Assembly (NCBI GenBank): GCA_021234155.1
Contig: JAJEKV010000052.1
Coordinates: 3,500,197-3,564,196, forward strand
Length of the DNA stretch: 64,000 bases
Reading direction: 5' to 3'
DNA from: Isoetes taiwanensis
Taxonomy: Eukaryota > Streptophyta > Lycopodiopsida > Isoetales > Isoetaceae
Below, in pieces: positions 1 to 64,000 of this stretch. Below the pieces are notes generated by a model, which saw nothing but the letters and a program-made list of their open reading frames with translations, did not search any database and was not told the DNA's origin. Each line of letters opens with the position of its first letter. Position 1 is the stretch's first letter. The position numbers were made by a program, and so were the translations under genes.

Positions 1-659
1 CACACAGTGACTGACTATAAGTCTAGCACACTGTAGGAGTCCCGTAGCCACGATAGGCGGGACCCCACCCCCGATTCACCTTCATACCCGTTGTTTGGTG
101 CTGAACCACATCATAGCATCCACGGCCAGGTAGGCTCTTGTGCACAGGCCGCAAGTACAGGGTTTTAGGGGTTCTATCTAGGAGCATCTCTACTGCTAGA
201 TGGCCTTTAGGTCTCTACCCACCCCTTTAGCCCATACAACACCATAGGAACGGAAAGAACTAAGCTAATACATCCATCCATCCATCCATAACTTGAATAG
301 AACATAAAATAGAGATTAACCTACTCAAACAAGGGTTAATCCTACGACTAACTAGGAAAACCAAGCTATCTACACACTAACCCGTGTCCTGGCTGGAGCC
401 ATGGTCTCGGTATGGGTCCATCACACTAGGCTGGCGGGTGGTTGATGATAACTCAAGCTTGGCTGATAACTGTTGCTCCTCCTTAGCTCCCAATTCGAAT
501 TTGGGAGTCAAAATGGGGCAGGACCCCTTTTCCTAGGCCCAAAATGGAAGGTCCCCCCTGGCCAATCGATTTGGGCCAGGTGGCGCCCCCTTGTTGGTGC
601 TAATTAACTAATTTAGATTAATTAGGGTAATTAGGCCAAATACTTTATAATTATCCACA
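1..659 (-). repeat. 3' LTR (partial)
   Basis: This segment aligns with 4421-5077 almost base for base, including a CCAT microsatellite near 272 and the CCACA end at 655-659. By comparison with the complete right LTR (1425 bp), about 766 bp lie beyond the window start. It is the 3' LTR of the minus-strand element. Confidence 0.85.
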
Positions 660-670
660 ATGTCTCCGGC

Positions 671-1459
671 TTAAGGAGCTAGTGCTGCAAGACCCTCCGT
701 CTCAGCCGGCTCAATAGTTTGCTGGTGAAACTGGAGTATCTGCTGTACCTCTGGAGGAAGATCCCCGGACGTGAAGTCGATGAAGTCATCCATGCAGTAT
801 TCGGCGAGCTCATAGAGAACCTGCGCCTTCTCTTTCCCTCTGAGTCCTGCCACTACGTGGTATGTCCACATGATGTCCTCCAATAGAAGGAACTCGTGTC
901 CTTGATGATATATAACCGGGATAACATCTAACCCAGCCAAGCGCCCACCCTCCTCACGGCGTGGCGGCATCTCCTGCGCCAACTGTTTCCACCGGACAAA
1001 ATCGTCCATGGCAACCCACTCGTCTTCCTCCTCGTCCGACATTTCTGGCCCCTTGCCCTTCTCTACAGGTAGGGTTTCGTCCTCCACATACTGGTCCATA
1101 AGAATGGCGAGAGCGAAAGAGACTTCAAGAAACTCTTGCCCCTCATGACTGACGACCCGGGGTCGCCGAGCCCACCGGAGCTTGCCTCGGAGTAGCTCAT
1201 ACCCTCTCTTCCCCCCACCAAGCATTTCCTTGACTACTGCTCGGTCAATATAGAGTTTAGGTGGCTCCCCCAAAGGAATACAGAGAGGAAGCATTTCCTC
1301 TACATAAAATTGCAGAAACTCAGCATAATCAGGGTGTTTCTGCATGTTCGAGATGAGGTCAATATGCTGGGAGAGGAAAGGCTCTAAGAGGTCGAAGGCC
1401 ACTTGGGGATCCCAGTGCTCCCCATCCTGATACCAAGCAAGCAGATCCATGGCGGCCAT
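671..1459 (-). CDS. Uncharacterised acidic 262-aa protein carried in the retroelement
   Basis: An intact 262-codon ORF runs from ATG at 1459 to a stop at 671, just inside the 3' LTR. The start lies in a strong plant/eukaryotic initiation context (GCCGCCATGG); an upstream in-frame ATG two codons earlier opens the ORF, so the start could be either (MAAMDL). The protein is acidic. It has a Glu/Asp cluster around residues 140-150 (SDEEEDEW), several aromatic-rich stretches, no signal peptide, no obvious membrane segment and no zinc knuckle or protease motif. I do not recognise the family, and it does not look like gag or pol. A TATA-like box and a CRE-type palindrome lie at the expected distance upstream, so it may be transcribed independently of the LTR. 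It is the only long undamaged frame in the element. It could be a captured host gene or an element-specific protein. Confidence 0.6.
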   Translation of the reverse strand: MAAMDLLAWYQDGEHWDPQVAFDLLEPFLSQHIDLISNMQKHPDYAEFLQFYVEEMLPLCIPLGEPPKLYIDRAVVKEMLGGGKRGYELLRGKLRWARRPRVVSHEGQEFLEVSFALAILMDQYVEDETLPVEKGKGPEMSDEEEDEWVAMDDFVRWKQLAQEMPPRREEGGRLAGLDVIPVIYHQGHEFLLLEDIMWTYHVVAGLRGKEKAQVLYELAEYCMDDFIDFTSGDLPPEVQQILQFHQQTIEPAETEGLAALAP

Positions 1460-1535
1460 ATGCGCTGGAAGGAAGGAGGAGGAAGAGTGGACAAAACCTG
1501 AAAGTGAAAGTGAAACCCTAAAACGGTCTTTAAAG

Positions 1536-1564
1536 TATTTATAACCCTTATGCTGACGTCAGCA
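1536..1564 (-). promoter_or_regulatory. Promoter-like TATA box and TGACGTCA palindrome upstream of the 262-aa ORF
   Basis: On the minus strand a perfect 14-bp palindrome TGCTGACGTCAGCA (1551-1564) lies just upstream of TTATAAATA (1536-1544), which is about 80 bp before the ATG at 1459. TGACGTCA is the core site of plant bZIP factors of the TGA/CREB type. The order and spacing (bZIP site, TATA, untranslated leader rich in CTTCC, Kozak ATG) are those of a normal RNA polymerase II promoter. Confidence 0.55.
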
Positions 1565-1574
1565 TTCACTATCA

Positions 1575-1575
<1 letters not shown>

Positions 1576-1607
<32 letters not shown>

Positions 1608-1608
1608 T
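1576..1608. repeat. (ATT)n microsatellite
   Basis: About eleven uninterrupted ATT units lie between the promoter-like segment and the histone-like pseudogene. Confidence 0.9.
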
Positions 1609-1709
1609 TTTGAAAGAAATATTAAAATGCAACTAACAAAGACACGATAGCAAAATTGGTTCTCTATTGATATAGCAAAATTAAATACATTAAAAATGCC
1701 CTCGGGCCA

Positions 1710-2092
1710 CTATGGACGTTCTCCCCGAATCCTCCGGGCAAGGGCGAGGTCCTTTGGCATTATAGTGACTCGCTTTGCGTGTATCGCGCAAAGATTTGCG
1801 TCACTAAAGAGTGCTATGAGGTAGGCTTCAGCACCTCTGTAAAAGCCAAAATCGCAAAGGTCCAGGCGAAGATCGGTTTTGAATTCTTGTGCTATTTCCG
1901 AACCAATCTCTAAAAGGGTAGCTTCCTTATCAGGAGCTCGGCGGTCTTCGATACTACGGATCTCCGTAAGGCCCGCGGTACGGGTACGAACCGATGGGGC
2001 TTCCTTGGAGGGGGCGAGGTTTGGGGATTGGTCCCTTCCTCACGTAGTACCGTCTTACCAGCGGTAGCGGGGTGGGAGTGGGAAGCATCCAC
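1710..2092 (-). pseudogene. Histone H3-like pseudogene inside the retroelement
   Basis: Read on the minus strand, this segment translates to the histone fold of H3. It starts with a KPHRF-like segment, followed by ELLIRKLPF (helix N/alpha-1), then [27 protein letters not shown] and [17 protein letters not shown], and ends RGERP and a TAG stop at 1710-1712. Frames change near 1963 and 1893, each explained by one missing base, and the glutamine codon after LPF is TAG. The N-terminal tail is not the canonical ARTKQTARKS tail, and helix 2 begins [11 protein letters not shown] instead of FQSSAVLALQE. The copy is therefore either a divergent H3 variant (possibly a centromeric type) or a decayed one. 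Histone H3 packages DNA in nucleosomes; this copy looks inactive. No intron is visible, and its position between the tRNA primer site and the 3' LTR suggests capture by the retroelement. Confidence 0.8.
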
Positions 2093-2173
2093 CGTTCTCG
2101 TCTCCTGGCGGCTTTCGTATTCTTCCCAATGGTGCCGACAATCTTCAACTTCTCTCTATATTATTCTTGGGAC

Positions 2174-2985
2174 TTATGTGCCCACGGACTTCCTCCGCCG
2201 TTTCCTCGGTGGCTCATCGCTTTGTTGAGGCCCCTGGCCGGTTCTCTGGCCCGGTTTATCCATTTTTTGGTGTAAGTCCTGCTGGTTTTGTCTGTTGCTC
2301 TTTATGTAGCCTCTCTGCTTTGTGCCCCTTCTGTTCCTCCCGAATTGGCGGGACGCGTTCCATATCAGCTTCCACTGGTTGCATCGTAGAGCCCGCGATC
2401 GCCGGATCAATTGACGATAGCGGTCGGTACGACGAGCCATATCCATCCGGACATGTATCGGTATTGCGGTGATATCGGGGATTTCACCCCAAATGAATCC
2501 ACGGAAGCGTCGTGCCACTCATATGGGGGTAGCTTCGAATGCTTCATGGTTAATAATAGCCCACCCATGGCCAAGGTACCTATACTCTTTACTCCGTGTA
2601 TATCAGTATCGCCCTCTCTAGTTCCCACCGATCATGCGTCCCCTTGAGCCAAAGCTTCGGGATCACGGACGCCTCAAGCTGAATAAAGCCCTCCTCGGCG
2701 TGTTCTTCACACTGCGGGGGATAAAACTTGATCAACACCATAACACGGTGGGGCCGCTTTCGACCATGGTATATGGCAGCTGATGGAGATTCAGCTTGAT
2801 CAAAAACTGCTCCGAAAAGTGGAATATAGGATAAGGGATCCTTAGGTTATCACTAAAACGTTGTGCCAGCTCATTCAGAAGGATGTCTACCACGTCATTT
2901 GTCGGTGGCCATGCCCAGCGATCATGGCATAGATTTGGGGTATATTAAGGCTAGAAGGGTCCAAAGTGGTCTTAGTGATGGCCAT
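2174..2985 (-). pseudogene. Broken unknown coding stretch in retroelement interior
   Basis: On the minus strand a readable but frame-broken coding stretch begins around 2985 (MAITKTTLDPSSLNIPQIY) and continues through IYAMIAGHGHR and ELAQRF-like segments. It passes into an open frame at 2518-2174 that ends in a very basic, Gln-rich tail with the cluster PPRKRRRK. The basic Gln/Arg-rich tail resembles the end of a gag or a nuclear protein, but there is no CCHC knuckle. I do not recognise the family. At least two frameshifts and several stops would have to be sequence errors for it to be functional. Confidence 0.3.
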
Positions 2986-3634
2986 AAGTAAGGCGCTGGC
3001 GCTTAGGAGAGCAGTAAAGGTGGCGCTAGGTCACGAGGCAGCCACTGGGAAAAAGAGAGACAAGGTTTGGGCCGCTTGGGTCTGGCGGCTATGGCGGCGT
3101 CGAAGCGAGCAAAGCGGCAACAGATACAAGAAGGAACTCAAAAAAAGCGGCCGTTAACTTTTAAATTTTAAATTTTAAACTAAAAAAAAAAAAAAAAAAA
3201 AAATACGGCGGAAAAAAAATATACGCGCGAAAATACAAAGCGGCGCTGACCCGGTTATACGTGTTTCTTTCCGCGTTCTAAGTCGTCCAAACCCTGTCAG
3301 CGCCGCCATTGGGTTTGGCCTTCTGCTGGTCCCCTTGCGACCTGACGACAACTCCTTTAGGGTATTTCGGGTACGCTCGACCCATTGGAGCAATAATCTG
3401 GTCGATCCGAGCTACGAGGAGGGAGTTATGGCGAAAACAAAATTCAAGTTTCTAACCCTAATTTCTAACTTTAACCCCTTCGCTAGGGAACACTATCTCT
3501 ACAACCCGGTCATTCGTCCCATACTAAGCCAACTAACACACGGGTGACAGAGTTGGAACTTTCTAGACAAGAGTTTTTCATCCCCAACTAACGAGTTAGA
3601 GTATGGCCAGTGCAACAGTTTTGATTCACCAGAA
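2986..3634. other. Retroelement leader without gene
   Basis: Between the primer site and the first coding-like DNA, this stretch holds a 22-base A run near 3182, a repeated TTTAAATTT motif and no convincing frame. On the minus strand it would be the untranslated leader of the retroelement RNA. Confidence 0.4.
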
Positions 3635-3651
3635 CCATTGCTCTGATACCA
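3635..3651 (-). other. tRNA-iMet primer binding site
   Basis: The minus strand reads TGGTATCAGAGCAATGG, one base away from the CACA end of the right LTR. TGGTATCAGAGC is the usual complement of the 3' end of plant initiator tRNA-Met, used to prime minus-strand DNA synthesis. This fixes the element's orientation and the 5' LTR boundary. Confidence 0.9.
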
Positions 3652-3652
3652 C

Positions 3653-5077
3653 TGTGACGCTCCCAGAGTCCATACGATGCTCCCATCGTATAGATACGGG
3701 ACTTCCCCTCCCATGGCGACTAAATCACCACGGCAAGGCCCTCCGTCATGCTCGGACTACTCGGGATGGCCAAGTGTCCGGGTGAGGATCACGGAGGTGT
3801 CATTCGCCCCACGTCCTCTATGGGGAAATCCTATGATAGCGGAAGCATACATATACGTTAGCATCCAATCATAATGCAAATAAAATACCACCGCGAAGGG
3901 TGGCCCATCCTCATCAACATGGCAAAGATAATCCATACATAACAACATAAAACAACACAATAACAGGCACTACCCCGGGCTCAGACTCCAAGGGATCAAC
4001 TGACAGCCAGGGTCTCAAGATATCAACAGACGGAGATATAACAATGGCGTTGGCTGGCATAAGACAATGGCTAGGGTTGTCCACTCCATCCGCCCCTCCT
4101 GTGCACACTTTGCAGATAGGCCGTATCATGCTATGACGTGCTTGTAGCCCTCCGGAGACGCAATCCCAAGGAATCAACCTTTAGGACTACTCCGGGTTAC
4201 ATCTCCCCGGTCCGATGAGGCAGGTCAGGGAGGCGTCCCCTCCCCGGGTATGACGGATCCCTGGGTGCGCTAGAGGATACGTGCCCCCTCAGTGAACCCC
4301 GCATCCGTACCCGACTTACTCCCCTAAATCTAAAGGTCAGCTCACCAACCCGTTCGAGCCTGTATGCCATAAAGGCTCCCACCCTCCGCCCGGGGAGTGT
4401 CGGACCCATACCCAGCCCACACACATTGGATCGGCTATAAGTCTAGCAACTTTGTAGGAGTCCCGTAGCAGCTAGGCGGGACCCCACCCCGATTCACCTT
4501 CATACCCGTTGTTTGGTTTGAACCACATCATAGCATCCACACGGCGGGTAGGCTCTTGTGCACAGGCCGCAAGTACAGGGTTTTAGGGGTTCTATCTAGG
4601 AGCATCTCTACTGCTAGATGGCCTTTAGGTCTCTACCCACCCCTTTAGCCCATACAACACCATAGGAACGGAAAGAACTAAGCTAATATATCCATCCATC
4701 CATCCATAACTTGAATAGAACATAAAATAGAGATTAACCTACTCAAACAAGGGTTAATCCTACGACTAACTAGGAAAACCAAGCTATCTACACACTAACC
4801 CGTGTCCTGGCTGGAGCCATGGTCTCGGTATGGGTCCATCACACTAGGCTGGCGGGTGGTTGATGATAACTCAAGCTTGGCTGATAACTGTTGCTCCTCC
4901 TTAGCTCCCAATTCGAATTTGGGAGTCAAAATGGGGCAGGACCCCTTTTCCTAGGCCCAAAATGGAAGGTCCCCCCTGGCCAATCGATTTGGGCCAGGTG
5001 GCGCCCCCTTGTTGGTGCTAATTAACTAATTTAGATTAATTAGGGTAATTAGGCCAAATACTTTATAATTATCCACA
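3653..5077 (-). repeat. 5' LTR (complete, about 1425 bp)
   Basis: On the plus strand this begins TGTGACGCTCCC next to the primer site and ends ...ATTATCCACA. The 657 bp at its right end repeat at 1-659. It contains no convincing ORF. The base sequence after 5077 (ATGGA) would be one side of the target duplication. Confidence 0.8.
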
Positions 5078-5455
5078 ATGGATTTATTAACATAGCTAAA
5101 TAAAACCATTGTGGTTGACTTCCACTTAGACAATTACCCCCTTATATCTCAGTGACGTGTCCCGACATGCATACGTATACCGTATAAATGCCTGGAACGT
5201 CACACACGTCGGCTTCCACCACCAGCTCAGTTTACTCTACCACATCCTGCTCCTAAACGTCGTTTGCCTTACTCCAATAGCCCACAGAACAACGAAATTT
5301 TCCTCCACCCGTTCATTTCACTCCAGCAAGGGAGGACGAGCTCAGACTCCTTCCTCCAGTTCGTTTTAGTCCTTCTCCCATAGTCCAGCGTAGACAGCCT
5401 CCCCGGAGGCAAATCACACCAACTCCATCCATCTCGCTACTTGATACTACACTAA
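5078..5455. other. Flank without recognisable gene
   Basis: This is unique DNA between the retroelement and the next coding remnant. It contains a CGTATACCGTATAAATG stretch at about 5172 that could hold a TATA box for the downstream plus-strand gene. No domain is recognisable. Confidence 0.35.
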
Positions 5456-6330
5456 GTGGGAGCAGTCAGCGCCACGCAACTCCTGTATTCTATGACACTT
5501 CAGGAGCTGATCAGCTACGTCACCAACCTCGACTACTTTTTCCCAGAGAGAGGGAAAGCAGCTCCCTCCAAGACCTGCCCACACCAAACCTCTCAGCATC
5601 TACTAGTACACCATCTTTTGCTCCCGTGTCAGATGAAGAAACTCCTCATGTTGATCTCTCAAACGAGGACATAGCAAAGCCACAAGACTCTATGTTCGAA
5701 TTCAAAGCTCTTGCGAGTGAAAACCTCAGATGAAGATGACAGAGTCATGTACACTGGCCCCAAACGCACGGCACAACAAGTTGCTCGGGTATCTGGTTCA
5801 GTCTCAGAGATTCAGAAAAGAATGCTTGTAGCTGTCCCAGCTGATAATGATGAAACTGGGAAGCCATTCTGGCTAGCTAAAGTACTGGAGGTAACAAGAG
5901 AGGACCCACTCAATTAAAAGTGCACTGGATGAGAACAAATGCTGCCAATGCTTTCAGTGGGAGTTATACTTTGAAGATGGTAAAAACAGGAGTGGGAAGG
6001 AGAGCAAAGTCCAAAGCAAACACTGCTGTCATAGATCTAGCTGAAGTAAAGGTTCTTGCATATGACTTTGTTTTTACTGTTGCTAATAAGTTACGTGCGG
6101 TCACTCAAACTTTAATAAGGTCGGCATGTGGATTAGATAAACAACCTAGAAAGGTGGCCAAAAAAGATGATGATGAAAACTCACTTGTAGACAGTGAGGA
6201 AGAAGATCATTCGAGTACATCCAGTTTTGAGAGTGAAGATGAGGATGAAGGCTCTACTGATCAGGGACTAAATGAGTCTGAGGATGACATGCATCCTGAT
6301 ATTGCTGCAAAATGTAAGTTTGTCCGATGA
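5456..6330 (+). pseudogene. Frameshifted gene for an acidic-tailed transposon-associated protein
   Basis: One protein can be followed through three frames. It runs from TLQELISYVTNLDYFFPER (5491 on), through a Ser/Thr/Pro-rich linker with DEETPHVDLSNED (about 5630-5670), to SDEDDRVMYTGPKR (from about 5730). It continues with MLVAVPADNDETGKPFWLAK, then KVHWMRTNAANAFSGSY (from about 5918) and VKVLAYDFVFTVANKLR. The end is a long Asp/Glu/Ser tail to the stop at 6330. Frame changes lie near 5535, 5728 and 5912. The ETGKPFWLAKV...KVHWM...GSY arrangement resembles a small beta-barrel, BAH-like segment found near the C-terminus of some plant transposon-derived proteins; that assignment is from memory of the pattern. 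The 5' part of the gene is missing, so this may be a 3' fragment. Confidence 0.5.
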
Positions 6331-7160
6331 CTCGAACATGTAAAGAACAGAAAATGCAGGTGATGAGGGTTTGTCAAAATGTCCTATATTTTTGACAATT
6401 TTGTTCATAATTTTGTAAAATTTTCACAAGCTTTGAATATATCACTTGTTTGTCACTCTACTACCCTTGCTGTTTTTTTTATTGCCCCTTTTTTGCTACA
6501 CTTCATATAAGTAGCTATTTTTTGTTTCAAATTAGGAGGATGAAAATAGTTATTAAATATTTTTGCATACAAGCTATGTTCAATCAACCCCTCAAAAAGG
6601 GTACCTAAATTAGCTAAATTGTCACACTTGTCACGAACAAACCTTCAAAATGGACTTTTTTTAGGGAATCTTTCAAAGATTCATACGGAAATCGTTTGTT
6701 TAGAGCAAATAAGTGCGTTTCAATTTAAACTTTATTGAAAGAGTAGGAAAATTTCTGATTGGGTTTAAAAACTTTGCCCAACACTAATTTAGATCACACT
6801 CATTTTATCCAATTTTTTCTTTCTTATATGAGCTAAATATATCTAGTAAAAGAAACTAGGGAAAAATGACAGAATTTTGGATTTATTGGTGGCAGTTCAG
6901 AACTTGGCACGTGTTTGGCTCTTGTTTGTATCTCCTTGATGCATCGCTCTACCTAAGATTTGATTGGTCAGTGGTATACTGCAATTGGTCCATGCAAAAT
7001 CATTGATGATAGTTGCACCAGACAAATGTTTTCATTCACAACCCTGTTTGATAATTTTGTTGACATGGTACAATCGTTTAAGGCCTAATTGTTATGAGCT
7101 GAGTATTACGTAATGAGAGGAGAGAGGATAATTAACCCAATCTCAGCCCTAGATTAAATG
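6331..7160. other. AT-rich intergenic DNA
   Basis: No coding frame, terminal repeat or RNA gene is visible. The sequence is AT-rich with T runs and short repeats of the AAATTAGCTAAATT kind. The first 100 bp may include the 3' untranslated region of the upstream pseudogene. Confidence 0.5.
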
Positions 7161-7200
7161 CTATAGTTACCATGCCCACATTGCTGGGCATAATTTGGGC
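7161..7200 (-). mobile_element. Degenerate Helitron 3' end
   Basis: The sequence CTATAGTTACCATGCCCAC followed by ATTGCTGGGCATAATTTGGG is a mutated version of the Helitron 3' terminus seen complete at 10364, 13596, 15520 and 22566. The hairpin is partly kept and the CTAG is changed. No 5' partner was found, so it is a relic. Confidence 0.45.
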
Positions 7201-7544
7201 ACCTATAAATGCCGGTGTTTTCGCAAGAGTGATCCATCTTGATCTAAACTAGTTTCTTAACCAAAGGTATTACAACCCATTAATTGTCGTGGTGCAAGTT
7301 TTCATTACATAAAATGCTGTATTAGAGACGATACCATTACATTGGCATACCTTTCAATTTGTGAGATATAACCAAAGTTGAAATCTTATAATCATTTACA
7401 TGCATACTTCAAATGTTAATCCATTGCAATACCAATTATAGCCTACGCAATTGATGGCAGGGGAGGCATTCCGCCCCATAGGGGCTCTAGGCGATGCCGT
7501 AGCCGAGGCGGCGCACGAGCAGCGGAGCCGCAAGTGCCGCTGAG
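7201..7544. other. Unassigned DNA
   Basis: This stretch carries no recognisable gene. It ends in a GC-richer segment just before the minisatellite. Confidence 0.4.
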
Positions 7545-7612
7545 TGCCTTGGTGGCATGTTGGAGCCTAGGTGCCATGTTTGAGCCACCTTGGCATGTTG
7601 GAGCCTATGTGG

Positions 7613-8107
7613 CAGGGATAGGTTCTGTACGTACGAAATTATTTTTCTGGACATATAAAGTCCAAAAATACGTATTTTTCCCTCGCTGGCCGGAAAAAAA
7701 AAAAAATCGCATAAGCAAAATCTTCAGTAAAATAAAAAAAAAATATAATAATTTTGCGTAAGCGAAACCGTTTCGCTTACGCGAAAAAAGTTTCGCGTAA
7801 GCGAAACTGAAGGTTTCGCTTACGCGAAAGTTCAAATTTTTTTTATTTTTATTTTTTTTTCCGGATTTTTTTGTCGCGTAAGCGAAATCTCTGTTTTGCT
7901 TACGCGAAAACTGTTTCGCGTAAGCGAAACAGCTATTTCGCTTACGCAAAAATTAATTTTTTTTTTAAAGTTTCGCGTACGCGAAAAATTCCCGATGCCA
8001 GAATTTTTTTTGCCGTATTTTTGACGTATTATACTTCAAATTTGTGTCTTATCATTCGAATAATACATATTGAGTATAAAACATATACAGTATTGAACCT
8101 ATCCCTG
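7613..8107. mobile_element. 495-bp non-autonomous hAT-type element
   Basis: The ends are 13-bp inverted repeats CAGGGATAGGTTC / GAACCTATCCCTG, flanked by an 8-bp target duplication CTATGTGG (7605-7612) / CTACGTGG (8108-8115, one mismatch). Terminal CAGGG and an 8-bp duplication are hallmarks of the hAT superfamily. The interior has no transposase. It consists mainly of repeated inverted 16-mers and A/T runs. Confidence 0.8.
7751..7990. repeat. Cluster of alternating inverted 16-mers TTTCGC-GTAA-GCGAAA
   Basis: At least eight copies of TTTCGCGTAAGCGAAA or its reverse complement alternate in orientation, some with one changed base. Adjacent opposite copies form long hairpins. For example, 7791-7807 and 7813-7829 pair over 17 bp around a 5-base loop. 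They lie inside the hAT-type element and are probably its subterminal transposase-binding or structural repeats. Confidence 0.8.
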
Positions 8108-8745
8108 CTACGTGGCATGTCGGTGTTGGAGCCTAGGTGGCATGTTGGAGCCCACATGCCATGTTTGAGCCACCTTGGCATGTTGGAGCCTAGGTGGCAT
8201 GTTGGAGCCCGCGTGGCATGTTTGCGGTTAGGTGGCATGTTGGAGCCCGCATGGCATGTTTGAGCCACCTTGGCATGTTTGAGCCTGGGTGGCATGTTGG
8301 AACCTAGGTGGCACATTTGAGCCAACTTGGCATGTTAGAGCCTAGGTGGCATGTGGTGAGCGACCTTGGCTTGTTTGAGCCTAGGTGGCATCTTGTAGCC
8401 TGCGTGGCACGTTTGAGCTACCTTGGCATGTTTGATCCTAGGTGGCATGTTGGAGCCTAGGTGACATGTTTGAGCCACCTTGGCATGTTGGAGCCTAGGT
8501 GGCATGTTGTGAGCCAGCTTGGCTTGTTGGAGCCTAGGTGGCATGTTGTAGCCTGTGTGGCATGTTTGAGTTACCTTGGCATGTTTGAGCCTCTAGATGG
8601 CATGTTGGAGCCCAGGTGACATGTTTGAGCCACCTTGGTATGTTGGAGCCTAGGTGGCATGTTTGAGCCACCTTGGCATGTTGGAGCCCGCGTGGCATGT
8701 TTGAGCCACCTTGGTATGTTGGAACCCCGATGTAGCATGTTTGAG

Positions 8746-9388
8746 TCCTTTAAGAAATGCCTATATGATGCCTATCTTTGGTTTTTTGTATCAATATGTC
8801 TTCTACAGTTGCCAAGTGATGGATATCTTCAAGTTTCATGCTCTACAAGCTCACACACATACATGTATGAAGTCAAATGCTAGTGAGTGTGTCAAGCATG
8901 CATACAACTCTTTTATGCCACCATTTTGTGGCCATATTGGCATGTGGACAACTTGGTCATACATGGATTCTTAGAAAACCATAAAAAACCACACCTCAAA
9001 AAAACACTACCTTAGGAAACAACACCTTAAAAAAAAACATCCCTTCAAAACACCATACCGCCTGAGAAAATAACACATCCTTAAAAAAGAAACTACACCT
9101 CCTTAAGAAACCACACATTCTTAAGAAAAAAAGATACAGCTCCCTAAGAAAAACTACAATATATCGTTGAAAAAACACACTTCCATATAACTACGTGTAG
9201 GTTTTTTCCAAATCTTAAAAAAATAATCCGTATTTTGTTTTTACTGTTGTTTTCAGTTGTGGACCAAATGTTGAGGTTGTAGTGATAATTTAGGTGTGTA
9301 TAAATAGATATACAGGAAACAGCCAAGCCATCGGCTTTGGCCTCCACCTGCTTCTTCTTATTATGGCACATTTTATTAACCTGCAAGA
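8746..9388. other. A-rich region without gene
   Basis: From 8970 to 9180 the sequence is a loose tandem of AAACCACACCTTAA-like units on the plus strand. The rest shows no recognisable element. TATAAATAGATATA at 9298 resembles a TATA box ahead of the small ORF that follows. Confidence 0.4.
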
Positions 9389-9585
9389 TGAACCATGAGG
9401 ACCTCTACAGGTGCCGCCAGCTAGAAATAGAACTTGAAGACTGGCTGACTGTCGTTGCTATGAATCCCGTCCGCTTCTATCCTGATCCCTTTGATATTGT
9501 AATCCATCTTCTATGGAATCCAGAGCATGGTTTGTTCATGATCAAAAGGATCTCAGGAGCGCCTGTTGACGATGAATTGGAATAG
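9389..9585 (+). CDS. Small hypothetical ORF
   Basis: A 65-codon frame starts MNHEDLYRCRQLEIELEDW and ends at 9585 (GAPVDDELE). An upstream in-frame ATG at 9337 would add 17 residues of a hydrophobic leader (CFFLLWHILLTC). A TATA-like sequence sits about 90 bp upstream of the first ATG. The amino-acid composition is that of a normal protein, but I recognise no family, and it may be a single exon of something larger. Confidence 0.3.
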
Positions 9586-10363
9586 CTTTTGAAGTTTATG
9601 TTGTTTGATCATGCTATATTTATGCCAACAAAATCGCGCCAGGCGTGATTTGAACTACGAAAATCTAAGTTTTGTAGCCACTTGCTTGCCTTATTTATTG
9701 ATAAAGCAATAGTATTTCACTCTATAGATTTCGTAGTCGTCCATGATGGTATAAAATAATAAGCAATTTTCTACTTTTTATATTGCCAACATTCTGTCAT
9801 AATATGTAGCAAAATAACAGGGGGTTCCAGGGGGATTTGATATGGATATAATTCCTGAAACCATAGGCCATATCCATAAAGCAATTCAATGGGTTATTAT
9901 AAAAAAAACATAGATTTAAGATAAAAAATAGTCACGTTAGCTCACTGGTTAGATTGGTTAAAGTAGTCTTATTAGGACATTGAGTTATTTTGGTAGAGGT
10001 AGAGATTCGAGCTCTCGTATTTCATATTCTAAAACCTTAAGCGAATTCGTATAGAGGCTCGATATACCATCAAAACCTTAGGCAAACGCGTATTTGACAT
10101 CTCAAAATCATAGGCGCCCCCAGTCATAAATGAGCATAATCGAAATGAGAGGTGCCCAGAGGCTCCAACATACAGTCTGGGCCATAGGATTGACAGATCC
10201 GACGACTGTGGTAGTCCAGGGTGCACCTCGTTTAGAATATGGGTGATTTGCATCGAATTTTTGAATGCCGTTCAATTTCAACACAAAATGCATATTCCTA
10301 GGCCGAAAATGAACTCAGTGCAAAAGTGTGGTTAATTCAGTGTAGGATGTTATCATTTTAATA
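9586..10363. other. Unassigned AT-rich DNA with possible SINE
   Basis: There is no gene. At 9938-9948 TAGCTCACTGG resembles a polymerase III A box, and at 10004-10014 GATTCGAGCTC resembles a B box. The 66-bp spacing is compatible with a tRNA-derived SINE. There is no cloverleaf, no clear poly-A tail and no target duplication, so this is only a possibility. Confidence 0.3.
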
Positions 10364-12788
10364 CTAGTAATGGTGCCCAGCGTTGCTGGGCATAAATTTG
10401 GCCTGAGAATGTTTTGGCCGCAATTAGAAGAGCTTGCAGTAATAATCCAACTTGTATTACTTACTATTATAATAAAAACTTTTGAAAGCTTTAACAACGT
10501 TTTAAAAGAAATCTAGCTCCATGTTAGATAGTGATGCATCCGTATCTTTTGAGCTTTGAGTGGTGCTTGTTCATAGCAAGTCTGAGGGAGGAAATTGTTA
10601 AGTTGAGCATGTTTTCTCGGTATACATTCAGATCATACCTACCTCCTCAAAATGTTGTAGTGACACACTAATGTTGAAATATAATATGTGAATATTACGG
10701 GATTGCAAGATGAACACTAATAATGTCACTCTAGCAAAATTTAACATCATCTTACATTTGGATATTATAGTCCAAAAACTTTTCTACCCTTAAGCAAAGT
10801 TCAAAACCTGTTAATGATAGAACCAAGTCACTCTTCCATGCCATTGTGAACTCATGTTTTGTAATAGCATATGTCTAAATGCTCGAAAGTTCACACTTGA
10901 TAATACCATGCATTTGAACTACATTCTAGGTGATTTGTTGTGTGTAAAGCAATGTACCTTCTATTGTATTAAAACAATTATAAAATCCACCACAACAAAT
11001 TCACACATACAACAATTTCAATTAATTGTAATCTTGGTGCCTTGTTCCAATATTTTGCAACTATTCTACTCTAAAGAGACATGTGCCCACAATTATAAAA
11101 TCCACTACCACAAATTCACACATGCAACAATTTGAATTAATTGTAATCTTGAACAATCAATATGCAATAATACCTCAGAATTGTCTGTTTCTGTTTCAAA
11201 CTACTTACTGTGTTGGGCTGGTCGAGGATGTAACTGGCATTTGGGCCTCATACACATAGTGGGATGTCATACACTCGATAATCCGCCTTGCAGCATGGCA
11301 GTAAATGTGCAGTTAAACAACATCTTGAAAATGCATCCTTGGATACTCAAGCTTCGAGCTTTTTCTTATTTGGTCTAACAAACATCTTCTTCTTCTTCTG
11401 GCATCTAACAGAAGAATAGTCCTGGGTTTTGCCCTTCTAAAGCATTAACTTTGGGCATATGTGATTGTATAACTGTCATAAAGTCATAGTAAAAGCATAA
11501 CGTATTCACTTGCCCAATTCTTTGGGCATCTGTCTCTCCTCTCACATTCAGTAGGTAGTAGGACACGGAAAACATGTAAACATGAGAAAACCATAAGCAT
11601 CATATGGCTAAAAGACGATTTCACATATGGTGTTGGTTACAGGATGTTGTGATCCGCTAATTTCTTTCTCGCCATATTTTCTCCATCTATATCCATCATG
11701 AAAGTGAGATTCCGTCTCTTGTTACGAGTTTTCGGATTTTTCTGTAAAACGTTGAAGAATTACATTACTTTTAGCACGACCATTTCAATGAGATGCTTAC
11801 AAATTTGCAAATGTTTGCGAGACAATTGCATGTGCAAATGCGAGTCTTTGTCGAAAATGCTGAGAGAGCTTATTTAAAAATATTGCAAATCTAGAAAATG
11901 GGGTGATTCTGCAGAATGCAAACCTGCCATTACCATGTCTTAGGAAGCTTCGCATCAAACACCACTGTATGATAAATGTTGATGTCGTCAACACCATTTT
12001 TCCATAGCTTCATTGTTCTTTTGCTCATTTGTTCTGTGATCAATTGAAAGATCAGCTTGCCTTGCTAGCTCATTTAGAATTTTTGGTAGAACCCATCCAC
12101 AACCAATCAAAACCCTTCCAATCCAAGGTATCTGCAGCGATCATGCCATTTGGGATTATAGACTTTGTAATCGAACTAAAGCTCCATCATCACTTATTTA
12201 TGCTCCTCTTCTATTCATATTCTATTCTTGATGGGATGCTGAAGCATTTGCCTCAGTGGCCGAATTCATGCTACACTGGTCGGAATTAACATTACAATGG
12301 CAAATTGCTACTTTTCTTGTTCTTCAGTGCAAGGAAAATGACCTAAAACAATATGAAACAGAGGAAACAAAAACTTAGAACGTTCAAACCTGAATACCAT
12401 CATCAAGTAGACCACCCTCTGACTCACCATGCTCCTCCCTCTGGCTATAACATCGACATAGCCGGGCTTCTCTGCTCAAGCCCCGCAACCTTACGAAACC
12501 TAATCATTGCAAGCTACTTGTGGATATTTTGCATCAAACAGAAACCTAGAAATCCGCAATAAACTCTACGTGGTATCTTCAATAGAACAAAGGTTTGATC
12601 CATAACAAAGGTTTGGCCGGGATAGCGAAGAAAAGCGAGTAATGGCACCTCCAGGGAAGAAATAAGACCTCCTAATCATCAGGGATCTTGAGAAAAGATC
12701 GATCGCCTCTATAGTTGTAGAGCACCCTTTGGCTGGCAAAAATGGCAGGCCACATTTGCAAAATTAAAAACACGGCCACCGGATACCT
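10364..12788 (-). mobile_element. Helitron 3' end with unassigned body
   Basis: CTAG at 10364-10367 followed by TAATGGT and the hairpin GCCCAGCGTTGCTGGGC marks the 3' end of a minus-strand Helitron, with A before CTAG as required. The sequence just inside (GAATGTTTTGGCCGCA) resembles the matching part of the element at 15520. I could not find the 5' end (TC followed by a TATATTATAATG-like motif), so the right boundary is unknown and the span given is a maximum. The body contains no helicase and no recognised gene fragment. Confidence 0.55.
10974..11153. repeat. 117-bp tandem duplication
   Basis: The segment ACAATTATAAAATCCAC...AATTGTAATCTTG appears at about 10974-11033 and again at 11091-11149 with few differences. 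Confidence 0.75.
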
Positions 12789-13312
12789 CACTACAAAACC
12801 AAAGCCTGTTCACGGCGTCTATTACGGCGTCCGGGCGTCGATTTAACGTCGATGATCGGCGATCAAACGTCGATAAACGACGTCTATTTCGGCGTCGGGG
12901 CGTCGATAAACGACATTTATCGCGTCGCTATCGGCGCCGCAACAGCGGCGTCTTTAAGCGGCGACGGCGCGTCGTTCAACGCCGTTGCGTACATTGGGGT
13001 CGACACGCGGCGACGCTGCTGAGTGGCCCCGGTGGCCGGCCGGTGGCGTGGCGGATGACTCGGGTAACGTCGTTCAACGGCGAAAAGTACGATCATCATG
13101 TCCGGGTCTGGCGTTGGCGTTGCCGGTAGCGTGGCTGACGTGGGCACCCGCGTGTGAAACGTCGTTCAACGGCGTTGTCGGGCGTAATTGTCACCGTTCG
13201 CTGGCGTGGTATGCCGCTGCTGGCGGCTCCGGCGCCACCTTGATTAACGTCGTTCAACGACGTTGCTGACGTGGCGGCCACGCAGACAACGTCGTTCAAC
13301 GACGATTAAGGA
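12789..13312 (+). mobile_element. CACTA element terminus and subterminal repeats
   Basis: CACTACAAAACC starts at about 12791 and is followed by half a kilobase of GC-rich short repeats built on AACGTCGTTCAACGACG and related CGTCGATAAACGACG motifs, many of them palindromic. CACTA termini followed by dense subterminal transposase-binding repeats are diagnostic of this superfamily. The complementary motif (CGTCGTTGAACGACGT) occurs in inverted orientation at 22427-22525, as expected for the opposite end of the same element. Confidence 0.7.
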
Positions 13313-13595
13313 ATTTTGATAAAAAAAAAATATTTATTTAATATTATTCAATATGATTTAACGGACAGTTAATATTCATATTCAAAATTAACAAATATTT
13401 AATATAAATAAATATTTAGTAATATTTATTAATATTAATATTATCAATAATATTAATAGTATTAATAAATATTAAATATGAACAAAATAAATCGAGAATA
13501 AATATTTAAAAATTTAAAAATTCGAAAAATAGAAACAAATATTGATTAAATTATATTAGTATTCAGTATCATGGTAGATAAGCATTATTGTTTAA
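13313..13595. other. AT-rich spacer
   Basis: This stretch is almost pure A/T, with repeated AATATTTA and TTAATATT motifs, between the CACTA subterminal repeats and the Helitron insertion point. No gene is present. Confidence 0.6.
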
Positions 13596-15517
13596 CTAGT
13601 AATGGTACCCAGCCTTGCTGGGCATAAATTAGGAACCTTTAATTTCTTTCTTTTTTTATTCTCCCTTTTTTTTTCTAACCCCCTTCTCCCTCCCTTTGCC
13701 TTCCCTTTCCCCTTCCCCTTTTTTTCTTTCTCTTTTTCTTATCAGCTTTTTCCCTTTCTTTTTATCTTTCCCCGCTCTTCCCATTTTTCCACTACTCTCT
13801 TTCCCTTTCCTTTTCCCCTTCCTCTTCCTTTTCCTTTTCCTTTTCTCTTTCCCGTTTCTCATGCATTTTTTTCGTTCTCTTTTGCTTACCTTTTCATGTG
13901 CCCTTTTCTTCTTTTCCCCACCGTCTTCCTCTTGATCACGTGCCCTTTTCCCCATCTCTTTTCCCATTTCTCTCTCCTCTTTTCCTCATGCTCTTTTTGT
14001 TTTCCCTTCTCCTTTTTCCGCTTCCCTTTTCCTTTCAACTTTCCATTCCCTTTTCATACATTCCCCACCCTTTTGCTTTGCGATGTTCCCTTTTTCCCTT
14101 TCCTTTCTCTTTCCCCTTCCTTTACATTTTCCCTTTCCCGTTCCCTTTCGTTTTTCATATGCCTCTTTCCATTCCCTTTTCTCAATCTTTTTTATGTACC
14201 CTTTTTCCTTCTTTCCCCATCCTCTTCCCCTTTTTCCCCTTTCCACTTTCTCCTTTCTTGTTTGTTTTTTCTTTTCCCTTTCCCATACTCTTTTTCCCTT
14301 TCTTTTTTCTATTTCCTCACCCTTTCCCTCTTCCCTTTTTTCTCGTGCCCTTTTCTCCTTCCTCTTTTCCTCTTTTCCTATTCCTTGCTCCCTACCCTTT
14401 GTCTATTCTACTTTCCCCCCACCTTTTTCCTCATTTTTCCATTCTTTCCCTCTTCCTTTTTCTCGATGCTCTTTTTGCTTTCCTTTTTCTCTTTCTTCAC
14501 CCTTCCTCTTTTCCCTTTTTTTCACGCCCTTTCCTTTTTTCTCTTTCTCTCGTTCCCTTTTCCCAAGATCTCTTTTTCCCTTTTCCCCCTCTCTTTTCCT
14601 TTTTACTTTTCTTTTTCCCATAGACTTTGCAACCTTTTCTTATTTTCCCTTACCTTTTTCTCCTTTTCTCACCTTTACTTCTTACCCTTCTCGCGGTGCT
14701 CTTTTTCCGTTCCCTTTCCCCCTCGCCTATTCTATTCCTTTTTCTATTTTCTTTTATCTTTCCATTCCTCTTACCTTTCTTTTATTCCTTTTCCCTTTTC
14801 CCTTTTCCCTTTCCCTTTTCCCTTTTCCCTTTCATCGTTGTTCCTTTTCCCTTCCCCTCTTCCTTTTCCCTTTTCCCTTTTCCCTTTCATCGTTTTTCCT
14901 TTTCCCTTCCCCTTTTCCTTTTCATTTTCCCTTTTCCCTTTTTTCCCTTTCATCGTTTTTCCCTTTTCCCTTCCCTTTTCCTTTTCCCTTTTTCCTTTTC
15001 CCTTTCATCATTTTCATTTTCCTTTTCCATTTCCCTTTTCCGTTTCCCTTTTCCGTTTTCCCTTTCATCGTTTTCCCTTTTCCCGTCCCCTTTTCCTTTT
15101 CCCTTTTCCTTTTCCTTTTTCCTTTTCCGTTTCCCTTTTCCCTTTCATCTTTTTCCTTTTCCCTTCCCTTTTCCTTTTACCTTTTCCCTTTCATCGTTTT
15201 CCCTTTTCCCTTTTCCCTTTCATCGTTTTCCTTTTCCCTTCCCCCTTTTCCGTTTCCCTTTTCCTTTTTCCTTTCATCGTTTTTTCCTTTTCCCTTCCCC
15301 TTCCCCTTTTCCCTTTCCCTTTCCTTTCCCTTTCCCTTTCCCTTTCCCTTTCCCTTTCCCTTTCCCTTTCCCTTTTCCTTTTCCCTTTCATATTGAAGCC
15401 ATAGTCAAGATGAAATTTTAGTTGAAGACACGCACACATCATCTCCACCATTGGTCAATCAAATCCTCGACCGTCCGATTTAGGGTGCGGTCCATTACAC
15501 AACATTATAATATAAGA
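13596..15517 (-). mobile_element. Helitron with polypyrimidine body (1922 bp)
   Basis: The minus strand begins TCTTATATTATAATGTT at 15517 and ends with the hairpin CCCAGC-AAG-GCTGGG, then ACCATTA and CTAG at 13596. A precedes and T follows on the element strand, the canonical Helitron insertion pattern. Between a 120-bp 5' leader and the 3' end lies about 1.7 kb of purines on the element strand, such as (GGGAAA)n. Frames of up to 600 codons run through it because C/T-only DNA has no stop codons on the plus strand; they are not genes. There is no Rep/helicase, so it is non-autonomous. A diverged inverted copy lies at 50474-52368. Confidence 0.9.
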
Positions 15518-15519
15518 TA

Positions 15520-17275
15520 CTAGTAATGGTACCCAGCGTTGCTGGGCGTAAGTTGAGAGCCTCTAAATGTTTTGGGCTGCAGTGGGAAAAGCCCTATCCC
15601 TTTCCTTTTCTCTTTCCCTTTTGCTCTATCCTATATTTCACTTTTTCTTATTTTATCTACACTTTTTTTTTTCTTTTCCCGTCTTTCCGTTTTCTTTTGC
15701 TTCTTTTCCCTCTTTCTTTTTCCCGGTAACCTTTTTCCCTTCCCTTTTCCTCCTTTCCCCACCCTTTCCTTCTCCGTTTCTATGCCATTTTTCCTTTCGC
15801 TTCACCTTTTTCCATGCCTCCTCTTTTCCCCATCCTTTTTCCATGGCTTCCCTTTTCCTCAACCTTTTACTCTTTCGTTTTTTTCCGTGCCTATTTTCCC
15901 CTCTTTTCCTCCTTTCCCACCCTTCCCTCTTCTTTTTTCTGGGTGCCCTTTTCTCCCCATGCCTTTTTTACCTTCCCTTTTCCCATCTCTTCAACCTTTC
16001 CCTCTTTTCCTTTTCGCTTCTCTTTTCCCATTTTTCTCTTTTCCTTTTTCCCTTGCCCTCTCTCATTTTTCCCCTTTTTTCTTTCTTTTTTCTTTTCCCA
16101 TGCCTTTTTCCCTTCCCTTTTCCTTTTCCCATTTTTTCCGTGCTTCCCTTTTCCTCTTTTTCCCAGCCTTTTCCTCTTTTTTTCACCCTTTTTCTCTTCC
16201 CCTTTTCCCTTCTTTTCCCCCTTCCCTTTTCTTTTCCTTTTCCCATGTCCTTTTCTCTTCCCCTTCCCCGCTCTCCCGCTTCCCTTCCCTTTTCCCTTTC
16301 CCTTTTTCTTCCGTTCCCTTTTCCTGATGGATTTTTTTTTATTTTTCTCCTTTCATGATCCTTTCCTCGTGCCCTTTTTCCGTCCTTTCCTTTTCGTTTT
16401 CCCATGCCTTTCGCACATTTGTTTTCTCATCTTATTTTCCTATACCTATTTTCCTCTTTTCCCCATCCTTTCTCTCTTCCCCCCCTTTTTTTCCCTTTTC
16501 TTTTTTCCCTTTCACCATTTTTCTCTTCTCATGCCCTTTCCCCCTTTCCTTTTCTTGTGTCCCTTTTTCTCTTAGGTTCCCTTTCCCGCTTTTCCCTTTC
16601 ATTTTTCTTTCTTCTCACTTTCCTTTTTTTCCTTCCCTTTTCCCCATCCCTTTCTTGTTCCCCCTTTTCCCTCCCCTCTTCCTCATTTTCTCAACCTTTC
16701 ACTCTTCCTCTTTTCTCAATGCAATTTTTCCCTTCCTTTTCCCTCTCTCTTTTTCTTTTCCCTTTTGCTTTTTCCATGCCATTTTTTCCTTTTTTTTTTA
16801 AACGCTTCTCTTTTTCTCCCTTTTCTCATGCTCTTTTATTTCCTCCCTTTTTCCCATGCTTTTTTTCTCCTCCCTTTCCCCCTTTCTTCAACTTTTCTCT
16901 CTTTCTTTTTTCCCGTGCCCTTTCCTCTTCCCTTTTCCCTCGTGCCCTTTTCCCAGTTTTCTTTTCCCCCTCCCTGTTTCTTTCTTCTTTCCCTTTTCCT
17001 TTTTTCATGCCTTTTTCTCTTCTCTTATCTCCACCATTTTTCCTTTTCCTTTTCTCCTTTTTCCTGTGCCTTTTTGCCCTTCACATTTCTCTTTTCTCTT
17101 CCCTTTTTCGCCTTCTCCTTTACCCTTTCCCCTTAAAAGATCAAAGAATGACTAATCACGGTGGTGGTAAGTCGTGCAATAAATCTCGGCCTTCAGATGC
17201 ACCCAGATGATCTCGACCATTCAAATTAGGGCTTGATCCAATCCAAGAATTACGGTATAACATTATAATATAAGA
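15520..17275 (-). mobile_element. Second polypyrimidine Helitron abutting the first (1756 bp)
   Basis: The 3' end is at 15520-15523 (CTAG, then GGTACCCAGCGTTGCTGGGC on the plus strand) and the 5' end is at 17275 (TCTTATATTATAATG on the minus strand). Only the two bases TA separate it from the neighbouring Helitron. The body is again purine on the element strand but of different sequence, with interspersed ATG/CATGCC motifs. It is non-autonomous, and the open frames within it are compositional. Confidence 0.9.
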
Positions 17276-17935
17276 TGTAATTAAATGTTTAATAAATCTA
17301 AGAATAAAAAAATAGAATCGAGCATAAAATTAACATAACAAAAAAATCACAAATAATAAGAACAAAGCATAAAAAATTTAAATTGAATTCAATTAATATA
17401 TTTCACAATGTAATTTGCACATTACAAAATATATTAAGTCTTTAGTTGTTGCTCTCTTCTTCTTCTTCTTCTTCATTGGCCGTCTTCATTTACCGCATTA
17501 TATTGTATCGCGAACAATTAGTTCATTGTAGTCACAAATAATTATCTAATGAATGATACACACTTCATCCCCCCCCTTTCACGCCAGCATGTATGTCGCT
17601 GATGGCGCATATGATCGCTTTGTTTGAAGGCCCTTTCGCGTTCATCTTTAGCAGCCGGGCGACCAGCAAATGACGCCTATTGAGAATGAGCACCAAAACT
17701 AATGTTAGTGTTCAACTCGAGAACCTACATTATAAACCAAATTTATACTTACAAATAGCTTATCCAGAAAGCCATAACCGCCCGGACCAGGTCTTATTGG
17801 CACTATGGTCGCCCACTTGCCGTCATTACCTCGCGTCCAGTAGCTGCCTTTGTTCTAGCTTCCCTTTCTTTGATAATATGTTGGCCTTCAAACACTACAA
17901 TGCAATACAAGGACTTAGTCCACATGGCATCATCT
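17276..17935. other. CACTA interior without recognised gene
   Basis: An AT-rich segment to about 17450 is followed by (CTT)n at 17456-17473 and mixed sequence. An 85-codon plus-strand frame at 17680-17937 has no family resemblance and overlaps the start of the minus-strand gene's last exon, so it is not called. Confidence 0.35.
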
Positions 17936-18384
17936 AATTATACGACTCATGGGAGAGATGATGTACTTGAAATGCCTCATTAGTCAACCAGATAGGCTGT
18001 GCCACTTCCTCTATCGAGACTCCTGTAGCTTTGGCAAGAGCTTTCAGCTGCTTCTTCTGATTACCTCTGCAAAATATAAATAAAATATGAGTACAATGAG
18101 GTTATAATGAAGAACGAAAGAGCCTAATACCTGGTGGCTTTAACATGTTTACCCTGCTTTGAACAAACCTCCCTCCATGAGATCTCTCCTGACTTGAGCT
18201 CGGGATATTCTGCTTCTAAAAGCTCCTTGATCCTCTCTTTTTCCTCATCATAGGCTCCCGAGTTCCATTCACCCTTGTGGACGTTATGGCAAACGCTATT
18301 TGTGACACTATTAGCCATCTTCCAAAAATTGTCGCCATCTGCGGTCTTTGTGGCGGCAACTCTTGCTACTACACTCAACATCGA
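17936..18384 (-). CDS. Two 3' exons of an unknown spliced gene
   Basis: On the minus strand an exon at about 18384-18129 encodes a hydrophilic segment (DGDNFWKMANSVTNS, EEKERIKELLEAEYPELK, EISWREVCSKQGKHVKATR) and ends exactly at a GTATTAGG donor. After an intron of about 60 bp with a TTTTGCAG acceptor, a second exon at 18068-17936 continues in frame. It encodes GNQKKQLKALAKATGVSIEEV and QPIWLTNEAF and ends in a TAG. The splice sites and continuous frame argue for a real gene. The protein is lysine- and glutamate-rich with helical heptads. I do not recognise it; a transposon-encoded accessory protein is one possibility. The next upstream exon is probably the frame at 18558-18884, but the joining phase does not fit perfectly. 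Confidence 0.45.
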
Positions 18385-18436
18385 CTAACATATGAATATG
18401 TGTTAGTGAACAAAAAAGGCATAATTCAAGATGAAC

Positions 18437-18884
18437 TCACTCATATTGAAAGAGATGCCTTCGTGGAGGTGGTGCGGGTGGTGCACGATCTTTATGAGCT
18501 TGAAGAGAAGAGTGCGTCCACTCCGGCGTAAGCGACGGTCGGCTCCTGCCGTGGGGTTCATTCTCCTGCGTGCTCGGGAACGGGCCCAAGATTGAATTCT
18601 GAAGGAGTGTATGAGCTATGACGTGGAGGGTCATGGGGCGGACCTCCGCCTACTTTGTTCCTTGACGGGCGGCGCAATGTCCATTCGGGCGGGCGACATC
18701 GGTGCAAGGCATTCCACCTATCTTTCGGGTTATCGCCTCGTTGATATCTCGAGGTTCCCTGCTCTTCGTCTTCCTCGCGGATCACGAGGTCCTTTCCGTC
18801 TCTTCGCCGGTGGTGAGAAGAAGATCCGCCCATAACCACACGACGGCCGAACATTATGCATAGGAAAAGAAGGACGAACCGCAT
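18437..18884 (-). CDS. Probable 5' exon of the same unknown gene
   Basis: A 108-codon minus-strand frame contains MGGSSSHHRRRDGKDLVIR and continues through EEDEEQGTSRYQRGD, an Arg/Pro-rich low-complexity segment, to PSEFNLGPVPEHAGE. An overlapping frame carries on to a GTGAGT donor near 18446. It lies directly upstream of the next exon at 18384, whose acceptor is ATGTTAG. The composition (His/Arg-rich, acidic patch, disordered) fits an N-terminal tail. The frame shift needed to join them could be a sequence error or a wrong splice choice. Confidence 0.3.
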
Positions 18885-19447
18885 TTACACGCTACATTTA
18901 AAAACATTAGAGCGTTAAAATAAATGGTTAACTTACATTTTATCCTAGAAAAAATCCATACCAAATCCACACAATGGTGGAGGTGGCGGTGGTGGCGAGC
19001 TAAACCCGAAGCGACCAACTTCGCCTCTTAAAGGCCTTTGCGGGTTTAGGGATGTCAATAAGGCTACCAAACCCACGCGAGAAGTAAAGTTGTGAACAAT
19101 AGATATGCCATCGTCGCAGCATCCCATGGTTCTTTGGACATGTGCAAAAACTTACAAGTTATTTATATGGAGGCGATGAATAACATAGTAGGAAAGCAAC
19201 AAATGTTAGCAACATGGGAAGTTCATTACAAAACATTGGGATTTGAATAATTAAAAGTGTCTTTATATATTTGGTTATTAGACAATTAAAAAATTTAATA
19301 CTCTTAAACATGGCAAGATATACAATATTGTATTCATTATTTGAGTTGTGACAACAACAATTTTGACATCTCAAGGCATCCATGCACTTCATGTGTCGTC
19401 TTTGTCTCACAACCATGGTAGAAGATATTCCAACACTTTGTAAGGCT

Positions 19448-20593
19448 TCAACAACCCGAGGAAGCTTTGGGTCGGATGAGAATCACGTCTTCACGTAGGC
19501 ACATCATTCTTGTTTTTTGCTCCTCCAACTTGTCAAGACGTCGTTGGTACATATGGGTTGGATTAATCCATTGGGCATTGTTGTTATTATTAAACCACTC
19601 CATTCGTCGCATAGCTTGCACGAAATCCAGAAGCATCTCATAAATATATCCCAATGCATAGACATCATGAATTTCGTGTCCCCATACACGATCATCATCC
19701 TTTGATTTCTCAAAACGGTTTCCTCTAACCATGGATATTTTGCTTGTCCATCCAGAAAGTAAGCACCGACACTTCAACAAGGGACGACGCTCTTTGGCGT
19801 AAAAATGAATTGCATTGTCCCAATCACCAATGGCCACCCACACATTTTGGTACTCATCATCAAAATGTAATTTGACTCTCTTGCAATTAAGCTTTGTGTG
19901 AGTGAAGTGGCCTTTGTGGATCTCAACGACACCTTCTGCTAGGGCAAGAGCTATCTCTGGAACATACTGATATACAACTCGCATTTTGCTCCTAAGTTCA
20001 GCGCCTATGTGTTTGTCAGTTCTTCTTGGCGCTCTAGCAATTGCATTTGACCATCTTCTAAAACGTGACAAGTTATTAGGTAAATAGTCAAACAAGTGTG
20101 CAAGTGTCTCTCCATTCATGAAAGGTAGAATCACCATTAGCCCTATGGTATCCCCACTAGAGCTAGCAACTTCATATGCAAGTCCAATGGATGTAGCCAA
20201 AGCGGGATGCGGGCTCTTGAAGCGTATGTATCTTTTGAGCCATCTCATGCGTCTACGCCCTATCTTTGCCCTTGAAAACCCATCCCTTTGTATAGCTCAT
20301 CATCTTGGAAGTGTTGTGTTCCGTTGATCTTGATTTGATCGCATGCGATGTGTTGGTTTTTCTCCTCAATAAAAGCATTATCACATCCACGGCCTCTACG
20401 GGCATGGGATCAACAAAGATTGATATGTGATTCTCCAAAGAAAAGTGGGCCTTGCTAGGCCTCGCTCCACTAGAGCTTCCCCACGATGCAAAGCATTTTT
20501 AATTACCTCCAACCGGCGTGCATTGAGATCCGCAATGATGTTCTTGTGATCACGACGCGTCGCTTCTTTGAGGAATTCCATGAAGCTACCCAT
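19448..20593 (-). pseudogene. Decayed protein-kinase-like gene
   Basis: The main frame (20248-19448, 266 codons) has the layout of a protein kinase. It opens with an N-lobe stretch HPALATSIGLAYEV, then a hinge-like GLMVILPFMNGETLAHLF. The helix E and catalytic loop follow as IALALAEGVVEIHKGHFTHTK, where kinases have HRDLKPEN. Next come VWVAIGDWDNA in place of DFG, and EIHDVYALGYIYEMLLD matching helix F (normally DVYSFGVVLLE). The catalytic Asp and the DFG motif are not intact, so activity is unlikely. Upstream, frames at 20593-20396 (FMEFLKEATRRDHKNIIADLNARR) and 20438-20253 continue the same protein with shifts. It could be a host-gene fragment carried by the CACTA element or a decayed pseudokinase family member. 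Confidence 0.55.
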
Positions 20594-21200
20594 TCCTTGA
20601 CACGAGCCTCGGCATTGGGACTTTTAAGCCGCAGACCGATGCTTCAAACATGTCTTGGGTTCATCCATGGGGTTTCCAATCATTGGCTTTACATGTGTGT
20701 CAAGGAGAGAAGTCAACATTTCTTCTTGACCGCCATTTTTGTGCTAACTCAAATTGGCACTTCCTTTTCACATGTCCGACAAAATGGTCGACACGTTGAC
20801 CGGTTTGCATCTCCGGTCCGGGACTTTCGTTAGCACATATCTCATTTATGACCATCGTCTAATCTCACTAATCATTAGTGTCTTCACGGTCGGGGCCATA
20901 CCTACAAACCAATTTAGATTCATTAATCTTGCTTTGTGACTTTTTCAAACCTTCATTATGAATCTTTACCTACTTTCTTAAGAGTTAGTTTCCTTTTAAT
21001 TTTTTTTTTTTTAAAAAACCAACTATTTAAATTTTTCTTGCTCTTAACCACTCCACATCGTTGTTTCTTTGACATCCCTAACATCTTTAAAAACAACATT
21101 CTTAACTAGAAACCCGAAAATCAATAATGCAATTTTTTCAAAAACCCCGCCCTTGTCCAATCCAGTAAAGATTTCTATTTATTGATATATTAATAAAAAA
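20594..21200. other. Unassigned DNA upstream of the kinase-like gene
   Basis: The start contains short frames on both strands that may be an upstream exon of the kinase-like gene. From 20990 on it is AT-rich with T and A runs. Nothing is recognisable. Confidence 0.35.
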
Positions 21201-21210
21201 AAATAAACAA

Positions 21211-21545
21211 AAGAGTAGGCGGTGAGCTTGGACCCGAACACCTAGTCTTCTCCACTCAAGGCGGAGAGCCGACCATGCCCTTGTCCAAGTCTCCCCAAAT
21301 TTTTCTAAACTAAATACATTAATCAATAAAATTACAAGAGTAAGCGGTGAGTTTGGACCGGAACACCTAGTCTTCTCCACTCAAGGCGGAGCCGACCATG
21401 CCCTTGTCCAAGTCTCCCCAATTTTTTATAAACTAAATAAATTAATAAATAAAATTAAAAGAGTAAACGGTGAGCTTGGACCCGGAACACCTAGTCTTCT
21501 CCACTCAAAGCGGGCCGACCATGCCCTTTGTCCAAGTCTCCCCAA
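21211..21545. repeat. Three tandem copies of a 124-bp unit
   Basis: GCGGTGAG-CTTGGACC...CTTCTCCACTCAAGGCGG...CATGCCCTTGTCCAAGTCTCCCCAA recurs at about 21219, 21344 and 21468 (periods 125 and 124). A related core in the opposite orientation occurs three times at 60005-60270. Confidence 0.85.
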
Positions 21546-22426
21546 GTTTTTTTTTTTTTTAACCTAAATAAAACATTAAAATTTTATTCTCCTACTCAAA
21601 CTCAAATTCTTACCTAGAATGTCTTGAGTGAAAATCGATTTCCAAGAGCGGCGCATTTTGTTATTAGTGTACATGCAAAAAAAATAAAGGCATTCAATAA
21701 TTAGAAAACTTACATAAATAAAAAAAAAAAAAAAAAAAAAGACCATTCACGTTGAAAAGATCATTGACATTAAAACTATTTACATTGTTAATTAAAAAGA
21801 ACTATATATTGACATGTAAAAAAAAAAAATAAAAAAAAGGAAGAACATAAAAAGAAGGGGCCTCGTCTTTCAACGACGTCCCCTTCTTGTAATAAAAATT
21901 AGAGGAAGAATGGGCCTCGTCTTTCAACGACGTCCTTCTTCCATGGAAAAAAAATAGAAGAGGAGGAGAAAGGGGAGATAGGAAAGAAAGATTGAATAGA
22001 ATGAGAAAGTGGTGAAGAAGAAGAAGAAGAAAATGAATAGAAGATTGGAAGAACGGAAGATTAGAAGGAAGAAACCAATGATTGGAAGATGATTGGAAGA
22101 AGAAGGAGGAGGATTCGATTCATACTAATAAGAGGTGAAATGGATTGAAGAAAAACAAGGATGGAAAGAAGAGGAGGATAGAAATGGGATGGATTGAAAA
22201 CAAACAAGAAAAAACAAGAAGCCCTAAATCTATCAAACAACAAGCCTAATTCAAAAATAGAGTTGATTGATCCATTGAAATACCTTTGGATGCTTGCTTG
22301 AAGCTTGGAAAGGACCGCAAGGATGATCCGCGCCAAAAATCGCCACGAAAAACGCTCCTCCAGCCGCTTAGAACCAAAAAAACTAGGCGGCGGAAAAGCC
22401 GGCTCTGTTTTCTGATAAAAAGTTAC
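21546..22426. other. A- and GA-rich DNA with two small hairpins
   Basis: Poly-A tracts at 21719-21740 and 21819-21840, followed by a GAAGAAGAA-rich stretch (21955-22110). Two hairpin-forming segments at 21852-21888 and 21904-21942 share the loop sequence CCTCGTCTTTCAACGACGT. No gene was recognised. Confidence 0.5.
21852..21942. repeat. Twin short hairpins with identical loops
   Basis: AAGAAGGGG (21852-21860) pairs with CCCCTTCTT (21880-21888), and GGAAGAA (21904-21910) pairs with TTCTTCC (21936-21942). Both enclose CCTCGTCTTTCAACGACGT. The loop includes the ACGACGT core of the CACTA subterminal repeat. Confidence 0.65.
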
Positions 22427-22540
22427 AGACGTCGTTGAACGACGTCGTGACGTCGTTGAACGACGTCTGTTATAGTCGTTGACCGACGTCTATAACGACG
22501 TCTTTGTGTTAAACGACGTGCCCTTTTTTTTATTAAGTTA
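22427..22540 (-). repeat. Inverted CACTA subterminal repeats
   Basis: Tandem GACGTCGTTGAACGACGTC-type palindromes occur here (two near-identical ones at 22430-22467, then diverged ones to 22525). They are the reverse complement of the motif at 13040-13300. This marks the opposite end of the CACTA element; no CACTA terminus follows. Confidence 0.65.
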
Positions 22541-23040
22541 TAATTATAAGTTATTATTATAATTACTAGTTATGGTGCCCAGCGTTGCTGGGCACCGTCC
22601 TTTTTGTTAATGTCGTGCTAGCAAACTCCCCTTGTATTTGCACAATTCATCCCTTGTATTTGTTGCATCTATGTTGGCCTAGCATGTAAGACGGAACTTG
22701 CATACGCACTCGTATTTGTTACATCTGTATTGGTGGTTTTCCTCTCCAATTGATTAACAAAGAAACATGATTGGCCTTTTCATGACCTGTTCCTAGAGTG
22801 CTGACTGTTAATGCAGTTGTTCATGGAGTGTTGAAAGATAATGCAGTTGTTCATGGAGTGCTGCTTAAGTTATAAAACATTCCGTTGCCTTAAACTGCTA
22901 TAATAAAACGAACATGCTTAGTTTTGGCAAATGGCTTAAAGGACAATAAAGCAATTGTTCATGAAATGCTGCATAACATTGCCCCAACTGCTATAACAAA
23001 ATGGACATGCTTGTATTTGTTTGAAATCATAGATAGCTTG

Positions 23041-23560
23041 TCTAAAGGGAAGACCCTATTTGGTTGCCCCACTCATGGTATAACTTGTATATGCATATGA
23101 AAAGTTAAAACGAAGTTGTTTGACATTTGTGGAGTGGGGCAACTCGTATATGCATATGAAAAGTTAAAACGAAGTTGTTTGACATTTGTCGTTAGTGAAG
23201 CTTGTATTTGTATTTGAGCTGACCTGTGTGGCGAAGAGTAGAGTTGTGCATTAGTAATGCACACTTGTAATCTTCATGGTATATCAGTCATGTGGGTATG
23301 CATATGCTTACAACCCTGGTCAAGAAAAGAAAAGGGAAGTGAACAGAGGCTGTCTAAAGGGAAGACCTTGTTTGGCTGTCCCACTTGTGGGGTGGCTTGT
23401 GTATGTGACTATGGAAAGTTACAACAGAAGATTGTTTGAGATTTGTAGTCAATGAAGCTTGTAATTGTATTTGAGCTGATCTGTGTGGTGGGGAGTAGAG
23501 TTGTGGATTAACAATGCAGAACTTGTAATCTTCATAGTATATCAGCCATGTGGGCATGCT
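23041..23560. repeat. Internal direct repeats of the Helitron
   Basis: A segment with AAGGGAAGACC...TTTGG-TTGCCCCACT...GTATATGCATATGAAAAGTTAAAAC is present at 23045-23130, partly again at 23130-23185, and as a diverged longer copy at 23352-23545. The accompanying GTGGCGAAGAGTAGAGTTGTG stretch is also duplicated (23228 and 23487). Confidence 0.7.
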
Positions 23561-23886
23561 TACAATCCTGGTCATCTAACTTATTCAAGGTGGTCTGAGT
23601 TGGAGACTTGCCTTCAAAATATTTGATGTAGACTCTAGCTTTCTTGCATCCTCCTTTCCTGGAATTGATCCTTCATCCTTCATTCTCGAGCTGCGACTCG
23701 CATGACACAACAACGCCCGATGGATGGGGCTTTTCTATTCATCCCAGCAGTGTAATTACAATGGTAGAGAGTGGGTAGCTGCATATCGCAAGCTACCCAA
23801 AAAACAAAAAATACAGGGAATATCCAGTCATAACACCTGGACCCCAAAATACAAAAATATATCATAGATGTTTGGCTAGTGTACCT

Positions 23887-23965
23887 GCCTAGGGCTTATC
23901 GCCGGGATTAAAAAACCCCGCCCTTTCGGGTTTTCGAGGAAAAACCCTAGCGATAAGCCCTAGGC
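23887..23965. repeat. Strong inverted repeat with nested stem
   Basis: A perfect 16-bp stem GCCTAGGGCTTATCGC (23887-23902) / GCGATAAGCCCTAGGC (23950-23965) encloses a second stem pairing CGGG-TTAAAAAACCCCGCCC with GGGTTTTCGAGGAAAAACCC, partly mismatched. A hairpin this long could template small RNAs or be a footprint of another element. Confidence 0.75.
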
Positions 23966-24239
23966 AAGGTTTAGACAACGCGGCCGCTAAACTTCCCAAA
24001 AACCCACGCCCAAAAAGAAACCAACGCCGCGGCAACGCCTGCACTGCATAAGACCACAAAACACAATAGAGAAGAACAAAACCCTCGAAAAAGTTTAGGG
24101 TTGATTAAAGGCCGCGGCCGCTTAACAACAACATATATAAACAAAATACTTAAGGGAGGGAGGGAGGGAGAGCATAGAACATAACCCGAAAACACTGGCG
24201 GGCTTAAGAGAAAGCGCCGGCGAGAAGTCAAGGAATTAA

Positions 24240-24895
24240 TGCAGGAAGAAATAGCGATCCCCTAACCGGATGAGAGGCCCAAATGCATGCAATGCATGCA
24301 GTAACGATGTAACTCTTTGCATGCTCGTCTGCTCGAGAATCGCGATCCGCCGGATCGACCTGCATTCTCGAAGCGACTGCGCATGACACAACAACGCCGA
24401 AAGAAGAGAACTTCCCGCCGATCCGAGATGAAGGCTCAAGAATTGCCCCATAGTGGAGGAATGCCGAGGTAGAAGCGAGACGAGAAGGATAGGAAGAGAT
24501 ACGAGAAAGATAGGAAACGCCAGGAAGGGATGCGCCAGGAAAGGTCAACGCAGGCCAAGGTAGAAGAGAACCGAGAACGATAAGAAACGCCAGGAAGGGA
24601 TACGCCAGGAAAGGTCAGGTCGAAGAGAAACAAGAATGATAGGAAATGCCACGAAAGGTCAACCCATGCAAGAGGAAGCCCCTCCTCTGCATGAGAGCAT
24701 AGAACATAACCTGAAACACTGCTGGGCGAAGAGAAAGCGCCGATGAGAAGCTGAAGGCGAATGCAGGAAGAAATAGCGATCCCCTAACCGGATGAGAGGC
24801 CCGAAATGCATGCAATGCATGCAGGCAACGCATGCAACTCTTGCATGCTCGTCTGGCTCGAGAATCGCGATCCGTCGGATCGATCTGCATTTTGA
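24240..24895. repeat. 125-bp direct repeats and a 72-bp tandem
   Basis: The segment from AGAAATAGCGATCCCCTAAC to GATCGA-CTGCAT occurs at 24246-24367 and again at 24767-24890. It includes an ATGCATGCAATGCATGCA run and a palindromic TCGCGATCC. Between them AACGCCAGGAAGGGAT-CGCCAGGAAAGGTC repeats about every 72 bp. Confidence 0.8.
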
Positions 24896-27313
24896 AGTTA
24901 ACAAAATGGATGCATTTTGTAGTTAACAAAATGGATGTCTCATATCATAGGAGCATGATATTTTGTGGCAAAACCCAATCCAGAATAAAGGTGGTGCTTG
25001 TGACAGTCAACTCAGATTTGTCTCTAAATGAAATATTGTGAAGAACTTCTGTTTACTCCTGAATATTATGTCGAGACACAAAGATATGATATATAGTTCT
25101 TCTAGTGGATAGAGCTATCAAAGCTGAAAGACTTAAATATGCCTTTCCATCTTAACTTGCATCTACGCTTTAGAGACTCAAATATTGTCTGTAGAATTCA
25201 ACAACCATAAAGATAGAACAAAAAAGAGAGTCAAGATTGGCAAGGCCATACCTCCCTTTTTCTATTCAGAGCAAAACCACATTGTAATCAGTGCGGCAAT
25301 ATAATAACTCCACCCATACAACCTGCGAATTTCTTTGTAAAAGCACATAAGGTAAATAGAACACGATATACCACAAATTATTTAACACACTTTATTAATT
25401 AGTTGCCTTCCCTTCTCAATCAACTGTAAGCTTTAGCTATTGCCTCAAGAGCAAGCAATAACTGGACAAACACCCTTTGCTTCGACAAACACCTTTTGCA
25501 GTACCTTCTTCGAAGATAAAAAGCAAATGCAGCTTCAACAAACACCTTTTGCAGTACCTCCTTCAAAGATAAAAAGCAAATGCAGCTACATCCTTTATAT
25601 TTGCTAAATGAGGGCCTACAAAAGAAACAGCAAGAATGAATAAAAGAGAATACGTTTATTGCAACAAAACCATTACAAATAAAACCTTACCTCCATTTAA
25701 CCCAGTTAAAAATGGATGCCCACTTGAAATTTCCAGGATTGTCGGGATAAACCTTCAATAAGGATTCACACAAATTTACATAAAGAGAGATGTATCAAAG
25801 AGCACACATAAGAACACATGGTACATCAAAACAAATTGCAGAGCAGATCATAATAAATTATAGCGTGTTCATGCAAGAAGAACATGGCTTAGAAAATATA
25901 TATCTGAAAATGTGATGCTGATGCATTTTGAACAAAAAAATAGCAACGAAAAAAGCCTATTAGCATCGTTTGTAGTCTGCCTATCAATGCTTCAAATAGT
26001 AGATCAACTTCTTACCAGATCGATATCCTGATTCGCTCTAAACAGTTGCAGCAGAATTATATATTCAAGTCAACATTGGAGCTCCACTGGGATTGAAAAT
26101 CAGAGTCGCCAACATAAGAGAAAAAACGTCCTTCTTCACTGAAGAATAGATAGAAGAGCAGTTATATACTGGAGATGCAATTATAGTGCAGAGTTACTTG
26201 AATCCTTGAACAAACACCGTTTCAAGTGTTCAACAATTAATGCAGGTCACCACAACTCCCTGCCAGATTTAGATTAAGCCATGCCTTCACATATGTTGAT
26301 GGCGATGCTCGATGAAAGAAGAAACATGTGTGTAAATCTGCCTAACTTGCTCAAGAACGAAAAAGGGAACACCTAGCTCGCAAAACAAATGGAGCCCTTG
26401 CTTGCACAACCACAACAAAGCAAATGAAGGAAGAATGAGGTCACAGTATCTGCATTCTCTAGACCTCCTTTTCCACATTTTGATTTCTTCTTCCACATGG
26501 AGCCAAAAGATTCACAGTTTTCAAAGCAGGAGCTGCGGTTCCAGACCAAAAATAAGATCCTAAAACATAATCTTGTACAGAAGAAGGAACGCAAAATATC
26601 ATCATGTATCTATTTAGCATGGATCTTGCAGGCTCCTGCTTGCAGAAGCTGCAAAATATCATCTCCATTGGCACATGCAACCCTCTTTTTACGTGTCGCT
26701 TTTCGGGCGGCTTCCGTAAGACTAAAATTTGAGATTCCAATGGGAAGATCTTTGTGAGTTCATGGTTTTACCAATGGTAAGGTTCACCAATGGAAGATGC
26801 TCTGTTCTTATGTTTATTCATTTTCTGCTGGAGCTATGTCCGCTCAACCTCAGGCATCACTTACAAAGCAATGGCGCAACGGGATTGGACTGCCAAATTG
26901 ACTGGAGACGGGCAACCCATTAGGAAGTTTATAGAAACAGAGTTAGAAGCAGATGGCAGGGTGCAAAATGACGGCACCAAGAGCATTGGTTCCAACTCCA
27001 GGTCGAACTCTTGTATGAATGATGGCTTCCGTGGATTTTGGCTCAAAAGCACGAAGATATTAATACATATCTGAATCATTCCAAATTTGCAGCTCTGGCC
27101 GTTGCAGGTCGATTGGCTCCAAAGATCTGTTGATTGTTTGAGCAGAACCATGCTGCCGAACCCATTCTCTCCTCAGCTCCACGTCGACCCGTCCTCTGCT
27201 ATGTAGCCCTTGTGTTGAATCCTTATCGTCCAGTTAGGCCAATCAAATCCTCGCCTTCCAATTTAGGGCTGGATCCAAATCCAGGAATTACTGAATAACA
27301 TTATAATATAGGA
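24896..27313. other. Right part of the Helitron body without recognised gene
   Basis: Two tandem copies of a 55-bp unit (CAAACACCTTTTGCAGTACC, 25489-25600) and several 60-96-codon frames on both strands are present. None has a recognisable domain. These could include captured exon pieces too short to identify by eye. Confidence 0.4.
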
Positions 27314-27341
27314 TAATTATTATACAAAGAAGGATTGTTAC
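27314..27341 (-). other. Start of the transporter intron, ending at the Helitron
   Basis: The 28 bases after the donor run straight into the Helitron 5' end at 27313. Confidence 0.5.
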
Positions 27342-27435
27342 CCAGTGGAGGGCTGTCATTTATGCAGTAATCTAACTCAGGAAGCTGCTCTTGAACAGGA
27401 TGTTGAAAGTCCGGTTTGCCTCCACCTCCAGACAT
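27342..27435 (-). pseudogene. First exon of a nucleobase-ascorbate transporter (NAT)
   Basis: The minus strand encodes MSGGGGKPDFQHP, then EQLPELDYCINDSPP, and reaches a G|GTAAC splice donor at 27341. Plant nucleobase-ascorbate transporters (NCS2 family, membrane carriers for purines, uracil or xanthine) begin with a Gly-rich leader followed by EQLP-DIxYCINxSPPPW, and exon 1 often stops there. The match is short but very specific. Neither the transmembrane part nor exon 2 was found downstream. The Helitron 5' end sits 28 bp inside the would-be intron, so this is either a gene interrupted by the Helitron or a captured exon. CACTA-like CGACGTG motifs lie upstream at 27610. Confidence 0.65.
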
Positions 27436-27599
27436 TTTTGTGATAGAAAATGTAGAAATCAAACTCAAATTTTTTATCTTTCGACGAACTTAGATGATTA
27501 AAAACAGCTTTTCACTGATGGATCGGAGCTGCAATATTCGATCTGCATAAACAGAGCAGAGAAAAGAGGTGGGCCGTATTTGCGGGAATGACGCCAATG

Positions 27600-28812
27600 T
27601 GTATACCGACGTGTCTTTTTTTTTTTTATTAAGTTACCAACTTAGATCTATTTGTTTTATTACTTATGTTTTTTATTTATATTGTGGTGGCACAAGATAG
27701 ACCCTTCACCTTAATATAACATATCCTACTCACCTTGAATTTCGAGTTCGAGATATTCAATTTCATTACACTCCATAATGAGTCCATAATGAATGTGACC
27801 GCCACGGCAATTAATTTGTTGTCGAAGTACCGGATTTGGACAGTTAAGCTATACCTATTCTAGAGCCCGCCCTATGCTTTCATTTGACGACGTTTTGGTT
27901 TATAACGACGTGTCTTTTTTTTTAATTAAGTTATTATTATTAGCAATCTTTTTTTTTATCGACGCCCAGTAATTTTCGCGTTGAACGGCGTTTATAACGA
28001 TGTTTGGGTTCCAAAACGAGCGTGTCCTTTTTTTAAGTTAATATTATTAGCAACTTAGATTTGTTTCATTACTTATGTATTTTATCTATCCTTCTTTATC
28101 TATCCACTTAGATTTCTCTCCATCCTTGTTTATCTATCCACTTTAATAAACCAGACTTGTGCACCATTGAGCTTCACTTGCATACTTTCATACTAAATCA
28201 AGCTTGCCAATCACTTCCATGATCATGATCAGAAGGGAAGGCAAACATATGGCTCACCAGGTTGCTCTTCTGCATACAATCTACACAAGGCATGCCCAGC
28301 TACAGTCCATGCAAAGCTGCAAGAAGAGCTTCTTTGATTTGCCATATTCTCTCGTGCATGATCACATACAACTTCATATATGGTTGCAGCCTCTTCATAG
28401 ATTCTTGCTAAGGGTTTTGGACCACGACCCGGGGTTCAACGACGTCTCACCTTGAATTTCGAAGTTCGAGATATTCAATTTCAGTACACTCCATAATGAG
28501 TCCATATGAATGTGACCGCCCACGGCAATTAATTTGTTGTCGATGACGGATTTGGACAGTTAAGCTATACCTATTCTAGAGCCCGCCCTATGCTTTCATT
28601 TTGACTTTTTTGGTTTATATCGACGTGTCCTTTTTTAAAGTTAATATTATTAGCAACTTAGATTTGTTTCATTACTTATGTATTTTATCTATTCTTGTTT
28701 ATGTATCCACTTAGATTTCTCTCCATCCTTGTTTATCTATCCACTTTAATAAACCAGACTTGTGCACCATTGAGCTTCACTTGCATACTTTCATACTAAA
28801 TCAAGCTTGCCA
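27600..28812. repeat. Duplicated segment with CGACGTGTC-poly(T) motifs
   Basis: Two direct copies of one segment are present: 27738-27900 / 28450-28620 (ATTTCGAGTTCGAGATATTC onward) and 28018-28210 / 28622-28812 (GTGTCC-poly T, TCTCTCCATCCTTGTTTATC, AATAAACCAGACTTGTGCAC). The CGACGTGTC-T(8-14)-AAGTTA motif itself occurs at 27610, 27903, 28017 and 28620 and also ends the CACTA subterminal block at 22520. The insert 28210-28440 is unique to the first copy, and its 83-codon frame is unrecognised. Confidence 0.65.
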
Positions 28813-28820
28813 GCCACTTG

Positions 28821-31800
28821 GTCGACGTTTGAGTCCATTGGCGAGTCGGATCGCGATTAGGAGAGGAGGAGCCTGGCCCGGTCCCGGGGTGGCCTTGGGA
28901 GAGGAAATTTGGGGCAAAAAGCAGCCTCCCGGGAGGGATTTTTAGGGGTCAAGGCCCAAGGCCAACACCCCAACTCCACTTCAAGACACGGCGCAAGGTC
29001 CCGCCGAACCGACAAGGGAGAGGGCCTCCAAACGTAAAACCCCGTGGGTTGCCGTGCTCTAGAAGGGTTTACGTTTTGGGGGCGAGTCCCCTGGTCTGTT
29101 CCACTTGGGACCTGGGCCGAAGCAAAGAGTCGAGAATACGGAGCAAGGGAACCGACGGGAGCAGAGTTTGGGCCTTTCCTCCCTCCCGTTGTGGCAAGTA
29201 GAAGTCGGAGGCTTTTAGTTGGCAAGACATTCGTAAATTCGCAATTAATGCATTGCACGAAAAATAAATTCCGGTTTTTGCCACTGGATCCCTAATTCAT
29301 CTCCAGCACACGGCCCAATTTTGAATTTTTAGGAGAAGGTCTAGGTCAAAGGGTTAGATTAGAGCGGTCGGGGCAGCCGCGTTGGCAACCGAAGCCTGGC
29401 ACCCTTCCCCAAGTCAAACGAGGCCGGGACCTTGCGTGGATCCCTCACAAGAGGGGAGAGTCCAGGACCCCGTGGAGGGGATCCAAAAAAGTTCCCGAGG
29501 CGGCCCTTCTGGCGGCGCTCCCGGGGGCTGCAGCTAACGACCACCCCCCCGGGCCAGGTTCCCCTATCCCACAAGATTTGGATCCTCCGTTGGGGGGCCC
29601 CTCTTCGGGAAGGTCCAAAAGATTCCAGGATCGGTCCGGGAGAACTTGTCAACCCGCGGGAAGCGTCGATGTCGGCCTTTGTAGAAACCGCCTGCTTTTG
29701 TCGTCGCACCGGGGATGCTCCGGAATGGCAAATAGACCTCGCCAAATCGTCAGGAATGGCGAAATTACCCTAGGGAGCAAGTTACACGGCGGTTTTGCGA
29801 AAAGAAGGAAACACTCACGCCCTCCACGATAGTATCCCGCATGCACATCCTAGGCCAATTGACACGAGTGTGATGGAAGTGAGCTACTTTGGCTTCTTGG
29901 AGTTGGGTGGTCTTCTGGCCACGGAACTTGGTCCCTGTGGCAATGTCGACGTTCCCCGAGTCCATTGGCGAGTCGGATCAGCGATTCGAGAGAGGGAGGT
30001 CGCCCGTCCCCCGCCCCGAGGGCCTTGGGGAGAAAATTTGGGGCAAGCAGCCTCCGGAGGGATTTTAGGGTCGCCTTCTGGGCCAACACCCCAACTCCAC
30101 TTCAAGACACCCAAAGGTCCCGCCGACCGACAAGGAGAGGGCCTCCAAACGTAAACCCCCGTGGGTTGCCATGCTCTAGAAGGGTTTACGTTTTGGGGGC
30201 CGAGTCCCCGGTCTCTGCACTTTGGGACTGGCCGAGAAGCGCTAAATGGGAATACTGGACAAGGGGAACCGACGGAGCGGAGTTTGGGCCTTTCCTCCTC
30301 CCGTTGTGGCAAGTAGAAGTCGGGGCTTTTGCAAAGGGCAAGACATTAAGTAAATTCGCAATTAATGCATTGCACGAAAATAAATTCGGTTTTTGCCATT
30401 TGGATCCCTAATTCATCTCCAAAGACACGGCCCAATTTTTGAATTTTGGGAGAAGGTCTAGGTCAAAGGGTTAGCATTAGAGCGGTCGGGGCAGCCCGTT
30501 GTGGGCAACCGAGCCGCACCCCTTCCCCAAGTCAAACGAGGCGGGACCTTGTAGGGATCCCTCACAAGAGGGGAGAGTCCAGGACCCCGGGAGGCGGGAT
30601 CAAAAAAGTTCCCGAGGCAGCCCTTCCTGGCAGCGCTCCCGGGGGCTGCACGCTAATGACCACCCTCCCGGAGCCCGGTTCCCCTATCCGACCGTTGGAT
30701 CCTCCGTTCAGGGGCCCCTCTTCGGGAAGGTCCAAAAGATTCCAGATCGGTCCGGGAGAACTTGTCAAACCGCTGGGCGCCCCGGATGTCGGCCTTGTAG
30801 AAACCGCGATTTGTTTTTGTCGTCGCACGCAGGGATGCTCCGAATGGCAAATAGACCGCCAAATCGTCGGGAATGGCGAAATTACCCTAGGGAGCAAGTT
30901 ACACGGCGGTTTGCGAAAGAAGGAAACACTCCGCCCTCCACGACGGTATCTGCATGCACATCCTAGGCCATTGACTACGAAAGTGTGATGGAAGTGAGCT
31001 ACTTTGGCTTCTTGGAGTTCGGGTGGTCTTACGGCCGCGGAACTTGGTCCCAGGGGCAATGTCGACGTTTCCGAGTCCATTGGCAGAGTCGGATCATTGG
31101 GAGAGGGGAGGTCGCCCGGTCCGGTCCCTAGGGCCTTGGGGAGAGGAAATTTGGGGCAAAGCAGACCTGGAGGGATTTTAGGGTCCGCTCAAGGGCCAAC
31201 ACCCAACTCCACTTCAAGACACGGCGCAAGGTCCGGCGAATCGACAAGGAGAGGGCCTCAAACGTAAACCCCGTGGGTTGCCGTGCTCTAGAAGGGTTTA
31301 CGTTTTTGGGGCCGAAGTCCTGGTCTGCTGCACTTGGGACTCCGGCCAGAAGCAAAGAACCGAGAATACGGAGCAAGGGGAACCGGCGGGAGCGGAGTTT
31401 GGGCCTTTCCTCCCCCCGTTGTGGCAAGTAGAAGTCGGGGGCTTTTGCGATGGCAAGACATTCAGTAAATTCGCAATTAATGCATTGCACGAAAAATAAA
31501 TTCGGTTTTTGCCGGTGGATCCCTAATTCATCTCCAAAGACACGGCCCAATTTTCGAATTTTCGGAGAAGGTCTAGGTCAAAGGGTTAGCATTAGAGCGG
31601 TCGGGGCAGCGGATTCGCGGCAACCGAGCTGGCACCCTTCCCCAAGTCAAACGAGGCGGGGACCTTGCGGGGATCCCTCACAAGGGGAGAGTCCGGACCC
31701 GGGGAGGCGGGATCAAAAAAAGTTCCCGAGGCAGCCCTTCTGGCGGCGCCCGGGGCTGACGCTAATGACCACCCTCCGAGGCCGGTTCCCCTATCCGGCC

Positions 31801-34800
31801 GTTGGATCCTCCGTTCGGGGCCCCTCTCGGGAAGGTCCAAAAGATTCCAGATCGGTCGGGAGAACTTGTCAAACCGCGGAAGGCCCCGATGTCGGCCTTG
31901 TAGAAACCGCCTTTGTTTTGTCGTTCGAACACGGGGATGCTCGGGAATGGCAAATAGACCATGCCAAATCGTAGGAATGGCGAAATTACCCTAGGGAGCA
32001 AGTTACACGGTGGGTTTTGAAAACACTCCACGCCCACGACAAGATCCCGCATGCACATCCTAGGCCAATTGACTACGAGTGTGATGGAAGTGAGCTACTT
32101 TGGCGCTTCTTGGAGTTCGTGGTCTTACGGCCCGCGAACTTGGTCCCCAGTGGCAATGTCGACGCTCGAGTCCATTGGCGAGTCGGACGCTGATTCGGAG
32201 AGGGGAGGTCGCCGTCGCCCGTCCGGGGGCCTTGGGGAGAGGAAATTTGGGGCAAGCAGCCTCGTGAGGGATTTTAGGGTCCGCAGCCTCGGGCGGCCAA
32301 CACCCCAACTCCCACTTCAAGACACGGGCAAGAAAGTCCCTACAATCGACAAGGAGGGGCCTCCAAACGTAAACCCCTGTGGGCTGCCGTGCTCTAGAAG
32401 GGTTTACGTTTTGGGGGCGAAGTCTGAGCGGTTGCACTTGGGACTGGCCGGAAGCCCAGCCGAGAATACGAGCAAGGAGAACTGACGGAGCGGAGTTTGG
32501 GCCTTTCCTCCTCCGATGTGGCAAGTAGAAGTCGGGGGCCTGCGGTGGCAAGACATTCGTAAATTCGCAATTAATGCATTGTGACGAAAATAAATTCGGT
32601 TTTGCCATTTGGATCCCTAATTCATCTCCAGCACTACGGCCCAATTTTGAATTTTAGGAGAAAGTCTAGGTCAAAGGGTTAGCATTAGAACGGTCGGGGC
32701 AGCCGTTCGCAGAGCAACCGGTGGCACCTTCCCCAAGTCAAGCGAGGCCGGGGACCTTGCGGGGATCCCTCACAAGAGGGGAGAGTCCGGACCCGAGGCG
32801 GGATCAAAAAGTTCGAGGCAGCCCTTCTGGCGGGCTCCCGGGGCTGCACGCTAATGACCACCCTCCGGGGGGGTTCCCCTATCCGGCCGTTGGATCCTCC
32901 GTTCGGGGGCCCCTCTTGGGGAAGGTCAAAAGATTCCAGATCGGTCCGGGAGAACTTGTCAAACCGCGGGGGCCCCGATGTCGGCCTTGTAGAAACCCGC
33001 CTTTGTTTTGTCGTTCGCAGGGATGCTCGGGAATGGCAAATAGACCCCGCCAAATCGTCGGAATGGCGAAATTACCCTAGGGAGCAAGTTACACGATCGG
33101 TTTTGCGAAAGAAGGAAACACTCCACGCCCTCCACGACAAGATATCCGCATGCACATCCTAGGCCAATTGACTCACGAAAGTGTGATGGAAGTGAGCTAC
33201 TTTGGTGCTTCTTGGAGTTAGGGTGGTCTTCTGGCCCACGGAACTTGGTCCCAGGGCAATGTCGACGTTCCGAGTCCATTGGCGAGTCGATCGCGATTGG
33301 GAGGAGAGGGAGGTAAGCCCTCCGAGTCCCGGTGGCCTTGGGGAGAGGAAATTTGGGGCAAGCAGCCTCCGGGAGGGATTTTAGGGTCCAGCTACTGGTG
33401 GGCGTCAACACCCCAACTCCACTTCAAGACCGCGGCGCAAGGTCGGCCGAATCGACAAGGAGAGGGCCTCAAACGTAAACCCCGTGGGTTGCCGAGGCTC
33501 TAGAAGGGTTTACGCTTTGGGGCCGAGTCGTGGTCTGCACTTTGGGACTGGCCGAAGCAGCACTGGGAGAATACGGAGCAAGGGGAACCCAGGCGGAGCG
33601 GAGTTTGGGGCCTTTCCTCCTCCCATTGTGGCAAGTAGAAGTCGGGGGGCTTTTGCGGTGGCAAGACATTTGTAAATTCGCAATTAATGCATTGCGAAAA
33701 TAAATTCGGTTTTACCCAGCTGGATCCTAATTCATCTCCAGCACGGCCCAATTTTCGGAATTTTTGGGAGAAGGTCTATGTCAAAGGGTTAGCATTAGAG
33801 CGGTCGGGCGGCCCGTTGCGGGCAACCGAGCTGGCACCCTTCCCCAAGTCAAACGAGGCGGGACCTTGCGGGGATCCCTCACAAGAGGGGAGAGTCCGGA
33901 CCCGGTGAGGCGGGATCCAAAAAGGTCCCGAGGCAGGTGCTTCAGCGGCGCTCCAGGGGCTGCAGCATGACCACCCTCCGGGCGGTTCCCCTATCCGACC
34001 GTTGGATCCTCCGTTCGGGGGCCCCTCTTGGAAGGTCCAAAAGATTCAGTCCCGGTCAGGAGAACTTGTCAAACCGCTGAAGGCCCCGATGTCGGCCTTG
34101 TAGAAACCGTGACTGTTTTTGTCGTTCGGGCATCCGGGGATGCTCAGGAATGGCAAATAGACCCCGCCAAATCGTCCAGGAATGGCGAAATTACCCTAGG
34201 GAGCAAGTTACACTAATCGGTTTTGGCGAAAGAAGGGAAACACTCACGCCCTCCACGACGGTATCCCGCATGCACATCCTAGGCCAATTGACTACGAAAG
34301 TGTGATGGAAGTGAGCTACCTTTGCGCTTCTTGGAGTTCGGTGGTCTTCGGCCCGGAACTTGGTCCCCGAGGGCAATGTCGACGTTCGAGTCCATTGGCA
34401 GAGTCGATCGCGATTCGGAGAGGGAGGTCGCGTCGGGTCCCCGTGGCCTTGGGGAGAGGAAATTTAGGGCAAGCGGCCTCAGGGGATTTTAGGGTCCGCT
34501 CACGGCGTCAACACCCTAACTCCACTTCAAGACACGGCGCAAAGGTCCCGGCCGAATCGACAAGGAGAGAGCCTCAAACGTAAACCCAATGGGTTGCCGG
34601 GCTCTAGAAGGGTTTACGTTTTGGGGGCCGAGTCGGTTCCATTGCACTTGGGACTGGTAGAAGCGGCAAGCCGAGAATACGGAGCAAGGGGAGGCCCGGC
34701 GGGAGCGGAGTTTGGGCCTTTCCTCCTCCGTTGTGGCAAGTAGAAGAAGGGGCTTTTGCGATGGCAAGACATTCATTAAATTCGCAATTAATGCATTGCC

Positions 34801-36911
34801 GCGAAAATAAATTAGGTTTTGCCACCTGGATCCCTAATTCATCTCCGGCACACGCCCAATTTTCGAATTTTAGGAGAAGGTCTAGGTCAAAGGGTTAGCA
34901 TTAGAGCGGTCGGGGCAGCGTTCTGCGGGGCAACCGAGCTGGCACCCTTCCCAAGTCAAACGAGGCCGGGACCTTGCGGGGATCCCTCACAAGAGGGAGA
35001 GTCCAGGACCCGAGGCGGGGATCCAAAAAAGTTCGAGGCAGCCCCTTCTGGCGGCGCTCCCGGGGCTGCGCTAATGACCACCCTCCGGAGCCCGGTTCCC
35101 CTATCCCACCGTTGGATCCTCCGTTAAAGGGGGCCCCTCTTGGGGAAGGTCCAAAAGATTCAGTCGGTCAGGGAGAACTTGTCAAACCGCGGAAGCGTCG
35201 ATGTCGGCCTTGTAGAAACCGCCTTGTTTTGTCGTTCCGGACGCAGGGATGCTCGGAATGGCAAATAGACCTGCCAAATCGTCAGGAATGGCGAAATTAC
35301 CCTAGGGAGCAAGTTACAGCGGCGGTTTTCGCGAAAGAAGGAAACACTCACGCCCTCCACGGCAGCGGTATCGCATGCACATCCTAGGCCAATTGACTAC
35401 GAGTGTGATGGAAGTGAGCTAGCACCGGTGGTCTTCGGCCCACGGAACTTGGTCCCCAGTGGCAATGTCGACGTTTCGAGTCCATTGGCGAGTCAGATCG
35501 CGATTCGGAGAGGGGAGGTCGCCCGTCCGGTCCCGGAGGGCCTTGGGGAGAGGAAATTTGGGGCAAGCAGCCGGAGGGATTTTAGGGTCCGCCTCGTCAA
35601 CACCCAACTCCACTTTAAGACACGGCGCAAAAGGTCCCGACTGATCGACAAGGAGAGGGGCCTCCAAACGTAAACCCCGTGGGTTGCCGGGCTCTAGAAG
35701 GGTTTACGTTTTGGGGGCAAATCTGTCTGGTTGCACTTGGGACTGGCCGAGAAGCAAAGAAAACCCGAATACTGGAGCAAAGGGGAACCGACGGGCGGAG
35801 TTTGGGCCTTTCCTCCTCCGTTGTGGCAAGTAGAAGTCGGGGGCTTTTGCAAATGGCAAGACATTCGTAGAATTCGCAATTAATGTATTGCCGCGCTAAA
35901 ATAAATTCGGTTTTGCGAATTTGGATCCCTAATTCATCTCCAGCACACGGCCCAATTTTCGAATTTTACGGAGAAGGTCTAGGTCAAAGGGTTAGCATTA
36001 GAGCGGTCGGGCAGCCCGTTGAAGGGCAACCGAGCTGGCACCCTTCCCCAAGTCAAGCGAGGCGGGACCTTGCGAGGGGATCCCTCACAAGAGGGGAGAG
36101 TCCGGACCCGGGAGGCGGGATCAAAAAGTTCGAGGCACCCTTCTCGGCGCTCCCCGGGCTGCACGCTAATGACCACCCTCCGGGCGGTGCCCTATCGACC
36201 GTTGGATCCTCCGTTCGGGGGCCCCTCGCCGGGGAAAGGTCCAAAAGATTCCAGACGGTCAGGGGAGATCCTTGTCCGCGCGGAAGTCGATGTCGGCCTT
36301 GTAGAAACCGCCTTGTTTTGTCGTTCGGGCCGGGATGCTCAGGAATGGCAAATAGAACTCCGCCAAATCGGGTAAGAATGCCGAAATTACCCTAGGGAGC
36401 AAGTTACTGCGGACGGTTTTGCGAAGAAGGAAACACTCACGCCCTCCGCGGCGGATATCGCATGCACATCCTAGGCCAATTGACTATTTAGTAAGACACG
36501 CCGCTAGGTCCCTACGAATCGACAAGGAGAGGACCTCCAAACGTAAACCCCGCGGAGTTGCCGGGCTCTAGAAGGGTTTACGTTTTGGGGCCGAAGTCCC
36601 GGTCTGTTGTAGATTGGAACGTGGTCGAAGAAAGCTTGGCCGGAAACGCGATAGCAAAGCGGGGAACCGACGGAACGGAGTTTGGACCGTCCTCCTCCCG
36701 ATGTGGCAATCGGGAGTCTGGGGCTGGTAAATGGCAACAACACACGATTAAATTCGTAATTAATGCATTGCACGAAAATAAATTCTGATTTTTTGCCAGC
36801 TGGATCCCTAATTCATCTCCAGCACACGGCCCAATTTTCGGAATTTTTGGAGAAGGTCTAGGTCAAAGGGTTAGCATTAGAACCGTCGGGGCAGCCCGTT
36901 GCGAGGCAACC
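28821..36911. repeat. Tandem array of a 1.1-kb repeat, about 7.5 copies
   Basis: The landmark AAACGTAAACCC...GGGTTTACGTTT recurs at 29030, 30147, 31260, 32365, 33471, 34576, 35666 and 36539, so the period is 1090-1117 bp and the last step is shortened to 873. Other fixed landmarks are GAGTCCATTGGCGAGTC, CGCAATTAATGCATTGC, GGATCCCTAATTCATCTCC, CCCTAGGGAGCAAGTTACAC and CATGCACATCCTAGGCCAAT. The copies differ mostly by 1-4-base indels. There is no long shared reading frame; each copy gives a different set of frames, which argues against coding. The array ends inside a unit at CCGAGCTG (36916), where the larger duplicated unit begins. Confidence 0.9.
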
Positions 36912-37399
36912 GAGCTGATTTGGAAGATTTGGAAGATGCAGTTGACTTCAAGCCACAAAGAAACATAAATTTAGTGGTACGCTTCTATCGATCGAGGGTT
37001 GGAGAAAAATCCAAGCCGATTTGTCCATCTAAACTTCTAAGAATGTGCATTTGAAAGATTTAGAACATGGAAGTGTCCCATTTGTAAGAGCTACAGGAGA
37101 GTCCAAACCACAAATAATCTCAGAAGCTGGTTCTACCAGTCCAAGTCGAAATGTCGCAGAAACCTCAGGCTCCGAAATGGCAAATCGAACTGAAGAAGGC
37201 GATATCCAACAGAAGAATGCAAAATATCTTCAAGAATCCTTCAGATCATGTTCATGCATATGTATCAATGCTAGATTGTACCCAGAGAAAATATAACAAT
37301 GTACAAAACATAGGTTTATTGAACAAAAAGATCACTTGAACAATTCAAAGATACTCCTCCCGAGCTTGGCTTATGGTTTCTATCGTGAAGTCCTCCACT

Positions 37400-37730
37400 T
37401 GTCCATCCCCTTTGAACCATAGCTCCATGTCAGTATGTCCGCGTGACCATGCATATGTCGACGCTAGTATCATGTTAATCTTTGTTTTTCTGTGGGTGCT
37501 TCCAAACCCCTCGACCATCTTTTCAAAAGCACCCTCATCATGCTAGGCAGCTCAGCGGTTCCTAGCAATTTGGTCGCCTTCTCACCAATCACATACTTCT
37601 TTAACACTTTCATCCAGATGGATCGTTGTTTCATAGTCCTCATCTTCGAAGTGGAGGAGGGGTTCACGGAGGATTCCCTTCCTTCTCATGCCCTCGACGG
37701 CTCCTACACCAAGCTATAGATTAGAAAATA
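37400..37730 (-). pseudogene. Unknown coding-like remnant, present in both copies
   Basis: On the minus strand a frame reads VLKKYVIGEKATKLLGTAEL, then MMRVLLKRWSRGLEAPTE. With frame shifts it continues to MELWFKGDGQVEDFTIETIS. The same text is readable at about 48370-48750 in copy 2. The composition looks protein-like, but I do not recognise the family. It may be an N- or C-terminal part of a transposon protein. Confidence 0.3.
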
Positions 37731-38309
37731 GATAAAATACAATAAAGTGTATAAACTACAGAGTGTAGCCTTACTTGTGAAGACAGGTTCCATATCTCTC
37801 TGCTCTTGAATCCTCATCTCCTCCTGAATCTGGTTCAAGCGTCGAAGCATACCTGGGCATATGCATGCTACACCCTGCCATTTTTGGAACCTGCCGAAGT
37901 ACCTGCACTAGGTACTTTTGGATTGGGTACTATTTTCTTGTTCTTTTGTTCAAAACTAATTCAAAAGTTCAATATAAAATGTCAAAAGCATATCAATATT
38001 CAAGGTTAAGATAGAGACAATACTATTGGAGGCCAAAATGAATGCATTCAATTTAACATTTGTAGTTATTGAGATATTATAAAAGTACCCAGTACCCAGT
38101 GTTGGGTACTTTTTTAGGTAGTTTTATGGTTCCTAAATGGTACTTTTTTTGATAGGGTGTAGCATGCTTATGCCCACCTTCCATGGCCATGTATCCCAAA
38201 AGCAATAAAGAAAAAACTCTCACAATAACTGCAATGAAAAACTAGGATCCGAGGATCGTTCGCAATACTCAAATCATAAAAGAAATGGGAAAAATGAAAG
38301 CCGGCCGAT

Positions 38310-38430
38310 GACTTTTAAAGAACAGAGACGTCATTTTAAGACGTATAGACGTCGTTTAACGACGTTTAAAGGTCGTTTAACGACGTCTATAACGACGTTC
38401 ACGGCTATAACGACGCGTCTGAGAAATTTG
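38310..38430. repeat. ACGACGTC palindromic repeats (copy 1)
   Basis: GACGTCGTTTAACGACGTTTAAAGGTCGTTTAACGACGTC and following AACGACGT units are closely related to the CACTA subterminal motifs at 12830-13310 and 22427-22525. The counterpart at 48970-49075 is more damaged. Confidence 0.65.
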
Positions 38431-38568
38431 TTTTGTTTTCGGATATCTTTGAGATGCCATATATATTGCCCTATTAGTCCTCGGCTTCTCCGCGCCCTCC
38501 GTCCCCTCACGCTCTGCGCCCTCGGCTTCCCTCCCTCCTCCTCCTTGGACTCCTCACCTACATCCGCC

Positions 38569-39064
38569 ATGGCCGCTTCTCCGATGCATGCCCGCTTTTG
38601 ATGCCGCACCGGAAGGCGTCGCGGCGGCCTGGAGCACCGAATCGCCTGCCTCTGAGTGGCTAGAGGCTAATCTAACCCAAGAAAGGCCGGAGTTCAAGCA
38701 AGCCATGACAAAGCTGCGCGGATAGGGGCAAGAAAGACCTCGCCGCATTATTGGGAGGCCGGAACCTTCCCTCAATCAAAGCTTCGAAGTGCTGAAGAAA
38801 TGCATGGTGAGCTTCGTTGTGCTTGGCCCGTTATGCTAGAGGATAGGGGCCTTTGGGAAGGGAAACATTTTTTGAAGCCCTACTTTCAAAAGTTGCACCA
38901 GACCAACGAGGGGCATGCGGGAAGTGCTCATTACATGAATTCCTTGGGGAAACGAGACACCACGCGGAGGGGCTTGATTCCATGCCGAGGCTTGTTCTCG
39001 ACGGGGGTGGAGGAAATCAATCGTCGAGCACCTTCGAGCCTGCGAGTGGATCACACCGGATGCT
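38569..39064 (+). pseudogene. Unknown gene remnant with intact start region (copy 1)
   Basis: ATCCGCCATGGCC provides a good start at 38569 (MAASPMHAR), and copy 2 begins the same way at 49202 (MASSPMHARLMSALQ). Downstream, pieces such as EWLEANLTQERPEFKQAMTKL and a final HRMLIYTARCAIAS can be followed through several frames in both copies. A stop lies just before the AT-rich 3' end. No known domain is seen. It sits 150 bp downstream of the ACGACGTC repeats, a place where CACTA elements usually start a gene. Confidence 0.3.
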
Positions 39065-39427
39065 GATATATACCGCTAGATGTGCAATCGCATCCACTTT
39101 GTTTTGTGTATTTGAATTGTGTATGGGTTTTTATATGAATTTTGTATTTTGAAGGAATACATATATGATTTTTTGTATATGAATCTTGCATTTTGAAGGA
39201 ATCTTCACATTTTATGATTAATTAAACATAAAAGCGTAATCAATCAGATGTAGAACTGCCCTGACGGGCTTTGCTGAAGCCATAGGTCTATACTAGGATG
39301 CCAATTAACTTGGCATAAATGTCTATGATAACTCAAGTTGCAATACTAATGTTGCCTAATATGGTTTGTAGTATACACAAATTAAGATGCCAAAGTATTT
39401 TTCTTATTCATATGTGGGAAGAAAATA
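39065..39427. other. AT-rich 3' flank before the Helitron
   Basis: Noncoding and repetitive (TTTTGTATATGAATCTTGCATTTTGAAGGA twice, split here in words only), matching 49700-50065 in copy 2. It ends at the A|T insertion site of the Helitron. Confidence 0.5.
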
Positions 39428-42400
39428 TCTTATATTATAATGTTTTAGCCATTATGTCTTCAATCAAACCCTAATTTAGATAGTTGAGATCGCCCGATTG
39501 CATTAAGGCGAGATTTATCGCGACAACTTCTCACCACCGTGATTGGCCATGCTCTCGATCTCTTAAGAGGAAAAAACCGGCTGAGAAAAGGGCAAAGTGA
39601 GAGGCAAAAAGGCAGTAAAAGGGAAAAGCCGAGGCGGGGAAAAGGAAAGGGAAAAGAGCACGAAAAAGGGAAAGAAAAAAGAAAGGGAGAAAAAGGAAGG
39701 TAAAAAGGACACTATGAAAAGGAAAAAGGGGGAAAGGGTGAGGACAGAATAAAAGAGAAAAAGAAAAGGGAAGGGAGGAAAAGGAAGAAAAATAGCAACT
39801 TTGAAAAAAGGTGAAGACTTTAAAGGGTGTGGAAGGGAAAAAGGGGAAGATAAGAATGATGGAGAGAAGGAAAAAAAGGGCATGGAAAAATAGAAAGGGA
39901 AAAAAAAGGAGGCAAAAAGGGAAAAGGGCATGAGGGAAAAGGGAGAGGGAAATGAGAGAGAGGAAGGAGAAAGTGGCACTCGAGAAGAGGAAAGGTGTGA
40001 GGAAAGGAAAAAAAAAAAGGAGAAAAGGGAAAAGTGAAAAGCAAAAGAGAAAGAAAAAAAAACATGGAATAAAAGAGGAAAAAGGAAAAAGGGGAAGAGG
40101 GTGGGAAAAGGAGGAAAAGGGCATGTGAAAAGGTGGAAAAAATAGAATGGAAAAAGGTATGGGAAAATGGAAAGGAAAAGAGAGAAGGAAAAAAGTTTGG
40201 AAAAGAGAAAAGGGCATGGAAAAAGAGAAAAGGATGAAAAAAGAAGGAAAAGGAAAAAGGAAATGGAGGCGAAAGAAAAAAAAAAAAAGAACCAGGGGAA
40301 TAAGGAGGGAAAATAGAAAAAAGAGGAAAGGAAAAAGAACCTGAAAAAACTGGAAAGGAAGAGGGAAAGGGTGAGGAAAGGGAAAAAGAGCATCTATAGG
40401 GAAAGGAAAAGAAAGAAAAAAGGGAAGAGGGTAGGGGAAAGGCGGAAGAAAAGGCAAGTAAAAAAAAAAGTGGAAAAAAGTGGAAAAAAAAGGGAATGGG
40501 AAAAATACATGGGAAAAAGGAAAAGGAAAAAAGGGGAAAAAAGAAAAAGGAAAAAGGAAAGGGAAAGGAAAGGGAAAGAGAAAAGGAAGGGGAAGGAAAG
40601 AGGAAAAAGGGCACGGGAAAAAGGAAGGAATTGGGGAAATGATGAAAAAAAAGAAGGAAAGGGAAAAAGAAAAAAGGGAAAGGGGGAAGGAAAGGAAAAA
40701 GGCATGAAAAAAAAAAGAAGAAGAAAATGGGAAAAAAAAAGAGACATTAGCTAAAAAAGAAGAAGAGGGTGAGGAGAGGAAGAAAAAAAAAAAAAAAGAT
40801 GGGGGAAAAGGGAATGCAAAAAGGACATGAAAAGGGAAGGGAAAAGAGAAAAGAAAAAATGGGAAAAGGAAAAAAAAGAGCATGAGAAAAAATGGGAAGG
40901 GTGGAGAAAGGTGAAAAGGAAGGAAAAAACCGTCAAAAAGGGAAAGGGAAAGGGAAAAATGAGAAGGAGAAAAAGGAAGGAAAAGAGAGGGGGAGAAGAG
41001 GGTAAAAAGAAAAGAAAAAAAAAGAAAGAAGGAGAAAAGTAAATGTGCGGGAAAAATAAGAAAAGGGAAAAAAAAGAAAGTGTGTAAGAAAAACGAGGAA
41101 AATGATAGGGAAGGTTATCAAATGCACAAAACCTCTTATAGCCTAGATATGATGAACTTGGTTAATGAGTCGAAATTTGAATAGGTTTCCATCCACAAAT
41201 ATTTCCCAACATTTGCCCATATCAAGCCCTAATTTGAATGGCCGGGGATCATCTAATTGCATCAAAGCGAGATTTATTGCAAGACTTTTTGACCCACTAT
41301 GATTAGTCATGTTTTGATGTCTTGAGGAGAGGAACGTGAAAGGATAAAAGGCATGATAAAAAGGTGGAAGGGGTGAGGAAAGGGAGGAAAAACGAGGGGA
41401 AAAAAAGAAAAAAGAAGCAAAGGGTGGAAAAAAAGGAGGAAAAAGAAGGGAGAAAGGGTAATAGAAAAAAAGGGGTGGGTAAAAGAGAAGGGAAAAGCGC
41501 ATGGAAAAAGGGAAAAAAAAAAAAAAGGAAGAAGGAAAGGGAGCCCGGAAAAAAAAAGGCACCAAAAAAAAAGGGAAAAGGAAAAATGAAAAAGAAGAAG
41601 GGGTGAAAAGCACGGAAAAAGGGAAAAAGCGGGAAAAGGGTGAAGAAAGGGGAAAAGGATAAGTGAAAAAAAGCATGGAAAAAAGGAAGAAAAAAGAAGG
41701 TGGAAAAAAGAGGAAAAAAGGGTGAGAAGAGGAAAAGGAAAAAAAATGGCATGGAAGAAGGAAAAGAAAAAGGAGGGAAAAGGAGGACTAAAGGGAAGGG
41801 AAAGGAGGCGCCGAAGGGGAAAAAGGAAACAAGAAAAGGGTGGGGGAGAAGGAATAGAAAGAGAGCATGGGAAAATGGAGAAGAGAAAGGAAAATAAAAA
41901 AAGGGAGCTGCAAAGGTGGAAAGGAACATGGGAAAAGGGCATGAGGGAAAGGGGAGAGAGACAAGGGGAAAAGGGAAGGGGAAAGAGGGATTACAAGAAA
42001 AAAGGAAAGAAAGAAGAAAAGGAAAAGTGAAAAAAAAAAGCATGGAAAAAAGGGCAAGAGAAAAAAAAAAAAAAGGGGGAGGGGAAGAGAGAAAGGGTGG
42101 GAAAAACTAGGAAAAAGGCTGAGGAAAAAGGCAAAGAGGAAAAAAGAGATGTTGAAAAGGGCATGGAAAGAAGGAAGTGAAGAGAAAATAGAAGAAGGGA
42201 AAAGGAAAATTAAAAAGGCCACGACAAAAAGGAGAAGGAAAAGGGTTGGAAATGAGGGACAAAAAGTCCATCAAAAAAGGGATAGGGATAGAGAGCGGGA
42301 AAGGGCAAAGAGGAGGGGGAAAAGGAAGTGAAGGGGGGGGCATGGAAAAAGGAAAGGAAAAGGGGAAGAGTGAACCGTGTGAAAGAGGAAAAGGAGAGAA

Positions 42401-43112
42401 AAATGGCATGGAAAAAAGAAAAAAAAGAAAAGGGGGCGAAAGGGCATTGGGAAAGGGGAAGACGAGAAAAGGGAAAGGGTTGAGAGAGGAGAAAAAAGGA
42501 AAAGATGGGGATCGGGGAAGGGCAAAAGGGAACAAGAAAAGGATGGGAAGAAAGGAAGGGAAAAGAGAAAGGGAAAGGAAAGAAAAGGACAGATGAAAAG
42601 GGTGAAAGCTAACCTTGAAAAAAGGGCAAGAGAAAAGGGAAAGAGGGAAATGGAAAAAAAAGGAAGGCTTAAAGGTCACAAGAAAAAGGAGGAAGAGAGA
42701 AAGATGAAGAAAGGCAAAAAAGGAAGCAAAAAAGGAGAGGAAAAGGGGAAGAAAGAAAGGGCTCAAAAAAGGAAAATCCAGACAAGAGAAAAAGGAAAAG
42801 AGGAAAATGCAAGATTATAACCCCAAGAGTCAAAAAGAAAATGAAGGGGAAAAAGGAAAAAAGTTTATCAAGAAAACTCGAAGTGAAAAGAGGAAAAAAA
42901 AAAAAAGAAAAAAAAGAAACTGCGACGAGGAAAAAGGAAAAAGCAAAAGTATAAAAAGCGGGGTATAGCAAATGGCAAAAGGAAAGAGAAACGGTCAACT
43001 ACTTTTAACAATGGAGTAATTTCTAGGTTATTCATGCTTGCCTCTCTCATCACCGTAGTGTATCATTTATAGGTGAGCTTATGCCCGTCCAAGAACTGGC
43101 ACCGCTCTCTAG
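39428..43112 (+). mobile_element. 3685-bp polypurine Helitron with proven empty site
   Basis: The plus strand starts TCTTATATTATAATGTTTTAG at 39428 and ends CTAG at 43109-43112, after a decayed hairpin region (TGCCCGTCC...GGCACC). Copy 2 has AAATA|TAATCATAATAAAG (50065|50066) uninterrupted, and here AAATA (39427) and TAATCATAATAAAG (43113) flank the element. The insertion is thus exactly between A and T without target duplication. The body is 3.4 kb of G/A, interrupted at 41130-41330 by a second copy of the Helitron leader sequence (ATCAAGCCCTAATTTGAATGG). It is therefore probably two related elements fused or nested. Long K/G/E/R or F/P/L/S frames here are artefacts of composition. Confidence 0.9.
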
Positions 43113-45850
43113 TAATCATAATAAAGTACGAAGGTTCAATCGATGGTAGTCTTCTATCATGACACAACGCCACCCCCCCTAACCCTCCCTCCCGACCGCC
43201 CATCTCTTCTTCTTCACCTTCAAATATACGTGGAGCGAGCCTTTACATGGAACTAATTAACCACCACCGATCTTGCAAAGGATCCGAACTTAAGGTGACC
43301 TACAAACCTCTATTACATTAGTTCCTTTGTTAATGACATATATAAATTCCTTATTGCATCCAAGTAAACATACTTGTTCACATTGCTCAACCTCACGAAA
43401 AGTGTGTCCTGACCATTTATACCGGTTTTAGCTGAATCTAGTGAATATTGTGCCACCGTGATCTTTTGCGTGGTCGCGGGCATGAGCACCAAGACACACA
43501 AGAATCAAACCATTCTCGCATCAAACAACATTGTTTTGAATGCACTACCACATCAACCTCCAAGATAGTCTTTATAGTACCAATCCATTCCAACATTGCC
43601 CTCGATTGGGTTTGGGTCTGCACTACCGGTCAAGAAACCAGACTAAACTTTGCTGATATACCACAATCATAAGCGCTTTGCCATGATCCACACTTTGTCG
43701 CCGAAAAGTGAGCACCGAAGACCATATTGATGCATATGAATTATACTAAAGTAAAGGAACAAATGTTCAAAATAACAATCTAAACTCGCGGAATTATATG
43801 CTATTAAGTTGCACTTACAAATAGTGACACGCTTTTAGCATATGCAAATTCTTCACTAGAAACATGTTCCACACGTTGCCTTGCCATCTCTAGTTGTTCG
43901 AGCAGCCATTTATTGTTTATCTCACTTGGCGGGACCCCTAGATGATCCGAAGTGGTTGTTTACGCATTCTTTTGTCGATAGCGCCTTCTCTCCTCTCTCT
44001 TTATTTTTCTTCCTCGTTTTTTTTATCCATTTCTCCATGGGAGTGGAGTTGTAGATGAGAAACTTATTGACTTTTGGTCATTCTTCTAGTGTGAACAATT
44101 TCTTCTCGTGTGGTCTTCCTTGGGAACTTCTCCAATTATAGTTGGAGGTCTTCATGGGTCCATAATCGAGCATTGGGGTGTAGATCGCCAAGAACTCTGG
44201 GTGACATAGAATAATGACTCTCGTGGCTAACCAACCCTCTACCATGCAACCCTCCTGCCTTGCCTTCATCGCTGTAAGTCCTTAGGAGGACCTTCAAAGC
44301 GTTCTATAAAACATCCATCTAGGATTTGTTGTGCTTTTCCCCGCAAGCTCTACTTCGCCCACTAAATGCACTAGTAAAGTGAGTTTGTATGTCCGTAAAA
44401 ACTTGTTGGGAATTTTTTTCTCTAGCATACAACATGCCTCAACGAACCTTTAGTTCGTGAGATGTCTGCAATTTAATTTGCCTGTATCTCCCTTCCTTGT
44501 AATCCATCTAAATATCATTTAAGAAAAAAAAGTTAAGTGGAGAGTTCAGCAAAGAAAGTGTTTTCTAAACCGTATGAACCCGAAAACTTCCTCGATAGGA
44601 GACATATTGCATGTAGTGGACCGGCTACGGTGGTTCACCGTAGTCAATAGGCATAAACTGCAACATCTTATGCCAATCATGAGGATTTCAACCCGCTTAA
44701 CTCCCTTCGTTAGAGAAACAATTACGCTAACTTAATGCATATATCCCCGTCTGAGTCTTTATTGCCTTGACGCTTCTCGAACGGGTTTCATACATTTTCT
44801 AGGCACGATCCAATCCACTTGTGGCCTTATTCCTTCTTGACATTTAACCATGCTTTAGATTTTGATCCGCTTCTTGTAGATCTTCATCGCCGCGATTCGG
44901 TGGTCCTTACGTCCGTTGACATGCTTCCAAATAGGCCAAACGTTTTTTAAAGATGTGCATGGGATCAAAGAAGATGATGGATCTTCAATTCATCCAATAG
45001 GGTAGGAAGAAGGATGCTTTCCACTTCATTCCCTTAACCTTATTTCCTTCAAATTTCAAGATCCCACATGTTACCCCAATCTCTCATTGTCAACCTTTTG
45101 GGAGGCTCTTCATTGCAAATGTTTTTCTCTTGGACCTAATGATCGGGTCGATTTTTCCATTGGCGATATCTCTTGAAGTTTGCATAGACATTTTTGTGCA
45201 ATCTGGTTATTGACCGTGAGAGTTCAATGCTCAAACCCCACAAGTGACATGCCGCATATCCGGACAATTTGAGTCCAGAGTTCATACAAACCAGGCCAAT
45301 CGCCGTTGTCCACATTAAGATTGCTCTCAAGGTAAATCTTCGCTCAAGACGGTTCTCTTGAGACATCGTAAACTTCAATACCTTCACTCCACAATGTCAA
45401 AAGCTCATCAATAACTATTTTCAGATATGGATCTAGACTTTCCGGCTTCTTCGGGTCCACCGAACTAATAGTACTACCATTAAAATGGCTAGTCTTCATG
45501 AGTAACCACTGGTAAATTATAGTTGATCAACACTCACGCCAAGCACCACGCGGCCGATGACGCCCATTATGATTAACACCATCAGCTTGCCAACCCTAAC
45601 TGGAGATTTCGTGGGCTCTTCCAAATTCGCCATGTTTTCATCAATATTTCCCATTGTTTGCAGTCACTAACCACGCGAGTACATTGTCACCGGACGATTA
45701 GCTGCACACCAACCCCATGAGCCGGCTTTCAGAGATTCACATCAAACAATAGCCTTATGCGAGGGATCAATGGAAAAGTAGCGAATCACCTTCATCGGAC
45801 TGCCTTTCCTTTTGGCATCCGTGATTGTACCTAGAGGCACCACATTTAGG
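43113..45850 (-). pseudogene. CACTA (TNP2-type) transposase remnant, copy 1
   Basis: Minus-strand fragments appear in the order of plant TNP2 transposases, reading down from 45850. First comes the CGASRYNHGC zinc-finger-like piece at the truncated end, then TLRAILMWTT...LSGYAACHL (45340-45240), corresponding to the ILMWTINDFPAYGNLSGY block of Transposase_21. RQEGCMVEGWLATRVIILC (44265-44210) resembles the EG-IAEGYIAEE-LTFC block of DUF4218. A DUF4216-like IGTIKTILEVD segment lies near 43590. Many frameshifts and stops make it non-functional. This enzyme would cut and join CACTA termini. The N-terminus is cut off by the 1.1-kb array. The A|T at 43520/43521 is the empty site of the Helitron in copy 2. 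Confidence 0.7.
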
Positions 45851-47918
45851 GGCAATGTCGCACGCTTCCGAAGTCCATCGCAGAGTCGATCGCTGACCGA
45901 GGGGAGGTCGGCCTGGCCCCGCCCCGTGGCCTGGGAGAGGGAAATTTGGGGCAAGCAGCCCTGAGGGATTTTAGGGTCCGCCTCGGGCGCTGCCAACACC
46001 CCAACTCCATTTCAAAAGATTACCTGCCGCAAAGGTCCCTACGACCGACTGAGAGGGTCCAAACGTGAAACCCCGCGGGTTGCTGTGCTCTAGAAGGGTT
46101 TACGCTTTGGGGCCGAACTCGCCCGTTGCACTTGGGACCTCGCCGAGAAGCAAGAGCCGAGGAATACGGAGCAAGGGGAACTGACGAGCGGAGTTTGGGC
46201 CTTCCCTCCTTCCGCTGTGGCAAGTAGAAGTCTGGGGCTTTTGCTGGCAAGACATTCAGAATTCGCACTAATGCATTGCACTAAAATAAATCTCGTTTTT
46301 GCCACCGGATCCCTAATTCATCTCCAGCAAAGACACGGCCCAATTTTTCGAATTTCTGGAGAAGGTCTAGGTCAAAGGGTTAGCATTAGAATCCGGTGGG
46401 CAGCCCGCTGCGTGTGGCAACCGAAGCCGCACCCTTCCCCAAGTCAAACGAGGCTGTGATCTTGCAGGATCCTCACAAGAGGGGAGAGTCCTGACCCCAG
46501 GAGGCTGGGATCCAAAAGTTCCCCAGGCAGCCCCCGGCAGCCAAGCCCCGGCCGTCACGCTTTTAACGACCACCTTCCCGGAGTCCTGCCTCCCTATCCG
46601 ACCGTTGATCCTCCGTCAGGGCCCCTCGGAAGGTCCAAAAGATTCCAGACGGGTCCGAGAACTTGTCAAAATCACGGGCGCCCGATGTATGCTTTGTGCA
46701 GAAAACCGCAAGATCTGCTTTTGTCGTCGCACCGGGATGTCCTAATGGCAAATAGACTCGCAAATCGGCCCCGGATGGCGGTAAATCCCTAGGGAGCAAG
46801 TTACACGGCCGGTTTTGCTAAAGAAGGAAACACTCACGCCCACGACAAGAGATCCCGCGATGCACATCCTAGGCCAATCGACTACGAAACTTGGTGATGG
46901 AAGTGAGCTACTTTGGCATTCTTCCGAGAGGGAGTTCCGGGTGGTCTGGGAGAGGGAAATTTGGGCCACCGGAACTTGGCCAACACCCCAACTCCACTTC
47001 AAGACCTACAAGGTGGCAAGGGTCGAAACGTGCCTCTAGAAGGGAGTCCATTGGCGCCTGAATCCTTGATCCCCGTGGCAATCTGCGATCAGTCCATTAC
47101 AGCCAACCGGAGGGAGGGGAGGTTGCCCGGCTTCCCGTGGCCTTGGGGAGAGGGAAATTTGGGGCAATTTTCCTGAGGGATTTTAGTGTCCAAGGCCTGC
47201 TCAACACCCCAACTCCACTTCAAGACATGGGCGCAAAGTCCCTACGGACTGACAAGGAGAGGGCCTCCTAAACGTAAACCCCGGTGGGTTGCCGTGCTCT
47301 AGAAGGGTTTACGCTTTGGGGCCGAGTCCCCGGTCTTCCGCCACTAACTTGGTTTCCGTGAGCAATTAATACGCAGAGTCCATTGGCAGAGCCAAATCGT
47401 GGTTCCCGAGAGGGGAGGTTGCCCGCTCTTCCCGTGGCCTTAGGGAGAGGAAATTGGGGGAGTTAGCCCGGAGGGGATTTTAGGGTCCAAGGCCCAAGGC
47501 CAACACCCTAACTCCACTTCAAGACACGCCGCCAGGGTCCCCTCAACCGACAAGGAGAGGGCTCCAAACGAACCCCTGAGCTGCCGTGCTCTAGAAGGGT
47601 TTACGCTTTGGGGCCTTAAGTCCTAGTCTCGTTGGGCGTTGGAACGGCGGGTGGAAGCCGCGCCGAGAACGATAGCAAGGGGAACCGATTTGAACGAAGT
47701 TTGACCGCCCTCCCCACATGGTGGCACTAGAAGTCTGGGGGCTTTTGGCAACACACGATTAAATTAATTAATGCATTGCACTAAAATAAATTTGATTTTG
47801 GCACCGATCGGGCAATTCATCTCCAAAGACACGCCCAATTTCGGAATTTTGAGAAGGTCTAGGCCAAAGGGTTAGCATTAGGAATCGTGGGGCAGCCCGC
47901 TAATAGGCAACCGAGCTG
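45851..47918. repeat. 1.1-kb repeat, about two further copies
   Basis: The same unit as in 28821-36911: hairpin landmarks at 46061, 47270 and 47567, so one step of 1209 bp and one shortened to 297 bp by internal deletion. It starts at GGCAATGTCGCACGC, equivalent to GGCAATGTCGACGTT in the main array, and ends at the same CCGAGCTG junction as the main array. This junction identity shows that array end and large unit were duplicated together. Confidence 0.85.
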
Positions 47919-48369
47919 ATTTTAAAAGATTTGAAGATGCAGCTTGACTTCAAGTTACAAAGAAACATAAATTTAGTGGTCGCTTCATCAGTCGGGTTGG
48001 AGAAAAAATCCAAGCCGATCGGGTCCATCACAAACTTCTAAGAATGTGCATTTGAAAGATTTAGAACATGGAAGTGTCCCATTTGTAAGAGCTGGGGAGA
48101 GTCCAAACCACAAATAATCTCGGAAAATTTGGTTCCAAAGGTCAAGTCGAAATGTCGCTGAAACCTCGAGGCTCCGAAATGGCGTCTTAACCCGAAGAAG
48201 GCGATATCCAACGTAAGAATGCAAAATATCTTCAAGAATCCTTGAGGATCATGTTCATGCATATGTATCAATGCTAGATTGTACCCAAGAGAAAAATATA
48301 ACAATGTACAAAACATAGTTTATTGAACAAAAGATCACTTTGAAACAATTCAAAGATACTCCTCCGAGG

Positions 48370-48750
48370 CTTGGCTTATGGTTTCTATCGCGGAAGTCCT
48401 CCATTTGTCCATCCCTTTGAACCATAGCTCCATGTCAAGTATGTCAAGGCGTCAACCATGCATATCGTCGCCGCTAGTATCATGTTAATGCCGTTTTTTC
48501 CCATGGGTGCTTCCAAACCCCACCATCTTTTCAAGAAAGCACCCTCATCATGCTAGGGTACTCATCGGTTCCTAGCAATTTGGCCCGATACCCTTCACCA
48601 CCAATCACATACTTCTTTAACACTTTCATCCGATGGATCGTTGTTTCCATAGTCCTCATCTTCGAAATGGAGGAGGGGGGTTCACGGAGATTCCCTTCCT
48701 TCTCATGCCCTCGATGGCTCTACACCAAGCTATAGATTAGAAAAATAGAT
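48370..48750 (-). pseudogene. Unknown coding-like remnant, copy 2
   Basis: This is the counterpart of 37400-37730, with extra indels. The same minus-strand peptide pieces are recoverable only across frames. Confidence 0.25.
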
Positions 48751-48969
48751 AAAATACAATAAAGTGTATAAACTGAGTGTAGCCTTACTTCAGAAGACAG
48801 TTCCATATCTCTCCGCTCTTGAATCCTCATCTCCTCCCGACCGTTCAAGCCGGCTTATACCTTCCATGGCCATGTATCCCAAAGAAAAAAACTCACCCAA
48901 TGAAAACTAGGATCGAGGATCGCTCGCAATACTCAAATCATAAATGGGAAAAATGAAAGGCTTCATGAC

Positions 48970-49080
48970 TTTTGCGCTGTCGAGATCGCCGCTTTAAGAT
49001 GATATCGCCGCTTAACGACGCTTTAAAGGTCGTCGCCTATAACGACGCTCACGGGCTATAACGACGCTGCATCGAAATTT
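48970..49080. repeat. ACGACG repeats, copy 2
   Basis: AACGACGCTTTAAAGGTCGTCG and ATAACGACGCTCACGGGC correspond to 38340-38420 but with several C/G insertions. Confidence 0.55.
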
Positions 49081-49201
49081 GTTTGCCTTCGTATCGAGAT
49101 GCCATATAGTGATGTTCCCATTAGTCCTCTCCAAATTTTCTCCGCCCCTTCCGCCCTCCTCCTCCTCCCTTCGGGCTCTGAGCTCCTCACCTACATCCGC
49201 C

Positions 49202-49690
49202 ATGGCCAGCTCCCCGATGCATGCCCGCTTGATGTCAGCACTGCAGGCCGCAAGTGGGGTGCTACCGATAACTCTAACGCCTTCCACCGAGTGGCTGAGA
49301 TCTAATCCTAACCCAAGAAAGGGGCTCTGAGTTCGCCACATGCCGGATAGGGTAAGGAAAGACTCCGCCAGACATCAGAGCGAACCTTCCTTCACATGTT
49401 CGAGTGCCCTAAGAAATGATGGTGTGCTCATGAAGGCCGGCCCGTGATGCTAGAGGATAGGGCCTTTGGGAAGGGAAACATTTGTCAAAGCCCCACTTTC
49501 AAAAGTTGCAACTGCACCAACCAGGGCATGGAAGTGCTCGTGACATGAATTCCCTTTGGGGAAATGCATTAACCACTCTAGGCTTGATCCGCTTCGAGGC
49601 TTGTCTTCGACGGTGGAGGAAATCACCGCCGAAAGCACCTTCGAAAGCCCAAGCGAGTGGATCAAGCACCGGATGCTTAGATATATACCG
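49202..49690 (+). pseudogene. Unknown gene remnant, copy 2
   Basis: It begins MASSPMHARLMSALQAAS at 49202 in good start context, runs to a stop at about 49331, and is then readable in other frames to IKHRMLRYIPLDAQSHP near 49690. See the copy at 38569. It is unrecognised. Confidence 0.3.
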
Positions 49691-50473
49691 CTAGATGCGC
49701 AATCGCATCCACTTTTGTTTTGTGTATTTGAATTGTGTATGGGCTTTTTATATGAATTTTGTATTTTGAAGGAAATATATATGATTTTTGTATATGAATC
49801 TTGCATTTTGAAGGGACCTTCACATTTTATGATTAATTAAACATAAAGCCGTTGCAATTAACTCCAGATGTAGAACTCCGCCTCGGGATCGGGCCGCTGC
49901 GCTTCATTAAGGTATAGGTTCATAATTTCAGGGATGCCAATTAACTTGGCATAAACGTCTATGATAACTTCGGGTTGCAATACTAATGTTGCCTAATATG
50001 GTTTGTAGTATACACAAATTCAAGATGCCAAAGTATTTTTCTTATTCATATGTGGGAAGAAAATATAATCATAATAAAGTAATGAAGGTTCAATCGATGG
50101 TAGTCTTCTATCATGACAAGGTCTTCGCCCCCAACCTCCTATTCGACCGGGCCCATCTCTCTTCTTCACCTTCAACATGCTGGGCGGAGCGAGCCTTACA
50201 TGGAACTACTTAACCACCAATCGATCTTGCAAAGGATCCGAACGGCTGCGACCTATAAAAACATCTATTACATTAGTTCCTTTGTTAATGACATATATAA
50301 ATTTATTGCATCAAGTAAACATATTTGTTCACATTGCTCAACCCTCACGAAAGTGTGTCTTGACTACTTCCATACCGACGAGTTGAATCTAGTGAATGTG
50401 AATATGCGCCAGGATCTTGGTGATCATTGGCATGAGCACCCTGATACACACAAAGATCAAACCATCTCTAAGA
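49691..50473. other. AT-rich flank and transposase 3' region
   Basis: It corresponds to 39065-39427 joined to 43113-43520 in copy 1, without the Helitron. The intact A|T site is at 50065/50066. No separate gene is present; the part after 50100 is the C-terminal region of the minus-strand transposase remnant. Confidence 0.5.
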
Positions 50474-52368
50474 TCTTATATTATAATGTTAGGTAAATGG
50501 ATCAAGACCCTCTAAATCTGGACGACGAGGATTTGATCGGACTAAATGGTGGAGGATGATGTGCTTGTTCAACTAAAAATCTCCCCATCTTGACTATGGC
50601 TTCAATATGAAAGGGAAAAGGGAAAGGGAAAGGAAAAGGGAAAGGGAAAGGAAAGGAAAGGGAAAAGCAAAGGAAAGGAAAAGGGGAAGGGAAAAGGAAA
50701 AACGATGAAAGGAAAAGGGAAAAGGAAACTAAAAAAGGGAAGGGAAAAGGAAAACGATGAAAGGGAAAGGAAAAGGGAAAAACGATGAAAGGGAAAAAAG
50801 GTAAAAGGAAAAGGGGAAGGGAAAGGAAAAAGATGAAAGGGAAAAGGGAAACTAAAAGGGAAAAAGGGAAAAAGGAAAAGGAAAAGGGGATCGAAAAGGG
50901 AAACGATGAAAGGGAAACCGGTGCTGAAACGGAAAAAGGAAAGGAAAAGGAAAAGGAAAAATGATGAAAGGGAAAGGGAAAAGGAAAGGAAAAGGGGAAG
51001 GAAAAGGAAAACGATGAAAGGAAAAAGGAAAAGGGAAAATGAAAAGGAAAAGGGAAGGGAAAAGGAAAACGATGAAAGGGAAAAAAGGAAAAGGGAAAAA
51101 GGAAGAGGGAAGGAAAAAAAGGAACAACGAGGGAAAGGGAAAAGGGAAAAGGAAAGGAAAAGGAAAAGGAAAAGGAATAAAAGAAAGGTAAGAGGAATGG
51201 AAAGATAAAAAAAAGAAAAATAGAAAAAAAAGGAATAGAATAAGCGAGGGGAAAGGAACGGAAAAGAGCAATCACGAAGGGTAAGAAGTAAAGGTGAGAA
51301 AAGGAGAAAAGGTAAGGGAAAATAAGAAAAGGTTGCAAAAGTCTATGGAAAAAGAAAAGCAAAAAGGAAAAGAGAGGGGAAAAGGGAAAAAAGAGATCTT
51401 GGGAAAGTGGGAGCGCAGAGAAAGAGAAAAAAAGGAAAGGGCGAAAAAAAGGGAAAAGAGGAAGGGTGAAGAAAGAGAAAAGGAAAGCAAAAAAGAGCAT
51501 CGAGAAAAAGGAAGAGGGAAAAGAATGGAAAATGAGGAAAAGGTGGGGGAAAGTAGAATAGACAAAGGGTAGGAGCAAGGAATAGGAAAAGAGGAAAAGA
51601 GGGGAAGGAGAAAAGGGCACGAAAAAAAAAGAGGGAAAAGGGTGAGGAAAAAAAAAAGAAAGGAAAAGAGTATAGAAGGAAAGTTAAAAACAAACAAAAG
51701 AAGGAGAAAGTGGAAAGGGGAAAAAGGGGAAAGAGGATGGGGAAAAGAAGGAAAAAAAGGGTACATAAAAAGATTGAGAAAAGGAATGGAAAAGAGGCAT
51801 AGCGAAAACGAAAAGGAACGAAAAGGGAAAATGTAAAGGAAGGGAAAGAGAAAGGAAAGGAAAAAAAGGGAACATCGCGAAAGCAAAAGGGTGGGGAATG
51901 TATGAAAAGGGAAATGGAAAGTTGAAAGGAAAAAAGGAAGCCGGAAAAGGAGAAGGGAAAACAAAAGAGCATGAGGAAAAGAGGAGAGAGAAATGGGAAA
52001 GAGATGGGAAAAAACCCAGTGATCAAGAGGAAGGCAGTGGGGAAAAAGAAGAAAAGGGCACATGAAAAGGTAAGCAAAAGAGCAGAAAAAAATGCATAAT
52101 GAAAGCAGGAAGGTAAAAAAGGAAAAGGAAAAGGAAGAGGAAGGGGAAAAAGGAAGGAAAGAGGTAAAGGGAAAAATGGGAAGAGCGGGGAAGATAAAAG
52201 AAAGGGAAAAAAAAGGCGATAAGAAAAAAGAGAAAGAAAAAAAAAGGGGAAGGGGAAAAAGGGAAGGCAAAGGGAGGGGAGAAGGGGTTAGAAAAAAAAA
52301 AGGGAGAATAAAAAAGAAAGAAATTAAAGGTTCTAATTTATGCCAAACAAGGCCGGTACCATTACTAG
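50474..52368 (+). mobile_element. 1895-bp polypurine Helitron with proven empty site
   Basis: The element starts TCTTATATTATAATGTTAGG at 50474 and ends TACCATTACTAG at 52368, after a damaged hairpin (GCCAAACAAGGCCGG). The flanks are ...CTAAGA (50473) and TCAAACAACATTG (52369). Copy 1 reads ATTCTCGCA|TCAAACAACATTG without interruption at 43520/43521, an empty site with insertion between A and T. Read in reverse, the element is a diverged copy of 13596-15517, including matching end sequences (AAATTAAAGGTTCTAATTTA) and many GATGAAAGGGAAA units. Confidence 0.9.
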
Positions 52369-55233
52369 TCAAACAACATTGTTTTGAATACTCCAATCGG
52401 CATCAACCTCCATGATAGTCTTTATAGTACCAATCCATTCCAACATTGCCTCGATTGGGTTTGGTCTCGCGACTACCAGTCCCGGCAAAACATTGCTAAA
52501 CTTTGGCCGATATACCACAATCATAAGTGCGTTTACCCATGATCCACACTTTGTCGCCGAAGTGAGCACCCGAAGACCATATTGATGCATATGAATTATA
52601 CTACAAAAGTAAAGGAACAAATGTTCAAAATAACGAAACGAAACTCGTGAATTATATGCTATTAAGTTGCACTTACAAATAGTGACACGCCTTTAGCATA
52701 TGCAAAATTCTTCGCTAGGAAACATGTTCATGCGTTGCCTTGCCATCTCTAGTTGTTCGGCAAACCATTTATTGTTTATCTCACTTGGCGGGACCCCTAG
52801 ATGATCCGAAGTGGTTGTTTGCGATTCTTTTTGTCGATAAGCGTCTTCTCCTCATCTCTTTTTTTTTTTCTTCCTCGTGATTTTTATCCATTTCTCCATG
52901 GGATTGGAGTTGTAGATGAGAAACTTATTGACTTTTGCACCATTTCTTCTAGTGTGAACAATTTCTTCATGGGTCTTCCTTCTGAACTTCTCCATTATAA
53001 TTGGAGGGTCTTCATCTGGTCCATACAATCGTGGAGCATTAGTGTAGATCGCCAAGAACTCCGGTGACATAGAATAATGACTCTCGTGCTAACCAACCCC
53101 GGGCCATGCAACCCTCCGCCTTGCCTTCGACGTCTGAAAGTCCTTGAGGACCTTCGTAAAAGCGCTTCTATAAAAACATCCATCTAGGATTTGTTGTGCC
53201 TCGGTAAGCTCTACCAAATCCACTAAATGCACTAGTAAGTGAGTTTGTATGTCCGTAAAACTTGTTGGGAATTCTTTCTAGCATACAACATGCCCTCAAC
53301 AACCTTAGTTCGCGATGTCCACCAATTTCATTTTGTATCATCTCCTTCCTGTAATCCATCTAAATATCATTTAAGAAAAAAAGTTAAGTGAGAGTTCAGC
53401 ATCGAAAGTGTTTTCTAACCGGTACTTAGACCCGAAAACTCGATAGGAGACATATTGCATGTAGTGGACCGTCGGGCGCAGACGACCCTCTAACAATAGG
53501 CATAAATAAACCGCAAACATCTTATGCCAATCATGAGATTTCAACCCGCTTTAACTCCCGCCGCGAGAAACACCACGCTAACGATGCATATCCCCCGTCT
53601 GAGTCTTTATTGCCTTGATCGCCGAACGGGTTTCATACATTTTCTAGGCACGATCCATCCATTTTGTGGCCTTATTCCTTCTTTCGACATTTAACCATGT
53701 TTTAGATTTTGATCCACTTCTTGTAGATCTTCGTCGTGTCGTGATCCGTGTCCTTACGTCAGGTGACATGCTTCCAAATAGACACCAAACGCTTTTAAAG
53801 ATGTGCATGGGATCACAAGAAGATGATGGATCTTCAATTGGCCCAATAGGGTAGAAGGAAGAAGGATGCTTCCACTTCATTCCCTTAACCTTATTTCCTT
53901 CAAATGCAAGATCCACATGTTACCCCAATCTCTCATTGTCAACCTTTTGGGAGGCTCTTCGCTGCAATGTTTTTCTCTTTGACCTAACGTGATCGGTCGA
54001 TTTTCCATTGGTGCATATCTCTTAAAGTTTGCATGTATATTTTTGTGCAATGCCGCTTGGCCGTGGCGAGTTCAACTGCTCAAACCCACACAAGTGACAT
54101 GCCGCATATCCGGACACTTGAGTCCAGAGTTCATACAAAACCAAAGCTAATCGCCACGTTGTCCACATTAAGATTGTTTCATGTAATCTTCGTTCAAAGA
54201 CGGATTCCTCTTGAGACATCGTGAACCCCCAATACCTTCACTCCACAATGTCAAAAGCTCATCAATAACTATATTCGGATATGGATCTAGACTCTTCCTA
54301 GCTTCTTTCTCGGGTCCTGAACTAATAGTACTACCATTAAATGGCTAGTCTTCATGAGTAACCACTCTGGTAAATTATAGTTGATCAACACTATCGCTGT
54401 TGACCACGCTGATTGATCGCCCATAAGGATTAACACCATCCGTTGCCAACCCTAATATGAGATTTCGTGGGCTCTTCCAAATCTCGCCATGTTTCATCAA
54501 TATGCTTCCATTGCTTGCGCCACTAACCACGGGAGTACATTGTTACCGACGACATGCGACACCAACCCATGAGCCGCCAGAGATTCACATCGAAAACAAT
54601 AGTCTTGGCGCGAGGGATCAAATGGAAAGTAGCGAACCACCTTCTTATCTGGATCTGCTCTTTCCCTTGGCATCCGCGATTGTACCTAGAGGCACCACAT
54701 TTAGGCATGTTTCTGGTTCTTGTAGATGCCATCCTGATAATATACCATGCAATCATTTGGACAAGTTGAATCTTATGGTAGCCTAAACCAAAGAGTCGCC
54801 AATATATTTTTATTTCCCGGTGACTTTTGGGCATAGTGTTCCTTTGTGGGAGTATTTTCTCTTGCAATAACCTCAGATAAAACAGACTTTTACGTATACA
54901 TTCAACTACAAATTCAATAAGTCAAGTGATTGCAATTGTACTTACTCTAACAAAAGCCGCAACAACCGCATTGCTCCATTTGAATTTGGCTTTGAAGATT
55001 TTAATATCAATAAAGATGTCGTCAATCTAGATATGTTGCAGACCGATATAATGCTTTATGCGCCTCCTCCAAAAACGTGCGTGATCTTCATGACCAATGT
55101 TAGAGTATTTTATATCGTCATCTAGGTCGTTGTCGAAGATTGGGCCACCAAATGCATCTAACATGTCGGCTATGGGTTCCTCAACTTCCATGAAGTCAGC
55201 CCATAGGGGCATTGTCATCATCTTCCACAACAA
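52369..55233 (-). pseudogene. CACTA (TNP2-type) transposase remnant, copy 2, with N-terminus
   Basis: Reading down from 55233, the first piece is ADMLDAFGG...DDDIKYSN. It is followed by FKWSNAVVAAF (about 54990), then ILPQRNTMPKSHREI and FGLGYHKIQL (54860-54770), MPKCGASRYN (about 54700) and ATFHLIPRAKTIV (about 54620). These are the successive conserved blocks of the TNP2 N-terminal part. Next come ILMWTTW (54190), HIFKSVW-LFGSMSPD (53810), STRVIILCH (53085) and a DUF4216-like EWIGTIKTIMEVD (52440). Numerous frame breaks rule out function as read. The Helitron at 50474-52368 separates this from the last codons. The first block (55233-54705) has no counterpart in copy 1. Confidence 0.75.
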
Positions 55234-55760
55234 GAGAATGGACTTTTAGCGACGCGGCTTGCGACGCCCAGGCGACGATCGCCGCAAATAACGCCACCAT
55301 ATGACGCCAACGCGTCATCGCCGGGCAGTAACGCCGCATGCGACGATGGTGATCGCCCGGACACGATGGTGCATCGCCCGACACGATGGCGGAATACCGC
55401 AATCGCGGACTGTGTGTCACGCCAGCGACGACAGTGTCACGCTGTGTCGCTACGATGCTTAATGTGATGGTGTTACGCCCCTGGCAATCGCGGACGAGTG
55501 ACTGGCTCTTCGCCGTGGACGCTTTGCCGTGATGTTTATGTGTGATGTTTACGATGACGGACGCGCGACGCCAGATATGTGACTTGCGGTTTTATGCAGA
55601 GGTATATGACACGCCAAGTTATTTATATGTGACATATATGACACGCCCATAATGATATGTGACGATATGACACGCCAAGATGTATATGTGACGATATGAC
55701 ACGCTAGTAATGCACGATATGTGACGTGAGGTGGTCGATGTGACGATATTTTTTATACAC
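55234..55760. repeat. GACACGATGG / ATATGTGACGATATGACACG short repeats
   Basis: Two families of short repeats are adjacent. GATGGTG-ATCGCCCG-GACAC occurs about four times (55340-55400). GATATGTGACGATATGACACGCC occurs in about six diverged copies (55570-55735). They lie just beyond the transposase N-terminus, where subterminal repeats of a CACTA element are expected. No CACTA terminus was found. Confidence 0.65.
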
Positions 55761-57600
55761 GGTTTTGGTTTTTAGATTACAAATTCAATAATTGCCCTGA
55801 TTGATACTGCCCTGAAAAAAGACTCATCGCTCACCAACCCGCAAAATTTCATTTTTGCTGTTGCCCGCATTACGCATCATCACAAGATGTGCTAACCGCA
55901 TGAATTACCTCCTTCATCTAGACTTTGAGAAAATGGTTTTTTTGGGGCTTTGAGAGATTGCAAGAGCTGGAAAATATTGTCTCAACTATAATCAAAGAAA
56001 CCAAAAGAAGCACATATGGATACCAATGTGGGGAAGGGGTTATGATTTAAAATCTCATGCCGGGTATACAAGTAATTTAATGGCATTATGGAAGTTGAAA
56101 GATCAACATCAAGGTTGGAATCAAGAAGAATGCTTGAACTTGTAACTTTACCTCGCCAAACGCCGATGATTTTGTGATATATGATGGTGGAGGAATTATG
56201 CTTCAATTGCACAAGTTCCATATGAAGCCACCCCATTGATGAGGATTTTGAAAAGCCGAGATACTCATGTGGCTACACCTCGCTGATGGCCTTGTTTCGA
56301 GATCCATACATGGAAAGTGGAATTGAACATAGTTCCGGCCGCTATGCCGTAGAAGAGTATCTAAACCGCCACCGCACCTTGGAAGTCTTCAAAGTAGAGC
56401 ATGTCATGGTGCAAAGGAAAATGGGCTTCACCGGAGCTTAGGGATCAAGGCAAGGGTTGAGCTTTTTGACATTACCGGGTCCTTTGGTGCGCTTTTTAAC
56501 GCCATGCTCGATTGTTTTCGCTTCATGACTCATGAACTTGTTCCGCTTTGAGCTGCTAAGATTTTATGGGTTGTCGGGCCGATCGATTGTATGATCCGAC
56601 GGGCCACAACATACGCCAGCCTAAAAATCACGCGCTTTTTTTCGAGAAATCTCTTTAACCGGTTTTTTTAATTTCTTCATTATGGCCATTTCCGAGGTTG
56701 TGGAGGTTGTTGCCTTCTTGGACAAGTTTGTTCATCTAAAATCAAGAGAATTGTGGAGTTGGTTGAACTAAAATATTTTAATTGGTCATCTAGCAAAATG
56801 CTTTGGGAAGAAAATAAGTGTATTCTCGCAACATTCATTCTAGAACTTTCTACAACATTCGAATTTTCTAGAAGGATTCCTTAGGCTCACCCAAGATTCT
56901 CTTATATTTTAAAACTTTTAAACTTTCTAGAACATTCTAGAACTTTCAGATATGTGACATATGTGACATATGTGTCGTAGAAGGTCGATGTTCCGTGAAA
57001 AAGGCACCATCTTCATTGTGCCCTTAAGCCCCAGCAAGCATGTGAACTTTTAGTGTGAGCTTTTCTAATGGATTGAGCTTCATCCAGAATAATTCTAAAC
57101 CACCTAATGTTCGACAAGCAGCCCCTTTAGCCCTGGGGGCTGCTTTTCATCCTCTTCGATATTTCCGAATCCGTAACAAATGGTTCCGATATGTAGTAAG
57201 CACAATGTCGCGGTTTTACAAAGTTCAACACAATTTATTCTTTCCTCGATCTTCATGGTATATGTACACGTGATATTTGACGATGGTGCTACTTTTTCCT
57301 TCAATTCATGTTCCCATTGTTTTTTATTTAGGGCAAACAATCAAGGTGTTTTGCATTCTTCTTACATTGTATCTTTGACGCTTTGGCGGTCTAGGCCCTT
57401 CAAAATCAAAGCAATTGCAGTAGAGATTGTCTTTCCAATCCCCCTCGATAATTTGATAATTATAAACATATGAGTTCCCCTAATAATCGTTCTCGAAGTT
57501 CAGATTTCTCCATCCAAGCAAGGGTAATACGCCATATTACATCCCAACCATGTCAATTGCAAATTATAAAATATGAAATAATAAATATCTAGTCATACCC
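55761..57600. other. Mostly unassigned DNA
   Basis: Plus-strand pieces such as SCGYTSLMALFRDPYMESGIE (about 56265) read like protein but are broken and unrecognised. At 56945-56985 a short ACATATGTG tandem recalls the repeat at 55570-55735. At 57119-57144 GCAGCCCC...GGGGGCTGC forms a small hairpin. Short frames at 57055-57473 have no recognisable domain. Confidence 0.35.
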
Positions 57601-58005
57601 GTGCTTCGGTTCTATTGTTATCGTGTCATTGTCTAGATTTGCTTCTTCATCTCCTGCAATTGTATTCTAATATTCTAACCAATTTATCAGTCCCGCTATG
57701 AATAATGGCTAATATGGACTGCGGTAATAAATGAGTCTCAAATTTTGTAGTCGCTTAATGCATTCTTATCAAGTTCCTCCCCCGCAAATAATCTCCAAGC
57801 AGGACGAAGATATTCAGAAGTTTTCCCCGATGGGGTTGGTAAAAGGAGTATAGAAAATGATGCGCTGGCCATCTTTTTAGAGAGCTTGATTCACGCTTGA
57901 TAATCGAGCCACGCGCACACAAAAGTTCAGCTTTAGAGGATATTATGCTAGACACTCCACCGATATTTCTCGGGTGGATCTAGTTGGTTCTCAAGATAGT
58001 GTAGA
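57601..58005. other. Unassigned DNA upstream of the B3 remnant
   Basis: Frames on both strands are short and unrecognised. It may contain the upstream part of the B3 gene. Confidence 0.3.
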
Positions 58006-58422
58006 TTGTTAGATAAGAAAGTCCTTGAGACCTGCATTTCATTTCGCTTGTGCAAACCAAGTGGGCGGCTTGATTTGATAACCGATTCTCGCTGGATTTT
58101 TGTTTCAGCTCGCCATTCCAAAAAATCAACGCTAAGCACATTTGCCTCTAAGCACATTTGGCGATGGAATTGTGGAGAAAAAAAAGGTAAGATGCTTCGT
58201 TTATAGATTAAAAATCAATGCATGTGGAAATTTAGATATCGTTATTGGGATAGTTCGCAAAGTTATGTCTTCGAAAAGTACCGAGCAGTGTTTGTCAAGG
58301 CAAAGAATTTGCGTGTGAATGATGTGGTTTCGCTTGAGAGAGATATCCAAGGTAAAAAATTTTACATCACCGGGCTAAGGGATCCTTCTCCGGTGCTGGA
58401 AATTACAAAGTTGTTGCGGTGA
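58006..58422 (+). pseudogene. B3-domain transcription factor fragment (RAV-like)
   Basis: The frame at 58222-58422 encodes [17 protein letters not shown], then [18 protein letters not shown] and GKKFYITG. This is the second half of a plant B3 DNA-binding domain; RAV-type proteins have WRFRYSYWNSSQSYVL and FVKEKNLRAGDVVSF. B3 domains bind short DNA motifs such as CACCTG in the nucleus. The first half of the domain is damaged: a KK-STLSTFA piece and EKKGKM can be recognised in the frame at 58006-58206, which ends in a stop before MWKF. A stop follows soon after the B3 end (about 58423). This is either one exon of a gene or a fragment. No AP2 domain was seen. Confidence 0.7.
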
Positions 58423-59400
58423 TGCAAATGCCCTTGCGTAAAGTTTTGTTTGCCGTTTGGAGTCGATATTTGGTATTGAAGCAACTTAAATTCTATCTTT
58501 GATATAACTATAATATGGTAGTTTTGAGCTCGATTAGCTCCTCGGGTTGATCCGTAATTTTTGAGCTCTAATTTAGCTTTATGGTTGATCCGTAATTTTT
58601 GAGGCACCGGGCTGTATGTATATAAGCATGATGTAGAATACAAAAACTGGATATATGATATGATATAGATTTTAAATCGCTTTTCAAAATGGAATTTGAA
58701 GATAAAAAATATGAAGAAGATGAATATGATCGATGGATATCAAGAAGATGAATGCCAACCATGAATAAGGATATGACAATAATATTGCTTGTTTTAATTT
58801 GTATAGGCCTATTTGTGCTATGGGTATTTTGAAAAAAAAGGTATGAATTTAGTGATGGACATGGAGTTGGAGATGGTTGATCCAATTTTTTGAGCTCATA
58901 ATTTAGCTTCGGGTTGATCCGTGAGAAAGAGAAAAAAAGAAGGAATTAGAAATGACATATGGATTTACCCTCAGAATTTCTACAACGAGAATATTGGGTA
59001 GTCAAAAAGTGGGACTCCCATATCCTCAAACCCAACATCTTTAGAGAAGCAACAAAATGCAATCAATGAGGAACTTGGTGTCCAAAGATAGTGGGAGAAC
59101 CTTTCTCGACGAATTTGCAAATCCAAGGCATTAATGTCCCATGTGTCAAAGCTGCCCGATCAAAATTTGCCTAAAAAATGCCATCGCCCACGGGCGGGCA
59201 TCGCCACGACAAATGTCACTTCAAGAAATGTCGACCTCGGCCACACAATTTGCTCGCGGATGCTTTAATCGCTTTTATGTTCAAGTGTTTTGAGGTATGC
59301 AGATTTTAGGTTGTTACACAAAACTTGCTCGGGATTTTAGGTTGCTCGCCCGAACAAACATAGGTATACATAAATTTCATAACCGAAATGTAAATGTCAC
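58423..59400. other. AT-rich DNA with repeated GGTTGATCCGTAATTTTTGAG
   Basis: A motif of about 20 bases (GGTTGATCCGTAATTTTTGA) with an adjoining AGCTCTAATTTAGCTT recurs near 58545, 58583 and, more diverged, at 58875-58920. No gene is recognised. A segment around 58950-59150 contains short protein-like pieces without family resemblance. Confidence 0.45.
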
Positions 59401-59429
59401 ATTAAATGTCGATTATTAATGTCGACGTC

Positions 59430-59660
59430 GTGATGCGACGTCATGTGACATTACAGAACATAAGACACGTCAGTACGTACTTGCCACGTGTACTGCCAGG
59501 TCGCATGTGACCTGGATTTTGACCGTTGACTATACGTCGCATGCGACGTGGTCTACAGAACGTACGACACGCCCCGGGTATCGCATTTCGCCAGTGTACC
59601 GCCAAGTCGAGGTGACTTGGCATGTGACCGTTGACACTACGCCGCCGGGCGACGTCACGC
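59430..59660. repeat. Two tandem copies of a 119-bp unit rich in palindromes
   Basis: ACAGAACATAAGACACG (59453) and ACAGAACGTACGACACG (about 59555) begin two units. Each contains a palindromic stem of the CAGGT-CGCATGTG-ACCTG / CAAGTCGAGGTGACTTG kind, then GACCGTTGAC and a second palindrome (CGTCGCATGCGACG). Similar palindromes precede them at 59420. The design recalls transposon subterminal repeats; here they lie 25-250 bp upstream of a TATA box and gene. Confidence 0.75.
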
Positions 59661-59683
59661 CAAGACGCGACGTTAAAGATTTC

Positions 59684-59690
59684 TATATAA
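59684..59690 (+). promoter_or_regulatory. TATA box of the SET-like gene
   Basis: TATATAA lies about 105 bp upstream of the first ATG (59794), followed by a pyrimidine-rich leader. Confidence 0.5.
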
Positions 59691-59793
59691 ACAACTTTTT
59701 TCTCGGCCTTCATTGTTATTTCTTTTCGCCTCTTCCGTTCTAGCCTTTGGTGTTCTTCTTTTTAACCATATCTTATACTTGTTGCTGCCCTAC

Positions 59794-61468
59794 ATGGATC
59801 ACCATGGTCATCGGCATGATCGACGCCTGGAGATGGCCAGGAGACAGATTGATGCTGTCTTACCACCAGGGGAGGCGGATATGCGGAACCGCCACATGTA
59901 AGTTACTGGATTTTTGTATTTAGTAGCCTACATATATAAACTAGGAGAGGACGGTAATCGCGAAAGTAGTAAAAAAAAACGCAGTGTGTTTTTGGTCAAG
60001 GACACCTGGTCGCTTCCACTTGAGTGGAGAGGACAGGTGTGCCAGCCCAAACTCACCCTTCATACCTTACTAAGTACAATGTAGATTACAAAATTGAGGT
60101 GTCACGTGAAGTCAAGGTCATATGTCGACTTCACCTTGAGTGGAGGGACCTCTATGTATCGGGCTAGCTGCCTCAAAAAGATCTTTATTGAAATTGAAAC
60201 TTATATAAGGGTCATACTGAAAGGGGCATGGTCGGGCTTCACCTTGAGTGGGAGAGGACCACGGTCCCGCCAAAGGCCCCTCTGGGCCCATTTAGGATTT
60301 AGGGTTTAGGGTTTAGGGTTTAGGGTTTATACTACCATATATTGTATCTATCACGTACTGCTCAAACTATTGTGCAAGATATAGTACTTACCTTTTGTAA
60401 TTGGCGAGGGACAAAAATAGTTTGCGATTGTAAAAGATGTATGGGGCTGAAGAGACGACTTAGAACGGTTGTTGAAGACCATCCTGGATAAGATTTGGTA
60501 CATTTGAACAACCCACCGTGATCCGATGCTCGCCATGGATAATGTTGGTATACAATTATTATTTGTTTTTTTTTTAAGAGTATCTCTCCCCAGCTTTTAA
60601 GTATATATTCAAGATGTTTATGATATCTAAATATGTAGGTAGATGATGCCGATGTCTCCTCCAAACTAGATGTGGATTTTGGTTTAATGTTGTCCATAGA
60701 GGCATATGAAACTGAAGCAAGAACGGGATTCATCAATAATGTGGATGGGTGCCGCCAACGCCGAAAGTGTTCCCCCGCGGAAAGAACACCTAAGGGCTAC
60801 AATCATGAGAACATTGCATGTGTCGCACATTTCCCAAAAACGCTTTGGCCTCACCGCTCGAAAGCTGAAATTCCCTCAAGAATTGCAAAGATTAGTCCCA
60901 CCCCTTTGTTAGGCAATCGCGAAGACATTTGGCTTGTGAGGACTTACCTATCCCTATGGATCAAGAATTTGCTTATTGGGGGAAGAAGATACATCATTAT
61001 GCGGAGCCGCATTTGTCCGTAAGTCGGATTCTACTTATCTCCCAAGACGCCAGATAGAAGTGGAGCCAGATACCCACATTCCATTAATGCCATATGCGTG
61101 TCCCGAAAGTACCATTGGAAAACTTGGCAAACTTTGACTAAATATGCTTGGCGATGAGGATTTATGGAATGAATTCCAATGCCGCTACCGATAGTCGTGG
61201 GGGGCATGTGATGAGGAGTTGAAGTTTATTGATGGTCGCCGTGGGTTCATGGCAATATTGCAGTGGTTCATCAACAGTTCTATTGACAACCGTGAGCGAT
61301 GCAATTGTGAATTTTAGAGTGTCAAGGAGGGGAGGAAGATTTTTTACAAGATCCGTGAAAAAGCGTGATATATCATGGTGTGTGCTATTAAAAAGCATAA
61401 ACATTGGAGATGAGTTATTCATCAACTATCGCTATGATAGACCTCCCCCATTTGAGATGGAACAATAG
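59794..61468 (+). CDS. Spliced SET-domain-like gene, frame-damaged
   Basis: Exon 1 starts at the ATG at 59794 (MDHHGHRHDRRLEMARRQID) and ends at a perfect GTAAGT donor at 59898. After intronic repeats, coding resumes at about 60639 after a TATGTAG acceptor (DDADVSSKLDVDFGLMLSIE). It can be followed with shifts through EHLRATIMRTLHVSHISQKRF and LPRRQIEVEPDTHIPLMPYA to the C-terminus. The last part, DEELKFIDG, FINSSIDNRERCNCEF and KSINIGDELFINYRYDRPP, has the order of a SET methyltransferase core: a FINHS-like motif, an NCxF pair, then GxEL-xx-Y. SET domains methylate lysines on histones or other proteins. Two stops and several shifts interrupt the frame. An AATAAA lies at 61491. Exon joining phases are not all resolved. 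Confidence 0.5.
60005..60275. repeat. Three copies of a CTTGAGTGG repeat in the intron
   Basis: GG-TCG-CTTCACCTTGAGTGGAG-GGACC recurs at about 60009, 60125 and 60233 (spacing 116 and 108). It is the reverse complement of the core of the triple repeat at 21211-21545. Confidence 0.7.
60296..60328. repeat. Interstitial plant telomere repeats (TTTAGGG)4-5
   Basis: ATTTAGGG followed by four TTTAGGG units and a TTTA remainder. This is the common plant telomere unit, found here inside the intron directly after the third CTTGAGTGG repeat. Confidence 0.9.
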
Positions 61469-61783
61469 TATTGTTGTACTAAAAAAAAGGAATAAAGAGG
61501 TTTTTTTTTTAATATGTTTTTGTCATTCGTGAGTCTATACAAATGGTTGTATGTATTTTATACTTATTACATTATTTGACATGATGGTTAATAATGCTAC
61601 CCCCGGTTAATGAACTCATTCAGAAATGGCCCCATCCCGGATCCATTAGTTCGGTTACAGCAAAGGGAAAACCCATCGCCGTGGAATTTCTGGGTCGTGA
61701 GCGCGACCAATATGAAGATATTGCATAACGATCAATATGAAGAGGATGAACTATTGGATCTAACCCGAACGGTCTCGCGGACG
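61469..61783. other. 3' flank of the SET-like gene
   Basis: AATAAA at 61491, T-rich DNA, then unique DNA with a 68-codon frame (61610-61816) that I do not recognise. Confidence 0.4.
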
Positions 61784-64000
61784 GTTTTACGATGTCTCAA
61801 TCAAACCCTAATCTAGGATAGCTGAGGATCGTCTGATCAGATCCGGTTGTCGAGGATTTGATCGCGATCAACCTCAACCCGGATCATTACGTCCGATCCT
61901 TTAAGAGGAAAGGAAAGGCACCGGGTAAAAAGGAAAGACCGACGGAAAAGGAAAGGAAAAGACACCCAGCGCCGGAAAGAAAAAAGAAAGGAGAAAAGGA
62001 AGGTAAAAAGGACACCATGAAAAGGAAAAAGGGGAAAAGGTGAGAATGGAACAAGAGAAAAGAAAAAGGGAAGGGAGGAAAAGGAAGAAAACAGGGCAAC
62101 CGGAAAAAAAAGGTGAAGACCAGCAAGGACGGAAGGAAAAGGGGAAGATAAGAACGATGGAGAGAAGGGCGCTACTGAAAAACAGAAAGGAAGGAAAAGA
62201 GGCAAAAAAAAGGAAAAGGGCACGAGGAAAAGGAGGAGGAAACGAGAGAGGAAGGAGAAAGTGGCAACGAGAAGAGGAAAAGGTGGAGGAAAGGAAAAAA
62301 AAGAAGGGAAAGGAGAAAAGGAAAAGTGAAAAGCAAAAAAGAGAACGAAACATGAAAGGAGGAAAAGAGGAAAAGGAAAAAGGAAGAGGGAAGTGGGAAA
62401 AAGGAGGAAAAAGGCATGTGGAAAAGGTGGAAAAATAGAATGGAAAGAAAGGAAAAGACAACTGACCGAGACACAACACAGTGGAAAGGAAAAGGAAAAA
62501 GGAAAAAAGGAAAAAGGAAAAGGAAAGTGGAAAGTGGAAAGGAAAGGAAAGAGAAAAAGGAAGGAAAGAGGACCCACAAGGCACGAGAAGAAAATGGAAG
62601 AAAACGACAAAGAACGACACAAAGACACGAGAAGGAAAGGAAAATGAGAAGGAATGAAAGAGGTGGAGAAGAAAGAAAAAAAAAAAGAAAAAATACATGG
62701 AAAAGAAGAAAATGAGGAAAATGGAGAAGAGCCAACGCACAAAACCCGGAGGCATGGATGGACCGGAGCACACCGAGCCACTGAGCCGACCCATCAGCCC
62801 CAACGGAACGGACCGGATCATCCCGACCCACAACGGACCGACCAGGAACGGAAAAGGAAAATACACAAAGGAAGGACCCAAGAAAACGAAAGACAAGGAA
62901 GAGGAAGGAAAGGAAGGAAAATGGACAAGGAAGGACCGACAGGACCCGACCAATAACCAGGAAAGGAGACATGGAAGTGGAAGAAAGGAAATGGAAAGGA
63001 AAAAGGAGGAAGGGATCCGGGAAATGGAAAGGAAGGAAGAAAGGAGGAAGAGAGTGGAAGGAAAGGAAAAGGAAAGAAAGGACGGAAAGGAACGGAAAGA
63101 TAAGAAAAAGGAAAAATAGAAAGACAGGACCGAAGAGTCAAAGAAAATGAAGGAAAAAGGAAAAGGACAAGAAAGAAAAGAACGCAGATGAGGAAGGAAA
63201 GGAGGAAGAATGGTGAAAGAGGAACGGAATAACGCATGGAATAATGGAGATGGAGGAGCCCATGACACAGTGGACATGAGCGGAAAACAGAACGCCAGAC
63301 CAAAGATGGACATGGAGGAAGAGCCCCGGAAAGAATGAATCCCTTTAGCCCAGCCGACCCTGGGATCCATTGAGCCCGGAAAGCATGGAAACGACACAGG
63401 GACTTAAAGGAAGGTGACCAAGGAAGGACACGGAAGGAGGATGGAAACGATGGATTTAACCCGGAGAACGGAAACGCCAGTGGACGGAAAGCCGGACAGC
63501 CCCGGAGAGGAAATGGACCACTGATGGATGGAATGGTGGAGGAATGGAACGCACAGAATGGGTATAAATATAAATACACCATAGTGTGCATGAATAACCT
63601 GCACGAGACAGCAGTGAAGGAAGACAGAGACCAAGGAGACGGAGCCGGAATGGGCTTTCTTGGATAACCCTTCCATTTTCTTTTTGACTCCATATAATCT
63701 TTTCTACACATTTTTTCCTCTTCCTTTCTTAGAATCGGGATTTTCCTCCGGATCTCAAAAGCGGATCTACGCCCGATGCCGAACGAGGATCTGGATCCGT
63801 GCCTGATCCCGCGAACGGACGCCGATCCTGACGGATCCCAAAAACGCCCAAGCGACGAACGCGGAAAGGAAAGGATGGAAGGAATGACCGACGGATGACG
63901 AGGAAATGGAGGAAGGAAAAAGGAAGAAAGGAGGGAAGGAAGGAGGAAAAGGAGGGAAGGAAGGAAAGGATGGGGAATGGATGGAGGTCGAGATCTCGAG
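61784..64000 (+). mobile_element. Polypurine Helitron-like element, runs off the window
   Basis: From GGTTTTACGATGTCTCAATC (61784) to CCTTTAAGAGGAAAGG (61910) the sequence parallels the leader of the Helitron at 39428 (39444-39575). A polypurine body with units nearly identical to 39650-40150 follows. The 5' TCTTATATTATAATG is not recognisable, being replaced by GC-richer sequence. From 62560 on, the purine tract is broken by many CGACC/ACCGG-like interruptions, and 63180-63880 is only partly purine-rich. The 3' end is beyond the window. Long frames on either strand are compositional. Confidence 0.65.

Follow-up and report, generated by a model that had tools for sequence, protein, structure and literature searches.

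The window, i.e. the whole stretch of 64,000 nucleotides of Isoetes taiwanensis DNA that was analysed, contains two neighbouring copies of a CACTA-type repeat, and each of them is interrupted by a Helitron at a position where the other is continuous. The features are collected in Table 1, in which H1 and H2 designate the Helitrons of copies 1 and 2, respectively.

Table 1. Features of the window (position 1 is its first letter).
Feature	Position	Strand	Remarks
H3, polypurine Helitron of the H2 subfamily	13596..15517	-	3' hairpin still folding, 7-bp stem
H4, polypurine Helitron head-to-tail with H3	15520..17275	-	2-bp spacer (CTAG TA TCTT)
CACTA-type copy 1, left part	36493..39427	-	matches 47521-50065 and dispersed copies
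H1, composite non-autonomous Helitron, polypurine body	39428..43112	+	3685 bp; fills alignment gap; two further full-length copies, L053 and L054
H1 5' end, TCTTATATTATAATGTT	39428..39444	+	preceded by A
H1 fusion joint (by alignment)	41216..41224	+	unit 1 halts in left arm of 3' hairpin (TGCCCA); unit 2 begins at relatives' base 29
H1 3' end, degraded hairpin and CTAG, then T	43075..43112	+	alignment with L047-L049; fold
CACTA-type copy 1, right part; H2 empty site 43520/43521	43113..45850	-	tnp2 remnant 45347-45595; DUF4218 remnant 44147-44518
One 1.1-kb tandem unit between copies 1 and 2	45851..46923		resembles units of 28821-36486
CACTA-type copy 2, left part; H1 empty site 50065/50066	47521..50473	-	
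H2, non-autonomous Helitron, polypurine body, TC...CTAG	50474..52368	+	1895 bp; relatives H3 (window) and L042
CACTA-type copy 2, right part	52369..55225	-	tnp2 remnant 54186-54455; DUF4218 remnant 53017-53370

The two host copies can be aligned from about 36493-45850 with about 47521-54705, wider limits than those first proposed, and dispersed relatives keep matching copy 2 up to 55225. In the global alignment, the identity is 81.6% over 2475 aligned bases on the left, 77.5% over 400 between the two insertion sites and 83.3% over 2275 on the right. At the H1 junctions (marked by slashes) copy 1 reads AAATA/TCTTATATT...CTCTAG/TAATCATAAT and copy 2 AAATA/TAATCATAAT; at greater length, AAATA in copy 1 is followed by TCTTATATTATAATGTT and, at the end of the insert, by CTCTCTAG before TAATCATAAT, the corresponding stretch of copy 2 being AAATATAATCATAAT. 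At the H2 junctions copy 2 reads AAGA/TCTTATATT...TACTAG/TCAAAC and copy 1 CGCA/TCAAAC; H2 extends from TCTTATATTATAATGTT to ATTACTAG, immediately before TCAAAC, where copy 1 is uninterrupted. Placed by alignment alone, the gaps slide by 1 base (H1) and 2 bases (H2). The bases just left of the H2 site differ between the copies (...TCTCGCA in copy 1, ...CTCTAAGA in copy 2), so the left edge of H2 rests on its TC end and on the right edge, and the exact frame of both insertions is settled by the genome-wide evidence on the family ends given below. Within that slide, the gaps coincide with the TC and CTAG ends of H1 and H2. The reciprocal insertions announced by the original prediction are thus present at the bases and with the lengths it gave, and the two empty sites, with the flanks of the ends throughout the genome, show that both elements entered between A and T and duplicated no target bases. 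H1 and H2 are Helitrons, and each host copy displays the other's empty site.

As the prediction had also held, no other genome is needed for this conclusion; further empty sites occur within the same one. The H1 site is uninterrupted in 39/39 other long matches of the segment 48898-50473 among the best 40 of 363 candidates; the 45 rows of that search comprise copy 2 itself, these 39, which cross the site, and five short rows ending before it. The H2 site carries no insert in 39/39 other matches of the segment 43113-45850 (best 40 of 417 candidates); apart from copy 1, 37 of the scored matches are full-length and two are partial. Both sites were inspected in seven dispersed host copies, of which six rank with the best-scoring, and neither site is filled in any of the seven. 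Such match lists are ranked by score, which favours uninterrupted copies, and insert-bearing ones would be missed; they therefore establish that many empty copies exist and say nothing against filled ones.

The host repeat was assigned from its dispersed relatives, which carry Transposase_21/tnp2 (E = 2.5e-26) and DUF4218 (E = 8.1e-7) sequences. Their tnp2 fragment matches both window copies on the minus strand (E = 3.8e-22 and 3.3e-16), as does their DUF4218 fragment (E = 3.9e-16 and 1.1e-25), and the repeat is for these reasons of CACTA type. In Pfam, tnp2 was not recovered with four peptide fragments taken from this region of three relatives, but it was with other fragments. A scan for CACTA patterns returned none in 17 kb around the dispersed copy on contig C1007 and one unconvincing match in 27000-58000 of the window, and the element ends were not located. 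About seven 1.1-kb tandem units occupy 28821-36486, and similar units lie upstream of the C1007 copy; the units seem, from this shared layout, to travel with the family. Downstream of the latter copy (L032, joined coordinates ~13616-16063, minus strand) are LINE-type retrotransposon remnants with endonuclease and reverse transcriptase. Another relative (L025, 5202-5444, minus strand) has a SET-domain remnant (E = 7.1e-6) beside its tnp2 remnants, outside the part matched by the window, which is possibly a captured gene piece. A minisatellite of 19/38-bp units is present at 8124-8745 of the window.

The Helitron ends were then followed through the 1.66-Gb genome. The 5' 17-mer TCTTATATTATAATGTT has 3212 exact occurrences, 2836 of them after A; among the 376 others, 149 follow CTAG. 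The common 3' end of the family, GGGCACCATTACTAG, occurs 2964 times and is followed by T in 2945 cases (control for the form before T: 1), and the H2-type 3' end, GGTACCATTACTAG, 496 times (control: 7). Read backwards as controls, the 17-mer and the 3' 15-mer were each matched only once (1), and these counts are therefore not due to chance. Ten family copies were read over 6 kb: all ten begin after A, six have the family hairpin and CTAG end within this length and four show none there; as the scan demanded T after CTAG, it gives no evidence on the T flank. The end sequences were not found in the literature. At 27299-27313 (minus strand) the window carries a family-like 5' end with one mismatch, TCCTATATTATAATG; the sequence that follows is not polypurine and resembles, by eye, locus L021.

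The two Helitrons were expected to define the exact ends of their family. This is correct for the 5' 17-mer, common to H1 and H2, whereas their last 30 bases agree at only 9 positions (ungapped) and both 3' hairpins are damaged. With z = -5.25, the common family 3' end folds into a stem of 8 bp; z is -3.84 for the end of L047/L049 type and -2.15 for that of H3; the hairpin of H1 is weak (z = -1.82, with 11/200 shuffles folding as well) and that of H2 has z = 0.21 (109/200). Roughly the final 150 bp of H1, as far as the hairpin, recur in L047, L048 and L049, which terminate with CTAG, a result that discards a newly arisen H1 3' end; on the alignment, this end looks like a damaged version of theirs. 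A 16-mer of the H1 3' end was rejected as a family marker, its sole other match in the genome (contig C930) being a chance one, followed by A and devoid of 5' end and purine body.

Both Helitrons are non-autonomous, and a relative encoding RepHel was sought. The genome has 1813 candidate RepHel matches, the best 150 of which were scored. Seven loci were examined; in one an exact 17-mer, after A, lies at most 5 kb upstream, and in the other six none was found within that distance. The element at C919:193851 begins with the 17-mer after A, runs over 4992 bp to GGGCACCGTTACTAG, the 3' end with one mismatch, followed by T, and encodes Helitron_like_N (E = 5.8e-62) and PIF1 helicase (E = 3.9e-22) domains on separate open pieces, its coding region being broken into three open pieces of more than 150 aa.

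H1 had been described as a 3685-bp Helitron, a view that is incomplete: judging from its alignments, it consists of two fused Helitron units, present in three places, with the inner joint of 3' and 5' ends missing. From 41221 it matches the 5' part of family members starting at about base 34-42 (base 29, at 41220, in the closest relatives), and the bases before the joint align with the terminal region of a polypurine member, the match stopping 23 bp short of its 3' end. Compared with a direct CTAG/TC joint, about 51 bp are absent, among them CTAG, the 5' end of unit 2 and the right arm of the hairpin, and no hairpin folds at the joint. In a search with the joint-spanning sequence, the whole joint was recovered in 2 of 39 other scored places (best of 1403 candidates), both on the contig of H1. 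These elements, L053 (3684 bp) and L054 (3750 bp), both lie between A and T, run from TC to CTAG and have one mismatch within the 5' 17-mer; they are 98.45% identical to each other and 86.99% and 87.45% identical, respectively, to H1. The three composites are located at ~3.29, 3.54 and 3.63 Mb, and their flanks are mutually unrelated over the 119-526 bases compared; the two units have therefore most likely been mobilized together. L048 and L049 are single-unit relatives of the second half of H1; L047 corresponds to the 3' portion of L053 and does not count as a separate copy.

The direct joint CTAG/TCTTATATTATAATGTT occurs 149 times in the genome (control: 0). Four such places, with seven joints in all, were read. 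In five joints the two neighbours are copies of one unit, alike along most of the shorter neighbour (99.0%, 95.5%, 93.5%, 89.5% and 85.5% identity); of the remaining two, one pair shares just 102 bp and the other has no detected match. Given these five same-unit joints and two between unlike elements, such joints may plausibly form as concatemers or when an element inserts at the 3' end of a resident one. Arrays of the same unit are consistent with a rolling-circle mechanism and do not prove it. At L045, units of 3181 bp are joined head-to-tail at CTAG/TC and are 99% identical over 2450 columns; this array is probably a recent concatemer.

Taken together, these results favour, with a probability of about 0.88, a reading in which H1 and H2 are non-autonomous Helitrons that entered neighbouring CACTA-type members (~11 kb apart from start to start) separately, each between A and T and with no duplication of the target, H1 having most likely arisen from a head-to-tail pair by loss of the ~51-bp joint and then moved as one. 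Formation of the H1 pair at its own locus, by a second Helitron joining the first and decay of the joint in place, might be expected from the abundance of head-to-tail neighbours, i.e. the 149 exact joints and, in the window, H3/H4. The identical fused joint of L053 and L054, within different flanks, makes it very unlikely; since the joint is shared, the fusion is older than at least two of the three insertions, unless H1 was the source of both others. We regard as the least probable alternative of all that duplicated sequence or a noisy consensus in the assembly created the filled and empty states. Private substitutions in the left, middle and right segments reach 7.0%, 15.7% and 6.7% in copy 1 and 13.6%, 15.0% and 9.3% in copy 2, as opposed to 0.0-4.0% in seven dispersed host copies, the counts in the right segment, for indels as for substitutions, covering ~1400 of 2300 sites because three of the seven relatives end there; they amount to 11.7% in H1 and 11.1% in H2 versus 1.9-5.9% in the relatives of H2 (H3 and the two L042 units). 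Indels are likewise raised, with 19-44 per kb in the window host copies against 3-18 in their relatives and 20-22 in H1 and H2 against 2-13 in Helitron relatives. These excesses could be taken as signs of a noisy consensus, but copies that are 17% apart are no plain assembly duplicate, the indel:substitution ratios in the window (0.15-0.49) are not above those of the relatives (0.20-3.00), and the ends of H1 and H2 agree with thousands of genome copies. An excess of C>T changes is usual for methylated plant repeats; all nine host copies have clumped differences (25-48% adjacent) and a low share of C>T plus G>A (23-41%), features which are common to all and so not peculiar to the window. The raised divergence may stem from errors in the sequence, from the alignment or from genuinely rapid change. 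The abnormal divergence of the window copies precludes the derivation of any age, and dating by this means was discarded.

The two host copies had been presented as the products of a duplication; they are indeed related, but both belong to a high-copy dispersed tnp2/CACTA family and a local event is not needed to account for them. A tandem duplication of one member, with later entry of the Helitrons, is a possibility to which we give less than even weight. The copies have the same orientation, lie 1.7 kb apart and share the 1.1-kb unit type beside both; furthermore, at 107 of 3924 compared sites both copies depart from the majority of the dispersed members, where independent change would give 33, and at 51 of these they carry the same letter. 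They are, however, only 83.0% alike, while the seven dispersed copies are 88.2-89.6% identical to copy 1 and 85.0-86.6% to copy 2, and the same body with 1.1-kb units upstream is found at C1007, so that this layout travels with the family. The best tree leaves copies 1 and 2 unjoined, with supports of only 31-65. A topology uniting the two cannot be rejected (p-AU = 0.231), and a flat statement that they are not a duplication pair was dropped on that account. Whatever caused their split, each Helitron insertion postdates it. The dating originally proposed stands to this extent; it is relative only, to a split of which duplication is one possible cause.

On the strand that begins with TC, the purine content is 84% for H1 and 87% for H2 over the whole length and ~90% across most of the body. 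Sampled at bases 250-649 after the 5' end, 21/51 family members (15/40, 6/10 and 0/1) are at least 80% purine on this strand and none is at least 80% pyrimidine, two being intermediate (65% and 74%); the members were drawn from the first-listed contigs and are related, so the sample is neither random nor independent. Scaled to the genome, it suggests roughly 900-1800 polypurine Helitrons. The minus strand of these bodies has long open frames, which would be a by-product of absent stop codons. A long purine-rich stretch at 61899-63300 of the window is in part similar to H1 (81% over 559 columns); no family 5' end was found nearby within 3 mismatches. Among the papers listed for this subject, none looks like a report of kilobase polypurine Helitrons, judged by titles, abstract openings and counts; PMC6417741, judged in the same way, pairs a Helitron with GA-rich sequence in the context of fly dosage compensation. 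The strand-fixed body, present in about two fifths of the sampled members, calls for an explanation and is testable. One could imagine, as a rather improbable conjecture, that the order of a thousand ~90%-purine Helitrons (~1.7-3.7 kb where measured, with the purines on the transferred strand in 21/21 purine-rich members sampled) keep this body because it aids transposition, for instance by easier strand separation, triplex or RNA-DNA hybrids, and that double units arise by erasure of the inner terminator.

The ends, the empty sites, the copy number of the family, the RepHel-encoding element with matching ends and the three composites in different flanks were observed directly, and they can be arranged in the following scheme. 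RepHel supplied by related elements would nick at the 5' TC; the top strand would be peeled off, halted at the 3' hairpin and CTAG, and joined into an AT target. In the case of H1, the ~51-bp deletion at the joint of two head-to-tail Helitrons would have removed the terminator of unit 1, after which RepHel would read through to the 3' end of unit 2 and the double unit would move as one, giving three copies. The 149 direct joints are possible precursors of such a fusion. A keyword search of the literature for Helitron read-through and terminators as a joint topic returned nothing. As reciprocal empty sites, the two insertions exemplify cleanly something already known. The addition to knowledge is the composite: here, in nature, two joined Helitrons have lost the terminator between them and are found as one double unit in three places, which fits the read-through model.

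Among known systems, the host repeat resembles CACTA (tnp2) transposons by its tnp2 and DUF4218 remnants; it differs from them in that no CACTA terminal repeats were found in the stretches scanned, that tandem units of 1.1 kb adjoin the body and that, in one relative, a SET-domain remnant lies beyond it. For the Helitrons, the sections consulted of the work on maize HelA-type elements (Du et al. 2008, PMC2267711) describe the same TC 5' end, the same flanking A and T, the use of vacant sites to prove insertion and a 16-20 bp palindrome 10-15 bp before CTAG, as well as one head-to-tail pair with a G/T joint. In contrast, the end sequences differ, and the elements described here stand out by polypurine bodies of kilobase length, by direct head-to-tail joints in 149 places and by the fusion of two units into one. 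The Helitron kind is known, and the composite together with the strand-fixed polypurine body is a variant worth following. According to the portions consulted of the studies on Helraiser and Helibat1 (PMC4778049, PMC5876387), these elements also possess a hairpin terminator and form circles with a precise 3'-5' joint, and loss of the Helraiser hairpin leads to read-through to a downstream terminator (PMC4778049). In the read-through described there, flanking host DNA is captured or new 3' ends are created, whereas in H1 it would continue into a second, like unit.
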